Assembly: GCA_902798975.1 (NCBI GenBank)
Contig: CADBYT010000008.1
Coordinates: 1-64,000 of the forward strand
DNA length: 64,000 nt
Reading direction: 5' to 3'
From: an uncultured Bacteroidia bacterium
GTDB taxonomy: Bacteria > Bacteroidota > Bacteroidia > Bacteroidales > UBA932
Positions within the stretch are counted from its first letter, which is position 1; each line of letters begins with the position of its first letter. The position numbers were made by a program, and so were the translations under genes. Below, piece by piece: positions 1-64,000 of this stretch. Under the pieces are notes generated by a model. It searched no databases and was not told where the DNA came from. It saw nothing but the letters and a program-made list of their open reading frames with translations.

Positions 1-356
1 TCAGCGAAGATGTTGCTGAAATTGATCATACCGTCGAGGTTCAACTCACCGAAGAGCTTGTTCTTCGCGGAGTAGATCGCGTTGTTGGCGCCGAAGTTGA
101 CGGCGTTGCCTGCATGCTGATCCAGGGTCTGGAAAGGACCGCCGATCACAGCACGCACACCCCAAACCGGAGTGATGTAGCGGCCGACCATGAGGTTGCC
201 GTAAATCGCGGGGCTGTTGAAGCCACCGTTGTACACGGAGATGACACCGCCACCGAGACCGATGAACACGTCGTTCCCCTTGTAAGCCGTCTGGGCGTTC
301 GCGGCGAACACGCCGGCGGCCAGAGCGATTGACAGAGCAAGAGCTTTGAGTTTCAT
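1..356 (-). CDS. Outer-membrane beta-barrel protein, partial (C-terminus outside window)
   Basis: Reading leftward from the ATG at 354-356 gives an open frame to the window edge with no stop. It begins with a clear Sec signal peptide (MKLKALALSIALAAGVFAANA), then about 95 residues rich in Gly, Asn and aromatic residues (for example GLGGGVISVYNGGF, GRYITPVWGVRAVIGG) in alternating strand-like runs, as in Bacteroidota outer-membrane barrels and OmpA-type N-terminal domains. Whether a C-terminal OmpA peptidoglycan-binding domain follows cannot be seen. It lies 45 bp downstream of, and in the same direction as, the lipoprotein gene at 402-1391, so the two may be co-transcribed. Exact family is not recognised. 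Confidence 0.7.
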   Translation of the reverse strand, partial: MKLKALALSIALAAGVFAANAQTAYKGNDVFIGLGGGVISVYNGGFNSPAIYGNLMVGRYITPVWGVRAVIGGPFQTLDQHAGNAVNFGANNAIYSAKNKLFGELNLDGMINFSNIFA

Positions 357-401
357 ATCGTTTTACTTTTTAATTTCGTTATACAATTGGGGAACTTGGA
401 A

Positions 402-1391
402 TTACTCGTTGAAGGAGATACCACCACCGGCGTTCGGCATGGTGCCATGGGCATCGTGGCCGTGACCATAGTGATAGTGACCCGCGGCGCCAGGATAAGG
501 AAGTTCATAGGGAACGAGCTCGACAGTCTCGGTATACTTGACGTCAAAGGAGCCCAGTTCGATGGCACTATCTTTTTCATTCTCATCGATTTCGCCATCC
601 TCGTCAGCATCCTTCCAGGCGATCACATCCATGGGAATCTTCTCCCAATAGTTGATCTGGCGGATATTCCACATGGCCCAAGCGGACACATAGAATGGGT
701 AGTCGAAGGGCCAGATGTATTCATCATCCCCCCAATAGTCAACCAGGTTGTCAACGACTTCTTCGAAACCGAGATAATTATGGTCAACAACGTTGGAGAC
801 CTCATACAACCACCAAATGTCATCACCGGTGACATTACCCTCGAGGATGTACTCGCTGTTGTTGTAGTACCAGGTATCGATACCGTCGTGGGAATAAGCG
901 TAGGTCTTGTAATCCTTGTTCTCCAGGAGACCGACATCCTCACCTTCCTCTATGTCTTCCTCGTCCCAGAAGGTATCACACGTATAGCCGTTGATCGGCT
1001 CACCGACGGGGACAATCACTCTGATCGCAGCCATACCACCGGCCAGGACCTCAGGAAAAACAAAAGCGGAAGTGTAGTCCTTCGCGAGCTTGTCGCCCTT
1101 GACGATGACACCATAATCACCGGCGGCGACAGCCTGGCTCTCGGCGGCCTGCCATGAATAGGCGTGAGGACCGCTGCCCACGATGGTTTGGAATTCGTTG
1201 GTGATGTCCAGACCACCACGGGTGAAATGGATGTCAACCGGACCGGAATAAGTACCGCCGTTGATGATGTCGACGACCTCGACATTGACGAGGACCTTAC
1301 CGCCGGCAAGTTTGAAAGCGGTCTCGACCTGCTCAGGCGTGCAAGCGGCAATAACACCTACTAACGCAATGAGTGAAAAAAACTTTTTCAT
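402..1391 (-). CDS. Cell-surface lipoprotein, DUF3869-like, with EF-hand-like loop and His-rich tail
   Basis: A 329-residue protein starting at MKKFFSLIALVGVIAAC, a signal peptide ending in a lipobox with Cys17. I chose this ATG over one 60 nt upstream because the longer version would bury the signal peptide. The rest is acidic and Trp/Tyr-rich. About residues 265-280 read DADEDGEIDENE, spaced like a dockerin or EF-hand calcium loop. Close to the C-terminus is a histidine cluster (GHYHYGHGHDAHG), which could bind metal. The overall look resembles the Bacteroidota DUF3869 group that sits next to OmpA-like proteins; this assignment is from memory of the family. A good promoter lies at 1482-1513 and the partial barrel gene follows downstream. 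Confidence 0.65.
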   Translation of the reverse strand: MKKFFSLIALVGVIAACTPEQVETAFKLAGGKVLVNVEVVDIINGGTYSGPVDIHFTRGGLDITNEFQTIVGSGPHAYSWQAAESQAVAAGDYGVIVKGDKLAKDYTSAFVFPEVLAGGMAAIRVIVPVGEPINGYTCDTFWDEEDIEEGEDVGLLENKDYKTYAYSHDGIDTWYYNNSEYILEGNVTGDDIWWLYEVSNVVDHNYLGFEEVVDNLVDYWGDDEYIWPFDYPFYVSAWAMWNIRQINYWEKIPMDVIAWKDADEDGEIDENEKDSAIELGSFDVKYTETVELVPYELPYPGAAGHYHYGHGHDAHGTMPNAGGGISFNE

Positions 1392-1481
1392 TTCTTTAAA
1401 ATAAATATTAAACATTAAACTTTGATTTCTGTTTACCATGGAGAGCGGCATGTCCGCAAGGACATATTACTCCCCAGCCGA

Positions 1482-1513
1482 CAAAGGTACGACTAAAAAT
1501 AATAAAAAACAAA
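1482..1513 (-). promoter_or_regulatory. Bacteroidota-type promoter of the 402-1391 lipoprotein gene
   Basis: On the minus strand, a -33 TTTG (1510-1513) and a -7 TACCTTTG (1482-1489) are separated by 20 bp, matching the TTTG / TAnnTTTG consensus of the Bacteroidota primary sigma factor. The predicted transcript has a leader of about 85 nt, longer than most in this window. Confidence 0.7.
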
Positions 1514-1529
1514 TTTTTTTAAAATATAG

Positions 1530-2780
1530 TTACTTATTCAAGTAACCATTAATATAATAAGGATTGTAGTAATTCTTGCTCGCCAGATTGTCGGCGGCTT
1601 CGGCACGGACTTCCTTATAGTAGACCTGCTCGTTGTTGGCATTGTAGTCGTAGGTAATCTGCCCGGACATGCCGATGCGCGGCACATAACCATGGCGGCG
1701 GTTCCGGTACGGCGGCAGGGAGATGTGGATGCGGAAGCCGCCGTTGGTGTGCGGCTGGAGAGACGAAGCCACCGGCTTGCCATCCTGGCCGAAGATGAGG
1801 CCCTTCTCGGCATAGAAGCCCACCGAAACGTGGCGGAAATGCCGCACCATCTCGAATTTGATGCCATAATCCCCATACAGGAAGCGCTGCGCGCGCAGGG
1901 TGAACTGCGTCTGCAGAAAGGCGTTGTAGTAATTGGCGGCCACATTCCATACGAATTCCGGTTCCCAATAGTAACGCCAGTGGAAAGCACGGAAACTGCC
2001 CACGGATACCACGCCGAGCTGGGTATCCACCCAGAAACGCTCGTTGGGGAACCAATAGGCGGCCTCCAGCAGCGCGCCGAAGCGGTTGTTGGAGAACTGG
2101 CCTATCGACAGCTTGCCCTGGATCCCCAGATGCCAGGGATCGCGGAAACGCTGCGACAGGGTGATCATACCGGGATGGATATAGCGGTACTGCGTCTCGA
2201 AGAAATCCGTGAAGACAGGGATCACCAGCTGGTAGGAGAAGCGCGCACCCGGCCAGAGATTGATTTCCAGGGCGGGCTTGAGTTCCCAGAGGGACTGGTA
2301 GACCTGCGTGATGATGAGGTTGATCAGAGAGAACACCGGATAGACGGTAATGTCCGTCCGGAGGAAGCTGTTGTTGTACAACTTCTGTTTTCGTACGGCA
2401 TCCCAGGACGCGTCCAGGCGCTTGGTGGTGTTCCATCGGCCGGATTCGGGATTGTAGGTAATCGTGACCTCGGGGACCTTGTAAGACGTACCGATGAGTT
2501 TAACGGGCTTGGACTCGTCCAGTCCGGCGCCCTCGAGAATCTGCACCGCGCGGGCGAAGCCCTCCGCCGGCAGTTTGTAATAGTCGTTCTCGACGGTGAA
2601 GGCCGTGAACTCCGGCGTCTCGACGGAGCGCACGTTCAGGAAGCCCGCTTCCACAAGGCGGCGGGCCGCCTCCTCGGCACGGGATTCCACCAGGCTGTCC
2701 ACGCGGGACGGCACCTGCGCCGCCAACGCCAGGGGCATCAGCAGCGGGAGCAACGCAAGGAGCCTGAGAGTTCTCTTCAT
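1530..2780 (-). CDS. Outer-membrane protein, YjbH-like (exopolysaccharide-associated) barrel
   Basis: A 416-residue protein with a signal peptide (MKRTLRLLALLPLLMPLALAAQ) and an N-terminal part of about 100 residues that resembles a periplasmic alpha/beta module. The C-terminal two thirds are rich in aromatic residues in beta-strand spacing (RFSYQLVIPVFTDFFETQYR, FRAFHWRYYWEPEFVWNVAA). It resembles the YjbH family of lipoprotein-type exopolysaccharide export proteins in layout and in barrel features, but I cannot confirm the family without a profile search. TAACTTTG at 2799-2806 is a plausible -7 box with an 18-nt leader. It ends 138 bp before the next gene downstream on the same strand, which has its own promoter, so it is probably monocistronic. 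Confidence 0.55.
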   Translation of the reverse strand: MKRTLRLLALLPLLMPLALAAQVPSRVDSLVESRAEEAARRLVEAGFLNVRSVETPEFTAFTVENDYYKLPAEGFARAVQILEGAGLDESKPVKLIGTSYKVPEVTITYNPESGRWNTTKRLDASWDAVRKQKLYNNSFLRTDITVYPVFSLINLIITQVYQSLWELKPALEINLWPGARFSYQLVIPVFTDFFETQYRYIHPGMITLSQRFRDPWHLGIQGKLSIGQFSNNRFGALLEAAYWFPNERFWVDTQLGVVSVGSFRAFHWRYYWEPEFVWNVAANYYNAFLQTQFTLRAQRFLYGDYGIKFEMVRHFRHVSVGFYAEKGLIFGQDGKPVASSLQPHTNGGFRIHISLPPYRNRRHGYVPRIGMSGQITYDYNANNEQVYYKEVRAEAADNLASKNYYNPYYINGYLNK

Positions 2781-2803
2781 GCCGGAAGTTTGATCTTACA
2801 AAG

Positions 2804-3484
2804 TTAGTATTTTTTTAGGACTTCCCTCGCGTTTAGCTTGAGATTTCCGTTCACGTCACGATAGGAGTCATGCCGGATCGGGCCGATGCCCGGAGCGTAC
2901 CAGTTTTCGCAGATGTTGTCGCGTTCGCGTCCGATGCCATGCTCCACTTTGCGCTCACGCAGCACCACGCAGTCGAAGGTCCCTGCCGGCACGGTGATCC
3001 GCTCGGTGCGCAGGACGACCCGCTCGGTGATGTCCATCGTATGGGTCAGGACGCCGGTCCGGACACGGCAGTGTGCATCCGGCAGCCGGTCGCCCGGCTT
3101 CAGATTCGCCGGGAGACGGGCCGGCACGCTCTCGACTTCTTGTGCCGCACTGGGGAACATGTTGTGCAGGACGGCCTTCAGCGAAGCGCCCAGGTCCTGC
3201 TCTGTGGTCCCGTCAGCAGTGACGACCGTGGTCATCGGCGCGGCGCCGCCGTACAGATCTTTTCCGGCAGGGCTGTGAATCGTGAAAGTAATATCGAGAA
3301 TGGTCTTCCCGCCCTCGTGGCGGACGCCCGTGTACTCCATCGTCGTGGTATACTCGACGTGACCGTTCGCCTTGGTGCGTTCGTACACCAGCGTGCGGCC
3401 CGCTGTCATGGTCGTGAAAGGCTCCCCCGCCCGGACGGACAGACCCACCAGGAAGAGCAGCATAAGAAGCAATACGCGTTTCAT
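2804..3484 (-). CDS. Exported TapB / DUF3108-like protein
   Basis: A 226-residue exported protein with a signal peptide (MKRVLLLMLLFLVGLSVRA). The body is predicted all-beta (for example LVYERTKANGHVEYTTTMEY) and ends with the signature stretch NWYAPGIGPIRHDSYRD, typical of TapB/DUF3108 proteins of Bacteroidota, which are periplasmic or surface proteins of poorly known role. It has a -7 box 4 nt before the ATG (3489-3496), so its mRNA may be leaderless. It is divergent from the HD hydrolase gene, with 40 bp between start codons. Function is not known. Confidence 0.65.
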   Translation of the reverse strand: MKRVLLLMLLFLVGLSVRAGEPFTTMTAGRTLVYERTKANGHVEYTTTMEYTGVRHEGGKTILDITFTIHSPAGKDLYGGAAPMTTVVTADGTTEQDLGASLKAVLHNMFPSAAQEVESVPARLPANLKPGDRLPDAHCRVRTGVLTHTMDITERVVLRTERITVPAGTFDCVVLRERKVEHGIGRERDNICENWYAPGIGPIRHDSYRDVNGNLKLNAREVLKKY

Positions 3485-3488
3485 ACTG

Positions 3489-3496
3489 CAAAGATG
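3489..3496 (-). promoter_or_regulatory. -7 box 4 nt upstream of ATG (predicted leaderless)
   Basis: CATCTTTG on the minus strand, one mismatch from TAnnTTTG, followed by 4 nt and the ATG at 3484. See the finding on constant 4-nt spacing. Confidence 0.5.
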
Positions 3497-3524
3497 CGAA
3501 ATTTTTCCGTATCTTCGTATCCGT

Positions 3525-4145
3525 ATGGTCCTTCCCGAACTGCAAGCCTACGTGGAGGCGGAGATCCTCCCCCGCTACGACGCCTTCGACAAGGCGCATC
3601 AGCGTCCGCATGTCGAGCGCGTGATCCGCGACGCCCTCGCGCTCGCGGCCTTCTATCCCGTCGACAGGAACATGCTCTACGCCGCCGCGGCCTTCCACGA
3701 CACGGGCCTGTGCGAGGACCGCGCCACGCACCACCTCGTCTCGGGACGCATCATCCGCACCGATCCGGCCCTCCCCCGTTGGTTCTCCCCCGAACAGATC
3801 GAATCCATCGCACAGGCCGCCGAGGACCATCGCGCCTCGCTCGACCACGACCCGCGCAGCCTCTACGGGCGCATCATCGCCGAAGCCGACCGGCAAATCG
3901 AACCGGAAACCATCGTCCGCCGCACCGTGCAGTACGGTTTCGCCCATTACCCCGAGCTCGACCGCGAAGGGCACTGGCAACGCACGTTGGAGCACCTCCA
4001 CGTGAAATACGCGGAGGGCGGCTACCTGAAACTCTGGATTCCCGAATCTCCCAACGCCGCGAAACTCGCCGCTCTCCGCGCCCTCATCGCCGACGAAGCG
4101 CAGCTCCGCATTCTATTCGACAAATTCTTCGACGCAGAGAGCTAA
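3525..4145 (+). CDS. HD-domain metal-dependent phosphohydrolase
   Basis: A 206-residue cytoplasmic protein beginning MVLPELQAYVEAEILPRYDA. The HD superfamily metal ligands are visible: the first His in HQRPHVERV, the HD pair in AAAFHDTG, a following EDHRAS and a late Asp in IAEADR. HD proteins hydrolyse phosphoesters, often of nucleotides; the substrate here cannot be told. The start was chosen because earlier codons in this frame overlap the divergent gene's promoter. A weak -7 match (TATCTTCG) lies just upstream. No obvious operon partner. Confidence 0.75.
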   Translation: MVLPELQAYVEAEILPRYDAFDKAHQRPHVERVIRDALALAAFYPVDRNMLYAAAAFHDTGLCEDRATHHLVSGRIIRTDPALPRWFSPEQIESIAQAAEDHRASLDHDPRSLYGRIIAEADRQIEPETIVRRTVQYGFAHYPELDREGHWQRTLEHLHVKYAEGGYLKLWIPESPNAAKLAALRALIADEAQLRILFDKFFDAES

Positions 4146-4199
4146 CGCCACCCGCGATTCCGGCTCCGCTTTTCCGCCGCCCGCGCGCAAGCGTTGTGG

Positions 4200-4257
4200 A
4201 GGGCGGAGCGGAAATTGGTTTTTCGGCAAACTTGCCCGAAAAATAATTTCCGGCCGC
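4200..4257 (+). repeat. Dispersed palindromic repeat family B, copy 1
   Basis: A ~58-bp element whose flanks (AGGGCGGAGCGGAAATTGG and AATAATTTCCGGCCGC) also occur, inverted, at 47171-47227. The flanks surround a variable hairpin (here TCGGCAA / TTGCCCGA). The conserved flanks with a differing but still pairing core suggest a structured intergenic repeat. It follows the HD hydrolase gene. Confidence 0.7.
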
Positions 4258-4293
4258 CTGCTAAAGAAAGGGCGGCGGGAAGGTTATATCCTG

Positions 4294-4457
4294 CCAGGGT
4301 AGGCCTGCAAGGAGCGAAGCGACGCAGGGGGTCCGGGGGGAACGCCCCCCGGTTATTCGGTCCGGCCAGGATAGGCCTGCAAGGAGCGAAGCGACGCAGG
4401 GGGTCCGGGGGGGAACGCCCCCCGGTTATTCGGTCCGGCCAGGGTAGGCCTGCAAGG
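4294..4457. repeat. Tandem repeat (72 bp, 73 bp and a 19-bp partial) overlapping the end of the aminotransferase gene
   Basis: Units begin CCAGG[G/A]TAGGCCTGCAAGG at 4294, 4366 and 4439. The first two continue through GGAGCGAAGCGACGCAGG, a perfect hairpin CCGGGGGG/CCCCCCGG and TTATTCGGTCCGG. They are almost identical, differing by one G in a homopolymer and one A/G. The third is only the first 19 bp and lies inside the aminotransferase gene; the stop codon (4426-4428) is inside unit 2. The gene's last codons are therefore ghost-copied downstream. The hairpins may act as transcription terminators for the minus-strand gene. Confidence 0.8.
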
Positions 4458-5622
4458 CCTTTTGGAGAACGATAAGCGCCTTGGCAAGATCCTCTTTGCA
4501 GAGAACGTAGGCGATGCGGACCTCCTGGCGACCCTCTCCGGGCTCGGTATAGAACCCGGCGCCGGGCGCCATCATCACGGTCGAACCCTCGTACTGGAAG
4601 TCACGCAGGCACCAGATGCAGAACTTCTCCGCATCGTCCACCGGCAGCTTCGCCATCGTATAGAAAGCACCCATCGGGATGGGCGAATATACGCCCGGGA
4701 TCTTGTTAAGCCCGTCAATCAGGAAATTGCGCCGCTCGAGATACTCCTCGTAAACCGCATGCAGATACTCCTTCTGCACACCGAGCGACGCCTCCGCCAC
4801 GACCTGGCCCAGCAGCGGCGGCGACAGACGCGCCTGGCAGAACTTCATCACCGCATCGCGCACCTGCTTGTTCTTCGTGCAGAGGCAGCCGATGCGGATA
4901 CCGCACTCCGAATAGCGCTTGGACACGGAATCAAACAGCACGACATTCTCCTCGATCCCTTCCATGTGGAACGCGGAAATGTAAGGCATGCCCGTATAGA
5001 TGAACTCGCGGTACACCTCATCGCTGAACAGGAAAAGATGATGCTTCTTCACGATATCGCGCAGACGCTGCATCTCCTTGCGGGTGTAGAGGTAGCCCGT
5101 CGGGTTGTTGGGGTTGCAGATGAGGATGGCCTTGGTACGCGGGGTGATCTGCTCCTCGAAGGCCTCCACGGAGGGCAGGCGGAAGCCGTCCTCGATGTTG
5201 GTCTTGACGCTTTTGATCACGGCGCCCACGGAAATGGCAAAGGCCATATAATTGGCGTAGAACGGGTCCGTCACGATCACCTCATCGCCCGGCCCCAGGC
5301 ACGCCAGGAAGGCGAACAGCACCGCCTCGGAGCCGCCGGTGGTCACGATGATCTCCTCCGGGGAGAGGTAGATTCCGTACTCGGCATAGTACTGCACCAT
5401 CTTGGTGCGGAGCGACAGGTAGCCGTCCGAGGGGCTGTATTCCAGGATGCTGCGGTCCACGGCCTTGAGGGCATCCAGGCCGCACTGCGGGGTCTTGATG
5501 TCCGGCTGACCGATATTGAGGTGATAAACATGTACGCCGTTGCGTTTGGCCGCATCGGCGTACGGAGCCAGCTTCCGGATCGGGGAAGACGGCATATTCT
5601 GCGCGCGTTGGGAAATTTCCAT
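4426..5622 (-). CDS. PLP-dependent aminotransferase, class I/II (aspartate aminotransferase-like)
   Basis: A 398-residue fold-type I aminotransferase. Visible motifs are LNIGQPDIKTP near the N-terminus, TTGGSEA (phosphate binding), CNPNNPTG (substrate/PLP contact), LFSDEVYREF (Asp to the pyridine nitrogen), SVSKRYS with the Schiff-base Lys, and GIRIGCL. It transfers amino groups between amino acids and 2-oxo acids; the exact substrate is not readable. The start MEISQRAQ is preferred over one 15 nt upstream because a -7 box (5627-5634) lies 4 nt before it. The 3' end lies inside a tandem repeat. Confidence 0.85.
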   Translation of the reverse strand: MEISQRAQNMPSSPIRKLAPYADAAKRNGVHVYHLNIGQPDIKTPQCGLDALKAVDRSILEYSPSDGYLSLRTKMVQYYAEYGIYLSPEEIIVTTGGSEAVLFAFLACLGPGDEVIVTDPFYANYMAFAISVGAVIKSVKTNIEDGFRLPSVEAFEEQITPRTKAILICNPNNPTGYLYTRKEMQRLRDIVKKHHLFLFSDEVYREFIYTGMPYISAFHMEGIEENVVLFDSVSKRYSECGIRIGCLCTKNKQVRDAVMKFCQARLSPPLLGQVVAEASLGVQKEYLHAVYEEYLERRNFLIDGLNKIPGVYSPIPMGAFYTMAKLPVDDAEKFCIWCLRDFQYEGSTVMMAPGAGFYTEPGEGRQEVRIAYVLCKEDLAKALIVLQKALQAYPGRTE

Positions 5623-5626
5623 AGCG

Positions 5627-5634
5627 CAAATATA
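5627..5634 (-). promoter_or_regulatory. -7 box 4 nt upstream of ATG (predicted leaderless)
   Basis: TATATTTG on the minus strand, then GCGC-type 4-nt spacer and the aminotransferase ATG at 5622. No clear -33 TTTG at the ideal distance. Confidence 0.5.
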
Positions 5635-5645
5635 CACAAAAAAAC

Positions 5646-5676
5646 GAGATTCGCCGGTCGAAGCCGGCGAATGACG
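5646..5676 (-). repeat. Dispersed palindromic repeat family A, copy 1
   Basis: GAGATTCGCCGG..CCGGCGAATGACG forms a hairpin with a short loop. It sits between the stop of the GH9 gene and the start of the aminotransferase gene, and may end GH9 transcripts. Related copies occur at 14460-14489 and as a pair at 24306-24371. Confidence 0.7.
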
Positions 5677-5677
5677 T

Positions 5678-8353
5678 TTATTTGGCGAGCGCTGCGGTAA
5701 TCTCTTCTGCAGCCAGCGCGATGGTCACGAGCTGCACCACGTTGCGTGTACAGCACTCGTTCTCCCCCCAGTGGAAAGGATAATCGTCCTTGTTCTCCAT
5801 GTAGTCCGGCGCCATCAGCAGCAGGCCCGGCGCCAGGCCGCCCGGGATGACGGTGTAGTCCGCCCGGTTGTTGCCGTAGGCCACTTTCTTGGTCTTGACG
5901 CCCACCGCCGTGATGAAAGACACGTTGCTGTAGGGATGGCAGCCGTAGAGGTAGTTCAGGCCGGCGAGCACGAGCTCGGGATCGATCGCATCCGGGAAAA
6001 GCTTCCAGACGGCGTAGCAGTTCAGCGCCCAGCCAAGGATCTGCTCGTTGCCGCCCCAGCTGCGGCCGGAGATAGGCACACCGTACGGCGTGCTCTCCGC
6101 CTGCTTCACCAGTCCTTCCACATACGCAGGCAGCGCCGCGCGCACCTGCGCCTGGAAATCGGCATCCATATCTTTATAGATGGCAAGCGCCGTGGACAGG
6201 TTGCCACCGCCGCGGCCAAAGCCACCCCACATGCCACCCATGTCTGAGAGGACCGGTCCCTGCGGGACTTCCACGCCCCGGGCCACACCCTGGCGACCGG
6301 CACCCGTCCAGGCACGATTCATCGCCGGCATCTCCACCGGCTTGATCTGGGCAAGCACCCGCGGCTCGAAGAAATCGCGGTACTTCTTCTCCCCCGTCGT
6401 CTTCCAGAGCTCGATGGCCGCGGAGACGCGGCCGTCGCCGAAGCCACCGAAGCCGCCGAAACCGCCCATGGCGTTGCGGGCAGGATCCGCCGCCTCGAAG
6501 TTCTCATCCCAGAGTTTCAGCGCATTGCGCAGCGAGCGCTCGGCCAGTTCGGGATTGTAGGGCTTCAGTACGCGGGCAGCAGCCGCCAGTGCGGCGATGG
6601 TGGACATCTGGCCAGCCGGATTGCCGCCGTTGGACGTGAAGGCGAAGCGGTCGTCGCGCGTGCCGGTGAACAGGCCGCGCTGCTCGTACGGCGCCAGCGA
6701 GGCGTCATAAACGAAGCCGTCGGTGATCGTGGAGGCGTCGCCAAGGTGGTGATACTGGTGCATCGTGCCCTGGACAATGCCCTGGGCCACGAAACCGATG
6801 TTCTCCACCTGCGCGTTGATGTTGAGCACGCCGTGCTCGCACTGCTGGATCACGTCGGGCACGCCGTCCGGGCGGTGGATGTCGACGAACTGCGTCTTCT
6901 GGTCGATATAGGTCTGGTCACGCTCGGGGCGGAACTCTTCCCAAAGGGTGGCGAACTGCTGCGTCAGGCCGATCACGGTACCGGACTGGATGTCGAAGTC
7001 GCCGGCGTCATACCAGGCACCGACAGCCAGGTTCGGAATGTGCTCGTAGGCCTTGTATTTCGTGTTCGTCTCGGGGCCCTGACGGTAACCGTCCATCTGC
7101 TCGTAGCCCGGAGGCGCCTGCAGGGCGTCGTCCATGTGGGAGCGTCCGTGCCAGATGCGATAGCCTTCGTTCACCTCCATGTGGTCCATCTGGACCGGCA
7201 GCCACACGTCCATCGTCGGATACCAGGTGCCGGCATAGACGTCCTTGTCGATCGGGAACGGATTGGTGCGGGTGCCCTTGTACTCGATGCAGTAGAGACC
7301 CGGCTCGCGCACGTCGGAGAAGTCCACGCGGGCGTAGTTGTAGCGGTGGTTGTACACGCCCCACTCCGTCACGCGGGCGTCCTTCGCCAGCTGGCGGGAA
7401 CCGTCCTCGGCGATGCGCCAGATGCGGGCCACCGGGGCGAGTGCGTCACGCTTGTCGAGCTCCAGCACGGCCACCTTCTTCTGGCCGGGCGTGTAGCCCA
7501 CCTGTGAGAAGCCGATGTTCGGTTTGCGGATCCAGTCGGGATTGTACGACGGCTGGACCGTCCACTCCACCACCTTGCCGGTCTTGCCGGCAGGCAGGAT
7601 GGTGCGGAGCACGAAGGTGCCGTTCTGGGCGAGGTTGCGTCCGTCGAAGAGCCGGATTTCGCTGTCCGAGCTCACCGCCACGCGCAGGTCGTCGTCTTCC
7701 GGCGCCATCACGAGCTTGTGGCCCGCCGCGAAGGGTTCCGGATCGATGAATTCCCCGCGGCCGCGGTCGTCGAAGGTCGAGAGACCGAAGAACTGCGGGA
7801 TCTTCTCGCTGACCGGACGCATTTCCGTATCGCCGGTCGGATAATTCGGGAGAATCAGGGACTTGCCGTCCACAAAGACCGTCTTGCCGTGGTAGCTGGC
7901 CGGGAAAAATTCGAAATTCAGGCCCGCCTTGCCTTCCAGCTTCGCCGGCACGGGCTCGTCCAGGTACACGCTGAGCGTGAAACCGGTCCCTTTGGCCGCC
8001 ACGACGATGCGCGGACGGAAGGTGTAGTCCGGGTACTCGAAGGTCATGTCCACGGACTGACGGGCGCGATCGACCTCGCGCTTGAGGATATCCGGATAGA
8101 TATCCCACTGCTCCGGCGTGTCCATCAGGCGGATGCCGCCGCCCGTGGCGATGCGCTCGCCGTGCTGGATCAGCTCCACGCCGGCGGTCTTCTCATCGCA
8201 GAACATGCCGTTGTACTGGTTGCTGTACACCAGCACGGAGACGCCGTTCTCCTCGAGGACTTCGAATTCATTGAGACGCAGTCCCTGGGCAGATGCAGCC
8301 GCGCAGAGGGCCAGCGCCGCGATGCCGGTCAGAAAGATTTTTTTGTTCATCAT
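5678..8353 (-). CDS. Glycoside hydrolase family 9 (endoglucanase-type) with N-terminal beta-sandwich domain
   Basis: An 891-residue exported protein with a signal peptide (MNKKIFLTGIAALALCAAASA). Residues to about 280 look like a beta-rich module, followed by a CelD_N-like Ig domain (IGFSQVGYTPGQKKVAVLEL, residues ~287-385). The GH9 (alpha/alpha)6 domain follows. The catalytic-base motif WYDAGDFD is at ~447-454 (Asp449/Asp452). GCHPYSNVSFITAVG and the C-terminal HWGENECC (proton donor Glu866) are also present. It probably cleaves beta-1,4 glucan or mixed-linkage glucan. Two unusual glycine-rich loops (GGFGGFGGFGDG, GGMWGGFGRGGG) lie in the catalytic domain. It is divergent from the recombinase gene and probably part of the neighbouring polysaccharide locus. 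Confidence 0.85.
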   Translation of the reverse strand: MMNKKIFLTGIAALALCAAASAQGLRLNEFEVLEENGVSVLVYSNQYNGMFCDEKTAGVELIQHGERIATGGGIRLMDTPEQWDIYPDILKREVDRARQSVDMTFEYPDYTFRPRIVVAAKGTGFTLSVYLDEPVPAKLEGKAGLNFEFFPASYHGKTVFVDGKSLILPNYPTGDTEMRPVSEKIPQFFGLSTFDDRGRGEFIDPEPFAAGHKLVMAPEDDDLRVAVSSDSEIRLFDGRNLAQNGTFVLRTILPAGKTGKVVEWTVQPSYNPDWIRKPNIGFSQVGYTPGQKKVAVLELDKRDALAPVARIWRIAEDGSRQLAKDARVTEWGVYNHRYNYARVDFSDVREPGLYCIEYKGTRTNPFPIDKDVYAGTWYPTMDVWLPVQMDHMEVNEGYRIWHGRSHMDDALQAPPGYEQMDGYRQGPETNTKYKAYEHIPNLAVGAWYDAGDFDIQSGTVIGLTQQFATLWEEFRPERDQTYIDQKTQFVDIHRPDGVPDVIQQCEHGVLNINAQVENIGFVAQGIVQGTMHQYHHLGDASTITDGFVYDASLAPYEQRGLFTGTRDDRFAFTSNGGNPAGQMSTIAALAAAARVLKPYNPELAERSLRNALKLWDENFEAADPARNAMGGFGGFGGFGDGRVSAAIELWKTTGEKKYRDFFEPRVLAQIKPVEMPAMNRAWTGAGRQGVARGVEVPQGPVLSDMGGMWGGFGRGGGNLSTALAIYKDMDADFQAQVRAALPAYVEGLVKQAESTPYGVPISGRSWGGNEQILGWALNCYAVWKLFPDAIDPELVLAGLNYLYGCHPYSNVSFITAVGVKTKKVAYGNNRADYTVIPGGLAPGLLLMAPDYMENKDDYPFHWGENECCTRNVVQLVTIALAAEEITAALAK

Positions 8354-8420
8354 AACGGATATTTGTTTGTTTCAGCAAATAGATTTACAATAATACGAAA
8401 TATATTTTGTTTTCTTACCT

Positions 8421-9437
8421 ATGGTCCGTTCCTTTTTCTTCCGTTTCTTCGCGCTGACGCGAAAGCGGACTTCGCTCAACGATTATATCGCCCTGTACCT
8501 TAACCAAATCACCACCGGCGCACGCCAGACGGACCGGGGATGCAATTACTCCCCCTCCACCATCAAAAGCGTCCGCTATTCCCTCGGGCGTTTTGCAGCC
8601 TTCCAGCAGGAAGCACGCCGAGAATACGACTTCCGCCATATTGACATGGCATTCTACCACGACTACACCGCTTTTCTCAAGCGAAAAGAGTTGTCAATCA
8701 ACACCGTCGGGAAATGCATCCGCGACCTGAAAGTCGTCCTCCGAGCCGCGGAGGACGACGGGATCCATGTCTCGGCCGGATGGAAAGAACGACGATTCAA
8801 GGGCACCCGGATCGAGGTGGACAGCATCTACCTGACGCCAGACGACCTGGAGCGCATCCAGGCCGTAGACTGTACGGCTCTCGGCCCAAGGCGCGAGCTG
8901 GCGCGGGATATTTTCATGGTGGGCGTCTGGACCGCCCAGCGCATCTCGGACTACAACCACATCCGGCGAGAAGACGTCAATACCTTGATCCGCAACACGG
9001 CGACCGGAGAGTTGGAACAGATCACCTACCTCAACATCCGCCAGCAGAAGACCGGCGCCAAGGTATCCATTCCCTGCAACGCGGCCCTGCGGTCCATCCT
9101 GGAGAAGTACAGCTACCGTCTGCCGCACCTGCCGGACAAGGTCATCAACCGGTACATCAAGGAGATCGCCCGGGCTGCAGGGCTGACACAGCCCGTCGAA
9201 ATCGAGACCACCAAGGGCGGTACGCCCCGGAAAGAATGGTTTCCCAAGTGGCAGCTCGTCCACTCCCACACCGCCCGCCGTACGGGCGCCACGCTGATGT
9301 ACCTGGCCGGGGTGGACTTGTACGACATCATGAAAATCACCGGCCACACCACCCCGGCCATGCTCAGGAAATACATCAAGGCCGACTCCCTGGAGGTCGT
9401 CGAGAAGCTGACGGAGAAATATGACTACTTCCGCTAG
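8421..9437 (+). CDS. Tyrosine site-specific recombinase, candidate DNA invertase for the SusC/SusD switch
   Basis: A 338-residue tyrosine recombinase. The N-terminal SAM-like DNA-binding domain spans about residues 18-115, with the catalytic domain after about 138. The full catalytic set is visible: Arg174 (TAQRIS), Lys210 (QQKTGAK), His283 and Arg286 (HSHTARRTG), His309 (ITGHTTP) and Tyr318 (LRKYIK). It is shorter than typical ~400-residue Bacteroidota integrases of conjugative elements, because the arm-binding N-terminal region is missing, as in local invertases. It ends at TAG 9435-9437. The silent susC remnant begins at the next codon in the same reading frame. It lies just outside the inverted-repeat block, where an invertase of a SusC shufflon is expected. 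No att-bounded element surrounds it. Confidence 0.85.
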   Translation: MVRSFFFRFFALTRKRTSLNDYIALYLNQITTGARQTDRGCNYSPSTIKSVRYSLGRFAAFQQEARREYDFRHIDMAFYHDYTAFLKRKELSINTVGKCIRDLKVVLRAAEDDGIHVSAGWKERRFKGTRIEVDSIYLTPDDLERIQAVDCTALGPRRELARDIFMVGVWTAQRISDYNHIRREDVNTLIRNTATGELEQITYLNIRQQKTGAKVSIPCNAALRSILEKYSYRLPHLPDKVINRYIKEIARAAGLTQPVEIETTKGGTPRKEWFPKWQLVHSHTARRTGATLMYLAGVDLYDIMKITGHTTPAMLRKYIKADSLEVVEKLTEKYDYFR

Positions 9438-12413
9438 AGCCCCTTCCAGGGCACTTTCGGGCGTGGTGCCCCCGGCACCACGCTGGAGGTTTCCTGCATC
9501 GGCTACACCACTAAGCGCGTAGCTGCCGCCGCCAACATGGTCGTCGTCCTCGAGGATGACGCCGAAATGCTCGAAGAGACCGTGGTTATCGGTTACGGTG
9601 TGCAGAAGAAGAGCGACCTGACCGGTGCCGTGGCTTCGGTGCGTTCGGATGACCTGCAGAACCGTTCGACCTCCGATGCCGCTGCCGCCCTCCAGGGTAA
9701 GGCCGCCGGTGTCCGCGTCATCACGGACGGTTCCCCGGGATCCGGTGCAAAGATCCGTGTCCGCGGTTATGCGACCAACAACACCACGAATGCGGATGCG
9801 GTCCTTTCCCCGCTCTACATCGTGGACGGTCTGCAGGTGAGCAGCATCCAGTACCTGGATCCTTCCGTCATCGAGTCCATCGAGATCCTGAAGGACGCCG
9901 CCTCCGCTGCCATTTACGGCGCGCAGGCCGGTAACGGTGTCGTGCTCGTGACCACCAAGCAGGGACAGGAAGGCCACGCCTCCGTGACCTACTCCGGCAA
10001 GTTCACCATGCAGAATTACAGCAAGCGCCCCCTCATGAACCGTGAGGAATTCCTCGAGTACATGACCTACAAGGCTGGCGCCCAGGAGGTGACTGCAAAA
10101 CTGGCAGACAACGACTATTCGCATCCTTACTATACGGGCGGCGTCATCGATACCGACTGGATCGGTGCCTACATCGAGCCCAGCTGGAGCCAGCACCATT
10201 CCGTCAGCTTCTCCGGCGGTAACCGGAACGGCCACTTCTTCACCGCAATCAACTATGCGAACGAGAACGGCGTGGTCAAGGGCGACCAGGATGTTTACAA
10301 GCGCCTCACCGCCCAGGTGAACGCTGACTACAACCTCTTCAAGTGGCTCCAGGTCGGTGTCAACACCACCATCGAGAAGTGGGAGAGCAAGAGCGTTTCC
10401 CAGCGTGCATACGGTTCTTCTTTTGAGTCTCTGATCATCATCGATCCGCTCACCCCGGTGTACTGGACCTCTCCCGATGAGATGTCCACGACCGTGCGGA
10501 CGGCCTACAATTCCGTGGTGAACGGCACTTCCAAAATCGACTACACTTTCTTCGGTGATGAAAAAGGCTGGTTCGCCAACACCAAGTACGCCGATACAGA
10601 AGGTTCCCCGCTTGCCAAGCGCGATATCAACAAATACAACACCAATGGTGGCTTCAACATCAACGGAACCTTCTACGCCAACCTCATGCCCATCAAGGGC
10701 CTGACCATCACGTCCCGCCTGGGTTACCGTATCTGGCAGAGCGTGCAGCACAACTACGGTTTCCCGTACTACATCGGTGACCGCGGTAATAAATCCGACT
10801 TCTCCTTGAGTGCAACTGCGAACACCGGTTACTACTACCAGTGGGAGAACTTCGCGAACTACAACCGTACCTTCGGCAAACATGATTTCACTGTCATGGC
10901 CGGTATGTCCTACCGTGAGAACAACAGCGACAACGTTTCCGCCAGTGCTTCCGCCAGCCCCGGATCCGATGAGCCCACGCAACTGCTTCCGTCTTACGGA
11001 GAGAATTTCCGCTATCTGGACTTTGTTCTGGCCGAGGCCACCAAGAGCGTCGGAAACAGGCCGGGCAAGAGCGCTTCGCTCGCTTACTTCGGCCGTTTGA
11101 TCTACAGCTTTGACAACCGCTACACGTTCCAGGCCAACTTCCGCGCCGACGCGTTCGACTCCTCCAAGCTGCCCGCCGATAAGCGCTGGGGCTACTTCCC
11201 GTCCTTCTCCGCCGGCTGGACCATCAGCAACGAGCCGTTCTTCAAGAACAACGTGAGCCGCAATGCGGTCTCCTTCCTGAAGCTTCGCGTCTCCTGGGGT
11301 CTCAACGGTAACATCGCCGTCCTGAGCGGCTATCCTTACACCGCGACCATCGATCCCGGTAAGAGTTATTATCAGTACCATGTGGATCAGCTCGGAAGCG
11401 CCGTTGGCGCCGGCCCCACGAAACTTCCCAACTCCAACCTCTCCTGGGAGAAGTCCGAGCAGATTGACGCCGGTATCGATGCCCGTTTCCTGAACAACCG
11501 CCTGACCGTCGGTATCGACTACTTCAACAAGCAGACGAAAGACCTCCTCTTCAACGTTACAATTCCTGCCGAGCTCGGCTTCACTTCCGCTATCGCCAAC
11601 GGTGGTAACATCCTGAACGAGGGCTTGGAGTTCGAACTGGGTTGGAAGGACAGCGTCGGCGACTTCAGCTACGGCATCAGCGCCAACTTCTCCACCCTTC
11701 ATAATGAGGTGCTCTCGTTGGCCGAAGGCGCAACGCCTGAACGCCACAACAGAGCCAGCTCCACCAACATCCCGATCTACACCGTGTTCGAGCAGGGGCG
11801 CCCTCTGTGGTACTTGAGTGGTTATAATTTCAAGGGAGTTGACCCGGAAACCGGTAACTTTATCCTTGATGACACGAATGGTGATGGTAGTATTGATAAG
11901 GCTGATATGATTTATCTGGGCCAGACCACCCCGAGTTTCACCTACGGTATCAACATCAACCTCGCCTGGAAGGGTCTCGACTTTACCCTCTACGGCGCCG
12001 GTCAGGGCGGCAACTACATCATGCCCGTCACCTACCGTCCCGGCTTCAAGAATAACCTGAAATATGTTCTGAAGAATGCGTGGACGCCGGAGAACAAACA
12101 GGGAACCATGCCTAATCCGAAGTATCACGACGACCTCAATTTCTGGGCATCTTCCGGCAACCTCTTCAAGGGTGATTTCTTCCGCATCAAGCAGCTGCAG
12201 TTAGGTTATACCCTGCCGCAGAAATGGACGAAGAAGGTGGCCATCAGCAACCTCCGCGTCTATGTGTCGCTCGACGATTTCTTCACCTTTACGAGCTATT
12301 CTGGACTGGATCCGGAAACGGCTTCTGAGAACTCCTCTGATGGTATGGGCCTCGACTGGGGTTCCTATCCGACTATGCAGAAAGTCCTCTTTGGTGTCAA
12401 CGTGACCTTCTAA
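9438..12413 (+). CDS. Silent SusC-like TonB-dependent transporter cassette lacking promoter, signal peptide and N-terminal domain
   Basis: The frame is open from the codon after the recombinase stop; the first ATG is at 9537 (958 residues from there). The sequence starts within what is residue ~70 of the complete susC at 17054-20176. It has the end of the carboxypeptidase-like domain (PGTTLEVSCIGYTTKRV), the TonB-plug start (GYGVQKKSDLTGAV), the plug (LYIVDGLQVSSIQYLDPS, ILKDAASAAIYG) and the whole barrel ending in GVNVTF. There is no start codon with a signal peptide, no -7/-33 promoter and no secretion signal, so it should not make a functional outer-membrane protein in this orientation. 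Joined in frame at the 119-bp repeat to the other gene's first 69 codons, it would give a 1052-residue transporter. The barrel otherwise shows no frameshift, arguing for selection, not decay. Confidence 0.85.
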   Translation, partial: SPFQGTFGRGAPGTTLEVSCIGYTTKRVAAAANMVVVLEDDAEMLEETVVIGYGVQKKSDLTGAVASVRSDDLQNRSTSDAAAALQGKAAGVRVITDGSPGSGAKIRVRGYATNNTTNADAVLSPLYIVDGLQVSSIQYLDPSVIESIEILKDAASAAIYGAQAGNGVVLVTTKQGQEGHASVTYSGKFTMQNYSKRPLMNREEFLEYMTYKAGAQEVTAKLADNDYSHPYYTGGVIDTDWIGAYIEPSWSQHHSVSFSGGNRNGHFFTAINYANENGVVKGDQDVYKRLTAQVNADYNLFKWLQVGVNTTIEKWESKSVSQRAYGSSFESLIIIDPLTPVYWTSPDEMSTTVRTAYNSVVNGTSKIDYTFFGDEKGWFANTKYADTEGSPLAKRDINKYNTNGGFNINGTFYANLMPIKGLTITSRLGYRIWQSVQHNYGFPYYIGDRGNKSDFSLSATANTGYYYQWENFANYNRTFGKHDFTVMAGMSYRENNSDNVSASASASPGSDEPTQLLPSYGENFRYLDFVLAEATKSVGNRPGKSASLAYFGRLIYSFDNRYTFQANFRADAFDSSKLPADKRWGYFPSFSAGWTISNEPFFKNNVSRNAVSFLKLRVSWGLNGNIAVLSGYPYTATIDPGKSYYQYHVDQLGSAVGAGPTKLPNSNLSWEKSEQIDAGIDARFLNNRLTVGIDYFNKQTKDLLFNVTIPAELGFTSAIANGGNILNEGLEFELGWKDSVGDFSYGISANFSTLHNEVLSLAEGATPERHNRASSTNIPIYTVFEQGRPLWYLSGYNFKGVDPETGNFILDDTNGDGSIDKADMIYLGQTTPSFTYGININLAWKGLDFTLYGAGQGGNYIMPVTYRPGFKNNLKYVLKNAWTPENKQGTMPNPKYHDDLNFWASSGNLFKGDFFRIKQLQLGYTLPQKWTKKVAISNLRVYVSLDDFFTFTSYSGLDPETASENSSDGMGLDWGSYPTMQKVLFGVNVTF
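9462..9580 (+). repeat. Inverted repeat IR-L, candidate recombination block in silent susC
   Basis: 119 bp matching 19851-19969 in inverse orientation with only four differences (at 9466, 9479, 9512 and 9566). The longest identical runs are 32 bp (9480-9511) and 53 bp (9513-9565). Beyond 9580 the two susC genes fall to clearly lower identity, and upstream of 9462 only traces of similarity remain, so the block has fairly sharp edges. The reading frame is the same in both copies. Confidence 0.85.
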
Positions 12414-12428
12414 TCAATGCGATCCAAT

Positions 12429-14234
12429 ATGAAAAAAATATTTATTCCCATCCTGTTAGTGCTTGCTTTTGCAGCAGTCTCCTGCCAGCAGTTGCTTGAC
12501 ATCCCCCAGAAGGGAACCTTGAGTACACTCGAGTACTATGCCTCCGACTCCGATGCAGAAGCCGCACTCAACAACATGTATGCTGCTTATATCGACAATG
12601 TGGCAAACGCTATCGGTATTGACGTCGCTGAACAGGTTATTTTTAACTACTCCGCCGACGATGTTCTCGCCGCCGGTGGCCATGCCAACGACCACCCGGA
12701 TTTCCGTGTCTTCTGCGAATTCCGCTATGATGACATGAATGGTGAACTGAAGAACCTTTACGACGATTATTGCACCACTATCTATGCTGCCAACCTGGTG
12801 ATCTCCAACTTTACTACCGAGAACCGCAACGAAACTGCACCGAAGTGGGAAAGCGCCGTGACCAAACGCTGCGTGGCTGAGGCCCGCGTGATGCGTGCGT
12901 TCATCCATATGCAGATGGCCATCCTCTGGTATCAGCCGGCCATCATTAACCGCGTACTGGATCCAGACGAGCTTCCGGTCCAGGCCGAAAGCCAGTCCCA
13001 GGTGCTCGAGTGGGTCATCGCCGAGTGCGAGAAGGCCATCAACTCCGGTTCCCTGCCTGAGCGCGCGAGCAAGAACGACAAGGACGGTACTGCCATCATG
13101 ACCAAGGGCTTCGCCCAATTCGTCGCCGGCAAGGCCGCCATGTTCAACAACGATCCGGCTACCGCCCGCAAGTATCTCGGCGACCTGATCAACTCCGACA
13201 AGTATGACCTGGTCGCTCCTGAGGATTACTGGACCAACTTCCACGCGGCCGGCGACGGCAACTGCGAGAAGATCTTCGAGCCGAACTTCATCTACGACGC
13301 TACCGCCAGCTTCTGGGGCAATGTCGGCCGCAGCCGCTGGATGGTGGCCGACGTCTTCTGCTGGCGTACCGAGGATCTGTATTCCGTGCCGAACGTCTGC
13401 CCGGCGGCCGGCTGGAACGGCGGTGCTATCCAGGTGGACTTCGCCAAGAAGTTCCTGGAGCACGACGGTGACTCCCCGCGTCGTCTGGCTACCTTCATCA
13501 CCGAGGATGAGTGGCTGTATGAGATCAACTGGAAAGACTCCGAGCTTAACGACCGCACCCGTGCAGAGAAGGAGACGGATCCGAACCGCGGCATCAAAGG
13601 TACTGCCGGCATCTTCGGCCACGGCCCTTACTTTGAGTGGAAGAACATGTCCTTCGCTGAGGTTCCGAAGCTTCTGGCAGGCGACAAAGATTACCCGAGG
13701 GACAACGAGCCCGCAATCATGGGTGGTGCTTCCAATACCTCGAACTACAATGTCGCCCGTTATGCTGAGGCCCTGCTCCTCTATGCCGAGGCTTGCATCG
13801 ACAGCCCCGACGCTGCCAAGGGTCTCGAGGCCCTGCAGAAGGTTCAGAAGCGTTCCGGCTCCGGCAAGATCAGTGCTTCCCTCACCTTCAACGACGTGAT
13901 GGAGGAGAAGCAGTACGAACTCTGGTTCGAGAGCTGCCGCTTCCCTGATCTCGTCCGCTGGGCGAAACAGGGTAAAGTCAACTTGGACCAGATCTTCAAC
14001 GGCGACCTCCACAAGAAGTGCCCGATCGTGTACGACGAGTACTCTGCCAAGAATACTGGCAAGCATAAGCTCTACACCTCTTATGTCAACCTGAACGACG
14101 AACACAACTGCACCTTCGTCGTGAACAAGCACGAGTATCTCCCGTTCCCGGCTGACAGAGTTGCTGGCAACAAATTTAAGAATGTCCTTGGTTGGGCATA
14201 CTTGAATGCTGCCGAAGAACCGGCTGCTGAATAA
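12429..14234 (+). CDS. SusD-like nutrient-binding surface lipoprotein (silent cassette partner)
   Basis: A 601-residue SusD/RagB family lipoprotein. The signal peptide MKKIFIPILLVLAFAAVSC ends with the lipidated Cys and is followed by QQLLDIPQKG, the usual SusD opening. TPR-like helices typical of the family include ARVMRAFIHMQMA and ARYAEALLLYAEACI. The start at 12429 is chosen over 12417 because it places the lipoprotein signal at the N-terminus. It begins 15 bp after the silent susC stop. It is clearly paralogous to the SusD at 15217-17040, with long shared stretches such as LPVQAESQSQVLEWV. It binds glycan at the cell surface over its SusC pore, but has no visible promoter and presumably is expressed only after inversion. 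Confidence 0.85.
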   Translation: MKKIFIPILLVLAFAAVSCQQLLDIPQKGTLSTLEYYASDSDAEAALNNMYAAYIDNVANAIGIDVAEQVIFNYSADDVLAAGGHANDHPDFRVFCEFRYDDMNGELKNLYDDYCTTIYAANLVISNFTTENRNETAPKWESAVTKRCVAEARVMRAFIHMQMAILWYQPAIINRVLDPDELPVQAESQSQVLEWVIAECEKAINSGSLPERASKNDKDGTAIMTKGFAQFVAGKAAMFNNDPATARKYLGDLINSDKYDLVAPEDYWTNFHAAGDGNCEKIFEPNFIYDATASFWGNVGRSRWMVADVFCWRTEDLYSVPNVCPAAGWNGGAIQVDFAKKFLEHDGDSPRRLATFITEDEWLYEINWKDSELNDRTRAEKETDPNRGIKGTAGIFGHGPYFEWKNMSFAEVPKLLAGDKDYPRDNEPAIMGGASNTSNYNVARYAEALLLYAEACIDSPDAAKGLEALQKVQKRSGSGKISASLTFNDVMEEKQYELWFESCRFPDLVRWAKQGKVNLDQIFNGDLHKKCPIVYDEYSAKNTGKHKLYTSYVNLNDEHNCTFVVNKHEYLPFPADRVAGNKFKNVLGWAYLNAAEEPAAE

Positions 14235-14237
14235 GCC

Positions 14238-14306
14238 TATTCGTTCTACATACGAATAATTTGTTAGTGGTTGGGAGGCACCCCGTGAGGGCTGCCTCCC
14301 ATTTTT
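14238..14306 (+). terminator. 69-bp susD 3' terminator, copy 1 of a perfect inverted pair
   Basis: Immediately after the silent susD. It contains TATTCGTTCTACATACGAATA (a small hairpin) and then a strong hairpin GGGAGGCA..TGCCTCCC followed by a T run. All 69 bp are repeated, inverted, at 15138-15206. Confidence 0.85.
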
Positions 14307-14459
14307 TTATGTCAAATCGTATAAACTTGAAAGAAATCGCAAATACCCCCTGACGTTTCTTTCAGGTCCATGGAATTCCGGACTCTCTTCCGCATCTTTT
14401 CCGCATAATTATACGTTACTCGTCGCCCCCAATCCACCATTCACCGGCTATCATTTTTC

Positions 14460-14489
14460 CGTCATTCGCCGGCTTGACCGGCGAATCTC
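14460..14489 (-). repeat. Dispersed palindromic repeat family A, copy 2
   Basis: On the minus strand this reads GAGATTCGCCGGTCAAGCCG, continuing GCGAATGACG; a 30-bp hairpin of the same family as 5646-5676. Confidence 0.7.
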
Positions 14490-14490
14490 T

Positions 14491-14670
14491 ATTAACCCCA
14501 TAGAACACAAAGGATACGTCTATTTCGTTTCTAACCGTCGCAACACGGTCTTGTACATCGGCGTCACAAACAGCTTGAAACGCAGGGCTACTGAGCATTC
14601 GGAAGGCAGCGGCTCCCAGTTTACCAGCAAGTATAGATGCGGCAAGTTGGTTTACTATGAAGCCTTCCAA
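14491..14670 (+). pseudogene. Truncated GIY-YIG nuclease-family gene
   Basis: Sixty codons read NPIEHKGYVYFVSNRRNT followed by VLYIGVTNSLKRRATEH, the hallmark order of a GIY-YIG endonuclease domain (small UPF0213/YhbQ-like type). There is no usable ATG at the domain start. After YYEAFQ the frame runs into a copy of the susD terminator hairpin, so the second half of the domain is missing. It is probably a relic of a mobile or stand-alone nuclease gene that was overwritten by the terminator repeat. Confidence 0.65.
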
Positions 14671-14708
14671 AAAAATGGGAGGCAGCCTTCACGGGCTGCC
14701 TCCCATTT
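14671..14708. repeat. Third, partial copy of the susD terminator hairpin
   Basis: AAAAATGGGAGGCAGCC..GGCTGCCTCCCATTT, the same stem as the 69-bp terminators but without their AT-rich half. It interrupts the GIY-YIG relic. Confidence 0.7.
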
Positions 14709-15137
14709 AATACAAGAAGCCGCTTGGACAGCGGCTTCAGGGGAGCAAAGCTCCAATTAGGCGGACGAACGGGAAGCACCAGCCTACAGGGACTGATCTA
14801 GGTAACATTTAACGCCAAACCTGGCGCCAGTGAGCCTTCACGAATACCTTTTTGCCGTTGAGTACGCGCCAATGGCTACGTACACGAACGCGTCTGGCCC
14901 TTGTACCTTGTACAGATATGCCAACAAAGATCATCTTGGTTTTAAACATAATAAATGGAAATACAGGTAGGGATCTTGTGGGAAGAGCACATCACCCGTC
15001 TAGAGAAAAAGAAAGAGCATCATGCCTTTGTCGGAATGATGCTCTCGTAGTTTGTTTAAAACCAAAGCCGATAGTCGGCATCTATATTTCCACCGCAAAG
15101 GTAATGATTCCTGTGGAAAGAGCAAGCATTAGAGAAT

Positions 15138-15206
15138 AAAAATGGGAGGCAGCCCTCACGGGGTGCCTCCCAACCACTAACAAATTATTCGTATGTAGAA
15201 CGAATA
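15138..15206 (-). terminator. 69-bp susD 3' terminator, copy 2 of a perfect inverted pair
   Basis: Exact reverse complement of 14238-14306. It lies just past the stop of the expressed-orientation susD (15217) and ends in a T run on the minus strand. Confidence 0.85.
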
Positions 15207-15216
15207 TTTATTTCAA

Positions 15217-17040
15217 CTACTCTTCAGCAGGGTTGAGATATTCCCAACCGAGGACATCCTTCAGGTTCGGGTTACCGTTCTTGACGGTGTACGGGAACGG
15301 GAAGTACTTGTACTTATCTTCGAACTTGTTGAAGGTGACAGCAGAATAGGTCGTGAAGAGCTTGTGCTCCTTCTTGTAACCCGGCTTGCCCTCAGAGGTG
15401 AACTCATCGTAAACCGTAGGGACATGCGCGTGGATGCCACCGTAGCGATTGTTGAAGATGTCGTCAAGATTCACCTTGCCCTGGTTGGACCAGCGGACGA
15501 GGTCGAAGAAGCGGGTGTTCTCGAACCAGAGCTCATACTGCTTCTCATCCATCACATCCTGAAGCGTCAAGCTGGTGCTGATCTTGCCCTTGCCACCGTT
15601 CTCGGTGAAAGCAGCACGCTTCTGGACCTTCTGAAGAGCTTCAAGGCCCTTTGCTTCGTCGGAGGAACCGATGCAAGCCTCAGCATAGAGCAGGAGGGCC
15701 TCAGCATAACGGGCCACGGCGTAGTTCTTCTGGTTGGAGTTGGCAGCCTGGGCGTTGTCGGCGTGATAGCCGGGCTTGCCGCCCGTGAGAATCTTCGGCG
15801 GGTTGTGGTACACCATCATCTTCCACTCGAAGTAAGGACCGTGGCTGAAGATACCGGCGGCAATGATACCGCGCTTATCGTCGGCCTTCTTCTGATCGAG
15901 GGTACCGTCGTTGACCGTAGAGCCATCCCAATCCATCTCATAGAGGAATTCGTCCTCGGTGATGAAGGTAGCCTTACGACGCGGGGAGTCACCGTCATGC
16001 TCCAGGAACTTCTTGGCGAAGTCCTCCTGGATGGCACCACCGTTCCAGCCGCCACCGACACCCGGCATGTTGGCAACAACAGACGGAGTGGAAGCGAGGG
16101 AACCGGTACGCCAGCAGAGAACGTCAGCCACCATCCAGCGGCCACGCCACATGCCATTGTAGTCAGGATCAGCGATGTAGTTGGCCTCGAATATCTTCTC
16201 GGCATTGCCGTCGCCGTCAATATGGAAGTTGGTCCAGTACTCATCACTGTCAATCAGGTCGTACTTGCCGGAGTTGATGAGGGCGCCGAGATACTGGCGG
16301 GCCGTAGCAGGATCGTTGTTGAACATGGCAGCCTTGCCAGCCACGAACTGGGCGAAACCAACGGTCATGCGGGCGGTAGCGTCCTTGTCGGCCGTGCTGG
16401 CACGCACAGGGAGGAAACCGGAGTTGATGGCCTTGTTGCACTCGGAGATAACCCACTCGAGAACCTGAGACTGGCTTTCAGCCTGGACAGGGAGCTCGTC
16501 ACCTTCGAGGATACGGTCCACGATGTACGGACGGTTCCAGCAGAGAGCCATCATCATGTGGATGTAAGCACGCATCACGCGGGCTTCCTCGACGCACTGC
16601 TTCGTGAAATTGCTCGAGAACTTCGGCTCATCGCCATTGCGGTTCTCGTTGGAGAAGTTGGAGATGATGAAGTTGCAGGCGTAGATCACGGAAGCGTAGT
16701 TGTTGTACAGTCCGGCGAGGGCGCCGCTGAGCTGGTCATAACGGAACTCGCAGAAAATACGGAAATCACCGTGGTCGCCAGGGTCGCCGCCGGAAGCCAG
16801 CACGTCGTCAGCCGAATAGTTGAGAATCATCAGCTCAGGGACATAGATGTATCCGGTAGCACCGGCCACCTTGTCGCAGAAAGTAGCATACATGTTGGCC
16901 AGGGAAGCCTGGGCATCTGCATCGGACTCAAAGAAGTTGCTGTAGCTGATAACACCCTTCTGGGGGATATCAAGCAGGCCTTCGCAAGAAGTTGCGATCA
17001 GAGCAAGACCTAAGAGTATGGGGATAATGATCTTTTTCAT
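15217..17040 (-). CDS. SusD-like nutrient-binding surface lipoprotein (expressed-orientation cassette)
   Basis: A 607-residue SusD/RagB lipoprotein starting MKKIIIPILLGLALIATSC then EGLLDIPQKG. The start 12 nt downstream of another ATG is chosen because it gives a normal lipoprotein signal. Family features include the helical N-terminal half (ARVMRAYIHMMMA, FAQFVAGKAAMFNN) and a C-terminal ARYAEALLLYAEACIG. It starts 13 bp after the susC stop, forming the usual susC-susD operon. Compared with its paralogue at 12429-14234 the surface-exposed loops differ most, as expected for receptors with different glycan preferences. Confidence 0.9.
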   Translation of the reverse strand: MKKIIIPILLGLALIATSCEGLLDIPQKGVISYSNFFESDADAQASLANMYATFCDKVAGATGYIYVPELMILNYSADDVLASGGDPGDHGDFRIFCEFRYDQLSGALAGLYNNYASVIYACNFIISNFSNENRNGDEPKFSSNFTKQCVEEARVMRAYIHMMMALCWNRPYIVDRILEGDELPVQAESQSQVLEWVISECNKAINSGFLPVRASTADKDATARMTVGFAQFVAGKAAMFNNDPATARQYLGALINSGKYDLIDSDEYWTNFHIDGDGNAEKIFEANYIADPDYNGMWRGRWMVADVLCWRTGSLASTPSVVANMPGVGGGWNGGAIQEDFAKKFLEHDGDSPRRKATFITEDEFLYEMDWDGSTVNDGTLDQKKADDKRGIIAAGIFSHGPYFEWKMMVYHNPPKILTGGKPGYHADNAQAANSNQKNYAVARYAEALLLYAEACIGSSDEAKGLEALQKVQKRAAFTENGGKGKISTSLTLQDVMDEKQYELWFENTRFFDLVRWSNQGKVNLDDIFNNRYGGIHAHVPTVYDEFTSEGKPGYKKEHKLFTTYSAVTFNKFEDKYKYFPFPYTVKNGNPNLKDVLGWEYLNPAEE

Positions 17041-17053
17041 TGTGTAGTGCATT

Positions 17054-20000
17054 TTAGAAAGTCAGGTTAACACCAAAGACAACCTTCTGCATCGTCGGGT
17101 AGGAACCCCAGTCGAGGCCGGCACCGGAAGTATTGTTGGTAGAAGCCGTTTCCGGATCGAAACCAGGATACTTGGTGAAGGTGAAGAAGTCGTCGAGAGA
17201 GACGTAGAAGCGAAGGTTGCTGATCGCGATCTTCTTGGTCAGGCTCTGAGGCAGGGTGTAACCGAGCTGGAGCTGCTTGATGCGGAAGAAGCTGCCGTCG
17301 AAGAGGTTGCCGGTGGAGGACCAGAACGGAAGGTCGAAGGCGTAGATCTTGGAAGGATGAGGCATCGTGCCATTCTGATAGCCCTCGAGATAGACGCGGT
17401 AGTTGTTCTTGAAGCCGGTGCGGTGGGTGACAGGCAGGATGGAGTTGCCACCGATGCCAGCGCCGTAGACGGTGAAGTCAATGCCCTTCCAGGCGAGGTT
17501 GATATTGATACCGTAGGTAAACTTCGGAGTACCCTGGCCGATGTAGGTCATATCGGTCGGCTGAGGAGTCGTGGAGACCGTGCCGTCAGCGAGGCGGTAC
17601 AGAGGATCGCCGTTGGCGTCCATGCCCTCATAGATGTAACCCAGGAGGTACCAGATCGGATAACCCTTCTCGAAAGCCGTACCGATCTTGTAGTTCGTGG
17701 AGCTGGCATCGTAGTTCACGATGCGGCTGGCACGGTCGGCATAGCTCAGCACCTCGTTGTGCAGGGTGGAGAAGTTACCGGTGATGCTGTAGCTGAAGTC
17801 ACCGATGGTGTCTCTCCAACCGAGTTCGAACTCCCAACCGGAGTTGAGGACGCAACCACCGTTGACAGTGGACTTGGAAGCACCAAGCTCAGTCGGGGTG
17901 TCGATGTCGAAGATGAGGTCCTTCGTCTGCTTGTTGAAGTAGTCCACCGTGAAGGTGAGGCGGTTGTTGAAGAAGCGGGCGTCGAGACCGGCATCCCACT
18001 GCTCGGAGGTCTCCCACTTGAGGTTCGGGTTAGGCAGACCGCCGCCCAGGTTCGGGGCAGTAGAGTTGACGGAACCCTTCTCGTCGACGTGGTACTGATA
18101 CCAGTTGTTACCCACGGAGAGAACCGTATCGTACTTGTAGCCGCTCAGAACGTTGATGTTACCGTTGCGGCCCCAGGACACGCGGAGCTTCAGGAAGTTG
18201 AAGGTGCGGGGATCCAGGTTGTTCTTGAAGAACTTCTCGTTGCTGATGGTCCAGCCGGCGGAGAAGGAAGGGAAGTAACCCCAGCGGTTCGCCTTGGAAA
18301 GCTTGGAGGAGTCGAACGCATCGGCACGGAAGTTGGCCTGGAGGCTGTAGCGGTTGTCATAGCTCCAGATCAAACGGCCGAAGTAAGCCATGGAAGCGGA
18401 ACGGCCCGGGCTGTTGCTGATGGACTTGGTGATGCCATCGCCACTCAGCACGTAGCTCAGATAACGGAACTGCGGCTCCGGGGATTTAAGGATCGCAACA
18501 CCGGTCTCACCGCGTGCGGAACCCGTCACGTTGTCGCTATTGTTCTCACGATAGGACATACCGGCCATCGCAGTGAGGTTGTGCTTGCCAAGCTGCACGT
18601 TGTAGTTGGCGAAGTTCTCCCACTGATAGTAGAAGCTGGTGTTGGCGGTAGCGCTGATATCGTAGTAGTCACGGGAGCCACGACCAATATAATAAGGAGA
18701 GGTGTAGCTGTGAGAGTTGCTCTGGGAAATCCGGTAACCGAAGCGGGACGTGATGGTCAGGCCCTTGACCGGCTTGAAGTTGGCAAACAGGGTACCGTTG
18801 ATGTTGAAACCACCGTTGGTGCTGTCAGTAGCGTCGCGCTTGGCGAGCGGGCTACCTTCCACATCGGAGAAAGCGGTGCTGGCGAAGAAGCCGTTCTCGT
18901 CGCCGAGGAAGCGGTAAGGAGCATCGGCCGTGCCGGCCTGAACCTGATTGTACTTGTCGCGGAAGGCGGCAGGCATCTGATCGACAGTAGTCCAGTACAC
19001 CGGAGTCATCGGGTCGAGGTTGATCACGCTCTCGAAGGTGGAGGAGTAACCACGCTGGGAAACGCTCTTGGTCTCCCACTTCTCGATGGAGTTGTTCACA
19101 CCGACCTGCAACCACTTGAAGAGGTTGTAGTCAGCGTTCACCTGAGCCTGGAGTCTCTTGTAGACATCCTTGTCACCCTTCACGATACCGTTCTGGTTGA
19201 CGTAGTTGAGGGAGGTGAAGAAGTGGCCGTTCTTGTTACCGCCGGAGAAGCTGATGCTGTGCTGCTGGCTCCAGCTGGGCTCGGTGTAAGCGCCGAACCA
19301 ATCGGTATCGGTCTTGCCATCGTCGTAGGAATCAAGATAATCCTTCACGACAGAGTCACCCAACTCAAGACGGAGGTAGGTGAGGAGTTCGTCACGGTTC
19401 ATCAAGGGGCGCTTGCTGTAGCTCTGGAGGGTAGCCTTGCCGGTGTAGGTCACGGTAGCCTTGCCTTCAGAACCAGTCTTGGTGGTCACGAGGACGACAC
19501 CGTTGCCAGCCTGGGCACCGTAAATAGCAGCGGAAGCAGCGTCCTTCAAGACCTCGATGGACTCGATCATGGAAGGATCGATGTACTGGATGCTGCTCAC
19601 CTGCAGACCGTCAACGATGTACAGAGGTGCAACGTTGCCGGAGCTGGTGGTGTTGGAGGAATAACCGCGGACGCGGATCTCAGCACCGGAACCCGGAGAG
19701 CCGTTCGTCATAACGTGCACACCGGCAGCCTTGCCCTGGAGGGCGGCGGCGGCATCGGACGTCGACTGATTCTTCAGATCATCTGCACGCACGGAAGCCA
19801 CGGCACCGGTCAGGTCGCTCTTTTTCTGAACGCCATAACCGATAACCACCGTCTCTTCGAGCATCTCGGCGTCATCCTCGAGGACGACGACCATGTTGGC
19901 GGCGGCAGCTACGCGCTTGGTGGTGTAGCCGATGCAGGAAACCTCCAGCGTAGTGCCGGGGGCAACACGGATTTCGAAGTTACCGTCGAGATCCGTCTGA

Positions 20001-20176
20001 ACACCATTCGTGGTGCCGGGCACCAAAACGGCCGCGCCGATGACGCCAGCGTTGCTGGTATCAACGACCTTACCGCGAATGGCAGGATTCTGGGCAAGAG
20101 CTGAGCTCGTTCCCAAAAGACTCGCAGCAAAGATCATGACAATCGTTGCTGCCTTCGCAAACAGTTGTTTGGTCAT
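17054..20176 (-). CDS. SusC-like TonB-dependent outer-membrane transporter (expressed-orientation cassette)
   Basis: A 1040-residue complete SusC. Signal peptide MTKQLFAKAATIVMIFAASL..; carboxypeptidase-like regulatory domain about residues 30-105 (IRGKVVDTSNAGVIGAAVLV); TonB contact and plug about 110-230 (GYGVQKKSDLTGAV, LYIVDGLQVSSIQYIDPS); and a barrel ending in GVNLTF. It imports oligosaccharides with its SusD partner, powered by TonB. It has a promoter at 20238-20271. The first 69 codons plus promoter form the only expression site visible for either SusC, and the 119-bp block at 19851-19969 is shared with the silent gene. It is divergent from the hybrid two-component regulator, its likely activator. 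Confidence 0.92.
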   Translation of the reverse strand: MTKQLFAKAATIVMIFAASLLGTSSALAQNPAIRGKVVDTSNAGVIGAAVLVPGTTNGVQTDLDGNFEIRVAPGTTLEVSCIGYTTKRVAAAANMVVVLEDDAEMLEETVVIGYGVQKKSDLTGAVASVRADDLKNQSTSDAAAALQGKAAGVHVMTNGSPGSGAEIRVRGYSSNTTSSGNVAPLYIVDGLQVSSIQYIDPSMIESIEVLKDAASAAIYGAQAGNGVVLVTTKTGSEGKATVTYTGKATLQSYSKRPLMNRDELLTYLRLELGDSVVKDYLDSYDDGKTDTDWFGAYTEPSWSQQHSISFSGGNKNGHFFTSLNYVNQNGIVKGDKDVYKRLQAQVNADYNLFKWLQVGVNNSIEKWETKSVSQRGYSSTFESVINLDPMTPVYWTTVDQMPAAFRDKYNQVQAGTADAPYRFLGDENGFFASTAFSDVEGSPLAKRDATDSTNGGFNINGTLFANFKPVKGLTITSRFGYRISQSNSHSYTSPYYIGRGSRDYYDISATANTSFYYQWENFANYNVQLGKHNLTAMAGMSYRENNSDNVTGSARGETGVAILKSPEPQFRYLSYVLSGDGITKSISNSPGRSASMAYFGRLIWSYDNRYSLQANFRADAFDSSKLSKANRWGYFPSFSAGWTISNEKFFKNNLDPRTFNFLKLRVSWGRNGNINVLSGYKYDTVLSVGNNWYQYHVDEKGSVNSTAPNLGGGLPNPNLKWETSEQWDAGLDARFFNNRLTFTVDYFNKQTKDLIFDIDTPTELGASKSTVNGGCVLNSGWEFELGWRDTIGDFSYSITGNFSTLHNEVLSYADRASRIVNYDASSTNYKIGTAFEKGYPIWYLLGYIYEGMDANGDPLYRLADGTVSTTPQPTDMTYIGQGTPKFTYGININLAWKGIDFTVYGAGIGGNSILPVTHRTGFKNNYRVYLEGYQNGTMPHPSKIYAFDLPFWSSTGNLFDGSFFRIKQLQLGYTLPQSLTKKIAISNLRFYVSLDDFFTFTKYPGFDPETASTNNTSGAGLDWGSYPTMQKVVFGVNLTF
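19851..19969 (-). repeat. Inverted repeat IR-R, candidate recombination block in expressed susC
   Basis: Inverse copy of 9462-9580 with four mismatches in 119 bp. It lies within codons ~70-109 of susC, downstream of the signal peptide and most of the carboxypeptidase-like domain, so crossover here preserves the frame. Confidence 0.85.
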
Positions 20177-20237
20177 AGAATTAATAATATTTGGTTAAAA
20201 AGGGTTGCGGGCCCATGTCTGGAATACTCCAGTCATG

Positions 20238-20271
20238 CAAATATACGCTAAAGTTTGCATATTTGTTCAAA
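20238..20271 (-). promoter_or_regulatory. Promoter of the expressed susC with nearby inverted and direct repeats
   Basis: On the minus strand, -7 TATATTTG (20238-20245) with a TTTG at 20268-20271 (22-bp spacing, slightly long). The predicted leader is about 55 nt. Around it is an inverted pair ATGCAAA / TTTGCAT separated by about 12 bp. Upstream of the -33 are two direct copies of GATGCATT. These could be operator half-sites for the divergent regulator. Confidence 0.6.
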
Positions 20272-20404
20272 AAAGATGCATTTATTTTAAAAAATGATGC
20301 ATTGAGTTACTAAAAATTTTGATTAAGAGCCAAGTTTTACCCCGATAGGGCCCTGATTTTAAAGAATATTGGCTAACTTGCGTCCCGAAAGCAAAAGCGC
20401 CCAG

Positions 20405-23400
20405 ATGAGACGATTGTTACTCCCCTTCCTGCTGCTTGCAGGTCTGTCCGGCAGCCTTGCCCAGGCTGCACCTTATTATTATTTTGAGCACTACACGACC
20501 CACGAGGGTTTGCCCTCCAATACCATCCACTGCACCTTCCAGGACAGCTTCGGCTTCGTATGGATCGGCACGCGGGACGGCCTGACCCGTTTCGACGGTT
20601 ACGATTTCCGCAGTCCCGGCTCGCAGGCCCTCAACGACATCACCACCCTGTCCAGCATGGACATCGCCGAGGACGAAGACGGGCTCATCTGGTTCAGCAC
20701 CTCGGAAGGCGTGGGACGCTATGACCCCTACACCGGCACGACGGAGCGGATCGGAGGGCTGGGCGCCGGCGCGAGTTTCGACCTCCTGCCTGACAAGAAA
20801 GGCGGCATCTGGCTTACGGGCGACAAAATCTACCGCTACGACAAAGCCACGGAGGAAGTCAAATCCTACCCCACCGGCAACAGTTTCCCCCGCAAACTCG
20901 CCATCGACTCCTACGACGCCGTGTGGGCCATCATGGCGGATGGCAGCCTGTACAGCTACAACAAGCGGCGGGACAACTTCGAGGACACCCATTTCGCCTG
21001 GAAGCTGACGGACATCGAGTCCGCTTCGGACGGACTGCTGCTCGCCTCCACGACCGACGGGCAGGTGCTGCTCGTCGGGACCGTCAACCTCAACCTGACG
21101 GTCAGGAACATTTTCTCGCTCGGCGACCGGAAGGGCTATGAGATCGTACACATCCTGGAGCGCAAGGCGGGCGAATACTGGATCGGCACCAACTACGGCA
21201 TCTTCATCCAGAACCTGAATACCGGAGAGCTCACGCATATCCGCCACCTGGATGCTGACACGCACTCCCTCGCGGCCAACCTCATCACCAGCCTCGAAAA
21301 AGACCGCGACGGCAACGTCTGGGTCGGTACATATTATAATGGTATCAACATCTGGGAGGACAAGCAGGACGCGTTCTCGCTCTTCTATCCCAATCCGACC
21401 AAGAGTTCGATGATCGGCAACATCGTCCGCGCCATCACCAGCGATCCCGACGGAAACATCTGGTTCTGCACCGAGGACGGCGGATTGAACACCATCTCTG
21501 CGGACGGAAGCCGCAACGAGAGCTACGAACTCGTGCCGGGCCTCAACATGCAGGGCATCACCGCTGAAGGCAACGATCTCTGGATCCATACCTTCGGCAG
21601 CGGCGTGTACCGCTATGACCGCATCCGCCACAGCATACGGAAACAATATGATGTGCCGCGCTCTTCCGGCTGCGGCATCAGGACCGCGGACGGACGGCTC
21701 CTGACCGGCGGCCAGGGCAATCTCTTCGTCCTGGATCCCGAGCAGGACCGTTTCGTACCCGTCGAACCGGCCTGCCACGAATTCGTCCACTGCCTCTTCG
21801 AGGACAGCCGCGGCAATCTGTGGATCGGCACCTATGGCGACGGCTTCCTTTGCCGCGACAGCGGCGGAAACGGCCTCGCGCACCTGACTGTGGCTTCCGA
21901 CCGCGGCCTCACGGCCGACCGCATCACTTCCTTCTACGAAGACAGCCGGCACCGCATCTGGATCACCACCGAGGGCGGCGGCCTCTGCTATACGGACCCC
22001 AATCCCAATCTCTCCAACCTGCGGATCCATTCCCTGACACGCGCCGACGGTTTCACCAACAACGTGACCTGCGCCGTGGCGGAGGACGAAGACGGCATCC
22101 TGTGGGTGTCCACCACGCGCGGCATCGTGCACCTCGACGGGGAAACCCTCCGGATCCGGGGCTATATCCAGGACCAGCAGCAGATCATGGGCGCGCAGTT
22201 CTCCTACGGCGCGTCGCTCGTGACCCGCAGCGGCTACATCTTCCTGGGCAACACCCAGGGCCTGGCCGTCTTCTCGCCGGGCAAGATCAAGAAGGCCGCG
22301 CTGGACCATTCCCTCTTCATCACGAACATCGAAGCGAGCAACGCCGAACGCACCGTCCGCCTGCATGAAGACGGCCGGTCCACCCTCCGCACGGAGCGCA
22401 TCCGCATCAAGTCCCGCGACGTCTCCCTGCTGTCCATCAGCTTCGCCGCCCCCGATTATTCCATCTTCCGGCAGGTCTCCTATGCCTGGACCCTCCGCCG
22501 CGGCACGCGGGAATTCCTGTCCTCCCCTTCGACGGCGGAGAACAGCGCCAGTTTCTCCGGCCTGCGACCGGGACGCTATACCTTCGATGTGTCCATCGTC
22601 GGTTCGGAGGCGCCCGAAGCCCACAGGAGCCTGGAGCTCGACATCGAAGCCCCCGTCCTCTGGAGCAAGACCGCCAAGATCATTTACATCGTCCTCTTCC
22701 TCTCCCTGCTGGCCCTGTTCCTCCACGAGCTCGAGATGAAACGGAAGCGCGACCGCGCCCGTCACCTCTCCAAGATGGAGAACCAGAAGCAGAAAGAGAT
22801 CTACGACGCCAAGATCAACTTCTTCACCAACATCACGCACGAGATCCGCACCCCGCTGACCCTGATCAAGATGCCGCTCGACAAGCTGATCGACGAGCAC
22901 AACTATACGCCTGAATCCGAGAAGGACCTGCTGACCATCCAGGCCAACACCGACCGCCTGCTCAGCCTGACCAACCAGCTGCTCGACCTGCGCAAGATGG
23001 AGCAGAACGAAATCAAGCCCGTCTTCCTCAAGGAGGACCTCTGCGCCATCGTCCGCAAGTCCTGCCGTTATTTCGAGCAGATGGCCGAGGAGCAGAAGAT
23101 CACCCTGCAGGAGGATATTCCCGACCAGCCGTTCGAGGTGATGTGCGCCCGCGACGCCGTGGAGAAAATCATCAGCAACCTGCTCTCCAACGCCGTCAAA
23201 TACACGCAGGACAGCATCGAACTGTCGCTGAAGCCGTCCGCCGACGGCAAGACTGCCATCCTGCGCGTGGACAGCAACGGCGCCATGATTCCCGCGCGGG
23301 AGAGCGAGAAAATCTTCGAAGTATTCTATCAGGTCGGCGAGGAGCGCAAGAGCCAGGGCACCGGACTCGGACTGGCTTTCGCCCGCACCCTGGCCGGGCT

Positions 23401-24307
23401 GCACAACGGCAAGCTGTACCTGGACACCACCGTCCGCAACCGCAATTCCTTCGTGCTGGAGCTGCCCGTCGAACAGGCGCAGCAGATCAGCATGGAGAAC
23501 AAGCAGCCGGAGGCGAAGGAGCGGCGCAACCCCGACTTCGACAGCAGCCGCCACACGCTGCTGGTGGTCGAAGACTCCGCCGAAATGCGCGCCTACCTGG
23601 CCGGCGAGCTGTCCGACGAGTACAACATCGTCACCGCCGCCAACGGACAGGATGCGGTGGAGAAGCTGCAGGAAGAGCGCATCGACCTCGTGGTCAGCGA
23701 CATCATGATGCCGCTGATGGACGGCTGCCAGCTCTGCAACTACATCAAGACCAACATGGAGTACAGCCACCTGCCCGTGCTGCTGCTGACCGCCGCCGTG
23801 GGCATGGAAACCCGTCTGCAGACCCTCGAGGTGGGTGCTGACGGCTACATCGAGAAGCCGTTCCCGATCGCGCTGCTGCGCGCCAACATCGCCAGCCTCT
23901 TCAAGAACCGCGACATCGCCTACAAGCAGTTCACCGATTCTCCCCTCACCCACTTCAACAGCGTCAACAGCAGCAAGATGGACGAGGAGTTCATGGAGAA
24001 GCTGCACGGCATCGTGATGAAGCACATGGCCGAGCAGGACCTGAGCATCGAGACGCTCACGACCCTGATCGGCACGAGCAAGTCCACGCTCTACCGCAAG
24101 GTCAAAGCGAATACCGGCCTCAACATCAACGAGTACATTCGCCTGTGCCGGCTCAAGCAGGCCGCGGAGATGCTCTCATCGCAGAAGTACCGGGTCAACG
24201 AAGTGGCCTACATGGTCGGTTTCTCTTCCCCGTCGTACTTCGCGACGAGTTTCCAGAAGCAGTTCAACATTTCGCCTTCGGCGTTCGTTAAAAACCTCAA
24301 AGACTGA
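20405..24307 (+). CDS. Hybrid two-component system sensor/regulator (HTCS)
   Basis: A 1300-residue one-protein two-component system. Signal/anchor MRRLLLPFLLLAGLSGSLAQ starts the protein; an ATG 36 nt upstream is less fitting. The periplasmic half has repeated Reg_prop blades (FVWIGTRDGLTRFDG, NVWVGTYYNGINIW, ILWVSTTRGIVHLDG) and a Y_Y_Y domain, then a membrane helix near residue 760 (IIYIVLFLSLLALFLHEL). Then come HisKA with His812 (NITHEIRTPLTL), HATPase (GTGLGLAFA), a receiver with Asp1099 (VVSDIMMP) and an AraC-type HTH at the C-terminus (SKSTLYRKVK, VAYMVGFSSPSYFATSF). It senses a glycan fragment in the periplasm and activates the adjacent susC operon, so it may serve whichever cassette is connected. 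Confidence 0.92.
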   Translation: MRRLLLPFLLLAGLSGSLAQAAPYYYFEHYTTHEGLPSNTIHCTFQDSFGFVWIGTRDGLTRFDGYDFRSPGSQALNDITTLSSMDIAEDEDGLIWFSTSEGVGRYDPYTGTTERIGGLGAGASFDLLPDKKGGIWLTGDKIYRYDKATEEVKSYPTGNSFPRKLAIDSYDAVWAIMADGSLYSYNKRRDNFEDTHFAWKLTDIESASDGLLLASTTDGQVLLVGTVNLNLTVRNIFSLGDRKGYEIVHILERKAGEYWIGTNYGIFIQNLNTGELTHIRHLDADTHSLAANLITSLEKDRDGNVWVGTYYNGINIWEDKQDAFSLFYPNPTKSSMIGNIVRAITSDPDGNIWFCTEDGGLNTISADGSRNESYELVPGLNMQGITAEGNDLWIHTFGSGVYRYDRIRHSIRKQYDVPRSSGCGIRTADGRLLTGGQGNLFVLDPEQDRFVPVEPACHEFVHCLFEDSRGNLWIGTYGDGFLCRDSGGNGLAHLTVASDRGLTADRITSFYEDSRHRIWITTEGGGLCYTDPNPNLSNLRIHSLTRADGFTNNVTCAVAEDEDGILWVSTTRGIVHLDGETLRIRGYIQDQQQIMGAQFSYGASLVTRSGYIFLGNTQGLAVFSPGKIKKAALDHSLFITNIEASNAERTVRLHEDGRSTLRTERIRIKSRDVSLLSISFAAPDYSIFRQVSYAWTLRRGTREFLSSPSTAENSASFSGLRPGRYTFDVSIVGSEAPEAHRSLELDIEAPVLWSKTAKIIYIVLFLSLLALFLHELEMKRKRDRARHLSKMENQKQKEIYDAKINFFTNITHEIRTPLTLIKMPLDKLIDEHNYTPESEKDLLTIQANTDRLLSLTNQLLDLRKMEQNEIKPVFLKEDLCAIVRKSCRYFEQMAEEQKITLQEDIPDQPFEVMCARDAVEKIISNLLSNAVKYTQDSIELSLKPSADGKTAILRVDSNGAMIPARESEKIFEVFYQVGEERKSQGTGLGLAFARTLAGLHNGKLYLDTTVRNRNSFVLELPVEQAQQISMENKQPEAKERRNPDFDSSRHTLLVVEDSAEMRAYLAGELSDEYNIVTAANGQDAVEKLQEERIDLVVSDIMMPLMDGCQLCNYIKTNMEYSHLPVLLLTAAVGMETRLQTLEVGADGYIEKPFPIALLRANIASLFKNRDIAYKQFTDSPLTHFNSVNSSKMDEEFMEKLHGIVMKHMAEQDLSIETLTTLIGTSKSTLYRKVKANTGLNINEYIRLCRLKQAAEMLSSQKYRVNEVAYMVGFSSPSYFATSFQKQFNISPSAFVKNLKD

Positions 24308-24371
24308 GATTCCCGGTCAAGCCGGGCATGACGGAACAACAATCGTCATGCCCGACCCGATCGGGCATCTC
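24306..24371. repeat. Dispersed palindromic repeat family A, two head-to-head copies between convergent genes
   Basis: 24306-24333 (GAGATTCCCGGTCAAGCCGG...) and, inverted, 24344-24371 (ending GATCGGGCATCTC). Each is a hairpin, and together they form a larger inverted repeat. They fill the gap between the regulator stop and the GH97 stop and probably act as a two-way terminator. Confidence 0.7.
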
Positions 24372-26293
24372 TACCGGATGACCAGCACGGCACCGTCGTT
24401 CTGGGCGATGCTGAGCGGTTTTTTCGGTGCAGGGGCGGCCTCAAGGCCGTCCTTTCCGGTGCTCAGCACGCGGGCGGTACCGCCCAGGCGCGCCTCCACG
24501 GCCTTCACGTCCAGCTTCACGGGCTCCTCGCCCGCATTGATCGCAGCCACGTACCAGGTGGCGCCCTGACGGCGCGCCAGCACGATGTAACGGCCGGGAT
24601 AGCCGTCGATCAGCCGCGTCTCATCCCAGGTCGTCGGCACTTCCTTCATGAAATCGATCGCGACCGCGGGCGCGTCGGTGAGGTTGTTGGGCGTGAGCGC
24701 GAAATTCTGGATGGGATTCTGGTACAGCACGGCGACGGCCAGCTCGGCCGCGTCCGTGGTCCGGCGCTGCGTGCCGAACACGCGGCCGCCGGGGCCAGGA
24801 GCCCCGTTGGCGCGGTTCAGTCGCTTGTTCAGGAAGACACCGCCGAACTCCATGCAGCCCACGGTATTGCGAAGGAAGGGATGCAGGGCGGCGTGCATGG
24901 CCTCCAGGTCGCAATGATTCTGGCCGAAGACCATATTCTCGGAGGCCAGGACGGCCTCGGAACCGACATAGTTGGGATACATGCGCTCCCAGCCGCGCGG
25001 CAGGGTGGCGCCGTGGAAGATACACATCAGGCCGTGGTCGTCGGCGTCGCTGAGGATGTGCTCGTAGAGCCGCATCGTCTCCTGCTTGTCCCCGCCGAAG
25101 AAGTCCACCTTGATGCCCTTGACGCCGATGCTCTCCATCCAGCGCATTTCCGGCTTGCGCGCCAGCGGGTCGCACATCACGTTGACCGGGCTCTGGACGA
25201 TGTCGTTCCACCAGCCGCTCGAGGAGTACCACAGGAACACGTCCACGCCCTTGCTGCGGGCGTAGCGCACCAGTTCCTCCATCCCGGCATGGCCGAATTC
25301 CTGGTCCCAGCCGGCGTCGATGAGGATGTAGGGCCAGCCCATCGCGGCGGCCAGGTCGATGTAGGCGACCTGGTCGTCCCGGTTCATGCTGGCGTCCTGC
25401 CAGACAATCCAGCTCCAGCTGCTCTTGCCGTAGCGGTAGCTGCGCGTGGTCTCATAGCGCGGCTCCACGACGTCGAAGGCGATGGTCGTCTCCACGATGG
25501 GAGCGAGGTCCGCGCCCACGGTGATCGTGCGCCACGGGGTGGCGCCGGGCAGGGAGAAAGCCGGATCCACGGTACCGTTGCCGTTGTTCTCCTCCGGCAT
25601 CGGGAAGGCGATCGTGTAGCCTTCGGCGGCATCATAGTCGGACAGGTGCGAGGCGCAGTAGCGGCTGTCCACACCGGTCTCGCTGACCAGCACCCAGCCG
25701 TCGCCGCCCACGCGGAACAGGCAGGGGAAGGTGTAGCCGTGGCCGTATTGCGAGCGCCGGTCGAGCGGCGCGTCGAGGGTATAGTGTTCTTCGTAGCTGG
25801 GCTTGCTGCGCTTCCAGCCGATCATGGCGTCGCTCTGCGGCGTCAGGAAGCCCGTCGTGCCCTCCGGGAAACGGAACGCGCTCGTCTCGCGCAGCACGCG
25901 CACGCTGCCCGTCTCGCCTTCGCGCGGAATGACATAGCGGAAAGCGGCATCGTGGTCCGTCAGGTGCCATTCGACGTCCAGCTTGCGTCCGTCCGGATTC
26001 TGGCAGTGCAGGACGGCGCGCAGGGCGGCATGGTCGACGTGCGAAGTCTTGATGCGGTCGAGGACGTAGGTGTCGCGCAACTGCTCCGTGTCCACGGACA
26101 CGACGCTCAGCCGGGTGTAGTCGATTTCGTTGGTCTGCAGGCCGAGCCGGGACGGCGCCACGAGGGTTTTCCCGTCGTAGGCGACCTGGTAGCGGAGCGT
26201 TCCGCCATTGTCTTCAAAAGAAACCTGTAGGCGTGCGTCGGGGCCGGACAGGACCGGCAGCACGGCAGCGAGAAGGAGGGATAAGATATTCAT
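24371..26293 (-). CDS. Glycoside hydrolase family 97, retaining (alpha-galactosidase-like subgroup)
   Basis: A 640-residue exported GH97. Signal peptide MNILSLLLAAVLPVLSG; N-terminal beta-super-sandwich (about 20-270), TIM barrel (about 280-560, starting RYGKSSWSWIVWQD) and C-terminal beta domain. GIKVDFFGGDKQ carries Asp397 at the position of the catalytic nucleophile of retaining GH97 enzymes such as BtGH97b, while inverting SusB-type enzymes lack it, so a retaining alpha-galactosidase or alpha-glucosidase is likely. LASENMVFGQ holds a conserved Glu likely to act as acid/base. It converges on the regulator and probably belongs to the same polysaccharide locus. Confidence 0.88.
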   Translation of the reverse strand: MNILSLLLAAVLPVLSGPDARLQVSFEDNGGTLRYQVAYDGKTLVAPSRLGLQTNEIDYTRLSVVSVDTEQLRDTYVLDRIKTSHVDHAALRAVLHCQNPDGRKLDVEWHLTDHDAAFRYVIPREGETGSVRVLRETSAFRFPEGTTGFLTPQSDAMIGWKRSKPSYEEHYTLDAPLDRRSQYGHGYTFPCLFRVGGDGWVLVSETGVDSRYCASHLSDYDAAEGYTIAFPMPEENNGNGTVDPAFSLPGATPWRTITVGADLAPIVETTIAFDVVEPRYETTRSYRYGKSSWSWIVWQDASMNRDDQVAYIDLAAAMGWPYILIDAGWDQEFGHAGMEELVRYARSKGVDVFLWYSSSGWWNDIVQSPVNVMCDPLARKPEMRWMESIGVKGIKVDFFGGDKQETMRLYEHILSDADDHGLMCIFHGATLPRGWERMYPNYVGSEAVLASENMVFGQNHCDLEAMHAALHPFLRNTVGCMEFGGVFLNKRLNRANGAPGPGGRVFGTQRRTTDAAELAVAVLYQNPIQNFALTPNNLTDAPAVAIDFMKEVPTTWDETRLIDGYPGRYIVLARRQGATWYVAAINAGEEPVKLDVKAVEARLGGTARVLSTGKDGLEAAPAPKKPLSIAQNDGAVLVIR

Positions 26294-26360
26294 GGATAAT
26301 GGGTCGTATTTCGAGCGAATTTACTTAAATTTGCTCATTGTTGAAAGGATTTCTACGAAA

Positions 26361-28982
26361 ATGATGAAAAAGAAACGGATCATCACCCTGCTGGCCGCTT
26401 TCCTGCTGACGCTGCCGCTCGCCGCCGTGCTCGGAGAGCGCAACCTGGCCGCCACGCTCCACTCCCTGCGCGGGGAACTGGAGCAGGACTATGAGAAGAT
26501 CTTCACCTCGCAGGGACGCCTTGCCGAACGGCACGGCCGCCAGCACGACCAGATGGTCTCCATCATGAAGAAGTGCAACGAACTGGCCCTGATGCTTTAT
26601 TCGCAGAAGCAGGAATACACCTTCGACCTGACCTACGCGCTGGAGTCCGTAACCAAAGAATACAACGACTTCAACCGGAGCCGCATGCCTTTCGACCAGA
26701 TCGTGGGACAACTGGACATCGAAATCGAGCGCTATTCCCGCCTGATCGAGTCGCTGCGGCGCCTCCCGCCGATGCTGCAGGACATCGAAGACCTGCCGGA
26801 CAGTCTGCGCTACCGCAACGACAGCATCAGCGTCGACATCCTCGAGCTCGAGCAGCAGCTGGGCCTCACGGCCGAGGACGCCGAGGCGCTGGAGGACGAT
26901 GCGTTCGTGCTGGACGAGGAAGGGCAGCTGGAGCGCGATTCCTGCATCTTCTTCGCCACCACGCTCCTGAAGATGTATTCCGCCAACAAGGATTACATCG
27001 TCGAGGACAGCACCCATTACGCCAACGTCTACCTGCGGCTCAAGGAGTCCTACGACTATGCGCAGAGACGCTACAAAAACCTTCAGAACCGCATCTTCGT
27101 GGAGGGCCAGACCGCTTACGGAGCCATCCTGGGGAATTTCAAGGTATATTGGCAGCGGGCCCTGGACGGGATGAATGACCGCTACACCGTCACGAAACAC
27201 GTCCACGGGAACGAATCCCCCGAAGAAGTGGAGAGCCAGTGGAGCGGAAGGGTTTTCCTCTCCTTCATCGTCATGTTCATCTTCGCCCTGGCGCTCTGCT
27301 GCCTGCTGGCCGCCGGCATCCTGTTGCTGCTGCCACGCATCTTCCGAGGGCTGCGCACGGTACGGTACAAGCAGCGCTTCCTGACCCTTACCCTGCTGTT
27401 CGGCATGGTTCTCTTCGCCCTGCTGATGATGTTCAATCCGGGCGGACGCGAAGTGGCGCGGGCCGCCACCTCGCTGGTCCTCATCTTCTCCTGGCTCGTA
27501 GTCGCCATCCTGCTGTCGCTGATGATGCGGCTGGACCCGATCCAGTTGGGACGGGGCCTTCGGCAGTATCTGCCGATGATGGCCCTGGCGCTGCTGGTGT
27601 TCGGTTTCCGCATGATCTTCATGCCGAATGCCATGATGAACATCCTCTTCCCGCCCATCCTGCTGGCGGGGCTGGTCTGGCAGCTGCTGGTCTGCCTGCG
27701 CGTCAGCCCGCAGCTGATGCAGAGCGACCGCGTGATCGGCTGGGTATCGCTCGGCGTAATCGCCATAGCGCTAATCATGGCCTGCATGGGCTATATCTTC
27801 CTGGCCCTGCTGGTGATGCTTTGGTGGTTCTTCCAGCTGTCCTGCATCGAGACCCTGGTCGCCATCCGCTGCCAGCTGAACTACTACCGCGACAACCGCA
27901 TGTCCAAGCGGGTCGAGGAATACCGAAAGCACATCAACTACGTGACCGGTCCCGAACGCGACAAGCTCCTGCTGGGCGCCACCTGGTTCTACGACCTCGT
28001 GCGGATGACGCTCATCCCGGTCCTGGCCCTGATGTCCCTGCCCTTCTGCCTCAAGATGGCGCTGAACGTGTTCGATTTCTCCGACCTCTATAACGACATC
28101 TTCACGACTTCCTTCGTCAACCTGACCAGTCCCGAAGGCAATGAGATCCTCAAACTGTCCTTCTACCGCATCGTGACGGCCCTGAGCCTGTATTTCATCT
28201 TCCGCTACATCAACTACGCCGCCCGGAGCATCTACGTGGGGGCGAGCTTCCGGGCCTTCCTCAATAAGTCCGGGCGCAAGGTGGTGCGCAGCAACGAGGT
28301 GAACCTCTCGCTGGGCACCAGCATCATCAGCGTGGTGGTCTGGTTCAGCTACATCGTCATCGTGGTGCTGATGTTCAAGATTCCCACCGGCTCGCTTTCC
28401 CTGGCGGTCGGCGGCCTGTCTGCCGGTATCGGTCTTGCCATGAAGGACGTCCTGAACAACTTCATCTACGGCATCCAGCTGATGTCCGGACGGCTGCGCG
28501 TCGGCGACTGGATCGAGTGCGACGGCGTGCGCGGCCGCGTGACGGATATCAGCTACCAGAGCACACAGATCGAGACCACGAGCGGAGCGCTGATGTCCTT
28601 CCTCAACGCCTCCCTGTTCGCCAAGAATTTCACGAACCTGACCCGCAACAATTCCTACGAATTCGTCAAAATCAAGGTGGGCGTCGCCTACGGCACGGAC
28701 ATGGAGCGCGTACGCGAAGTCCTGACCGAAGCGATGCAGACCCTGCAGACCAAAGACGCCTACGGACGCGACGTGGTGGATCCCAAGCGGGGCATACGCA
28801 TCACGTTCAACGAGTTCGGAGACAATGCGGTGGAGGTTGCCATCAAGCAGTTCGTGCTGGTTCCGGAGCGCTACGGCTTCATCGACCGCGCCAAGGAGAC
28901 CGTCTACAAGGCCCTGAACGACAACGGCATCAGCATCCCGTTCCCGCAACGGGATATCCACATCATTTCGGAAGGAGAATAA
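26361..28982 (+). CDS. Mechanosensitive ion channel of the MscS family, large (MscK-like layout)
   Basis: An 873-residue inner-membrane protein. Start at tandem ATGs at 26361, giving a signal or first helix MMKKKRIITLLAAFLLTLPL. About residues 30-290 are a periplasmic, coiled-coil-rich helical region; then roughly eight hydrophobic segments (for example LSFIVMFIFALALCCLLAAG); then the MscS core: pore-lining helix AVGGLSAGIGLAMKDVLNNF, and beta domain RVGDWIECDGVRGRVTDISY, and the C-terminal alpha/beta domain. It opens under membrane tension to release osmolytes. The sequence pattern places it with large MscS-like channels, not the 286-residue MscS. Single gene, divergent from GH97. Confidence 0.88.
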   Translation: MMKKKRIITLLAAFLLTLPLAAVLGERNLAATLHSLRGELEQDYEKIFTSQGRLAERHGRQHDQMVSIMKKCNELALMLYSQKQEYTFDLTYALESVTKEYNDFNRSRMPFDQIVGQLDIEIERYSRLIESLRRLPPMLQDIEDLPDSLRYRNDSISVDILELEQQLGLTAEDAEALEDDAFVLDEEGQLERDSCIFFATTLLKMYSANKDYIVEDSTHYANVYLRLKESYDYAQRRYKNLQNRIFVEGQTAYGAILGNFKVYWQRALDGMNDRYTVTKHVHGNESPEEVESQWSGRVFLSFIVMFIFALALCCLLAAGILLLLPRIFRGLRTVRYKQRFLTLTLLFGMVLFALLMMFNPGGREVARAATSLVLIFSWLVVAILLSLMMRLDPIQLGRGLRQYLPMMALALLVFGFRMIFMPNAMMNILFPPILLAGLVWQLLVCLRVSPQLMQSDRVIGWVSLGVIAIALIMACMGYIFLALLVMLWWFFQLSCIETLVAIRCQLNYYRDNRMSKRVEEYRKHINYVTGPERDKLLLGATWFYDLVRMTLIPVLALMSLPFCLKMALNVFDFSDLYNDIFTTSFVNLTSPEGNEILKLSFYRIVTALSLYFIFRYINYAARSIYVGASFRAFLNKSGRKVVRSNEVNLSLGTSIISVVVWFSYIVIVVLMFKIPTGSLSLAVGGLSAGIGLAMKDVLNNFIYGIQLMSGRLRVGDWIECDGVRGRVTDISYQSTQIETTSGALMSFLNASLFAKNFTNLTRNNSYEFVKIKVGVAYGTDMERVREVLTEAMQTLQTKDAYGRDVVDPKRGIRITFNEFGDNAVEVAIKQFVLVPERYGFIDRAKETVYKALNDNGISIPFPQRDIHIISEGE

Positions 28983-29447
28983 TTATTTTTCCAGACCTTT
29001 GTGCCAGAAGCGCGCAGTGATGTCCTCGCCGTGGTGATAGAGGCGCTGGTTGGTCGTCGGGCTGTTCAGCGGGCCGGCTGCCTCGACGTAGGGTCCCACT
29101 TTCACGTAATCGAAAGCGGCATAGATTTCCGGCTCCACTTCGGTACGGCCGGAATAAACGGCGCGCTCGAGGCCCGGATGGGTGCGGCGCAGATGCTCCG
29201 CAATGCCCAGCAGGGCCTCTTTATCCCTGCCCTCTCCCAGTAGCAGGAAGCAATTGACGCCGTAATTGTCCGCGATCAGTTTGTCCACCGCTTCCGGAGT
29301 CAGTTCCTCGCCGATGTCCCGTTTCAGGAACGGCGAGTGGCATCCGGGACAAGAACCCCGGCAGTTGGAGATCTCCACTGCCAGGGTCACTTTGTCCGGA
29401 ATCTCCTCCAGGACGATGTCCGTGAGTTCCGGGATGTACTTGATCAT
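28983..29447 (-). CDS. nrdG: Anaerobic ribonucleotide reductase activating protein (radical SAM)
   Basis: A 154-residue NrdG. It has the radical SAM cluster motif NCRGSCPGC (Cys-X3-Cys-X2-Cys), LLGEGRD near the SAM-binding Gly-rich region, and the usual short length. It generates the glycyl radical on NrdD using a 4Fe-4S cluster and S-adenosylmethionine. Its ATG overlaps the nrdD stop (ATGA at 29444-29447), so translation is coupled to nrdD. Confidence 0.92.
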   Translation of the reverse strand: MIKYIPELTDIVLEEIPDKVTLAVEISNCRGSCPGCHSPFLKRDIGEELTPEAVDKLIADNYGVNCFLLLGEGRDKEALLGIAEHLRRTHPGLERAVYSGRTEVEPEIYAAFDYVKVGPYVEAAGPLNSPTTNQRLYHHGEDITARFWHKGLEK

Positions 29448-31642
29448 TTCGTCGGGACGTCCTTCGGATTGTAGAAGCGGTGCTGGGCTTCGATTTGGCG
29501 CGGCTCCGCGAAGGAGGACACCCGCTTGAGATAGCCGATCACGCGCGTGAGGTAGTCGAGGTTCTCGCTGCCGCACTTCGGGCACTTGGTCAGCGTGTCC
29601 TTGCTGATGTGGCCGCAGTCGTTGCAGACCGTGTTGCGGCAGTTGAAGGTGAAGTAATTGGTGCCGTAGTGGGCCGCCGTCTTCAGCAGGCTGCGGTACT
29701 GCTCCTGGGTCAGGTGCTCCGCGATATTCATGTGCAGGGCGGAACCGCCGTCGAGGTACTTCACGAAGTCCTCGCCGTGGAGCTTGAACTTGTCGATCAT
29801 CGACACGGTGTCGTCCTCGGGGTTGTAGAAATAGGAGCTGTAGAGGTTGTGCTTCTCGGAGACGAAATAGCCGTCCTTCTTGTCCCATTTGTAGTTCTTG
29901 GCGGCCAGGTTCTCGGCCGGGACGAACTCGGTGTTGAACATCGCGTCCGGGGTGCGGTCCTTGCGGTTGGCGATGTTGATGGTCTCGAGGATCGTGTTCA
30001 CGAACTCGCCGTACTCCGGATTCGGGGAAACCTTCAGGCCCAGGAACTCGGCAGCCTCGGTCAGGCCGTTGACGCCCACGGTCAGGTACTGCTTCTTCAT
30101 GTCGATGAAGCCGGCCTTGTAGACATCGAGCATGTCGGCCTTCAGGAAGTCCTTGATGATCTCGTTGAAGGCGATCTGGTATTTGTGCACCCGCTCGGTC
30201 ATCTCGCGGATATCCTTGTCGATATAGTTGTTGTACAGGTCCTCCTTGTCATAGAAGTGCGCCACCGGGCTGAGCGGCTTGCCGGCCTCCAGGTTGACGC
30301 CGCGGCGCTCCAGGAAGTAGCGGCGGACGGCATCCTGGATGAGGCGGTTCAGGTTGATGGTCATCACGGACTTGGAACCTGTGGCCACGGAAGCCGTACC
30401 CATGGAGTACTGATGCGTGGTGTGGTTGTGGCCGTCTTCCTTCTGGATCTCGTTGCGCAGGCGGCAGCAGCTGGACAGGGAGTCGGGGCTGTTGGACAGG
30501 TAGCAGAAGAAGCTGTGGCCCTTGGCCCACATCTCGGCGGTGAAGTCGGCGTACTCCTTGTCGGCGAAGTCGTCGCCGCCGTCGGTCAGCAGGGCCATCG
30601 TCTCCACCGGGAAGGTGAGGATGTAGTGGTTGCGCTCCTCGTTGAACCAGTTCATGAAGTGGCGCTGGAGCCAGTCGAGGGTCTCCCACTTGGGCTGGGT
30701 GCCGTCGGGGAAATAGAAGTCGCCGAAAACGCCCTGGAAGTAGGGCTTGTCGAAATAGCCGATGTTCCAGAACACGGTCTGGTAGCCGCGGTTGCCGGCA
30801 GGCATGTTCATGGAGTGGACGACCTGCTGGAAATAGTTGTCGATGACCTTCACGAGGGTGCGCTGCTTGACGTTGTTCTCCACGACGTCGTTCAGGTGCT
30901 CGAGATAGTTGTCACCGTAGTCCTTGCGGATGAAGTAGTCGAGGTACATCAGGAACTCCGGCGTGGCCACGGCACCCATGAACTGGGACGACACGGAATA
31001 CACCAGGTTGATGAACTCTCCGCAGAAGCTCTTGAGGTCGGTGGGGGCGATGGACACGCCGCCCAGGTCTTTCAGGCCGCTCACGAGGAAGGGATACATC
31101 GTGATGGCGACGCAGTACGGGAAGCCCGGGGTGCCGGACTCGTCGTGTTTGTACAGGACGTGCGACTCCAGGTCCTTGATGTACTGGTCCGCCATGGCGC
31201 GGCCGTACAGGGACTTGATCTTGTCCTGCATGATATAGCGGTTCTGCTTGATGTTGTTCTCCTTGTAGAGCTCGTTGCCCAGCGTCACGATGTTCTTGCG
31301 GGTGACGTTGGCGTTCGCGTCGAACTTGGAGCCCGTCGCGGCGTTGGAGGCCTTGATGTAGTCCTTGATGAAGTCGCGCTTCTTGCGCAGGTCGAGGTCG
31401 GCGTCGAACTTTTCGATGTAGGCCAGCGCCACCTTCTTGTTGACGGACATCAGGGATTCCTCCACCTGGCGGCGGATTTCCTGGCTGGTGATGCCCTCGT
31501 AAACGTATAGGTTATTAATGATGGAGACGACGATCGCATCGTCGCAATACTCCCCTGCGGTTTTGTATGCCTCGTGGATACCACGGGCAAGTTTGGCTTT
31601 GTCGTACTCTTCAAAAGAGCCGTTGGTTTTACGTACGTCCAT
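29444..31642 (-). CDS. nrdD: Anaerobic (class III) ribonucleoside-triphosphate reductase
   Basis: A 732-residue NrdD. An N-terminal ATP-cone (MDVRKTNGSFEEYDKAKLAR) for allosteric control is followed by the ten-stranded barrel. The C-terminal zinc site is CRNTVCNDCGH and KCPKCG, and the glycyl-radical motif RVIGYLKRV has Gly703. It reduces ribonucleotides to deoxyribonucleotides without oxygen, fitting an anaerobe. Start MDVRKTNG is chosen over an ATG 66 nt upstream because the extra residues have no domain character. Operon with nrdG. Confidence 0.93.
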   Translation of the reverse strand: MDVRKTNGSFEEYDKAKLARGIHEAYKTAGEYCDDAIVVSIINNLYVYEGITSQEIRRQVEESLMSVNKKVALAYIEKFDADLDLRKKRDFIKDYIKASNAATGSKFDANANVTRKNIVTLGNELYKENNIKQNRYIMQDKIKSLYGRAMADQYIKDLESHVLYKHDESGTPGFPYCVAITMYPFLVSGLKDLGGVSIAPTDLKSFCGEFINLVYSVSSQFMGAVATPEFLMYLDYFIRKDYGDNYLEHLNDVVENNVKQRTLVKVIDNYFQQVVHSMNMPAGNRGYQTVFWNIGYFDKPYFQGVFGDFYFPDGTQPKWETLDWLQRHFMNWFNEERNHYILTFPVETMALLTDGGDDFADKEYADFTAEMWAKGHSFFCYLSNSPDSLSSCCRLRNEIQKEDGHNHTTHQYSMGTASVATGSKSVMTINLNRLIQDAVRRYFLERRGVNLEAGKPLSPVAHFYDKEDLYNNYIDKDIREMTERVHKYQIAFNEIIKDFLKADMLDVYKAGFIDMKKQYLTVGVNGLTEAAEFLGLKVSPNPEYGEFVNTILETINIANRKDRTPDAMFNTEFVPAENLAAKNYKWDKKDGYFVSEKHNLYSSYFYNPEDDTVSMIDKFKLHGEDFVKYLDGGSALHMNIAEHLTQEQYRSLLKTAAHYGTNYFTFNCRNTVCNDCGHISKDTLTKCPKCGSENLDYLTRVIGYLKRVSSFAEPRQIEAQHRFYNPKDVPTK

Positions 31643-31742
31643 ATTGCTGTTTGTTTGATTATCAGTAGTGGCTTCGGACACCCTTTGGCGAAAGCGTCCG
31701 AGGTACAAATTTAGCCCTTATCGGCAGCAAAAACCCGACGCG

Positions 31743-33011
31743 TTATCGGATTTTTTCAACACAGTTATGAACAACCGTCCTGGCGTAGAGCAGGACCACA
31801 ATGAAGCAGACGAGCGGCACCAGATAGGACGCGTTCACCCCGAACAGGTCGGACACCTTGCCCTGCAGCGGAGTCAGCAGCGCGCCGCCTAAGATGGCCA
31901 TTATCAGGCCACTGGCGCCGATTTTGGCGTCGTTCTCCCCCACTCCGTCCAGCGCAATGCCGTAGATGGTCGGGAACATCAGGCTCATGAAGAAGCTGAC
32001 CGCGATCAGCGCGATCACGCACGGCCAGCCGGTACCCTTGCAGAGGAAAACCAGCAGGCAGAGCAGGATGTCGGCGGCGGCCGCCCACAGAAGCAGGCGC
32101 GCCGGCTTCACCCACTTCATCAGCCAGGTGAAAACGAAGCGCGCGGCGCTGAAGCAGATGATCGAAGCGAGGTAGATCGAAGCGGCCTTCGCCTCCAGGA
32201 TGCCGAGCTCCTGCATCACCAGGCGGATAGTGAAGCTCCAGACACCGATCTGGGCGCCGACGTAGAAGAACTGTGCCACCACGCCCCCTGCATAGGTCTT
32301 GTTCGCGAAAAGCCTGCGGAAAATGGTCCCCAGCCGCTCTCCCTGCCCGCTGTCGCCGCCTTCCGGCATCTTGACGAGCAGCATCACCACGAGAATGGCC
32401 AGCAGCACGAAGCCCAGGGTCATGTAAGTCCCGGTCACGGCGCCCAGTTCATGGGCCTGCATGGCCTCCAGCTGCTCCGGGCTCATGGCCGCGCGCTCCG
32501 CCGCCGAAGCGGAAGAAAGCTCGCCGAGGATGAAATACTGGCTCAGCAGGATGCCGGTGATGGAGCCCAGCGGATTGAAGGACTGGGCGATATTGAGCCG
32601 GCGCGTTGCCGTCTCCGGTGCACCCATGCTGAGGATATACGGATTGGCCGTCGTCTCCAGGATGGAGCAGCCGCCCGCCAGGATGTAGATCGCAGCCAGG
32701 TAGAAGCCGTACGAAGCCACCTTGGCGGCCGGGAAGAAGAGGATCGCCCCGGCGGCATAGAGTCCCAGGCCCAGGATCACGCCGCTCTTGTAGGAAAACT
32801 TCCGGATATAGAGCGCCGCGGGCAGCGCAAAGCAGAAGTAGGAGCCATAGAAGGCGAACTGGATCAGGGAGGTCTGCGTGTCGGACATGGACATGATGCG
32901 CTTGAACGCGCTCAGCAGCGTGTCCGTCATGTTGTTGGCGATGCCCCAGAGCAGGAACAACACCGTCACCAGGCAGAACGGCAGGAGGAACTTTTTCTCG
33001 ATGGTCTTCAT
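31743..33011 (-). CDS. fucP: MFS sugar/proton symporter, L-fucose permease-like
   Basis: A 422-residue major facilitator with about 12 hydrophobic segments. Features shared with FucP of the FHS family: LWGIANNMTDTLLSAFKRIM near the N-terminus, GCSILETTANPYI and AQSFNPLGSITG in the N half, and SLMFPTIYGIALDGVG in the C half. It imports L-fucose or a related sugar with protons. No fucose catabolic genes are next to it. It lies 9 bp downstream of the outer-membrane protein gene 33021-33908 on the same strand, so those two are likely one transcript. Confidence 0.82.
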   Translation of the reverse strand: MKTIEKKFLLPFCLVTVLFLLWGIANNMTDTLLSAFKRIMSMSDTQTSLIQFAFYGSYFCFALPAALYIRKFSYKSGVILGLGLYAAGAILFFPAAKVASYGFYLAAIYILAGGCSILETTANPYILSMGAPETATRRLNIAQSFNPLGSITGILLSQYFILGELSSASAAERAAMSPEQLEAMQAHELGAVTGTYMTLGFVLLAILVVMLLVKMPEGGDSGQGERLGTIFRRLFANKTYAGGVVAQFFYVGAQIGVWSFTIRLVMQELGILEAKAASIYLASIICFSAARFVFTWLMKWVKPARLLLWAAAADILLCLLVFLCKGTGWPCVIALIAVSFFMSLMFPTIYGIALDGVGENDAKIGASGLIMAILGGALLTPLQGKVSDLFGVNASYLVPLVCFIVVLLYARTVVHNCVEKIR

Positions 33012-33020
33012 AAAGCGGAA

Positions 33021-33908
33021 TTATCTTCTGATGCTCCAGGCCAGGCCGGCCCGGAACTGGGTAAACGGGTAATCGCGCAGTCCGACACAGGCCTGCGCAA
33101 AGGGATATATGGACGCCCTCCAGGGGTGAAAGTCCAGGCGCACGCGGGCCCGCACAGGGCGGTCGCCGTCACGCTCCCAGCCGGCATAGCCGCCAAGTTC
33201 CGCGCCCAGCGTGAACCAGCGCGTGTCCAGCGAGGCCAGGAAGCCGGCCTGGACGGCGTCGTTCTGCCGCCCGTTGTCCGTCTGCCAGCAGAGGAAGCCG
33301 GCGCACAGGGCCAGCCGGAATTCACGGACGAAGGAATCGAAACAGAAGCCTTTCCCGACGGTGACGTCGAAGAAGTAGCCCGGGCTGTCGTAGTAACGCG
33401 CATCGCCGTAGGAGTTTCCGGAGGCGGTTTTCAGCACTGCCCGGACGAGGATGTCGGGGCGCCAGCCACCGTCGCGGCCCACCAGCAGGTGCAGCGAAGT
33501 GCAGACATAGACATCGCCGGAATCATGTCCCCGGTGCGGTTCGGCCGGCAGGCGCCGCTGCTCCGCGACGGCGGCCGAGAAATTCCAGGTTTCATAGACC
33601 GGCATCCAGACTTCCAGTGTGGCGCGCGGCGTCCAGAGGGGCAGCGAGAGGCGCGCGAAGGCATCCCAGGTGACGTCCTGCCAGTCTGCCAGGCGGCCGC
33701 GGGCGTATTCCCCGGCCACCTCCGCATAGACCCCGGCGTGCGGGCGACCGTCCGTCATCTCCGGCACGGGGAAGGCGTTGGGGCCGAAGTACGCGGGCGC
33801 AATCTTCGTGACCGCTGACCAGTCCGGCGCCACGACAGGCGTCTGCGCCCGCAGCCCGGAAAGGGGCAGGAGAAGAGCGACGGAAAGGATGAGGAGGCGT
33901 GTTTTCAT
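33021..33908 (-). CDS. Exported beta-barrel-like protein of unknown function
   Basis: A 295-residue protein starting MKTRLLILSVALLLPLSGLRAQ (signal peptide; an ATG 24 nt upstream would push it inward). The rest is Trp/Tyr-rich and alternates in beta-strand fashion (PLWTPRATLEVWMPVYETWN, FRAGLAWSIRR at the C-terminus), consistent with an outer-membrane barrel. I do not recognise the family. It precedes fucP on the same strand with only 9 bp between, so it might help the sugar cross the outer membrane, but that is inference from position. Confidence 0.6.
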   Translation of the reverse strand: MKTRLLILSVALLLPLSGLRAQTPVVAPDWSAVTKIAPAYFGPNAFPVPEMTDGRPHAGVYAEVAGEYARGRLADWQDVTWDAFARLSLPLWTPRATLEVWMPVYETWNFSAAVAEQRRLPAEPHRGHDSGDVYVCTSLHLLVGRDGGWRPDILVRAVLKTASGNSYGDARYYDSPGYFFDVTVGKGFCFDSFVREFRLALCAGFLCWQTDNGRQNDAVQAGFLASLDTRWFTLGAELGGYAGWERDGDRPVRARVRLDFHPWRASIYPFAQACVGLRDYPFTQFRAGLAWSIRR

Positions 33909-33966
33909 GGATGCGGTCAAACCGAGTTGCAATTTAGCAAATATCCCGCGAAAGAAAAAACTTTTT

Positions 33967-33974
33967 TATATTTG
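33967..33974 (+). promoter_or_regulatory. -7 box 4 nt upstream of ATG (predicted leaderless)
   Basis: TATATTTG, then 4 nt to the ATG at 33979 (1 nt to an ATG at 33976). Confidence 0.5.
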
Positions 33975-33978
33975 TATG

Positions 33979-34560
33979 ATGAAAAATCCTTGTCCTATGA
34001 CCCGCAGAATTCTTGTCGTTTTGACCGCTGCCCTGCTGCTTTTCGCAGGCTGCCGCCAGAATAACCTTCTCCGCGTGGACGGGCGCGTCGTCGACGCCAC
34101 GATCCATTCCATCACCCTGCTCACCGCCGCGGGCGATTCCGTGGTCCTGAGCACGCTGGGCACGGATCCGATGCTCGTACCGGGCGTGCTGCCCGGCGAC
34201 GAGGTGCACGTCGGCTACGAAGTGCTGCCTGACGGCGAAACGATGCGGGCCCTCTACCTGCGCATCACCACCCCGTCCGCCTACCGGCTGCTGCCGGGCA
34301 TCTGGCGCGACTGCACGGGGGCCCGGGAAGTTGGCCTCGTGCTGGCCGAGGACGGTTCCGCGCGTGCCGTGGGCCTGGGCGAACTGCCGCTGCAGGACTG
34401 GTCGCTGGACGAGGACAATCTGGTGCTCACCGCCGTGGAGCAGGAGAATCCCAAATCCACCCGCACGTTGCTATTCGCCATCCAGAAGCTGGATATCGAC
34501 TCGCTGGTCGTGCTTCCGGCCGGCGGCGGCCCTGCGCTGGCTTTCTCCCGCGCGGAGTAA
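33979..34560 (+). CDS. Small lipoprotein, lipocalin/DUF4847-like
   Basis: A 193-residue lipoprotein. A signal MTRRILVVLTAALLLFAGC sits after a short N-terminal run (MKNPCP); the start could also be 33976 or 33997. I chose 33979 because it is exactly 4 nt from the -7 box, like other starts here. The mature part is beta-rich with hydrophobic strands; the last ~100 residues (LLPGIWRDCTGAREVGLVLA...) resemble a lipocalin-like sheet. No catalytic motif is visible and function is unknown. The MATE gene follows 9 bp later, so they may be co-expressed. Confidence 0.6.
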   Translation: MKNPCPMTRRILVVLTAALLLFAGCRQNNLLRVDGRVVDATIHSITLLTAAGDSVVLSTLGTDPMLVPGVLPGDEVHVGYEVLPDGETMRALYLRITTPSAYRLLPGIWRDCTGAREVGLVLAEDGSARAVGLGELPLQDWSLDEDNLVLTAVEQENPKSTRTLLFAIQKLDIDSLVVLPAGGGPALAFSRAE

Positions 34561-34569
34561 AGCGGCTTC

Positions 34570-35955
34570 ATGACCGGCCACAAAGACTATTTGCTCGGCA
34601 AGCTCCGCGGAGGAGCGCCGATGAGCGGGGGTGAGCAGTTCAAGCTCACCCTCCTGCTTGCGTGGCCGTCCATCCTGGCCCAACTCGCAATGTGCCTGAT
34701 GAGCTACATCGACGCGGCCATGGTCGGACGCCTCGGCTCCGAGCAGGCCGCCGCCATCGGGCTGGTCAGTTCCACCACCTGGATATTCGGCAGTTTCTGC
34801 TACGCCACCTCATCCGGTTTCAGCGTCCAGATCGCCCACCGCTGCGGGGCGAAGGACTTCGCCGGAGCGCGGCGCATTTTCCGTCACGGAATCATCATCG
34901 CCCTGGGTATCAGCGCATTGCTCGCCCTGCTGGCCGTATCCATCCACCGGGCGCTCCCCCATTGGCTCGGCGGCACGCCGGAGATCCTCGCGGACGCGTC
35001 CGCGTATTTTCGCGTCTACGCGCTTTTCCTGCCGCTGCTCCAGCTTGCCGTTTTCTGCGAAGCCTCGCTGATTGCCAGCGGCAATGCGAAGGTGCCGGGT
35101 ATCCTGAGCATCGCGATGTGCGTACTGGACGTCGTGTTCAATTACCTGCTCATCTTCGTGCTCGGACTCGGCGTGAAGGGAGCGGCGCTCGGCACCGGAC
35201 TCGCCACGGCCTGCGCCGGCGTATTCCTGCTCTGGTACGCCGCCCGGCGCAGTACGGAACTGCACCAGGAACGTGAAGTCCGGGACGAGGCGGACCGCAA
35301 GCTCATCCAGCGGCAGGCCTTCGGCATCAGCTGGCCGCTCTGGATCCAGAACCTCATCTCGCGTGGCGCCTACATTGCAGCGACCGTGCTCGTGGCTCCG
35401 CTCGGCACCGTCGCCATCGCGGCCAATTCCTTCGCCATCATCGCCGAAGGCTTCTGCTACCTGCCCGGCTACGGCCTGGAGGACGCCGCCACCACGCTGG
35501 TGGGCCAGAGCCTGGGCGCGAAACGCCCCGACATGGCGAAGCGCTTCGCCTGGATCACCATCGGCACGGGCGCTTCAATGATGACCTTTCTGGCGGTGCT
35601 GATGTGGATTTTCGCCCCGCAGGTCATGGGCCTGCTGAGCCAGGATCCGGAAGTGATCACGCTCGGCGCCCGGGTGCTGCGCATCGAGGCCTGGGCGGAG
35701 TTCTTCTATGCCATCAGCATCGTGGCCTACGGCTGCTGCGTGGGCGCGGGCGACACCCTGGTTCCCTCCCTCATCAACTTGCTCAGCATGTGGGTCATCC
35801 GCCTCGGGCTGGCACTCTTCCTCATCCCCCGCTACGGGCTGGAGGGCTACTGGGTTGCCATGGCTACGGAGCTCAGTATCAAGGGTATACTCTTTGCCGT
35901 TCGGATCGGTCGCGGCCGGTGGATGAAGACCCGCCTGACGGCACCCGCCAGCTGA
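34570..35955 (+). CDS. MATE-family multidrug/cation antiporter
   Basis: A 461-residue membrane protein with about 12 helices and the MATE signature layout: LLLAWPSILAQLAMCLMSYI, DAAMVGRLGSEQAAAIGL in the first half, and the duplicated SFAIIAEGFCYLPGYGLEDA..LVGQSLGAK in the second. It exports organic cations or drugs using a sodium or proton gradient. The start MTGHKDYLLGKL follows the lipoprotein gene by 9 bp. Substrate cannot be told. Confidence 0.88.
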   Translation: MTGHKDYLLGKLRGGAPMSGGEQFKLTLLLAWPSILAQLAMCLMSYIDAAMVGRLGSEQAAAIGLVSSTTWIFGSFCYATSSGFSVQIAHRCGAKDFAGARRIFRHGIIIALGISALLALLAVSIHRALPHWLGGTPEILADASAYFRVYALFLPLLQLAVFCEASLIASGNAKVPGILSIAMCVLDVVFNYLLIFVLGLGVKGAALGTGLATACAGVFLLWYAARRSTELHQEREVRDEADRKLIQRQAFGISWPLWIQNLISRGAYIAATVLVAPLGTVAIAANSFAIIAEGFCYLPGYGLEDAATTLVGQSLGAKRPDMAKRFAWITIGTGASMMTFLAVLMWIFAPQVMGLLSQDPEVITLGARVLRIEAWAEFFYAISIVAYGCCVGAGDTLVPSLINLLSMWVIRLGLALFLIPRYGLEGYWVAMATELSIKGILFAVRIGRGRWMKTRLTAPAS

Positions 35956-36036
35956 CATGCTGCCGGGACAACTGAAAATTTGGGGGTCTCGAAGATTCTT
36001 AGTATCTTTAAGGTTTGGAATAAAATTACTGTTGAT

Positions 36037-37302
36037 ATGAAGAAAATCGATGTCGTGCTCGGGCTCCAGTGGGGCGACGAAGGCAAAGGCAAGGTGGTCG
36101 ATGTCCTGACCCCTGATTATAACGTGATTGCTCGCTTCCAGGGCGGCCCCAACGCAGGCCACTCCCTGGTGTTCGACGGCGACCGTTTCGTGCTGCACAC
36201 CGTTCCTTCCGGCATTTTCCGCAAGGATTCGGTCAACGTGATCGGCAACGGCGTGGTCATCGATCCCGTCATCCTGATGGACGAAATCCGCGCCATCGAA
36301 CAGAAGGCCGGCGACATCACCGGCAAGCTGCTCATCTCCAAGCGCGCCCACCTCATCCTTCCGACGCACCGCATGCTCGACGCGGCTTCCGAGGCCGCCA
36401 AGGGCAAGAGCAAGATCGGCTCCACCCTCAAGGGTATCGGCCCGACCTACATGGACAAGACCGGCCGCAACGGCCTCCGCATCGGGGACATCCTCTCCCC
36501 CGAGTTCCAGGCCCGCTACGACGCCCTGAAGCAGAAGCATTTCGGACTGCTCGCGCAGTACGATTTCCAATATGACATCACCGAATACGAGAAGCAGTGG
36601 ATGCAGGCCATCGGCGAACTGAAGCGCTTCTCCTTCATCGAGAGCGAACTGGTGGTCAACGACTACCTCGCCAAGGACGTGCCCGTCCTCGCGGAGGGCG
36701 CCCAGGGCGCGATGCTGGACATCGACTTCGGCACCTATCCCTTCGTGACCTCCTCCAACACCATGACCGCCGGCGTCTGCACGGGCCTCGGCGTGGCCCC
36801 GAACCGCGTCGGCAAAGTGATGGGCATCTTCAAGGCCTACTGCACCCGCGTGGGCAGCGGCCCCTTCCCGACTGAGCTTTTCGACGAGACGGGCGAGCGG
36901 CTCCGCCAGATCGGCCATGAGTTCGGCGCCACCACGGGCCGTCCCCGCCGCTGCGGCTGGCTCGACCTCGTCGCGCTGAAGTACGCCGTGATGATGAACG
37001 GCGTGAGCGAGCTCATCATGATGAAGTCCGACGTCCTCAACACATTCAAGACCATCAAGGTGGCCGTCGCCTACGAGATCGGCGGCAAGCGGGTGGATTA
37101 CTTCCCCTTCGAGAGCGGTGAGGAGGTGACTCCGGTCTACAAGGAGTTCGCCGGCTGGGACTGCGACATCACCGGCGTGCGCAAGTACGAGGATTTCCCG
37201 CAGCAGCTCAAGGACTACATCGCCTTCATCGAGGCGGAGACCGGCTGCCCGGTGAAGATCATCTCCGTCGGCCCCGACCGCAAGGAGATCGTCATCAGAT
37301 GA
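36037..37302 (+). CDS. purA: Adenylosuccinate synthetase
   Basis: A 421-residue enzyme converting IMP, GTP and aspartate to adenylosuccinate, the first committed step to AMP. It has the N-terminal GTP-binding [13 protein letters not shown], the IMP contacts [11 protein letters not shown], and [14 protein letters not shown] and [12 protein letters not shown] in the C half. Start [10 protein letters not shown] is chosen over an ATG 57 nt upstream. The 3' end overlaps the convergent purB by 8 bp. Confidence 0.95.
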
Positions 37303-38590
37303 TGCCGACGCGCTTGAAGATGTAGTCTACGTTTTTGAAGTAGTAGTCGAGGGTGAAGCATGCCTCCAGTTCTTCGGGGGTCAGTTGCGCCATCACGCCG
37401 GCATCGGCGAGCAGCAGCGTCTTATAGTCCAGCCCCTCGGACCATGCCTTCATGGCGATGGGCTGCACGGTATCGTAAGCCGTCTCGCGGGCGAGTCCCT
37501 TGCCGATCAGGGCGTTCATCACGCGCTGCGCAAAGATGACGCCGTTCGTGCGCCAGATGTTTTTGATCATGTTCTCCGGATAGACCGTCAGGTTCTCCAG
37601 GATCCCCTTGAAACGGGTCAGCATGTAGTCGAGCAGCTCCGTCGCGTCCGGGAGGATGATACGCTCGGTGGAAGAGTGGGAAATATCCCGCTCGTGCCAC
37701 AGGGCCACGTTCTCGCAGGAGGCGGACATGTACCCGCGCATCACGCGGGCGCAGCCGCAGATATTCTCGCTGCTGATCGGATTGCGCTTGTGCGGCATGG
37801 CGCTCGACCCCTTCTGACCCTTGCGGAACGCCTCCTCCGCCTCGCGGACCTCGGTCCGCTGGAGGTTGCGCACCTCGAAGGCCATCTGCTCCAGGGTGGA
37901 GGCGATGACAGCAAGGGTGGCGATATAGTAGGCGTGGCGGTCGCGCTGCAGCACCTGCGTGGAGATGTCGGCGGAGGCGATGCCCAGCTTGTCGCAGACA
38001 TAGTCCTGGATGAAAGGCGGAATGTTGGCGAAATTGCCCACGGCGCCGCTCATCTTGCCGGCCTCGACTCCCTTGCGGGCATACTGGAAGCGCTCGATGT
38101 TGCGCTTCATTTCCTCGTACCAGAGGGCCCATTTCAGACCGAAACTGGTGATGTCGGCGTGGATGCCGTGCGTGCGGCCGATGCAGGGTGTGTCCTTGAA
38201 CTCCAGCGCGCGCTTTTTCAGCACGGCGAGGAAGTCTTTGAGGTCCTGCAGCAGGATCTTGTCGGCCTGCTGGAGGAGGTAGCCGTTGGCGGTGTCCACC
38301 ACGTCGGTGGAAGTGAGGCCGTAGTGGACCCACTTGCGCTCTTCGCCGAGGCTCTCGCTGACGGCGCGGGTGAAGGCGACCACGTCGTGGCGGGTCTGCT
38401 CTTCGATTTCGCGGATGCGGGAGACTTCGAATTTCGCGTTGGCGCGGATCTTCTCGACATCCCCGGCCGGGATGACGCCCAGTTTGCTCCAGGCTTCGCA
38501 GGAAAGGGTTTCGACTTCGAGGTAGGCGTTGAACTTGTTCTCTTCCGTCCACACGTCCCTCATCACTTTGCGGGAGTAGCGTTCGATCAT
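37295..38590 (-). CDS. purB: Adenylosuccinate lyase
   Basis: A 431-residue lyase of the fumarase/aspartase superfamily that acts twice in purine synthesis (SAICAR to AICAR, adenylosuccinate to AMP). The signature loop [19 protein letters not shown] with the catalytic Ser, [11 protein letters not shown] and [10 protein letters not shown] are all present. Its ATG overlaps the purC stop (ATGA at 38587-38590), so purC and purB form a translationally coupled operon. The stop overlaps purA head-on. Confidence 0.95.
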
Positions 38591-39522
38591 TTCTTCAGGA
38601 ATGCGTTGATGTTGGATTCAATGCGGGCGGCATCGCCGGGAGCGGGCTGGAACTTGTCGCCGGTAATGTGCTCGTAGAGCTCGACGTAGCGGTCGGTGAT
38701 GCCCGCGACGACCGCGTCGGTCATCTCCGGCACCTGCTGTCCGGCCTGGCCCTGGAAGCCGTTGGCCATGAGCCACTCGCGCACGAACTCCTTGGAGAGC
38801 TGCTTCTGGCGCTCGCCCTTCGCGAGACGCTCCTCATAACCCTCTGCATAGAAGTAGCGGGAGGAGTCGGGCGTGTGGATCTCGTCCATCAGCATGATCT
38901 TGCCGTCACGCTTGCCGAATTCGTATTTCGTGTCCACGAGGATCAGGCCCTTGCCGGCGGCAATCTCGGTGCCACGGGCGAAGAGGGCGCGGGTGTAGGC
39001 CTCGAGCTGCTCGTAGTCCCCGCGGGAGACGATGCCCTGGGCGATGATCTCTTCCTTGCTGATGTCCTCGTCGTGGCCCTCGGCGGCCTTGGTCGTCGGG
39101 GTGATGATGGGCTCGGCGAACTTCTGGTTCTCCACCATGCCGTCCGGCAGGGGAACGCCGCAGAGCGTGCGCTTTCCGGCCTTGTATTCACGCCAGGCGT
39201 GGCCGGTGAGGTAGCCGCGGATCACCATCTCCACCTTGAAGGGTTCGCAGCGCCAGCCGATCGTGGCCATCGGATCCACCTCGGCGATCTTCCAATTCGG
39301 GATGATGTCGGCCGTGGCGTCGAGGAATTTGGATGCTATCTGATTGAGTACCTGTCCCTTATACGGGATTCCCTTGGGGAGGACGACGTCGAAGGCGGAG
39401 ATGCGGTCGGTGGCGACCATGACCAGGTAATCGGATCCGATGCTGTACACGTCACGGACCTTGCCGGTGTACTTGGCGAGCTGTCCGGAGAAATGGAAAT
39501 CGGTGCTGAGAATGGCTTTCAT
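38587..39522 (-). CDS. purC: Phosphoribosylaminoimidazole-succinocarboxamide (SAICAR) synthase
   Basis: A 311-residue PurC of the long, ~300-residue type. [10 protein letters not shown] and [18 protein letters not shown] (ATP and substrate loops), [13 protein letters not shown], and [20 protein letters not shown] are hallmark stretches. It joins CAIR and aspartate using ATP. Start [11 protein letters not shown] is chosen over one 24 nt upstream. It is divergent from purF (76 bp between starts) and overlaps purB downstream. Confidence 0.94.
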
Positions 39523-39586
39523 AATGCTGTTTGAAATTGTGACCACGAAGTTACTTGTTTTTTCCCACTCCGAGAAAATTTTTTTC

Positions 39587-39594
39587 TATTTTTG
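39587..39594 (+). promoter_or_regulatory. -7 box 4 nt upstream of purF ATG (predicted leaderless)
   Basis: TATTTTTG, then GTGCT-type 4-nt spacing to the ATG at 39599. No well-placed -33 TTTG. Confidence 0.5.
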
Positions 39595-39598
39595 TGCT

Positions 39599-41014
39599 AT
39601 GAATCCAATCCAGGAAAGCGGACTTCACGAAGAGTGTGGAGTATTCGGCATCTATGGCGTCCCGGACGCCGCCAATTTAGTGTATTACGGACTTCACGCC
39701 TTACAGCACAGGGGCCAGGAAGGATGCGGCATCGTCGCCTGCGGCGAGGACCGCGTGCTGCGCCGCATCAAGGGCGAAGGACTCGTGCATGAAGTCTTCG
39801 ACGAGGCCAAAATCGCCTCGCTGCCCGGCCAGATGGCCATCGGCCACGTACGCTATTCCACCACGGGCGGCAGCAGCATCGAGAACGTCCAGCCCTTCCT
39901 CTTCCACCACAACACGGGCGACTTCGCCCTCGCGCACAACGGCAACCTCGTGAATTCCGCGCAGCTGCGCCGCTACCTGGAGGACCGCGGCAGCCTGTTC
40001 CAGTCCTCCTCGGACAGCGAAATCCTGGCCCACCTGATCCGCAAGGACAACAAAGAACGCCACCGCCCGCGCATCTTCGCCATCCGCGAAGCGCTCAACA
40101 TGATCGAAGGCGCTTTTGCCTTCCTCATCATGACGCAGAACCGCATCTATGTCTGCCGCGACAAGCACGGCCTCCGGCCGCTGTCGATCGGCCGCCTGGG
40201 CGACGGTTATGTGATCAGCAGCGAAACCTGCGCCTTCGACACCATCGGCGCGCAGTTCATCCGGGACGTCGCGCCCGGCGAGATCATCACCATCGACCAC
40301 CACGGCATCCGCAGCAACCATTACTCCGAATTCCAGCACCATTTCATGTGTGCGATGGAATACATCTACTTCTCCCGCCCGGACAGCAACATCGAGGGCA
40401 CCAACGTCCACGCTTTCCGCAAACTCACGGGACGCCTGCTCTTCGAGGAGGCACCGGCCGACGCGGACATCGTCGTGGGCGTGCCGGACAGCAGCCTGAG
40501 CGCCGCGATGGGCTTCGCCGAAGCCAGCGGCCTGCCGTACGAGATGGGCCTGATCAAGAACAAGTACGTCGGCCGCACCTTCATCCAGCCCTCGCAGGCG
40601 ATGCGCGAAAAAGGCGTGCGGATGAAGCTGTCCGCGGTCAAGACCATCGTGGAGGGCAAGCGCGTCGTGCTGATCGACGACTCCGTGGTGCGGGGAACGA
40701 CCTCGCGCCGCATCGTCGCGATGCTCCGCGAAGCGGGCGCCACCGAAGTGCATCTGCGCATCGCCAGCCCGCCTATCACGAGCCCCTGCTTCTACGGCGT
40801 GGACATGTCCACTTACGACGAACTGATGTGCGCCCACAAGTCGCTGCCCGAAGTGAAGCAGATCCTGGGCGTGGATTCGCTCGCCTTCCTCTCGCAGGAG
40901 GCGCTCTTCAAGGCCGGAAAGCGCGAGGAACTCTGCCTCGCCTGCTTCACCGGAGACTACCCTACCTACCTCTACCAGCGTATCGAGGAGGCCAACAAGG
41001 ACGAAAAGAACTGA
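39599..41014 (+). CDS. purF: Amidophosphoribosyltransferase
   Basis: A 471-residue PurF catalysing the first step of purine synthesis, PRPP plus glutamine to phosphoribosylamine. The N-terminal nucleophile hydrolase domain has an 13-residue propeptide before Cys14 (HEECGVFGIYG), as in processed PurF enzymes. It continues with HRGQEGCGI and GHVRYSTTGGSSIENVQPF. The phosphoribosyltransferase part has the PRPP loop VVLIDDSVVRGTT. The radical SAM gene follows 4 bp after. Confidence 0.94.
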   Translation: MNPIQESGLHEECGVFGIYGVPDAANLVYYGLHALQHRGQEGCGIVACGEDRVLRRIKGEGLVHEVFDEAKIASLPGQMAIGHVRYSTTGGSSIENVQPFLFHHNTGDFALAHNGNLVNSAQLRRYLEDRGSLFQSSSDSEILAHLIRKDNKERHRPRIFAIREALNMIEGAFAFLIMTQNRIYVCRDKHGLRPLSIGRLGDGYVISSETCAFDTIGAQFIRDVAPGEIITIDHHGIRSNHYSEFQHHFMCAMEYIYFSRPDSNIEGTNVHAFRKLTGRLLFEEAPADADIVVGVPDSSLSAAMGFAEASGLPYEMGLIKNKYVGRTFIQPSQAMREKGVRMKLSAVKTIVEGKRVVLIDDSVVRGTTSRRIVAMLREAGATEVHLRIASPPITSPCFYGVDMSTYDELMCAHKSLPEVKQILGVDSLAFLSQEALFKAGKREELCLACFTGDYPTYLYQRIEEANKDEKN

Positions 41015-41018
41015 GGCC

Positions 41019-41774
41019 ATGATGCGGGAAGAAACGGTTTTCGGCCCGATTCACAGCCGTCGGCTGGGGTCTTCGCTCGGCATCAACCTGCTGCCGCAGC
41101 GGGGCAAGTTCTGCAATTTCGACTGCGTCTACTGCGAATGCGGCTGGAACAAGGACGGCCGCGACGACCAGGTCCTGCCCACCGCCGCCCAGGTGCGCTC
41201 GGCGCTCGAGGACAAGCTCTGCGCCTGCATGCTGGAAGGAACGCCCATCGATTCCATCACTTTCTCCGGCGACGGGGAGCCCACGCTGAATTCGGAATTC
41301 CCGCGCATCATCGACGACACACTCCGCCTGCGCGACGCCTTCTACCCGAACGCCAAGGTTTCCGTGCTGTCCAACGCCACGCGGGTGCACGTCCCGGAGG
41401 TCGCGGCGGCGCTGAAGCGGGTGGACAATCCCATTCTGAAAATCGACGCGCCGACGGACGAACTCGTCGCGACGATCAACCACCCCGCCCCGGGCTATTC
41501 CCTAACCCGCGTGATCGAGGGTCTGCGCGGCTTCAACGGCGATTTCGTGCTGCAGACGATGTTCCTGCGCAGCCCGGATTTCGACTCCGCCAGCCCCGAA
41601 GTGCTGTCCGGCTGGATGGACATCGTGCGGGAGTTGAAGCCCCGCAAGATCATGGTCTACACCATCGACCGGCCCACGCCGGCAAGCGGCCTGGAGAAGA
41701 TTTCCGCCGCCGAAATGAAAACCCTCGTCCAGCCGCTGATCGACGAAGGCTTCAATATCGACATCAAAGGTTAA
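41019..41774 (+). CDS. Radical SAM protein, COG0731-like
   Basis: A 251-residue radical SAM enzyme: cluster motif FCNFDCVYCEC (Cys-X3-Cys-X2-Cys), the SAM-binding FSGDGEPTLN, and VLSNATRV and LKIDAPT further on. The opening FGPIHSRRLGSSLGINLLP is typical of the COG0731 group related to TYW1. The substrate in bacteria is not established. It starts 4 bp after purF, suggesting co-transcription, and ends at a good terminator. Confidence 0.8.
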   Translation: MMREETVFGPIHSRRLGSSLGINLLPQRGKFCNFDCVYCECGWNKDGRDDQVLPTAAQVRSALEDKLCACMLEGTPIDSITFSGDGEPTLNSEFPRIIDDTLRLRDAFYPNAKVSVLSNATRVHVPEVAAALKRVDNPILKIDAPTDELVATINHPAPGYSLTRVIEGLRGFNGDFVLQTMFLRSPDFDSASPEVLSGWMDIVRELKPRKIMVYTIDRPTPASGLEKISAAEMKTLVQPLIDEGFNIDIKG

Positions 41775-41778
41775 CAAT

Positions 41779-41808
41779 AAAAACGCCCCCTTCACCGGGG
41801 GCGTTTTT
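41779..41808. terminator. Rho-independent terminator
   Basis: Hairpin CGCCCCC-TTCACC-GGGGGCG with flanking A5 and T5, so it can act on both strands. It follows the radical SAM gene and lies just beyond the stop of the convergent HTH gene. Confidence 0.9.
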
Positions 41809-41830
41809 CAATTATTACCGTAACCGGACC

Positions 41831-42037
41831 TTATGGTTCCGGGCGGAATTCGAGCAGGTCGCCGGGCTGGCAGTCCAGCGCTGCACACAGGGATTCCAGC
41901 GTGGAGAAGCGGATAGCTTTGGCTTTGCCGGTCTTGAGGATCGAGAGGTTTGCAGCTGTGATCCCCACGCGTTCGGCGAGTTCCCCGGAGGACATCTTCC
42001 TTCGGGCCAGCATCACATCTACATTGACGACGATCAT
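41831..42037 (-). CDS. Small HTH (Cro/CI, YozG-like) transcriptional regulator
   Basis: A 68-residue protein that is nearly all helix-turn-helix: MLARRKMSSGELAERVGI, TAANLSILKTGKAKAIRFST, LESLCAALDCQPGDLLEF. It matches the short XRE-type YozG-like regulators of Bacteroidota and Firmicutes. It is 4 bp downstream of the flotillin gene and probably in the same operon; it may autoregulate the operon. Confidence 0.82.
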   Translation of the reverse strand: MIVVNVDVMLARRKMSSGELAERVGITAANLSILKTGKAKAIRFSTLESLCAALDCQPGDLLEFRPEP

Positions 42038-42041
42038 ACCG

Positions 42042-43418
42042 TTACTCAGCTGATTTCACTTCCTCCGCCGGAGCGGCAGCCTCTTTGGCCTCGCCCTTCA
42101 GGTAACCCGGAAGGCTCATGCCGGCCATCTTGAACAGCTCCTCGAGCGGCGGGACGGACCCCATCAGGCCGGACACGAAGTTGGCCGTGGCGGTCTTGCC
42201 GTTCTCGCTCTTGCCGCTGTCCCAGACAGTGACCTTGTCGATGTTGATGCCCTTGACGGCCTCGACCTGCGTCTTGACGAGCTCGGGCAGCTTGTCGGTG
42301 ATGAGCATCGTGATGGCCTGCTGGGCGTCGCCGCCGGCAGCGGACACGAGCTGACCGAAACCTTCCGCCTGCTTGGCGAGGATCTCGAGGGTACCGCGGG
42401 CCTGGGCGTCCATCTTGGCGAAGATGGCGTCGGCCTCACCCTTGGCCTTGCGGCGAAGCTGCTCGGCTTCGGCCTCGGCCTCGATGATGCGCTTCTCCTT
42501 CTCGATCTGGGCGGCCACGACGATGTTGGCCTGCTGGGTGGCTTTCTCGCGCTCGGCGCGGGCAAGCTCGGCGTCGCGCTCGCTCTTGTAGGCCTCCTCG
42601 AGGGCCTTGGCGGCCTGGACCTTCTCGGCGGCGACGGCCAGGCGCTCGGCCTCGGCCTGCTTCTCGCGGCGCTGGGCATCGGAATTGGCAATCTCGATCT
42701 TGGCGCTGTTCTCGCCCTTGACGGCGTCGGCGTCGGCGGCAGCCACGTTCACACGGGTGTCCTTGTCGGCCATGGCCTTACCGGTCTCACCGTAACGGTT
42801 CTGCTCGGCCACGCTCTTCTTGGCGTCGTTGATGGCCTTGGCGGCGGCTTCCTTACCGAGGGCCTCGATGTAGCCGGACTCGTCGCGGATATCGGTGACA
42901 TTCACGTTGATGAGCTTCAGACCGATCTTGCGGAGCTCGGCTTCCACGTTCTGGCTGACGGCGGCGAGGAACTTGTCGCGGTCGGCGTTGATCTCCTCGA
43001 TGTCCATCGTGGCGATCACCAGACGCAGCTGGCCGAAGAGGATATCCGTGGCGATGCCCCGGATTTCATCCGCCTGGAGGCCGAGCAGACGCTCGGCGGC
43101 GTTGGTCATCACCTCCGGCTCCGTGGAGATACCGACGGTGAAGCGGCAGGGCACGTCCACGCGGATATTCTGCTTGGACAGGGCATTGGTCAGGTTGCAC
43201 TCGATGGAGATCGGAGTGAGGTCCAGGAACTGGTAGCTCTGGAAGACAGGCCAGATGAAGGCGGCGCCGCCGTGGATGCACTTGGCGGACGCGTCGCGGC
43301 CGGTTTTACCGTAGACGACAAGCACCTTGTCGGACGGGCAGCGCTTGTAGCGGGCGAGGATGGCCGTGAAGGTCACGAAGAGCACGCCCACAATGATGAG
43401 GATGAGATAGAGTTCCAT
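42042..43418 (-). CDS. floT: Flotillin/SPFH-domain membrane scaffold protein
   Basis: A 458-residue flotillin: a single N-terminal helix (MELYLILIIVGVLFVTFTAI), the SPFH/band 7 domain (about 30-200, from RYKRCPSDKVLVVYG), then a long Ala/Glu-rich coiled coil (about 210-350, EAERLAVAAEKVQAAKALEE) with EA repeats. The C-terminal QLVSAAGGDAQQAITMLI is seen in bacterial FloT/YuaG. It organises membrane microdomains. The gene follows a NfeD-like gene by 14 bp, the same pairing as yuaF-floT in Bacillus. Confidence 0.9.
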   Translation of the reverse strand: MELYLILIIVGVLFVTFTAILARYKRCPSDKVLVVYGKTGRDASAKCIHGGAAFIWPVFQSYQFLDLTPISIECNLTNALSKQNIRVDVPCRFTVGISTEPEVMTNAAERLLGLQADEIRGIATDILFGQLRLVIATMDIEEINADRDKFLAAVSQNVEAELRKIGLKLINVNVTDIRDESGYIEALGKEAAAKAINDAKKSVAEQNRYGETGKAMADKDTRVNVAAADADAVKGENSAKIEIANSDAQRREKQAEAERLAVAAEKVQAAKALEEAYKSERDAELARAEREKATQQANIVVAAQIEKEKRIIEAEAEAEQLRRKAKGEADAIFAKMDAQARGTLEILAKQAEGFGQLVSAAGGDAQQAITMLITDKLPELVKTQVEAVKGINIDKVTVWDSGKSENGKTATANFVSGLMGSVPPLEELFKMAGMSLPGYLKGEAKEAAAPAEEVKSAE

Positions 43419-43432
43419 ATTCTGTAAAGGAT

Positions 43433-44080
43433 TTAAATGATGACGGAATTGATTTCTTCGACGAGCAGGGTGTTGGCGCTGACGACCTCCACGACGCGGA
43501 TCCGGGCGCCGGTCTTGAGGGTCGGGCCATCGGTCACGGCCGCGTACTCGCGCACGGCGTTGTTGATGGTGATCTGGACCTTGCCTTCACCGGCGCGCCC
43601 GCCCGGGATGGTCAGGTAGACCGAGCCCTCGCAGTCGATAGCCGACTTATACACATTGATGTTGCCGGACTGCTGCATGTTCGTGAGCCACTTGAAGAGC
43701 AGCATCACGACGGCCACGAGCACCACACCGACGACGATGGCGATGAGCATACGCAACGCGAGGGCCGGGACGCTGTCCTTGAGCAGGATGGCCGTCCAGC
43801 CGAAGCCGATCAGGAAGTTGATGAAGTTGCGGAAGGTCAGCAGGTTCATCCCGGTGCCGAGTTGGCCCGACTCACCCGCCTCCGGGCTTCCGCCCACGTC
43901 CACGGAGCCGTCGGCGATGTCGCCGATCAGGTCGGTGTCGGAGTTGATGTCGAAATCGCTGTCCCCGGCGGCGCCGAGGAAGGTCATGATCGTTTGGATG
44001 ACGAAGACCAGGGAGGCCGAGAGCGTCACGGCCCAGAGGACTTTCATCGCAGGTTCAAGGGAGTTCCACCATTCAATCAT
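43433..44080 (-). CDS. NfeD/YuaF-like membrane protein, flotillin partner
   Basis: A 215-residue inner-membrane protein. It has a helix near the start (VLWAVTLSASLVFVIQTIM), an acidic loop (DSDFDINSDTDLIGDIADG), two further hydrophobic segments (TFRNFINFLIGFGWTAIL, MLIAIVVGVVLVAVVMLL), and a C-terminal OB-fold (EGSVYLTIPGGRAGEGKVQI). This matches short NfeD1b/YuaF proteins that accompany flotillin. Start MIEWWNSLEPAM is chosen over one 54 nt upstream, which lies close to the -7 box. Confidence 0.82.
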   Translation of the reverse strand: MIEWWNSLEPAMKVLWAVTLSASLVFVIQTIMTFLGAAGDSDFDINSDTDLIGDIADGSVDVGGSPEAGESGQLGTGMNLLTFRNFINFLIGFGWTAILLKDSVPALALRMLIAIVVGVVLVAVVMLLFKWLTNMQQSGNINVYKSAIDCEGSVYLTIPGGRAGEGKVQITINNAVREYAAVTDGPTLKTGARIRVVEVVSANTLLVEEINSVII

Positions 44081-44105
44081 AAGGCTAGTTTTGTGTTTGT
44101 TTCTG

Positions 44106-44135
44106 CAAAGATATAAATAATTATTGAAAAACAAT
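44106..44135 (-). promoter_or_regulatory. Promoter of the NfeD-flotillin-HTH operon
   Basis: -7 TATCTTTG on the minus strand (44106-44113) and a weak -33 (TTG at 44132-44134), spaced about 18 bp. The leader is about 25 nt. Confidence 0.6.
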
Positions 44136-44232
44136 ATATTTTTGTTGAAAAGTTTTAAATTTTTCCAAATTTAGTTTCTCGGCCCCGCCAGCGCCGTTTC
44201 GGTCCCGTTTTCAGAGCCTTTCCTGCCTGCAA

Positions 44233-44271
44233 GTGCGCTTTGTGTCCCAGAATCCGGGACACAAAGCGCAC
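44233..44271. repeat. Perfect 16-bp inverted repeat (7-nt loop) in the divergent gap
   Basis: GTGCGCTTTGTGTCCC and its exact complement flank AGAATCC. There is no T run, so it is not a standard terminator. It lies between the NfeD operon and the riboswitch promoter, in a GC-rich segment (44171-44360) that has more pairing (AGGTGCCC..GGGCGGTACCT) and no gene. Confidence 0.75.
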
Positions 44272-44362
44272 CAGGTGCCCGTTGCGGCGGGCGGTACCTG
44301 CCCCGAGCGGGCATTTGCAGCGCGTCAGGCAGTGCCGCAGCCGAAGGCTCAGCCGCAGCAGA

Positions 44363-44394
44363 TTTGCAAAGCTGGGGCGGATGCGCTATCTTTG
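44363..44394 (+). promoter_or_regulatory. Promoter of the cobalamin-controlled operon
   Basis: TTTG at 44363-44366 and TATCTTTG at 44387-44394, 20 bp apart: a near-ideal Bacteroidota promoter. Transcription should start close to 44400, at the beginning of the riboswitch. Confidence 0.8.
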
Positions 44395-44402
44395 CGCCGG
44401 AG

Positions 44403-44545
44403 TTTGTGGTGTGTTGCTCCGCAACCATAAAGGGGAATCCGGTGAGAACCCGGAACTGTGCCCGCAACGGTAATTCCCAGAAGAGTCCGAATACCTGCCG
44501 CAGACAAGTTGATACCGGAGGCCCGGGGTCAGGCCGCCCTAGCGA
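44403..44545 (+). promoter_or_regulatory. Cobalamin (adenosylcobalamin-type) riboswitch
   Basis: Contains the class-defining core GGGGAATCCGGTGAGAACCC, then GGAACTGTGCCCGCAACGG and the late AGTCCGAATACCTGCC. A stem-loop TTGCTCCGCAA precedes it. The sequence after (44505-44545, GGAGGCCCGGGGTCAGGCC) may be the expression platform that hides the translation start or ends transcription when B12 is bound. The ATG of the receptor follows at 44555. Confidence 0.93.
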
Positions 44546-44554
44546 CGCAAATTT

Positions 44555-46354
44555 ATGTTTTTAACTTCTCTTTTGATTGCGGCGGGTCTGCTGGTGGCAG
44601 AAACGCCGGACACCCTCCAGGCCGTCACCGTCGTGGCCGACAAGGGCGTCGTCGTGTCCCGGACGGACACCGTTTCCTTTAAGCATTACACCACAGCCAC
44701 GGAAGCGCTCCTGCGCGTTCCCGGACTCGGCATCAGCGACTACGGCGGCCTCGCCGGCCTGAAGGGCGTGAGCCTCAGGGGTCTCGGCACCGCCCACACC
44801 GACATCTACCTGGACGGCGTGCGCGTCAGCAATTTCCAGAGCGGCCAGAACGACCTCGGCATGCTGCCGCTCGAGGTGCTGGGCAACGCCGTCGTGGACT
44901 ACGCGCAGAACAGCGTCTCCTTCCGCACGGCGAAGCCGGTCTTCGGCGACAGTCCCTTTGCCGGGCAGATCGGCCTGCAGGCCGGCTCCTTCGGCACCTG
45001 GATGCCTTCCGTCCGCTTCGACGTAAAGGCCTCCGAGCGCGTGGCCATCAGCGCCTATGCCTCCGGCATCCTCACCCAAGGCGATTTCCCCTATGGGAAC
45101 GGGGCCGATCGCCGCACGGGCAACGACCTCAAGCAGATCCGCGCCGGCTACGACGTCTTCGGCACCCTGACGGGCGGCGAATGGCAGATCAAGTCCTACC
45201 TCAACGCTTCCGACCGCGGCACGCCCGGATCGCTCTCCTGGCCGTCCGATGACCGCCAGCAGGACAAGAACTACGTCATGCAAGGCTCCCTGCGCAAGAC
45301 CTTCTCCGACCTGTACACCCTGAATATCAGCGCCAAGGGCGCCTGGGACGACATCTATTACAAGAGCGCCTGGGGCGACAGCGAATACGACTTCACGGAC
45401 CTCCAGCTCAACAGCTCCCACACCTTCCGCCTGACGGACTGGTGGGGCGTATCGCTGGCCGCCGACATCGAGCGCGGTACGCTCAAGTCTCCCGGCCTGT
45501 ATGACGCCGCCCGGACGGCCGCCACGGCGGCCCTGGCCACCGCCATCCGCCTGGGCCGTTTCCAGGCCGACCTGGCCCTGCAGTACAACGGCACCTTCGA
45601 CAAGGGCAAGGCCGCGCTGAACAGCTTCTCCCCTTCCGTGGACCTGCGTTTCACCCTCTTCGAGGGCTTCGACCTCGTCACCTTCGGCCGCCGCGCCTTC
45701 CGTGCGCCGACCTTCAACGAACTTTACTATCCGGGCTACGGCAACCCCGACCTCAAGCCGGAGGATGCCTGGCTCTTCGACATCGGCATCGACTGGCACC
45801 CCGCGCTCGGCGACAACTGGACCCTGGGCCTGAAGGTGGACGGCTACTACAACACGCTCAAGGACAAGATCATTTCCGCCCCTTCGGCTGACGATCCCTG
45901 GATCTGGCTGCCCTACAATGTCGGCAAGGTGGACGCCAAGGGCATCGACGCCTCCCTCTCCCTGCGCTATGACAACGGCACGTTTGCCGGCGGCCTGTCC
46001 GCCCGCTACGCCCGCCAGTCCGCACTCGACAAGACGCCGGACAGCTATACCTTCAACCAGCAGATTCCGTACATCGCAAAGAACACCGTCGTGCTCGCCG
46101 CGGACGCCGCCATCGCCGGCTGGCGCCTCGACGCCGTCTGGAACTGGCGCGCGGGCCGCTTCGACGCCTCCGGCGAAATGCCCGACTGGAATACGCTCGA
46201 CCTCTCGCTGCGCAAGGATTTCCAGCTCGGCAAGGTCGGCGTGCTCGGCCTGAACATCTCCGTCCGCGACCTGCTGGACTGCCGCTACGAGCTCGTGCGT
46301 GACTACCCGATGCCGGGCCGTTCCATCCTCGGCGGATTCACGTTCAAGTTCTAA
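44555..46354 (+). CDS. btuB: TonB-dependent vitamin B12 receptor, BtuB-like
   Basis: A 599-residue outer-membrane receptor with a short signal peptide (MFLTSLLIAAGLLVAETP), a TonB-box-like TLQAVTVVADK, a plug (VPGLGISDYGGLAGLKGVSL, RGLGTAHTDIYLDGVRVSNF) and a barrel. The last strand ends GRSILGGFTFKF with a C-terminal Phe. The upstream cobalamin riboswitch says the substrate is a corrinoid. It is near the normal BtuB length (~600). Confidence 0.88.
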   Translation: MFLTSLLIAAGLLVAETPDTLQAVTVVADKGVVVSRTDTVSFKHYTTATEALLRVPGLGISDYGGLAGLKGVSLRGLGTAHTDIYLDGVRVSNFQSGQNDLGMLPLEVLGNAVVDYAQNSVSFRTAKPVFGDSPFAGQIGLQAGSFGTWMPSVRFDVKASERVAISAYASGILTQGDFPYGNGADRRTGNDLKQIRAGYDVFGTLTGGEWQIKSYLNASDRGTPGSLSWPSDDRQQDKNYVMQGSLRKTFSDLYTLNISAKGAWDDIYYKSAWGDSEYDFTDLQLNSSHTFRLTDWWGVSLAADIERGTLKSPGLYDAARTAATAALATAIRLGRFQADLALQYNGTFDKGKAALNSFSPSVDLRFTLFEGFDLVTFGRRAFRAPTFNELYYPGYGNPDLKPEDAWLFDIGIDWHPALGDNWTLGLKVDGYYNTLKDKIISAPSADDPWIWLPYNVGKVDAKGIDASLSLRYDNGTFAGGLSARYARQSALDKTPDSYTFNQQIPYIAKNTVVLAADAAIAGWRLDAVWNWRAGRFDASGEMPDWNTLDLSLRKDFQLGKVGVLGLNISVRDLLDCRYELVRDYPMPGRSILGGFTFKF

Positions 46355-46357
46355 AGC

Positions 46358-47152
46358 ATGCTGCTGAGTCTTCTCTACGTCCTCCTGTCGGGCATCGCGC
46401 TGCCCGTCGGAGGCATCCAGATGCAATATTTGTGGCGCAACCAGCTCGGGGACGTCTATTCCCTCGGGCTGGGCAGCGCCGCCTGTCTGGGCGCCGCGGC
46501 GGCTACGATGTCGGGCTGGTGCTCCCTCACCGTCGGCTCTTTCGTCTGCACGCTGATCTGCACCATCGTCTGCTTCTTCGTGACCCTGAAGGTCTCCACG
46601 CAGAACCTGATCACCTTCGGCATCATCTTCGGCACCTTCATCGGTTCGCTCGGCACCATCGTGGTCACCAACGCCCCCACGGGCGACCTGCTCAAGCAGT
46701 ACTACCTCTGGGGAGCGGCCAATTTCCACCTGGAGGGCGTGACCACGGGCGACATCATCTTCTCGCTTGCGTTGTTTGCACTCGGGTTCGGCGCGGCGCT
46801 GAGCTCGCACCGGGACCTTACGCGCCATTTCAACGGGGAGATCGAGCTGCCGGCCTGGCGCAAGGCGGTCGCGCTGACGATGATCATGTTCCTGGTGACC
46901 TCGGCCGTGAGCATTTGCGGCACCATCGGGTTCATTTCCCTGGGTGTGCCGAACCTCAGCCGCATCATCTGCAAGAACACGGACATACGCAAGCACTACC
47001 TGCTCTCCAGCGCGATGGGAGTCGGGCTGCTGCTCATCACCTATGTGGTGGTGGAGTATGTGAATTTCGGGATTTACCTGCCGGTCAGCGCCACGATGGC
47101 CATCATCGCGCTGCCCCTGACGGTATTTCTTTTCACCAGAAACAACAAATAG
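46358..47152 (+). CDS. FecCD/BtuC-family ABC permease, N-terminally short
   Basis: A 264-residue inner-membrane protein of the FecCD/BtuC permease type: LWRNQLGDVYSLGLGSAACL, GTIGFISLGVPNLSRIICK (the site normally GxIxFVGLxxPHxxR, here with Asn for His), and C-terminal LPVSATMAIIALPLTVFLF. The family is usually ~330 residues; here about 60 residues, including the first helix, are missing. The frame cannot extend upstream because the receptor stop codon (46352-46354) is in the same frame, two codons before. No ATPase or binding protein is adjacent. It may be a degenerate permease or one that pairs with components elsewhere. Confidence 0.78.
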   Translation: MLLSLLYVLLSGIALPVGGIQMQYLWRNQLGDVYSLGLGSAACLGAAAATMSGWCSLTVGSFVCTLICTIVCFFVTLKVSTQNLITFGIIFGTFIGSLGTIVVTNAPTGDLLKQYYLWGAANFHLEGVTTGDIIFSLALFALGFGAALSSHRDLTRHFNGEIELPAWRKAVALTMIMFLVTSAVSICGTIGFISLGVPNLSRIICKNTDIRKHYLLSSAMGVGLLLITYVVVEYVNFGIYLPVSATMAIIALPLTVFLFTRNNK

Positions 47153-47170
47153 CTTGCCTTTTCCCTGCGG

Positions 47171-47227
47171 GCGGCCGGAAATTATTTTCCGTGCAGTTGC
47201 TCGGAAAACCAATTTCCGCTCCGCCCT
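47171..47227 (-). repeat. Dispersed palindromic repeat family B, copy 2
   Basis: Inverse orientation relative to 4200-4257; shares AGGGCGGAGCGGAAATTGG and AATAATTTCCGGCCGC flanks with a different but still pairable core. Lies between the permease and the convergent FMN-binding gene. Confidence 0.7.
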
Positions 47228-47251
47228 GCACGACGCCCCCGCACGGCAAGC

Positions 47252-47635
47252 CTACTTCGCCTTCTTTGCAGCGGCTTTGAGGCCCAGGCGGATGTTTTCG
47301 ATGACAGCCTTCGAAGAGAAAGTGGCACCGCTTACGGCGTCCAACTGGACTTTGGAGGCTTCTTCGATGGTCTTGCCGTTCAGGGCCGTGAAGATCTCAC
47401 TGTCCTTCACCCGCTGGAAGAAACCCGGAGTCTCGGCATTCGGCAGCGCCTCGATCTTCTCGATGCGGCCGTCAGTCACGGTGATCTCCACCGGCGTGGT
47501 GCCGGCGTAGCCGATCACCTCTTTGCCGAGTTCTTTGGTATCAATGACGAAAGACTTGGTCTTAGGTCCCTTGCAGGCAGCCGCGACGCTCAGGCAGATG
47601 AGCGCGCAGCCAAGAAGTGTAATCATACGTTTCAT
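47252..47635 (-). CDS. Small FMN-binding-domain lipoprotein (flavinylation substrate)
   Basis: A 127-residue exported protein, probably a lipoprotein (signal to Cys21, MKRMITLLGCALICLSVAAAC). One FMN_bind domain has the flavinylation motif DAVSGATFSSKAV, with Thr105 the expected site of covalent FMN attachment by ApbE. It may carry electrons in the periplasm, as in Rnf/Nqr-linked systems, but no ApbE or partner is nearby. Start is 4 nt after a -7 box (47640-47647). Confidence 0.82.
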   Translation of the reverse strand: MKRMITLLGCALICLSVAAACKGPKTKSFVIDTKELGKEVIGYAGTTPVEITVTDGRIEKIEALPNAETPGFFQRVKDSEIFTALNGKTIEEASKVQLDAVSGATFSSKAVIENIRLGLKAAAKKAK

Positions 47636-47639
47636 ACGG

Positions 47640-47647
47640 CAAAGATA
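47640..47647 (-). promoter_or_regulatory. -7 box 4 nt upstream of ATG (predicted leaderless)
   Basis: TATCTTTG on the minus strand, then CCGT and ATG at 47635. Confidence 0.5.
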
Positions 47648-47666
47648 CAACGTTTTCTTCCTTTTG

Positions 47667-48332
47667 TCAATCCTCATTGTTGGTGAATAGCAGCGCGCGC
47701 AGCTCCGCGGCGGAGTCCACGATACGCGGGGCGGCGGCGAGCGCTTCGCGCGAACGGAAACCCCAGCTGACCGCGACACAGGCCACGCCGGCCGCTTCCG
47801 CCGCGGCAATGTCGGCACCGGAATCCCCCACCATCAGCGTCTCCCCGCGGGAAACGCCGGCCCGCGTGCGGATCTCTTCCACGACGGCCGGATCCGGCTT
47901 GAGCGGCGCGCCCGGACGGCCGCCGAGCACAGCGGCAAATGCGATCTCGGGAAACATCCGGGCGATGAGCTTCTCCGCCCCGGCCTGGAATTTATTGGAC
48001 GCGACGCCCAGCTGCACGCCGGCAGCCTGCAGGTCCGCCAGCAGCTCCGGAATGCCCGGGTAAGGCCGCGACCGGTCGTCCAGGTGTTCGATATAGTAGG
48101 CCAGGAATATCTTCAGGAGCGCATCCACCGCCTGGTCATCCGCCCGCATGGGCTCCGGCATCGCCTGCTTCACCAGGTTACGCACGCCGTGTCCCACCAT
48201 GCCCCGGAATGCCTCCGGTTCATGCTGCGGCAGTCCCTTCGCGGCCAGGGCCGCGTTCGTCGCCGTCCCCAGATCCGCAATCGTGTCGATCAGGGTTCCG
48301 TCAAGATCGAAAATGACCAGTTTGTATTTCAT
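47667..48332 (-). CDS. gph: HAD-family phosphatase, phosphoglycolate phosphatase-like
   Basis: A 221-residue HAD hydrolase: nucleophile motif FDLDGTLIDT, motif II VASNKFQ (N in place of the usual Thr/Ser-Asn pair), Lys in PLKPDPAVV, and motif IV MVGDSGADIAAA. The alpha-helical cap and length fit Gph/PgmB-like enzymes that dephosphorylate phosphoglycolate. Substrate is inferred only. It has a -7 box 4 nt before the ATG. Confidence 0.85.
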   Translation of the reverse strand: MKYKLVIFDLDGTLIDTIADLGTATNAALAAKGLPQHEPEAFRGMVGHGVRNLVKQAMPEPMRADDQAVDALLKIFLAYYIEHLDDRSRPYPGIPELLADLQAAGVQLGVASNKFQAGAEKLIARMFPEIAFAAVLGGRPGAPLKPDPAVVEEIRTRAGVSRGETLMVGDSGADIAAAEAAGVACVAVSWGFRSREALAAAPRIVDSAAELRALLFTNNED

Positions 48333-48336
48333 GGCG

Positions 48337-48344
48337 CAAAGATA
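48337..48344 (-). promoter_or_regulatory. -7 box 4 nt upstream of ATG (predicted leaderless)
   Basis: TATCTTTG on the minus strand, then CGCC and ATG at 48332. Confidence 0.5.
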
Positions 48345-48388
48345 CGCTCAATTTCTGTCGAATTGCTTGCAGGTTCAAAAAAAAGTAG

Positions 48389-48396
48389 TACCTTTG
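48389..48396 (+). promoter_or_regulatory. -7 box of the tRNA-Ala promoter
   Basis: TACCTTTG 12 nt before the tRNA 5' end; a TTGC about 20 nt upstream could serve as the -33. Confidence 0.6.
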
Positions 48397-48408
48397 CAAT
48401 CCACAAAC

Positions 48409-48481
48409 GGGGTATTAGCTCAGTTGGTAGAGCGTTTGAATGGCATTCAAAAGGTCAGGAGTTCGATTCTCCTATGCTCCA
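48409..48481 (+). tRNA. tRNA-Ala (anticodon GGC)
   Basis: A 73-nt cloverleaf: acceptor GGGGTAT / ATGCTCC with discriminator A, D arm with GTTGGTA, anticodon arm TTTGA-ATGGCAT-TCAAA (anticodon GGC at 48442-48444) and T arm with GTTCGATTC. The G3:U70 wobble pair, the identity element for alanyl-tRNA synthetase, is present. CCA is not encoded. A hairpin terminator follows directly. Confidence 0.97.
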
Positions 48482-48483
48482 CA

Positions 48484-48508
48484 AAAGGCGCTGAATTTCA
48501 GCGCCTTT
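48484..48508 (+). terminator. Terminator after tRNA-Ala
   Basis: AAAGGCGCTGAA / TTCAGCGCCTTT, a near-perfect hairpin followed by a T-rich run. Confidence 0.8.
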
Positions 48509-48517
48509 ATTGTTTTA

Positions 48518-48531
48518 CGCAGAAATCTACG
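48518..48531 (+). repeat. att-like 14-bp direct repeat, left
   Basis: CGCAGAAATCTACG, 37 bp after the tRNA; the same 14 bp, same orientation, occurs at 53136-53149. Both copies lie 10-15 bp past a hairpin containing CTGA-TTT-TCAGCG. The repeated TACGCA around it gives a short recombinase-site look. Confidence 0.45.
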
Positions 48532-49216
48532 CATAAAACGATATCTATTCTTTACATGCGTGATAAAAAGATAGTCATCATTTTTCTTGGAAACAATACT
48601 TGTAAAAGTAACTTGTAATGGAATATATCTGTACCGGAGTCAGCAGAGTCAAAATGAGGCGGGTTGGACATTTTGTAGGATAAAATCCATGTAATGAATT
48701 GAAAGACAAATCTTTGCAAAGATTATCATTGATATGTTAAAAAAAAAGTAGTGATATGTCGAAAAAAGGAGGCGCCAAAGATGCTCAGGTAGGTCCTTTC
48801 TAGGCTGGTCAGTTTTTTTCTGTGAGCTGTAACCTGTTGTTAATCAGCCGAAAGATGGTTTATACTCCCACTGATTTCGGGAGAGTATAAAATGACATCT
48901 CGCTTTCTGACAGTTTGTTATATCTCATAGCCAAATCAAATCATCCTACTATTTGTCCACATGACCCAAAATGACCGTTTGGAGTTAGAAGGAAAGACAA
49001 AATGAAGGTACAGTATTGTATTACGGCCATCGAAGCAAAGAAAACAAAACAGGAGGCCTGATGACCTCCTGCTAAATTTGCCCCAAGACTACGTGGCGGA
49101 ATTACTTCTAGAGCGAGGGCCTCGCGGGCGGGGACTTTTGCGCGACTCGATTACCCATCCGTATCACGGTGTTACTGTCTCATTGCAAAGTTAATGACTT
49201 ATTTTTTAACCACAAA
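48532..49216. other. AT-rich gene-poor stretch at the start of the accessory island
   Basis: No intact gene. It holds a perfect palindrome AATCTTTGCAAAGATT near 48710, tiny frames that could be relic starts (MSKKGGAKDAQVGPF from about 48756; MKVQYCITAIEAKKTKQEA from about 49002), and a hairpin AGGAGG..CCTCCT near 49051-49072. Base composition drops sharply compared with either side, as in horizontally acquired or decaying DNA. Confidence 0.6.
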
Positions 49217-49789
49217 ATGAAACAATATAAATATCCTGACGCTAAACAGATAATTGTCTCCGGTGATATCCATGGAGACTTCAAGACACTTGTTTTTAAA
49301 CTTTGCATACAATACGGATGTACGGACACATTGCTTATCGTTGCAGGAGATTGTGGCTTTGGCTTCGATAAACCTGGCTATTACGATCAGGTTTATAATT
49401 CTGTTGCCGATAAACTTCGCAAGGCAAACAATTGGATAGTTTTTGTACGAGGGAATCATGATAATCCGGCTTATTATGCCGAAGAAAGGATTAATCATGC
49501 TCGTTGGAGAACTGTTCCAGACTATAGCATTATTTCTGTCTGTGAACATAATATTCTATGCATAGGGGGTGCGACCAGCATTGATCGTTATCAAAGGATT
49601 AAAGAAAATGCCCGGAATCACGTCAAGGATGTGTCGTATTATTGGCCGGATGAAGCGCCTGAGTATAAACCGGCAGAATTGGAGGCAATTCCGGGTACCA
49701 TCAGGATTGACACGGTTATTACACATACACCCCGGAGACTCCGGAAAACAATCCCATTGAAATCAATCAAAACACATCGCTCCCTATGA
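49217..49789 (+). pseudogene. Truncated metallophosphoesterase
   Basis: A 190-residue frame with the first metal-binding motifs of calcineurin-like phosphoesterases: VSGDIHGDF (GDxH), VAGDCGFGF (GD), VRGNHDNP (GNHD) and a late VITHT. After this the frame reads RRLRKTIPLKSIK and stops, while family members normally continue for ~60-80 residues with a GHxH-type motif. The end is therefore missing, at the junction with the next gene (which starts 4 bp before the stop). AT-rich compared with the neighbourhood. Start MKQYKYPDAKQI is chosen over an ATG 48 nt upstream. Confidence 0.65.
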
Positions 49790-50524
49790 ACCAGACCACA
49801 ATCACCCTCAATAACGGCGTCGTTATCCCGCAGTTCGGCCTTGGCGTCTATGCCATCCCCGCCGGAGAAACCACGTACAACAGCGTCCTGGCCGCTCTGA
49901 AGGCCGGATACCGCCACATCGATACAGCTCACGCATACCAGAATGAGCGCAGCGTGGGGCAGGCTATCAAAGACAGCGGCGTTCCCCGCAAGGAGATCTG
50001 GGTCACTTCCAAGCTTTGGCCCAATGAGTATGGCGAAGGTAAGACCCTTCCGCAGCTGGACAAGATGCTCGCCCGCCTGGGGCTTGAATACATCGACCTC
50101 GTTTATCTGCATCAGCCGTTGGGCGACTACAACGGTGGCTGGAAGGAACTGGAGAAGGCCCTGGAGATGGGTAAGGTCCGCGCCATCGGCATCAGCGACT
50201 TTGACTTCAACGACGAACTGTTCGAGTCCATCGTGGTGCCTGCAAAGGTGAAGCCCCAGATGTTCCAGATTGAGTGCCATCGCCAAGGCCCACGACAAGT
50301 CCGCCGCCCAGGTCATCATCCGCTGGCACCTGCAGAAGGGCTTCTGCGTTGTCCCCGGCTCCTCCAATCCGGCCCATATCCAGGAGAGCATCGAATCCTT
50401 CGGCTTCACCCTCACGGACGACGAGATGAAGCAGATTGCCGCCCTGAACAAGGAGAAGCGCTATTTCACCATGACCTACGACCAGATCAAGGCCTGGATG
50501 GGAAACTATGAACTCTGGGACTAA
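49786..50524 (+). pseudogene. Aldo/keto reductase with internal deletion and frameshift
   Basis: The first part (49786 to about 50282) encodes an AKR N-terminal half: NNGVVIPQFGLGVY, GYRHIDTAHAYQNE (catalytic Asp and Tyr), VTSKLWP (Lys), VYLHQPLGDY and MFQIECH. From about 50270 the second half is in another frame: AIAKAHDKSAAQVIIRWHL, VVPGSSNPAHIQES (NADPH site), ending YDQIKAWMGNYELWD. About 40-45 residues between ECH and AIAKA are missing, and the frame shifts by one. The string AGTGCCATC at the junction reads as the end of one half and the start of the other, suggesting deletion between short repeats. No functional reductase is expected. Confidence 0.85.
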
Positions 50525-50529
50525 TTGAT

Positions 50530-50537
50530 TACCTTTG
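50530..50537 (+). promoter_or_regulatory. -7 box 4 nt upstream of ATG (predicted leaderless)
   Basis: TACCTTTG, then CCTA and ATG at 50542. Confidence 0.5.
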
Positions 50538-50541
50538 CCTA

Positions 50542-51069
50542 ATGAAACTCGCGTTTATCATTATGCAATCCATCGTCATCTTCTTCTCCCACGCGGGCGA
50601 CAACTACAGTGTGGGCAATATCGAGGTCGGGAATACCAAGATCGTGGCCGACTACATCTCCGAAATCACCGGCGCAGACCAATACGAGATTGTCACCCAC
50701 AAGTACGACGGAATGGCCTACACGCCGCTGATCAACCTGGCCAAGGAAGAAGCGAACAAAGGTGAATTGCCTCCTTACGAAGGCGAGGCCCCGGATCTTT
50801 CCAAATACGACACCGTCTTCATCGGCGGCCCCATCTGGTGGGGGACCTATCCTCAGGTGATGTTCACCCTGTTCAAGGATATCAACCTCGACGGCAAGAC
50901 GGTTATCCCGTTCACCTCACACGAAGGCAGCGGACTGGCCAACACTGTGCAGGACGTTAAGAAAGCCTTCCCCAAAGCCAATGTGAAGCCCGGCTTTGCC
51001 ATCTACGGTCATGAGGTCCGCACCGGCAGGGCCAAGGTGGAGAAGTGGTTGAAGGGATTGGGCTGGTAA
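50542..51069 (+). CDS. Flavodoxin-family protein
   Basis: A 175-residue flavodoxin. The FMN phosphate loop is IVIFFSHAGDNYSVGN; the middle has DTVFIGGPIWWGTYPQVMFT, and the end SGLANTVQDVKKAFP. It is a one- or two-electron carrier or reductase of the NAD(P)H-dependent flavodoxin type common in Bacteroidota. The start at 50542 matches the 4-nt spacing from the -7 box; a second ATG at 50563 would also give a normal N-terminus. It is upstream of the DUF1349 lipoprotein gene. Confidence 0.82.
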   Translation: MKLAFIIMQSIVIFFSHAGDNYSVGNIEVGNTKIVADYISEITGADQYEIVTHKYDGMAYTPLINLAKEEANKGELPPYEGEAPDLSKYDTVFIGGPIWWGTYPQVMFTLFKDINLDGKTVIPFTSHEGSGLANTVQDVKKAFPKANVKPGFAIYGHEVRTGRAKVEKWLKGLGW

Positions 51070-51105
51070 ATTCGAATTTGTCGAATAACAGTAACAATCA
51101 ACCAT

Positions 51106-51840
51106 ATGACCAAAATCACTAAATCCATTTGCCTTGGTTTCTGTCTGCTCGCAATTGCTTGTGGAAACCCGTCACAGACAGAGTCTGAAGCTGAATTCAC
51201 CGACAGTGTGGCCGATGCATTCGCTAACGGCGGACAAATTGACCTTGAGCAGATGCGGTGGACCAGAGAGCCTGCTGCCTGTGAAATCAAGAACGATGTC
51301 ATCTCTATTACTACGGCTCCTCACACGGACCTTTGGCAGCGGACTTACTATCATTTCCGCAATGACAACGCTCCCGTGCTACAGATGCAGACCGCAGAGA
51401 AGTTTTTCAGCTTTGTTGTCAAGACGGACTTCACGCAGAGCCACCAGCGCTTTGACCAGTGCGGTATTGTAGTGTATCTGGATAGCGAGAACTGGCTCAA
51501 GGGCTCCGTGGAATTCGAGAACGAGGAATTCCAACACCTTGGCAGCGTTGCCACCAACAACGGCTATTCCGACTGGGCCACTACGGCCATCTCGGCAGAT
51601 GTAAAAACCATGTGGTACCGCCTCTCCCGCCGGGAGGACGACTTCTGCATCGAATGCTCTGCCGATGGCATCAACTTCAGCCAGATGCGAGTGTGCCATA
51701 TGTACGCTGCCACGGGTGAGATCAGCTTCGGCATTTATGCCTGCTCGCCGGAAGAGTCTTCCTTCACGGCCGTGTTCACTGATATGAAGATTACCGAATG
51801 CGTCTGGAAGGCCCACGACGGGCAGCAACCGGATGAATAG
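51106..51840 (+). CDS. DUF1349 lipoprotein (concanavalin A-like fold)
   Basis: A 244-residue lipoprotein: MTKITKSICLGFCLLAIAC then a Ser/Glu-rich linker. The remainder matches DUF1349, a predicted concanavalin A-like beta-sandwich: APHTDLWQRTYYHFRNDNAP, DQCGIVVYLDSENWLKGSVE, MWYRLSRREDDFCIECSADG. These domains usually bind carbohydrate, but the role here is not known. It follows the flavodoxin gene by 36 bp. Confidence 0.75.
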   Translation: MTKITKSICLGFCLLAIACGNPSQTESEAEFTDSVADAFANGGQIDLEQMRWTREPAACEIKNDVISITTAPHTDLWQRTYYHFRNDNAPVLQMQTAEKFFSFVVKTDFTQSHQRFDQCGIVVYLDSENWLKGSVEFENEEFQHLGSVATNNGYSDWATTAISADVKTMWYRLSRREDDFCIECSADGINFSQMRVCHMYAATGEISFGIYACSPEESSFTAVFTDMKITECVWKAHDGQQPDE

Positions 51841-51883
51841 AATCAAAAAACGTTTATAACCTATAATAAAGAATACAACAAAT

Positions 51884-51959
51884 AGTTAATTTAATGAATA
51901 TGACAGAATGGGATAAGATGCAGTTAATTTAATGAATATGACAGAATGGGATAAGATGC
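51884..51959 (+). repeat. 38-bp tandem duplication at the start of the acetyltransferase gene
   Basis: Two exact copies of AGTTAATTTAATGAATATGA..GATGC (51884-51921 and 51922-51959). It duplicates the gene start: the first copy opens a 12-codon frame ([12 protein letters not shown]) that stops just before the second copy's ATG at 51932. Confidence 0.9.
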
Positions 51960-52519
51960 AGGAGCATCAGATATACAATGATTTTGATGCAGATTTGTTC
52001 GACCTGAGAGTTGAAGCAAAAAAGTTGTTTAAAGAGTTTAACCGTACCGAGGACGAAGAAACCGAACGTCGTCAGGACATCATGCGAAGGCTCTTCAAAA
52101 AAATAGGTGAACGAGTGTGGATGGAGCCAAACTTTACATGTGAGTTTGGCAAGAACATCACCATCGGGAGTGATGTATATATCAATTTCGGATGCACACT
52201 CTTGGATTGCGGTCAGATAACGATAGGTAATAACACGTTGCTGGGACCTAACGTAAGTATGTATTCTGCCAACCATTCACTCGATTCCGCAGAGCGTATA
52301 GCAGGCGCCTTGATTCCCGAACCTATTACCGTAGGCAACCGAGTTTGGATAGGCGGTGGTAGCACTATTCTTAGTGGCGTTACCATAGGTGACGATAGTG
52401 TCATCGGCGCTGGAAGCGTCGTATCACATGATATCCCGTCAGGAGTACTGGCAGCAGGTAATCCCTGTCGTGTCATAAGAGAAATTACAGATAAGGACAA
52501 AGTCGGTTTTATTGTTTAG
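51932..52519 (+). CDS. Sugar O-acetyltransferase, maltose/galactoside type (hexapeptide repeat)
   Basis: A 195-residue left-handed beta-helix acetyltransferase. An N-terminal helical Mac domain ([20 protein letters not shown], about 10-60) precedes hexapeptide repeats ([39 protein letters not shown]). The active-site His lies in MYSANHSLD, and [10 protein letters not shown] closes the helix. It moves acetyl from acetyl-CoA to a sugar hydroxyl. Length matches LacA/Maa. The coding start lies in the second copy of a tandem duplication. AT-rich compared with flanking genes. Confidence 0.85.
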
Positions 52520-52616
52520 TATCACTAGTGTCCGGAGAAATTTTCTCCGATAAGGTTTTAACTGTTTAACATCAATAACTTACAAGCATCAAAAAATTTT
52601 TCGATTAGAACTTCGG

Positions 52617-52624
52617 TAACTTTG
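52617..52624 (+). promoter_or_regulatory. -7 box upstream of 52655
   Basis: TAACTTTG, with 30 nt to the ATG at 52655. No clear -33. Confidence 0.4.
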
Positions 52625-52654
52625 CGGTAGCCATCAAGAGGCCATCCGCAAGCC

Positions 52655-53113
52655 ATGAACAACGGAAAGTTCATCGACACGGTCAAGAATGGAACTTACA
52701 TCGAAGAGTTGTTTCATTATCTCCATCGAGCAGGGTTTGTCGCCTTTGAAAAACGGGATGCCTGTAGTGTGTGGAGCAAAGGCGGTGAGTTTATCTCCAG
52801 TTCCTTGGCACCGGTAAAGCCGTATTCCACAGCATTCTTGCCCAGATATTCTCGGATGTCAAGGCCGGGAGGGCATATATATGTGCGGAAGGCGCCCGCG
52901 TGGATTTCACCGAAACCTCAGCGTCTTTCGGATTCACGAGCAATCCCTGGTACGTCCGTGCCGTCCTCGCATTCTGACCTGTCGGGCCGTTCGACCAGCC
53001 CTTCTTGCGGCAACATCGTGCTGAGCGGTGCTACCATTATGCCCCAGGGCGGCAAGTTTTCTGCCAGTGCCCGAAAATATCAGGAGCGGCAGACAAAGGA
53101 AGAAGCTCGCTGA
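52655..53113 (+). pseudogene. Hypothetical or broken gene
   Basis: An open frame of 152 codons. Its first ~45 residues (MNNGKFIDTVKNGTYIEELF, HYLHRAGFVAFEKRDACSVW) look coding. The rest is basic and low-complexity, while another frame from about 52797 to 52977 reads plausibly protein-like (TGKAVFHSILAQIFSDVKAG..TSNPWYVRAVLAF, then stop). The last words resemble the C-terminus of Fibrobacter-paralogous/DUF1566-type proteins. I suspect a frameshift near 52790, but cannot name the family. It ends at a shared terminator. Confidence 0.35.
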
Positions 53114-53135
53114 TTTTCAGCGAGCTTCTATTTTT
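53102..53135. terminator. Terminator with 12-bp perfect stem, shared by convergent genes
   Basis: GAAGCTCGCTGA-TTT-TCAGCGAGCTTC then TATTTTT. It overlaps the last codons of the AMP-ligase gene on the minus strand. Confidence 0.8.
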
Positions 53136-54825
53136 CGCAGAAATCTACGGGAGAGCAGGTTCCGTTCCGGATGGTACGGTAGCCGGTGAGCAGGTTGCTG
53201 TAATAAATGCGGTCGGTTTTCCCAACCAGGTTGGACCTTAACTGGCCGCGCTCCGTCCGGTAGCCCTCCAGGCGAAGCCCGGCGGGGAGGAAAGCGGAGA
53301 CCCTGGCGTCCACGCGGCAGAGCACGTCTTCTTCCGTATCCGGAATGTCATCTTCCAACACCAGATGTGCCACCAGCGGACCGTTCTTCGTTTCCAACTG
53401 GCATACCAGGGCATTTTTCACGGCCGGGTCTTCGCGCAGCAGATTGGCGATGTCAAACAGATACACTTTCTCTCCGCCCGGCGCCAACAGGTGCTGGCTC
53501 ATGCGGCCATACACAAAGAGCTTGCCGCGCTCGTCCAGTTCTCCGCAGTCTTCGGTGAGGAGCCAGCCGTCTTTCAATTTGGCCTGCGTGTATTCCGGAT
53601 CGTTGATGTAGCCGGTGGTCATAGAATCCGTTTTGATCCGGATTTCTCCACGCTCTCCATAGCCCAGCTCATTTCCGTCCGGGTCAAAAACGCCCACCGT
53701 AACGCCCGGGAAGGGATACCCTACATCTACGGCGGCCCGGGAATAGTTTTTGTCAAAACATCCCGGCGTATAGTCCACCGTAGATACGGAGAAAGTTTCA
53801 CTGAGCCCATAGCCCGAGGTAAGTGCCACCGGACTGCCACAGGCCTCCATGACTTCGTTGATATGCTGAAGCGCCTGCGGCGTGCAGCCCTCGCCGCCCA
53901 TCACCGGAAAGCGGAAGAAACTCAGGTCCGGTCGCTTTCCCTTTCGGATAAGCCGGTCGATATGATCAAACAACTGCACCCAGACCGGCCCCGGCGTGAG
54001 GATAACCTGCGGCCGGATGGTCAGGATATTCCTGATGAGCCTCCGGATGGAAAGGCGCGGGTCCAGATACACGGTCATGCCGCGTTGCAGGGGCGCCAGC
54101 ACCAGCACAAAAAAACCGGTACACACAAAAGGCGGCAGCGGACAATAGGAACTTGTCCCCTCGCGGAAAGGCTCTCCATTCAGGTTGAATGCCAGCGCAT
54201 TCCGGAACATGGCAATCATGGCCTCGTCGCTCATGCCGATCTGGTGCGCAGCCCCGCCTTTGCCCGATGTGCCGGAAGAGCAGAATATGTAGGTGGTTTT
54301 CCCGGCTACGGCAGGCGCCTCCAGCGGACCGTCATAGCTGCCGAAGCGCCGGATGGCGGCTTTTTTCGTCAGATACTTGTGCCTGTGAAAACACATGGAA
54401 GGCAGGACCGGGATAAGCACCACATGCTCGAATTGTTCGCGTGCAAGGACTTTCCGGATACCCTTTTCCAGGCCGCCGAACACGAAGGCGGCGCGACAAC
54501 CGCCCACCATGGTCTCCAGAGCTTCCGGAGACACCATCAGGTTGGGGATATTGGCGGTTACTCCCGTCATGTTGGCGGCCAGCATGATGTAGATGAACTC
54601 CGGCAGGGATGGTCCGAACAGAAGGAGTTCGTCTCCCTCCTTCAGCCCCATGCCCTTGATGACACGGCCCCACAGGTGCACCTGCTCCACAAACGCCGTG
54701 CGGCTGACCCGGCGTCCGAAACAGACAAGGGCGTCATGCCGGTCCCCGTCGGAAAGAAGGCTGCGCTCCAGGAATTTCCATAGCGTTTCCTCAGAAGGAA
54801 GAAGTATGTTCTTCAGCTCGCTCAC
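53128..54825 (-). CDS. AMP-forming acyl/aryl ligase (ANL superfamily)
   Basis: A 565-residue adenylate-forming enzyme. The phosphate-binding loop is FCSSGTSGKGG (a variant of the usual TSGTTGxPKG), GYGLSETFSV matches motif A5, and the C-terminal RSNLVGKTDRIYYS keeps the A10 lysine. The usual GRKDD motif is degenerate (GRMSQHLLAPGGEKVYLFDI). It is thus an active but unusual acid-activating enzyme, producing an acyl-AMP and perhaps a thioester. It is the last gene of a four-gene minus-strand operon with an alpha/beta hydrolase and two kinases, 6 bp after the hydrolase. The 3' end overlaps a terminator and an att-like repeat. Confidence 0.75.
   Translation of the reverse strand: MSELKNILLPSEETLWKFLERSLLSDGDRHDALVCFGRRVSRTAFVEQVHLWGRVIKGMGLKEGDELLLFGPSLPEFIYIMLAANMTGVTANIPNLMVSPEALETMVGGCRAAFVFGGLEKGIRKVLAREQFEHVVLIPVLPSMCFHRHKYLTKKAAIRRFGSYDGPLEAPAVAGKTTYIFCSSGTSGKGGAAHQIGMSDEAMIAMFRNALAFNLNGEPFREGTSSYCPLPPFVCTGFFVLVLAPLQRGMTVYLDPRLSIRRLIRNILTIRPQVILTPGPVWVQLFDHIDRLIRKGKRPDLSFFRFPVMGGEGCTPQALQHINEVMEACGSPVALTSGYGLSETFSVSTVDYTPGCFDKNYSRAAVDVGYPFPGVTVGVFDPDGNELGYGERGEIRIKTDSMTTGYINDPEYTQAKLKDGWLLTEDCGELDERGKLFVYGRMSQHLLAPGGEKVYLFDIANLLREDPAVKNALVCQLETKNGPLVAHLVLEDDIPDTEEDVLCRVDARVSAFLPAGLRLEGYRTERGQLRSNLVGKTDRIYYSNLLTGYRTIRNGTCSPVDFCEK
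53136..53149 (+). repeat. att-like 14-bp direct repeat, right
   Basis: CGCAGAAATCTACG, same orientation as 48518-48531. It lies within the last codons of the AMP-ligase gene. Confidence 0.45.
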
Positions 54826-54831
54826 GGGTGT

Positions 54832-56271
54832 TTATTTAACGGATTTGCACAGCGCCCGCATGTCTTCGGGGTTCTCTTTAAGAGCCATGTAGATCTGTAT
54901 CAGGAAGGCAATGACCAGATGCGACATCATGCCCCCGGTGGGGATGAAGCCGGGCAAAGGGAAGGACAGCATATGGACATTGGGGTTCTTCCCCTGATTG
55001 CTGACGGTACGGTATAGCTTGTAGGCCATATCGTAGGGCATCATGTCGTCTTTCGGACAGTGGGCCAGATACACGGGATGCTGCGGAGTCCAGTCGTCCA
55101 GATTGTTGTATTTTTTGACACAGGACAGCCAGGCGAGGATTTTGGGACAGTTCAAGTCCACCTTCCCATCCTCCGTGAGCATATCCGGCGCGACCACCTG
55201 GTCAAAAGAGGATATCTGTTTTATGACGGGATCCGTTACCTGCGAACAGGAATAATTGACGGCATCCAAGAAAGAAATGTCACGGCCGTCCACGCGGTAT
55301 TTTTTTTCGGTATACCACGCAGGGACAAAGTCTTCGGGCCTGTACCCGCCCATTTGCTCCGGGGAGAATGCCTGGAAATACCCCACCAGGGCGATTATCT
55401 CGATGGAAAGGTATTCCGGACGCTGGTACTCGATCCTGGTCATTTCCATCGAGTCGACGGCCGCTTCCGCGGCGAAGGTGGACCGCAGCCGCAAGGTATC
55501 TTTGAACCACTGCGGGGCCCCGGTATCGTACCATTTTGCAAATTGCAGGGCGGGCAGGGCGCCTTGCGAACTGCCCCAATTGGTGGTGTATCCCTCAGGC
55601 GCAAGGGTAACGCCGTGTTGCCGCATGAGCTCCAGCGCGGCAACGGTGCAGTCGGCAAGTTGCCGGGCCATATGGACGGACGATCCCCCGCCATCCGTTT
55701 CTATTCCGTAGTTGACCCCCCACTTCTGAAGGTCCGGCTCAATGACGGCGGAATCCCACAGGACTTTGAGCGGCATGTACATCAGACTCCGGGACGGAGC
55801 CCACTCCTTGTCCAGGAGCGCCTGATGTGTATGGAGCGAGATGGTTTTCACCTGATGGGGCGTACCTTCCTCTTTGTTGCCCAGGAAAGTGACCCGGCCG
55901 GACATCTCTATTTCCCGCCCGTCTACAGTCTGGCTGCGGTAGGTAAACGTATAGCTCCGGATTTCCCAGCAGCGCCTGGAAAACAAGCTGCGCCCGCACT
56001 CCTTCGCAAATCGCATGTCCAGCCTGGGAAGATGAGAATACACTTTTGCCTTGATCAGGGCATGGAGCCATGAAAGGGCTCTGGGCTCGACACCCGCCAC
56101 CAGCGATGTGAAAGAAGGAGTTCCCAAAGCTTCGACGAATTCGTCGGGCGCAAAAAGTTTCTCGCTGAGGACGCTTACCAGACTTTGTCCGGAGAGGGTC
56201 CATTGCTCCATACGGGAGACAGTCATTCCTTGTCTGATGCCGTTGTTCATCGGGAGATTGTAGTTATTCAT
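54832..56271 (-). CDS. Alpha/beta hydrolase (lipase/esterase-like)
   Basis: A 479-residue protein with the catalytic set of the alpha/beta-hydrolase fold: nucleophile elbow NWGSSQGALPALQFA (GxSxG), acid in HCPKDDMMPYDMA, and base in GGMMSHLVIAF. The layout resembles the secretory-lipase-like hydrolases (PF03583-like). There is no clear signal peptide, so it is probably cytoplasmic. Its ATG overlaps the upstream kinase stop (ATGA at 56268-56271), so it is co-translated. Natural substrate unknown. Confidence 0.7.
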   Translation of the reverse strand: MNNYNLPMNNGIRQGMTVSRMEQWTLSGQSLVSVLSEKLFAPDEFVEALGTPSFTSLVAGVEPRALSWLHALIKAKVYSHLPRLDMRFAKECGRSLFSRRCWEIRSYTFTYRSQTVDGREIEMSGRVTFLGNKEEGTPHQVKTISLHTHQALLDKEWAPSRSLMYMPLKVLWDSAVIEPDLQKWGVNYGIETDGGGSSVHMARQLADCTVAALELMRQHGVTLAPEGYTTNWGSSQGALPALQFAKWYDTGAPQWFKDTLRLRSTFAAEAAVDSMEMTRIEYQRPEYLSIEIIALVGYFQAFSPEQMGGYRPEDFVPAWYTEKKYRVDGRDISFLDAVNYSCSQVTDPVIKQISSFDQVVAPDMLTEDGKVDLNCPKILAWLSCVKKYNNLDDWTPQHPVYLAHCPKDDMMPYDMAYKLYRTVSNQGKNPNVHMLSFPLPGFIPTGGMMSHLVIAFLIQIYMALKENPEDMRALCKSVK

Positions 56272-57134
56272 CTTTTAACATTCTGCTCCATGGCGAGTGT
56301 CTTTTCGATAATCTGGAAACTACTCTCCGGAAGGGTGGTGTGGTAGGCCATATCGTACACGTAAGGCACCTTGACGGCGTAGAACGAAATGAGACGCCTG
56401 GTGTACGCTTCCAGCTCCTGGGGATCGGTCGTACCCAGATAGGCCGGGAGGAAGATATTCCAGTGTTGTCCCAATTGCTCCGGTTTGAGGTGAAAAAGAT
56501 TATCGGCGCGTTCCTCACTCATCCGGCGGCCCATGATCCACATGATGCACAGGTCCCATTCCGGAACTCCGTAGCTGAACTCGCCCACATCGATCCACAG
56601 CGTACGGTATCCGTCCGTGATGATGTTGCCGATCTGGAGGTCTCCGTGCAGGCAGGTGGGCGTGTCCGCCACCTGCTCCAGGAAGGCCAGGGAGCGCTGC
56701 CTGTACGCCTCCGGAACGAGGTTTTTCTCCTGATAGAAGCGGGTGAGCACTTCCTTGTAGGAACGCAGGCGGCCCGTATCGGCCGGCGTCGCATGGAGTT
56801 TCCGGGCCAGACTGGCGAAAGTGAGTGAGATTTCCTGCAGCCGTTCCGGTTCCTGCGAGATGATACGGGTGAAGGAGCGCTTGTCCTTGACGAATTCGTA
56901 TTCGGCTCCGTAGCGCTCTCCGTCGGTCACAAGACGGTAAGGTTCCGGCGTGGGAATACCCAGTTCGAACACGGTGCGGGCGGTCAGGAATTCCTCCCTG
57001 GCCCGGTCGGCCTCGAAACCGGGATTGTAGAGTTTGGCCAGGGTTTTCCCGTCCTTGTGGGTATAGGAGACGGCCGTTCCTCCCTCTCCGCTCCGGATAT
57101 AGTCGTCCAAATTGATTAACTCATAATTGTTCAT
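56268..57134 (-). CDS. Choline/aminoglycoside-kinase-like phosphotransferase, TIGR02172-like
   Basis: A 288-residue kinase of the APH/choline-kinase fold. The N-lobe has GGTAVSYTHKDGKTLAKLYN (ATP-binding strand and Lys), the catalytic loop CLHGDLQIGNIITD (HGDxxxxN), and the metal-binding LWIDVGEFSYG (IDxG). It matches the Fibrobacter-type paralogous family TIGR02172 in length and motifs. It phosphorylates a small hydroxylated compound of unknown identity. It is one of two adjacent members. Confidence 0.8.
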   Translation of the reverse strand: MNNYELINLDDYIRSGEGGTAVSYTHKDGKTLAKLYNPGFEADRAREEFLTARTVFELGIPTPEPYRLVTDGERYGAEYEFVKDKRSFTRIISQEPERLQEISLTFASLARKLHATPADTGRLRSYKEVLTRFYQEKNLVPEAYRQRSLAFLEQVADTPTCLHGDLQIGNIITDGYRTLWIDVGEFSYGVPEWDLCIMWIMGRRMSEERADNLFHLKPEQLGQHWNIFLPAYLGTTDPQELEAYTRRLISFYAVKVPYVYDMAYHTTLPESSFQIIEKTLAMEQNVKR

Positions 57135-57156
57135 GACTGTTTAACGGTATTATTGG

Positions 57157-58017
57157 TTATGTTCGGGACAAGGTATTCTCGATCCAGGTCCTGAGGAAAT
57201 CCAGCAGGGCCGGATTCTCTCTGGTGTGGAGATGGAAAGTGCGGATGACATCCAGCACGGCATAAGGAAGCAGCATGTGGTTGAGCGCCTCCACGTCGTC
57301 GGAGCCCGTGTAGGCACAGGCAAAAGCGTTCCAGAATCCGATCATCTGCTCCCGGCTCATGTGCGTGAGATCCTGTACCTGGGGGATTGCGCTGTCCTCC
57401 ACCATCATCTTGTACAGGTGCGCCAGGTCCATCATGTACCAGCCCTGCGCCAACCATCCCAGGTCTATCCAGTAGAGTTTCTCTCCGGCCAGGAGAAGAT
57501 TGCCCGGCTGAAAATCCCCGTGCAGGCAGGTCCGCTCATCCGGCATGGCCCGGACCACGGATGTCAACTGCTCCCGCCGGCCGGCCGTGACCAGCGGCGA
57601 AGCGGCCAGCGCCTGCAGCAGAAGATCTTTCATGGAGGGGACATATGCACTGACTTCGACAGGGGTGCTGTGCAGCATGTGGCCGTATTCGGCCATCATC
57701 GCGGCAAATCCCGGAATGTGCTCCGGATGGTCCGCGCAGAGTCGGGAAACAGATTGCTTGCCCTCAATGGACTGGCAGAGGTATCCGTGATCCGCACCGT
57801 CCCGCACGATTTCATACATCCGGGGTGTCGGGAGGCCGATTTCATAGGCAGTCTTCGCCGCATGGAACTCCTGCTCTACCTTGCAGGCGGAGCCCATTTC
57901 CCTCCGGACCAGTTTGAGCATGACGCCGGGATGCGCGTCGGACACGAACGCCTGCCCGTTATAGCCTTCTCCCACCTGTGTCCATTCAGATAGTGTTACC
58001 TGTGGATAGTTCATCAT
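57157..58017 (-). CDS. Choline/aminoglycoside-kinase-like phosphotransferase, TIGR02172-like (second copy)
   Basis: A 286-residue relative of the kinase next to it, with VMLKLVRREMG (ATP-binding Lys), CLHGDFQPGNLLLAG (catalytic loop) and LYWIDLGWLAQG (metal-binding). It lacks a membrane segment. Distinct enough in the substrate-binding C-lobe to suggest a different specificity. It is the first gene of the operon; a -7 box (TATATTTG, 58020-58027) is just before the start, which could be either of two adjacent ATGs (58017 or 58014). Confidence 0.8.
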   Translation of the reverse strand: MMNYPQVTLSEWTQVGEGYNGQAFVSDAHPGVMLKLVRREMGSACKVEQEFHAAKTAYEIGLPTPRMYEIVRDGADHGYLCQSIEGKQSVSRLCADHPEHIPGFAAMMAEYGHMLHSTPVEVSAYVPSMKDLLLQALAASPLVTAGRREQLTSVVRAMPDERTCLHGDFQPGNLLLAGEKLYWIDLGWLAQGWYMMDLAHLYKMMVEDSAIPQVQDLTHMSREQMIGFWNAFACAYTGSDDVEALNHMLLPYAVLDVIRTFHLHTRENPALLDFLRTWIENTLSRT

Positions 58018-58019
58018 GG

Positions 58020-58047
58020 CAAATATAACTTTTTTTTCGTATTTTTG
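58020..58047. promoter_or_regulatory. Back-to-back -7 boxes of divergent operons
   Basis: 58020-58027 reads TATATTTG on the minus strand for the kinase/ligase operon. 58040-58047 reads TATTTTTG on the plus strand for the transporter operon. The two -7 boxes are 12 bp apart, so the two promoters overlap and may compete. Confidence 0.5.
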
Positions 58048-58055
58048 AGAAGATT

Positions 58056-58766
58056 ATGCATGCAGCCGCCGCCATATTCGGACAGCTCATAAGCATCCGC
58101 GAAAGCATCGTTTCCAACCTGTTGACGGAAGACCGGTGGAAGATGATGCTGGAAGGGCTTGGCGTGACCCTGGAGATTTCGCTGCTTTCCCTGCTGCTCG
58201 CCACGCTCCTCGGCGCACTCATCTGCAGCCTCCGGATGAGCCGCAGCAAGGCGGTCTCCGGCGCCGCCCGGATCTATATCGAGCTGATGCGCAGCCTCCC
58301 CCTGCTGCTCCTGCTCCTGGTGATGTTCTACCTCGTGTTCGCCTCGTCCGGGCTGGGCAAGATCCACATCGCGGTGCTGTGCTTCTCCCTGTATTTCGGG
58401 GCGTACATCAGCGAAATCTTCCGCTCCGGCATCGAGGGCGTGGACAAAGGGCAATGGGAAGCCGGCGCCGCGCTGGGCATGGGCAAGGGCCTGGTACTGC
58501 GCAAGATCGTCCTGCCCCAGATGCTGCTCCGCATCCTGCCGGTCTACAAAAACCAGATGACCGCCCTCATCAAAGCCACCTCCATCGTCGGCTACGTGTC
58601 CGTCATGGACCTCACCAAGGCCAGCGACGTCATCCGTTCCCGGACCTTCGACGCCTTCTTCCCGCTGCTGCTGACGGCGCTCGTCTACCTGCTGCTCTCC
58701 TGGCTTTTCGGCCTGGCCGTGGACGCCCTGCAGAAACGTCTGACCCCCAAAGCCCGCACGAGATGA
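58056..58766 (+). CDS. Polar amino-acid ABC transporter permease
   Basis: A 236-residue inner-membrane permease (HisM/GlnP type) with about five helices. The EAA-loop-like region GQWEAGAALGMGKGLVLRKI, VLPQMLLRILP contacts the ATPase, and the N-terminal transport domain starts GLGVTLEISLLSLLLATLLG. It is clearly a paralogue of the permease part of the next gene, which it overlaps by 4 bp (ATGA). Confidence 0.88.
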   Translation: MHAAAAIFGQLISIRESIVSNLLTEDRWKMMLEGLGVTLEISLLSLLLATLLGALICSLRMSRSKAVSGAARIYIELMRSLPLLLLLLVMFYLVFASSGLGKIHIAVLCFSLYFGAYISEIFRSGIEGVDKGQWEAGAALGMGKGLVLRKIVLPQMLLRILPVYKNQMTALIKATSIVGYVSVMDLTKASDVIRSRTFDAFFPLLLTALVYLLLSWLFGLAVDALQKRLTPKARTR

Positions 58767-60235
58767 GAGGACTCCGGACCATCCTGCTGCTGTCGCTGCT
58801 CCTGTCGGCCTGTTCCGGCAGGCAAGCGGTCCCGGATGCCCTGCCCAGCTGCCTGGAAGAACTGGAAGGGCACACGGTGGCCGTGGCCGGCGGCAGCTCC
58901 ACGGACCTGCTCTTGTCGCAGTACGAGGGCATCGACCTGATGCGGATCAGCATCGGCGACATGCCGGTAGCGGTGAAGAGCGGCCGGGCGGAGTTCGCCA
59001 TGATGCAGGAAATCCAGTACGACGCCAACCAGCTGGATGCGCAGGGCTTCAGGAAGTGTTTCAACGGCATCCTGAAGGGACTTTCCGCCCTGGCCTTCCG
59101 CCAGGATGACGTCCGGATATGCGAAGATTTCAACAGTTTCCTGCGGGAAATGCGCGCCAGCGGGGAATATGACCGCTGGTACGGCAACTGGATCCATCAG
59201 CTGGATTCGATGGTGGTGGAGACGGAAAAGATGCCGGCTCCCCGCGATGGGAAGAAAATCACCGTCGGCATCACCCTCGTGTTCCCCTATATCTTTATCC
59301 GCAACGACAGCCTCTCCGGGATGGAAATCGACCTGTTCAACCGCTTCTGCCGCAGCAAGGGTTACTCTCCCGAATACACTATCGTGCAGTTCCCCGCCCT
59401 CATCCCGTCGCTGAACGCCAATAAGATCGACGTCATCCTTTCCCATATCATGGTGACCCCGGAACGCGCCCGGCAGGTTCTCTTCTCGGACGAATACCTG
59501 GAAGGGAGCCAATGCTGCTTCGGCCTGAATCCCGAATGGGAAAGCGCCGCCCGCCCCGGCTTCTGGACGCGCACCCGGGAGAGCTTCCGGCAGAACCTGC
59601 TCGAAGAGGACCGCTGGAAGCTGCTGGCCGGCGGCCTTGCGGTCACCCTGGAGCTCTCGCTGCTTTCGCTGTTGCTCGCCATCCTGCTCGGCGCTCTGCT
59701 GTGCTATCTGCGCATGCGGCCCAGCGCGGCGGTGAGTGGCACGACCCGCGTCTTCGTGGACATGGTCCGCGGCATTCCCGTCCTGGTCATCCTCATGATC
59801 ATGTTCTATGTCATCTTCGCCAGCGTGCAGCTGTCGGGGGTGACGGTGGCCGTATTCAGCTTCGGACTGTTCTACGGGGCGTGCTTCAGCGAGGTCTTCC
59901 GGACCGGCATGTTGAGCGTGGACCGCGGCCAGTGGGAAGCGGGCGCGGCCATGGGACTGAACAGGATGCAGGTATTCCGCCTCATCGCCTTCCCCCAGGC
60001 ACTCAAACGCATCGTGCCCGTGTTCAAGGGAGATGTGGTGTCCCTGATCAAGAACACGTCCATCGTGGGGTACGTGGCGGTCCTGGATCTGACCTGCGCG
60101 GGCGACATCATCCGCACCCGCACGCTGGATGCGTTCTTTCCGCTCATCCTCGTTTCCATCATCTACATCCTCCTGTCCCGTCTCAGCGGCCACCTTCTGG
60201 ATGCGCTGGACAGGAAACTCAATCCGTCAAAATAA
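58763..60235 (+). CDS. Fused substrate-binding / ABC permease lipoprotein with reordered substrate-binding halves
   Basis: A 490-residue fusion. Signal to lipobox Cys17 (MRGLRTILLLSLLLSAC). Residues ~33-144 resemble the second half of an SBP_bac_3 domain (LEELEGHTVAVAGGSSTDLL, then the closing FREMRASGEYDRWYGNW-type helix near 124-143). Residues ~164-254 resemble the first half (KKITVGITLVFPYIF, LNANKIDVILSHIMVTPERA, FSDEYLEGS). The order is thus swapped relative to the normal family. A permease of about 210 residues follows (EEDRWKLLAGGLAVTLELSL), with loop GQWEAGAAMGLNRMQVFRLI. It probably binds and imports a polar amino acid, working with the preceding permease and the next ATPase. Confidence 0.82.
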   Translation: MRGLRTILLLSLLLSACSGRQAVPDALPSCLEELEGHTVAVAGGSSTDLLLSQYEGIDLMRISIGDMPVAVKSGRAEFAMMQEIQYDANQLDAQGFRKCFNGILKGLSALAFRQDDVRICEDFNSFLREMRASGEYDRWYGNWIHQLDSMVVETEKMPAPRDGKKITVGITLVFPYIFIRNDSLSGMEIDLFNRFCRSKGYSPEYTIVQFPALIPSLNANKIDVILSHIMVTPERARQVLFSDEYLEGSQCCFGLNPEWESAARPGFWTRTRESFRQNLLEEDRWKLLAGGLAVTLELSLLSLLLAILLGALLCYLRMRPSAAVSGTTRVFVDMVRGIPVLVILMIMFYVIFASVQLSGVTVAVFSFGLFYGACFSEVFRTGMLSVDRGQWEAGAAMGLNRMQVFRLIAFPQALKRIVPVFKGDVVSLIKNTSIVGYVAVLDLTCAGDIIRTRTLDAFFPLILVSIIYILLSRLSGHLLDALDRKLNPSK

Positions 60236-60241
60236 GCTGCC

Positions 60242-61318
60242 ATGATAAGCGTCAAGCATTTAAGCAAGGTTTTCAAGAACGGTGACAAGGAACTCACGGT
60301 CCTGCGCGACGTCAACTGCGAGATCGGCAAAGGAGAGGTCATCGGCATCATCGGCCCGTCCGGCACCGGCAAGAGCACCTTCCTGCGCTGTCTCAACCGG
60401 CTGGAAGAGCCCAGCGGAGGACGGATCGAGATCGACGGGATCGATATCCTGGACCGCAAGGCCGACGTGAACCTGCTCCGCCGCAAGATGGGCATGGTGT
60501 TCCAGAATTTCAACCTGTTCCACCACCTGACCATCCTGGACAACATCACCCTCTGTCCGCGCACCCTGCTGGGCAAGAGCCGCGAGGAGGCCGAGGCCCG
60601 GGCGATGGAATTGTTGCAGCTGGTCGGCCTGTACGACAAGGCCGGGAGCCTGCCCGGCGAACTGTCCGGCGGACAGAAGCAGCGGGCCGCCATTGCGCGC
60701 TGCCTGGCCATGGACCCGGAGATTATCCTTTTCGACGAGCCCACCTCCGCCCTGGATCCCACGATGGTCAGCGAAGTGCTGGTAGTCATCCGCCGCCTTG
60801 CGAGCCAGGGCATGACCATGGCCATCGTCAGCCACGAGATGCAGTTCGTGCGCAGCGTCAGCACCCGCATCTTCTTCATGAACGAAGGCGTCATCTACGA
60901 AGAGGGCACCCCGGAACAGATCTTCGAGCACCCGCTGCGCCCCGCGACCATCTCCTTCATCAACCGCATCCGCACCCTCGAGTTCCATCTGGCCGACAAA
61001 CATTTCGACCTGTACGGCATGTTCGGCGAGGTGGGCGTCTTCTGCAACAAATACGGCCTGGGCAACGACATGCTGACGAAAGTCCAGCACGTCATGGAAG
61101 AGATGCTGTTCGAAATCCTGCCTTTCGGCGGCCCCGTCACGCTCACGCTCGACTACAGCGAGAAAGATTTCACCCTGCGCCTGGAATTCGTGCAGGAAAA
61201 CTGCACCCAGCCCGTCCTGGAGCAGCTCCCGGATGAATTTATCCCGCTCCGACTTGTGCAGGGCATGTGTAGTTCCCTGCGCGAAACCGAAGCGGGAAAG
61301 ATTCTCGTGGAAATGTGA
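60242..61318 (+). CDS. Amino-acid ABC transporter ATPase with C-terminal extension
   Basis: A 358-residue ATPase. The first ~245 residues are a standard GlnQ: Walker A GPSGTGKST (38-46), Q-loop FQNFNLF, signature LSGGQKQ (141-147), Walker B IILFDEPTSALDP, H-loop VSHEMQ. About 110 extra C-terminal residues (from EFHLADKHFDLYGM) follow, including VMEEMLFEILP and VTLTLDYSEKDFTLRLEF, which look like a helix and strands in the order of a GHKL (HATPase-type) domain. GlnQ is normally ~240-250 residues. Start is 6 bp after the permease stop. Stop abuts the next gene's stop, with zero spacer. Confidence 0.88.
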   Translation: MISVKHLSKVFKNGDKELTVLRDVNCEIGKGEVIGIIGPSGTGKSTFLRCLNRLEEPSGGRIEIDGIDILDRKADVNLLRRKMGMVFQNFNLFHHLTILDNITLCPRTLLGKSREEAEARAMELLQLVGLYDKAGSLPGELSGGQKQRAAIARCLAMDPEIILFDEPTSALDPTMVSEVLVVIRRLASQGMTMAIVSHEMQFVRSVSTRIFFMNEGVIYEEGTPEQIFEHPLRPATISFINRIRTLEFHLADKHFDLYGMFGEVGVFCNKYGLGNDMLTKVQHVMEEMLFEILPFGGPVTLTLDYSEKDFTLRLEFVQENCTQPVLEQLPDEFIPLRLVQGMCSSLRETEAGKILVEM

Positions 61319-63052
61319 TCAGTCGACCATCTTGTCGATGGTGAAGCGGATGATCTTGCGGGAAGTGTTCTTCTGGAACTCGACATCGCGGAGCTTGACC
61401 CGCTTAATGATTTTGTAGGGCGGCAGCTTGGCGTTGAGCTTCTTGACCTGCTCCTCGAAATAGGCCTGAGGATCCTGGATGCCCTTCGCCTGGAGGACGT
61501 CGGCATCGGGGAAGATCTCCGCCACGATGGTCTCCTTGTCCTTGTTCAGGCGGCTCTCGCCGGCATAGACCACCACTTCCAGCACGCCTTCGATCTTCTG
61601 GATATCCGCCTCCAGCTCCTCCGGATAGACATTCTTGCCGTTGGACAGGATGATCAGGTTCTTCTTGCGGCCGGTGATGTAGATCCATCCCTCTTCGTCC
61701 AGGCGGCCGTAGTCGCCGGTGTGGAAGTATCCGTCCTTGTCGAAGACCTCCGCCGTCGCCTCGGGGTTGTTGAAATAGCCCAGCATGACGTTGGGGCCCT
61801 TGACGCAGATTTCCCCTTCCCCGTTGGCGTCGGGTTCGTCGATTTTCACGCGGAGGTCGAAGATGGGAAGGCCCACGCTGCCCGCCTTCTGATAGAGGTT
61901 GCGGTTGCAGGAAATCAGCGGCGCACACTCGGTGATGCCGTATCCGTTCATGATGGTGATGCCGATGGCGTCGAAGGTGCGGATGATCTCCTCGTCCAGC
62001 TTCGCGCCGCCGCAGATAATCATCTCCAGCTTACCTCCGAACGGCTCCAGGATGCTCTTGAAGAGCTTGCGGCGCACGTCGATGCCGACCTTTCGGAGGC
62101 CGTTGCTGACGGACATCATCGTCTTCAGCAGGCCCGTCTTGCCGCTCTTACGCGCCCCGTCCCAGATCTTCTTGTGCATCACCTCGAGGAAGGCCGGCAC
62201 CAGGATCAGGTGGGTGGGCCGCTGCTCCCGGATCTCATCGCTCACATGTTTCAGGCCGCTGGAGATATAGACCTCGACACCCTGGGCGAGATGACCCACG
62301 TAGTTGACCGTGGAGCCGAAGGTGTGATGGGGCGGGAGGACGTGCAGCGACTTGGACGTAAGCGCGAAATTATACATGCCCAGCGTCATGTCCTGGCCGA
62401 TGTTCGTCTGTGAGAGCATCACACCCTTCCCCTTGCCCGTGGTTCCCGAGGTGTAGACGATGGACGCCAGGCGGCGGGGGTCAATCTCGTAGTCGTAGTA
62501 GGCGTTGTTTCCGGCAGCGAACAGCGCGCCGCCTTCCTCCTCGAGCTGCTGCAGCGAGAAGACTTCCCGTCCCGGGAAATCGGCCTCCGGCGACGGCTCG
62601 ACCAGGATGACCGTCCCCACCGAAGGGCAGGACCCTGCAGACAGCAGGGCGTCAAATTTGGCCCGGGAAGTCTTGCCGACGATCGCCGCGACGCAGCCCG
62701 TCGCATCGATGATGCCCGCGATGTCCTCGGGAGCAAGCTCCTTGTCGACGGGCACGAGCACCGAGCCGATGGCCATGACGGCGAAATACGAGCAGCACCA
62801 GCCGTAGGAATTCTCGCCGATCAGCGCGATGTTCTTCTCACGCAGTCCTTTGGCAATCAGGGCCGTACCGAGATTCCGGACGTCGTCGCGCCACTGCGGG
62901 AAGCCAACCTTGACCACTTCGGTGTCGGAAGGATGTACTTTGTATGACAGCGCAGTCCTGTCGGGGAAATTCGCCGCAGCCTCCTCCACGATGGAGCGCA
63001 TGTCGTCGATGAATGTCGTGTTATAGACGGGATAGTTCTTGTGCAAGTTCAT
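61319..63052 (-). CDS. Long-chain fatty-acid-CoA ligase-like AMP-forming enzyme
   Basis: A 577-residue AMP-binding enzyme of the FadD/long-chain type. Motif A3 YTSGTTGKGKGVMLSQ, A5 GYGITECAP, A7-A8 HTGDYGRLDEEGWIYITGRK and the A10 lysine in FQKNTSRKIIR are intact. It activates a fatty acid as acyl-AMP and then acyl-CoA (specificity unknown), probably for lipid synthesis or recycling. The stop touches the stop of the transporter ATPase gene with no terminator between. Confidence 0.85.
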   Translation of the reverse strand: MNLHKNYPVYNTTFIDDMRSIVEEAAANFPDRTALSYKVHPSDTEVVKVGFPQWRDDVRNLGTALIAKGLREKNIALIGENSYGWCCSYFAVMAIGSVLVPVDKELAPEDIAGIIDATGCVAAIVGKTSRAKFDALLSAGSCPSVGTVILVEPSPEADFPGREVFSLQQLEEEGGALFAAGNNAYYDYEIDPRRLASIVYTSGTTGKGKGVMLSQTNIGQDMTLGMYNFALTSKSLHVLPPHHTFGSTVNYVGHLAQGVEVYISSGLKHVSDEIREQRPTHLILVPAFLEVMHKKIWDGARKSGKTGLLKTMMSVSNGLRKVGIDVRRKLFKSILEPFGGKLEMIICGGAKLDEEIIRTFDAIGITIMNGYGITECAPLISCNRNLYQKAGSVGLPIFDLRVKIDEPDANGEGEICVKGPNVMLGYFNNPEATAEVFDKDGYFHTGDYGRLDEEGWIYITGRKKNLIILSNGKNVYPEELEADIQKIEGVLEVVVYAGESRLNKDKETIVAEIFPDADVLQAKGIQDPQAYFEEQVKKLNAKLPPYKIIKRVKLRDVEFQKNTSRKIIRFTIDKMVD

Positions 63053-63087
63053 TTCAGGTCAGCAGGTTTTAGTCATCAAACTCTTCC

Positions 63088-63876
63088 CTATCGCAGCACC
63101 TGCGTGAAAACGGGATCCTTGCCGTCCTCGGCAAGGACGTACACCTTGATGGTGCCGCGACCGTCCGAGGCGCTGAACAGATATTCCTTGCCGCCGGACA
63201 CGGCACGCTCGGCCACATCGGTCGCCTTGGCGCGGATCATCGGATAGGTACCGACCGCCGCATCGAAGATGGCGGATTCCTCCTCGGAGACCGCATGCGG
63301 CGCAGGGAATTCCGCCCGCTTCTCAAATTTTCCGGCCAGAAAGCCGCCCTCCTTCAGGAAGCGGTCGATCTCCGCGGGAACGGCATCGACACGCGCGGTG
63401 CGCACGCCGTAGCCCGGCAGGACGGTCGCTTTCGGGAGCTTCTCGGCGAGGGCCTTGGAACTGGTGTCCAGGCCGCCGCTGCCGAAGGTGCAGAACGGGA
63501 CCACGGTCTTGCCGCTGAAGTCCACGGTCTGGAGGAGCGTCTCGATCGGGTTGGCGTAGGTGCCGAACCAGACGGGATAGCCCAGGAAGATCACGTCGTA
63601 ATCCTTGAGATTCGCGGCAATCGGCTCGAGCTCCGGGAACTTCCCTTCGGACATTTCCTTCTGGCCGCGGGCGATGGTGGCATTGAAATCAGGATCGTAC
63701 GGATCGCACACGATGATTTCCTCGATGTCGGCGCCCAGCGCCTGCTGCAGGGCTTCGGCCACGATCTTCGTGGTTCCGGTCTGGGAATAATATAGCACAA
63801 GGGCCTTGGAAGTCGCCTTCTGGCCACAGGAAACGGCGAAAAGCACCATAATAGCCAAGAGAATAAAACGTTTCAT
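63088..63876 (-). CDS. Flavodoxin-like lipoprotein
   Basis: A 262-residue protein with lipoprotein signal MKRFILLAIMVLFAVSC and a flavodoxin domain (residues ~25-170): FMN loop VLYYSQTGTTKIVAEALQ, DYDVIFLGYPVWFGTYANPI, VVPFCTFGSGGLDTSSKALA. About 90 further residues follow, without recognised motifs. An exported flavodoxin might pass electrons in the periplasm. A normal-length leader separates it from TAACTTTG at 63919-63926. Confidence 0.8.
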   Translation of the reverse strand: MKRFILLAIMVLFAVSCGQKATSKALVLYYSQTGTTKIVAEALQQALGADIEEIIVCDPYDPDFNATIARGQKEMSEGKFPELEPIAANLKDYDVIFLGYPVWFGTYANPIETLLQTVDFSGKTVVPFCTFGSGGLDTSSKALAEKLPKATVLPGYGVRTARVDAVPAEIDRFLKEGGFLAGKFEKRAEFPAPHAVSEEESAIFDAAVGTYPMIRAKATDVAERAVSGGKEYLFSASDGRGTIKVYVLAEDGKDPVFTQVLR

Positions 63877-63918
63877 GGTTAGTATATTTTTACTTTAATC
63901 TTTTCGATAGCAGTCTTA

Positions 63919-63946
63919 CAAAGTTACACCTTTTTTTCTATTTTTG
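63919..63946. promoter_or_regulatory. Divergent -7 boxes near the right edge
   Basis: TAACTTTG on the minus strand (63919-63926) for the flavodoxin-like gene and TATTTTTG on the plus strand (63939-63946) for the gene starting at 63977. Confidence 0.5.
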
Positions 63947-63976
63947 TATTTGTGAAAGAATTGAAGTGGTAAACGC

Positions 63977-64000
63977 ATGACAAAGGACCTTTATCTGGCT
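63977..64000 (+). CDS. Start of an unidentified gene, cut by the window edge
   Basis: ATG at 63977 opens MTKDLYLA, with a -7 box 30 nt upstream. Only eight codons are visible, so neither function nor reality of the gene can be judged beyond the promoter and start. Confidence 0.35.

Follow-up and report, generated by a model that had tools for sequence, protein, structure and literature searches.

A putative two-position SusC/SusD inversion switch with its own tyrosine recombinase in an uncultured Bacteroidales genome

When two susC-susD receptor gene pairs face one another, and only one of them has a promoter and a start, is the silent pair a leftover, a passenger or the second position of a switch? 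This question is raised by the window analysed here, which is the initial 64 kb of a 147,644-bp contig in the metagenome bin of an uncultured Bacteroidales bacterium (2.09 Mb in 39 contigs, 71% complete). We consider it likely that the locus is a two-position SusC/SusD shufflon, in which an adjacent recombinase would flip 10.5 kb such that cells express either pair A or a hybrid pair B.

Two facing cassettes and a single head

Genes for an aminotransferase and a GH9 enzyme (both minus strand) are followed by those for a tyrosine recombinase, a headless susC (body B) and susD B (all plus strand), then by an 831-bp middle segment, susD A and the complete susC A (both minus strand), and an HTCS regulator (plus strand). 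The features are:

5678..8353, minus strand: GH9 glycoside hydrolase (Pfam), the conserved left flank
8421..9437, plus strand: tyrosine recombinase of 338 aa, limited to core-binding and catalytic domains (PF13102, PF00589)
9438/9462-12413, plus strand: frame of headless susC body B, 983 codons, without promoter, start or signal peptide
9461..9483, plus strand: candidate recombination site where the recombinase gene meets the headless susC, perfect 9-bp inverted arms around a 5-bp centre
12417..14234, plus strand: susD B, 605 aa (PF07980)
14238..14306, plus strand: tail of cassette B, a 3' UTR that includes a terminator-like hairpin and has the same sequence as tail A
15138..15206, minus strand: tail of cassette A, identical to tail B
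15217..17052, minus strand: susD A, 611 aa (PF07980)
17054..20176, minus strand: complete susC A, 1040 aa
17054..19969, minus strand: susC body A, currently attached to the head
19949..19969, minus strand: candidate partner site, at codons 70-76 of the complete susC, which shares the centre but has an imperfect left arm
19970..20222, minus strand: head, comprising the 5' UTR and susC codons 1-69, conserved between species at the locus
20238..20271, minus strand: Bacteroidota-type promoter of the head (TTTG, 22 nt, TATATTTG)
20369..24307, plus strand: HTCS hybrid two-component regulator (Pfam), the conserved right flank, with orthologues at the same place

In each cassette a susC body is followed by its susD and a terminator-like tail, and the two cassettes lie tail to tail. 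Self-BLAST aligns them as one uninterrupted match in inverted orientation, 9462-14306 against 19969-15138, with 71.8% identity across 4972 columns; no other of the four self-matches at E<=1e-10 in the window is as long. Identity along this match is 96.6% at the outer end and 100% at the inner end, and about 70% in between. The outer repeats (9462-9580 and 19851-19969, inverted) agree at 115 of 119 bp and end abruptly, as the 60 bp immediately outside them match at 15/60, which is the level of chance; measured end to end, the outer sites span 10,508 bp. The inner inverted repeats, 69 bp each, mark the other end of each cassette; this second pair had escaped the original prediction. The encoded proteins are more divergent, with 663/963 residues identical between SusC A and SusC B (69%), and 382/588 aligned residues identical between the SusD proteins (65%). 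A chance repeat is ruled out by the rank of this match among the self-matches, and by the five other genome matches of the stretch 9400-9620 being short and less similar (about 47-144 bp long, at 68-84%).

The segment that separates the tails (14307-15137) differs in composition, with a GC content of 47% versus 59%. The terminator hairpin occurs in it for a third time (14671-14705), and its minus strand has a short basic frame. The frame remnant in this segment we take, from its motif, to be GIY-YIG-like. Searches for Rfam families in 8300-20500 found none. Elsewhere in the window, the 3' end of the aminotransferase gene (4289-4457) contains a 97-bp tandem repeat (96% identical), and a 540-bp direct repeat (67%) lies near the right end (58128-60144).

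Only the gene beside the HTCS regulator appears equipped for expression. The head holds a signal-peptide-like start, as read from the sequence, and the initial part of a CarboxypepD_reg-like domain (PF13715, residues 33-111), for which Pfam finds a match in susC A but not in B; body B matches TIGR04056 only from profile position 43 onward (E 2.8e-224). The promoter of the head is one of four strict Bacteroidota-promoter matches in a scan of the 64 kb, which found none ahead of body B or the recombinase. The -7 consensus TAnnTTTG is as given in PMC4747536. Sigma-70-type promoter patterns matched 11 times in 8300-20500, against a shuffled mean of 6.4, and none of these precedes body B on the plus strand. 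Joined to the 69 codons of the head, body B would give a frame of 1052 codons with zero internal stops.

Selection on the headless pair was assessed by comparing branch lengths at the first two codon positions with those at third positions, across nine sequences (889 susC and 559 susD codons, with the first 60 aligned susC columns dropped). The susC ratio was 0.339 for B and 0.460 for A, the others spanning 0.147-0.715; the susD ratio was 0.203 for B and 0.224 for A, the others spanning 0.075-0.277. Overall omega was 0.125 for susC and 0.114 for susD. By these comparisons of aligned codons, selection on the headless pair is not relaxed, although a very recent loss of its head would look alike. 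A decaying pseudogene is accordingly unsupported by the branch ratios, except for one beheaded too recently for the test to detect.

Much of the original prediction was thereby reproduced: the open reading frames of the two facing pairs are located as it described, one susC having the promoter and start while the other begins at codon 70; its 119-bp inverted block of about 97% identity has flanks that match only at the level of chance; and its hybrid receptor of 1052 aa is in frame and free of stops. Its reading of the intact silent frame as a mark of continued selection agrees with the unrelaxed ratios of B.

The recombinase and its candidate sites

The headless susC begins at codon 70, 24 bp behind the recombinase gene. 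The encoded enzyme has the R-K-HxxR-H-Y set of a tyrosine recombinase, at R174, K210, H283, R286, H309 and Y318 (roles by analogy), which corresponds to the RKHRH pentad plus tyrosine named in PMC8138268. Its frame is open, it keeps 66 of 68 columns that are near-invariant in 19 relatives, and its branch ratio of 0.076, at saturated third positions, is inside the range of those relatives. The original prediction of a complete recombinase stands in these respects; it fails for the arm-binding region, as 18 residues precede the core in the window enzyme, and 11 in that of genome G310, versus 57-144 in 30 of the 33 sequences compared, the last of which (from G210) is cut by a contig end. Lacking the arm region of its relatives, the window recombinase may be inactive. 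Its initial residues resemble the native start of the relatives, hence an internal in-frame loss is likelier than a 5' truncation by rearrangement.

Homologues of this enzyme at E<=1e-60 occur in 43 of 400 genomes of the genus, including its own, and the best of the matches there that cover the full core have 60-66% identity. In the stretches fetched, most members of the family are without susC, which counts against the switch: 37 of 39 fetched stretches with a homologue (L142-L180), and 13 of 14 in another set, are free of susC, the exceptions being the G348 and G310 stretches in the first set and L022, again the G348 locus, in the second, although several stretches were short or ended by contig ends. 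Elsewhere the family resembles the integrases of mobile elements (PHROG 1, integrase), with a 35%-identical relative on a prophage-like plasmid, and, in two recombinase stretches, tested neighbours that include McrBC-type or AAA_14 genes. The top-listed phage record, MT836782.1, has a recombinase with an arm region and no match to the susC queries. A PDB sequence search with the recombinase returned no match. The predicted structure (mean pLDDT 70, pTM 0.52) gave 36 Foldseek matches at E<=0.001, including XerA and Tn1549 Int (best E 1.6e-6), which add little given query TM-scores of only 0.19-0.27. Within the family, the recombinases at L019 5297-6709, L021 9650-11062 and L020 680-2092 have nearly identical cores, and the arm region of the L020 enzyme clearly differs from those of the other two, as if its arm domain had been exchanged. 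Genome G019 (L024 9977-13673) has two related recombinase genes near each other, one of them shortened.

The candidate site at the join of recombinase and headless susC is one of 17 places in the 64 kb with perfect 8-bp arms (spacer 3-8); such a palindrome is common by itself, yet its location is telling. At the partner site in susC A the centre is kept, as is the right arm except for one base. Allowing up to two mismatches, the pattern occurs in the whole bin solely at the two susC junctions, but a reversed control pattern also has three matches, hence the rarity of the pattern alone proves little. Moreover, the stretch at codons 70-76 is also present in the susC of G148, which has no recombinase in its fetched stretch, and may therefore be ordinary coding sequence. 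The candidate site was absent from viral contigs. The motif AGTYYYN4GDACT, reportedly that of the Bacteroides fragilis recombinase Tsr0667 in the original 2009 paper, has no exact occurrence in the 64 kb and 20 one-mismatch places (chance mean 11.4), none of them at either junction, which separates this locus from the Tsr0667 regulon.

These elements suggest how the switch would operate. A single fixed promoter and head, comprising the 5' UTR, signal peptide and codons 1-69, would serve as the expression site beside the HTCS regulator gene. The recombinase, which we infer to be the agent of an ongoing inversion, would recombine two matching sites, one at codon 70 of the joined susC and the other where the headless susC begins. 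As the sites are in inverted orientation, recombination between them would flip the 10.5-kb segment. The silent body would then lie in frame under the head as a hybrid of 1052 aa, and the other body would be parked headless behind the recombinase. The two receptors presumably differ in ligand.

The locus in related genomes

The order HTCS - susC - susD - (GH43/GH9) - aminotransferase is conserved in the genus. The instances, with the genome in brackets, are:

L093 (G148): conserved locus
L232 (G137): conserved locus
L233 (G190): conserved locus
L234 (G363): conserved locus
L235 (G240): conserved locus
L238 (G058): conserved locus
L022/L177 (G348): conserved locus, rearranged

The first six fetched stretches gave no recombinase match. 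The GH9 orthologues at the locus in G148, G348 and G363 are 80-90% identical. In G148 susD and GH9 are adjacent; in the window an extra cassette separates susD A from GH9. Two further genomes differ: in G217 (L094) the flanks are present without susC and susD, and in G405 (L237 6841-7341) the head runs through deletions into a susD remnant, with edges away from the candidate site according to a reading of the translation. In G363 (L234 6834-16764) and G240 (L235 6303-16249), two tandem susC-susD pairs lie at the locus, each with a related head, which is another way of holding two receptors.

The head is conserved between species. A 293-bp head query matched 26 of 400 genomes at E<=1e-8, including its own, with 95% identity in G148 and 84-90% in five further genomes. 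Along the gene, window A and G148 agree at 98, 96 and 93% from -40 to +210, and at 86, 81, 74, 59 and 60% beyond, the bodies being 59-60% identical at +601..1100. Over the same interval the bodies of G148, G137, G190, G363b and G240b are 75-98% alike, and window A is 56-63% identical to them. The bodies of the second class at the locus (G240a, G363a, G120, G058 and G348) are only 59-71% identical to window A at +601..1100, hence they are not the source of body A either. In the SusC tree, bodies A and B group with bodies from paralogous loci, apart from those of G148 and G348, the two bodies of relatives at the locus that the tree held. A conserved head over a body so divergent from the mutually similar bodies of relatives indicates a body swap: judged by these alignments, the window lineage received a body from elsewhere under its native head. 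At the other end of the cassette, the 69-bp tail occurs in three of 200 genomes (its own, G120 and G217), the G120 copy being 99% identical and lying behind a G348-class susD, beside the same aminotransferase. No genome was found with body B under the head, in collections that hold one genome per species.

A parallel arrangement occurs in G310. Its 6,338-bp contig C12 (L179) carries susD, a headless susC and an arm-less 305-aa recombinase, all on the minus strand, and beyond the recombinase a divergent AT-rich upstream region and a plus-strand susC head. The recombinase lies about 60 bp in front of the headless end of susC and is 44% identical to the window enzyme. Both ends of C12 bear the same 101-bp head start in inverted orientation, the left-end copy lying directly behind the susD hairpin with a different upstream sequence. 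Two further contigs, C60 and C9, are identical over their initial 101 bp, which correspond to a later part of a head; their matches to the headless susC start from base 102/103, and each body is then followed by a susD. The 101 bp recurring at these contig ends are probably the overlap of the assembler, and we infer a join between the two head parts, which are non-overlapping. A shufflon with three or more bodies would be expected to yield such contigs when assembled from short reads.

The recombinase tree keeps the window and G310 enzymes on branches apart, with starred support, hence the arm region was probably lost twice, the placement of G310 being less sure owing to its long branch. The sister of the window enzyme (95/88 support) is the recombinase at the G348 locus, which has its arm region. 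This gene (L022 9662-10945) is missing a conserved internal stretch in which the HxxR histidine lay, and is fused in frame at its C-terminus to a susD tail. It is a decayed relic, and suggests that there, too, a second cassette once accompanied a recombinase.

Competing readings and relation to known systems

An inversion switch, as originally predicted, remains the best reading of the locus, given the body swapped under a native head, the silent pair without relaxed selection, the recombinase with 66 of 68 conserved columns and the parallel case in G310; the anatomy and intact frames of the window add to these. The competing explanations overlap with it in probability, and are not mutually exclusive.

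The most persistent, though unlikely, is that inversion or conversion is the work of general homologous recombination at the repeats of 119 and 69 bp, with the recombinase as a bystander from a mobile element. The identity does not stop at a short core but continues for 119 bp past the supposed site, the two 69-bp tails match exactly and have a near-identical copy in G120, and bodies vary at the locus in relatives without a recombinase in the fetched stretch. Furthermore, codons 70-200 are fairly conserved in all compared susC genes (67-98%), hence ordinary homologous recombination could account for earlier body swaps. Several observations weigh against a bystander. Firstly, the recombinase is joined to a susC-susD set in all three cases found. 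Secondly, it lies directly before the headless end in two of them, the window and G310. Thirdly, a palindrome marks the join in the window. Fourthly, a bystander recombinase would be expected to decay.

Somewhat less likely still is a locked relic, in which the recombinase of a former switch became inactive when its arm region disappeared, leaving the headless pair as a recent and undecayed remainder. The missing arm region and the lack of a strict promoter ahead of the recombinase would fit such a history, and the G348 enzyme, clearly broken by the loss of its HxxR histidine and its fusion to a susD remnant, demonstrates that decay does occur at this locus. The window recombinase, however, retains an open frame, its conserved columns and a branch ratio typical of its relatives, within the limits of saturated third positions, and the G310 enzyme is also arm-less in the same architecture. 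Nor need an arm region be essential, as known switch recombinases such as FimB comprise core-binding and catalytic domains only. Simple tyrosine recombinases in general are described as having this composition in PMC8138268.

It is improbable that the recombinase and headless pair are instead an integrating cassette inserted within susC, whose role would be to import receptor genes rather than to flip them. This would account for the phage-integrase annotation of the family and its relative on a prophage-like plasmid, for the extra cassette between genes that are neighbours in G148, and for the grouping of bodies A and B with those of other loci. Yet sites inverted within one locus would yield inversion, with no excision, and the arm regions that PMC8138268 presents as typical of integrating elements are absent from both recombinases found with a headless susC. 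Finally, an assembly artefact is very improbable: misassembly is a known risk with inverted repeats, and the bin is fragmentary, but for most of their length the arms share only about 70% identity and so cannot be collapsed copies, the flanks (aminotransferase-GH9 and HTCS) match the gene order of relatives, and the contig extends over 147 kb.

If the switch is real, it extends SusC/SusD switching from B. fragilis to a large uncultured gut genus, and the locus illustrates how such a system could arise from an integrase and a second receptor pair. Its comparative signature, a conserved head and tail around a foreign body, can be searched for without reads. A more tentative proposal, possible but on balance doubtful, is that a mobile-element integrase has become a dedicated receptor-switching invertase at least twice in the genus through loss of the arm, and that the head and tail act as a docking port through which cassettes of SusC body and SusD are exchanged between loci and species. 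According to PMC8138268, mobile integrases were made by gain of the arm domain; in the window enzyme the domain seems to have been lost, opposite to that gain, and were this loss causal, it would reverse the published direction.

Among open-licence papers, no title or opening of an abstract reported an invertible susC in rumen Bacteroidales or phase variation in Cryptobacteroides. SusC/SusD switching is itself already known from B. fragilis, and the probable novelty here lies in the lineage, the crossing at codon 70 and the possession of an enzyme of integrase type.

Promoter invertons such as those of Tsr19 and Mpi in B. fragilis are short segments. These tyrosine (Tsr19) and serine (Mpi) invertases control surface molecules (PMC4747536) by flipping promoters, whereas in the window gene bodies would flip under a fixed promoter. 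Relative to the arm-binding tyrosine integrases of Bacteroidales, the window enzyme has the same Pfam domains and the core identity given above, but both it and the G310 enzyme are without the N-terminal arm region. The closest likeness is to the SusC/SusD shufflons of B. fragilis, in which repeats that overlap the start codon of susC place one pair or another downstream of an invertible promoter (PMC5729914), and of which three clusters are described as controlled by Tsr0667 (PMC4747536, PMC11852207); SusC/SusD inversions also feature in a review (PMC12632263) and a metagenome study (PMC10939037). As in the intergenic shufflons of region EE and the Tsr0667 clusters, where several susC/ragA-susD pairs share one expression site (PMC5729914, PMC4747536, PMC11852207), the window has two pairs with a promoter and start on only one. 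As there, too, a large segment is bounded by inverted repeats, located 5' in each susC, and a tyrosine recombinase is present; inversion of the segment, which we propose on the likeness of structure, would give a full-length receptor in frame. The locus nevertheless departs from this model in two respects: its site is at codon 70 and would hence generate a hybrid protein under a fixed promoter, and, unlike Tsr0667, described as serving many loci, its recombinase is joined to the silent cassette and descends from integrases.
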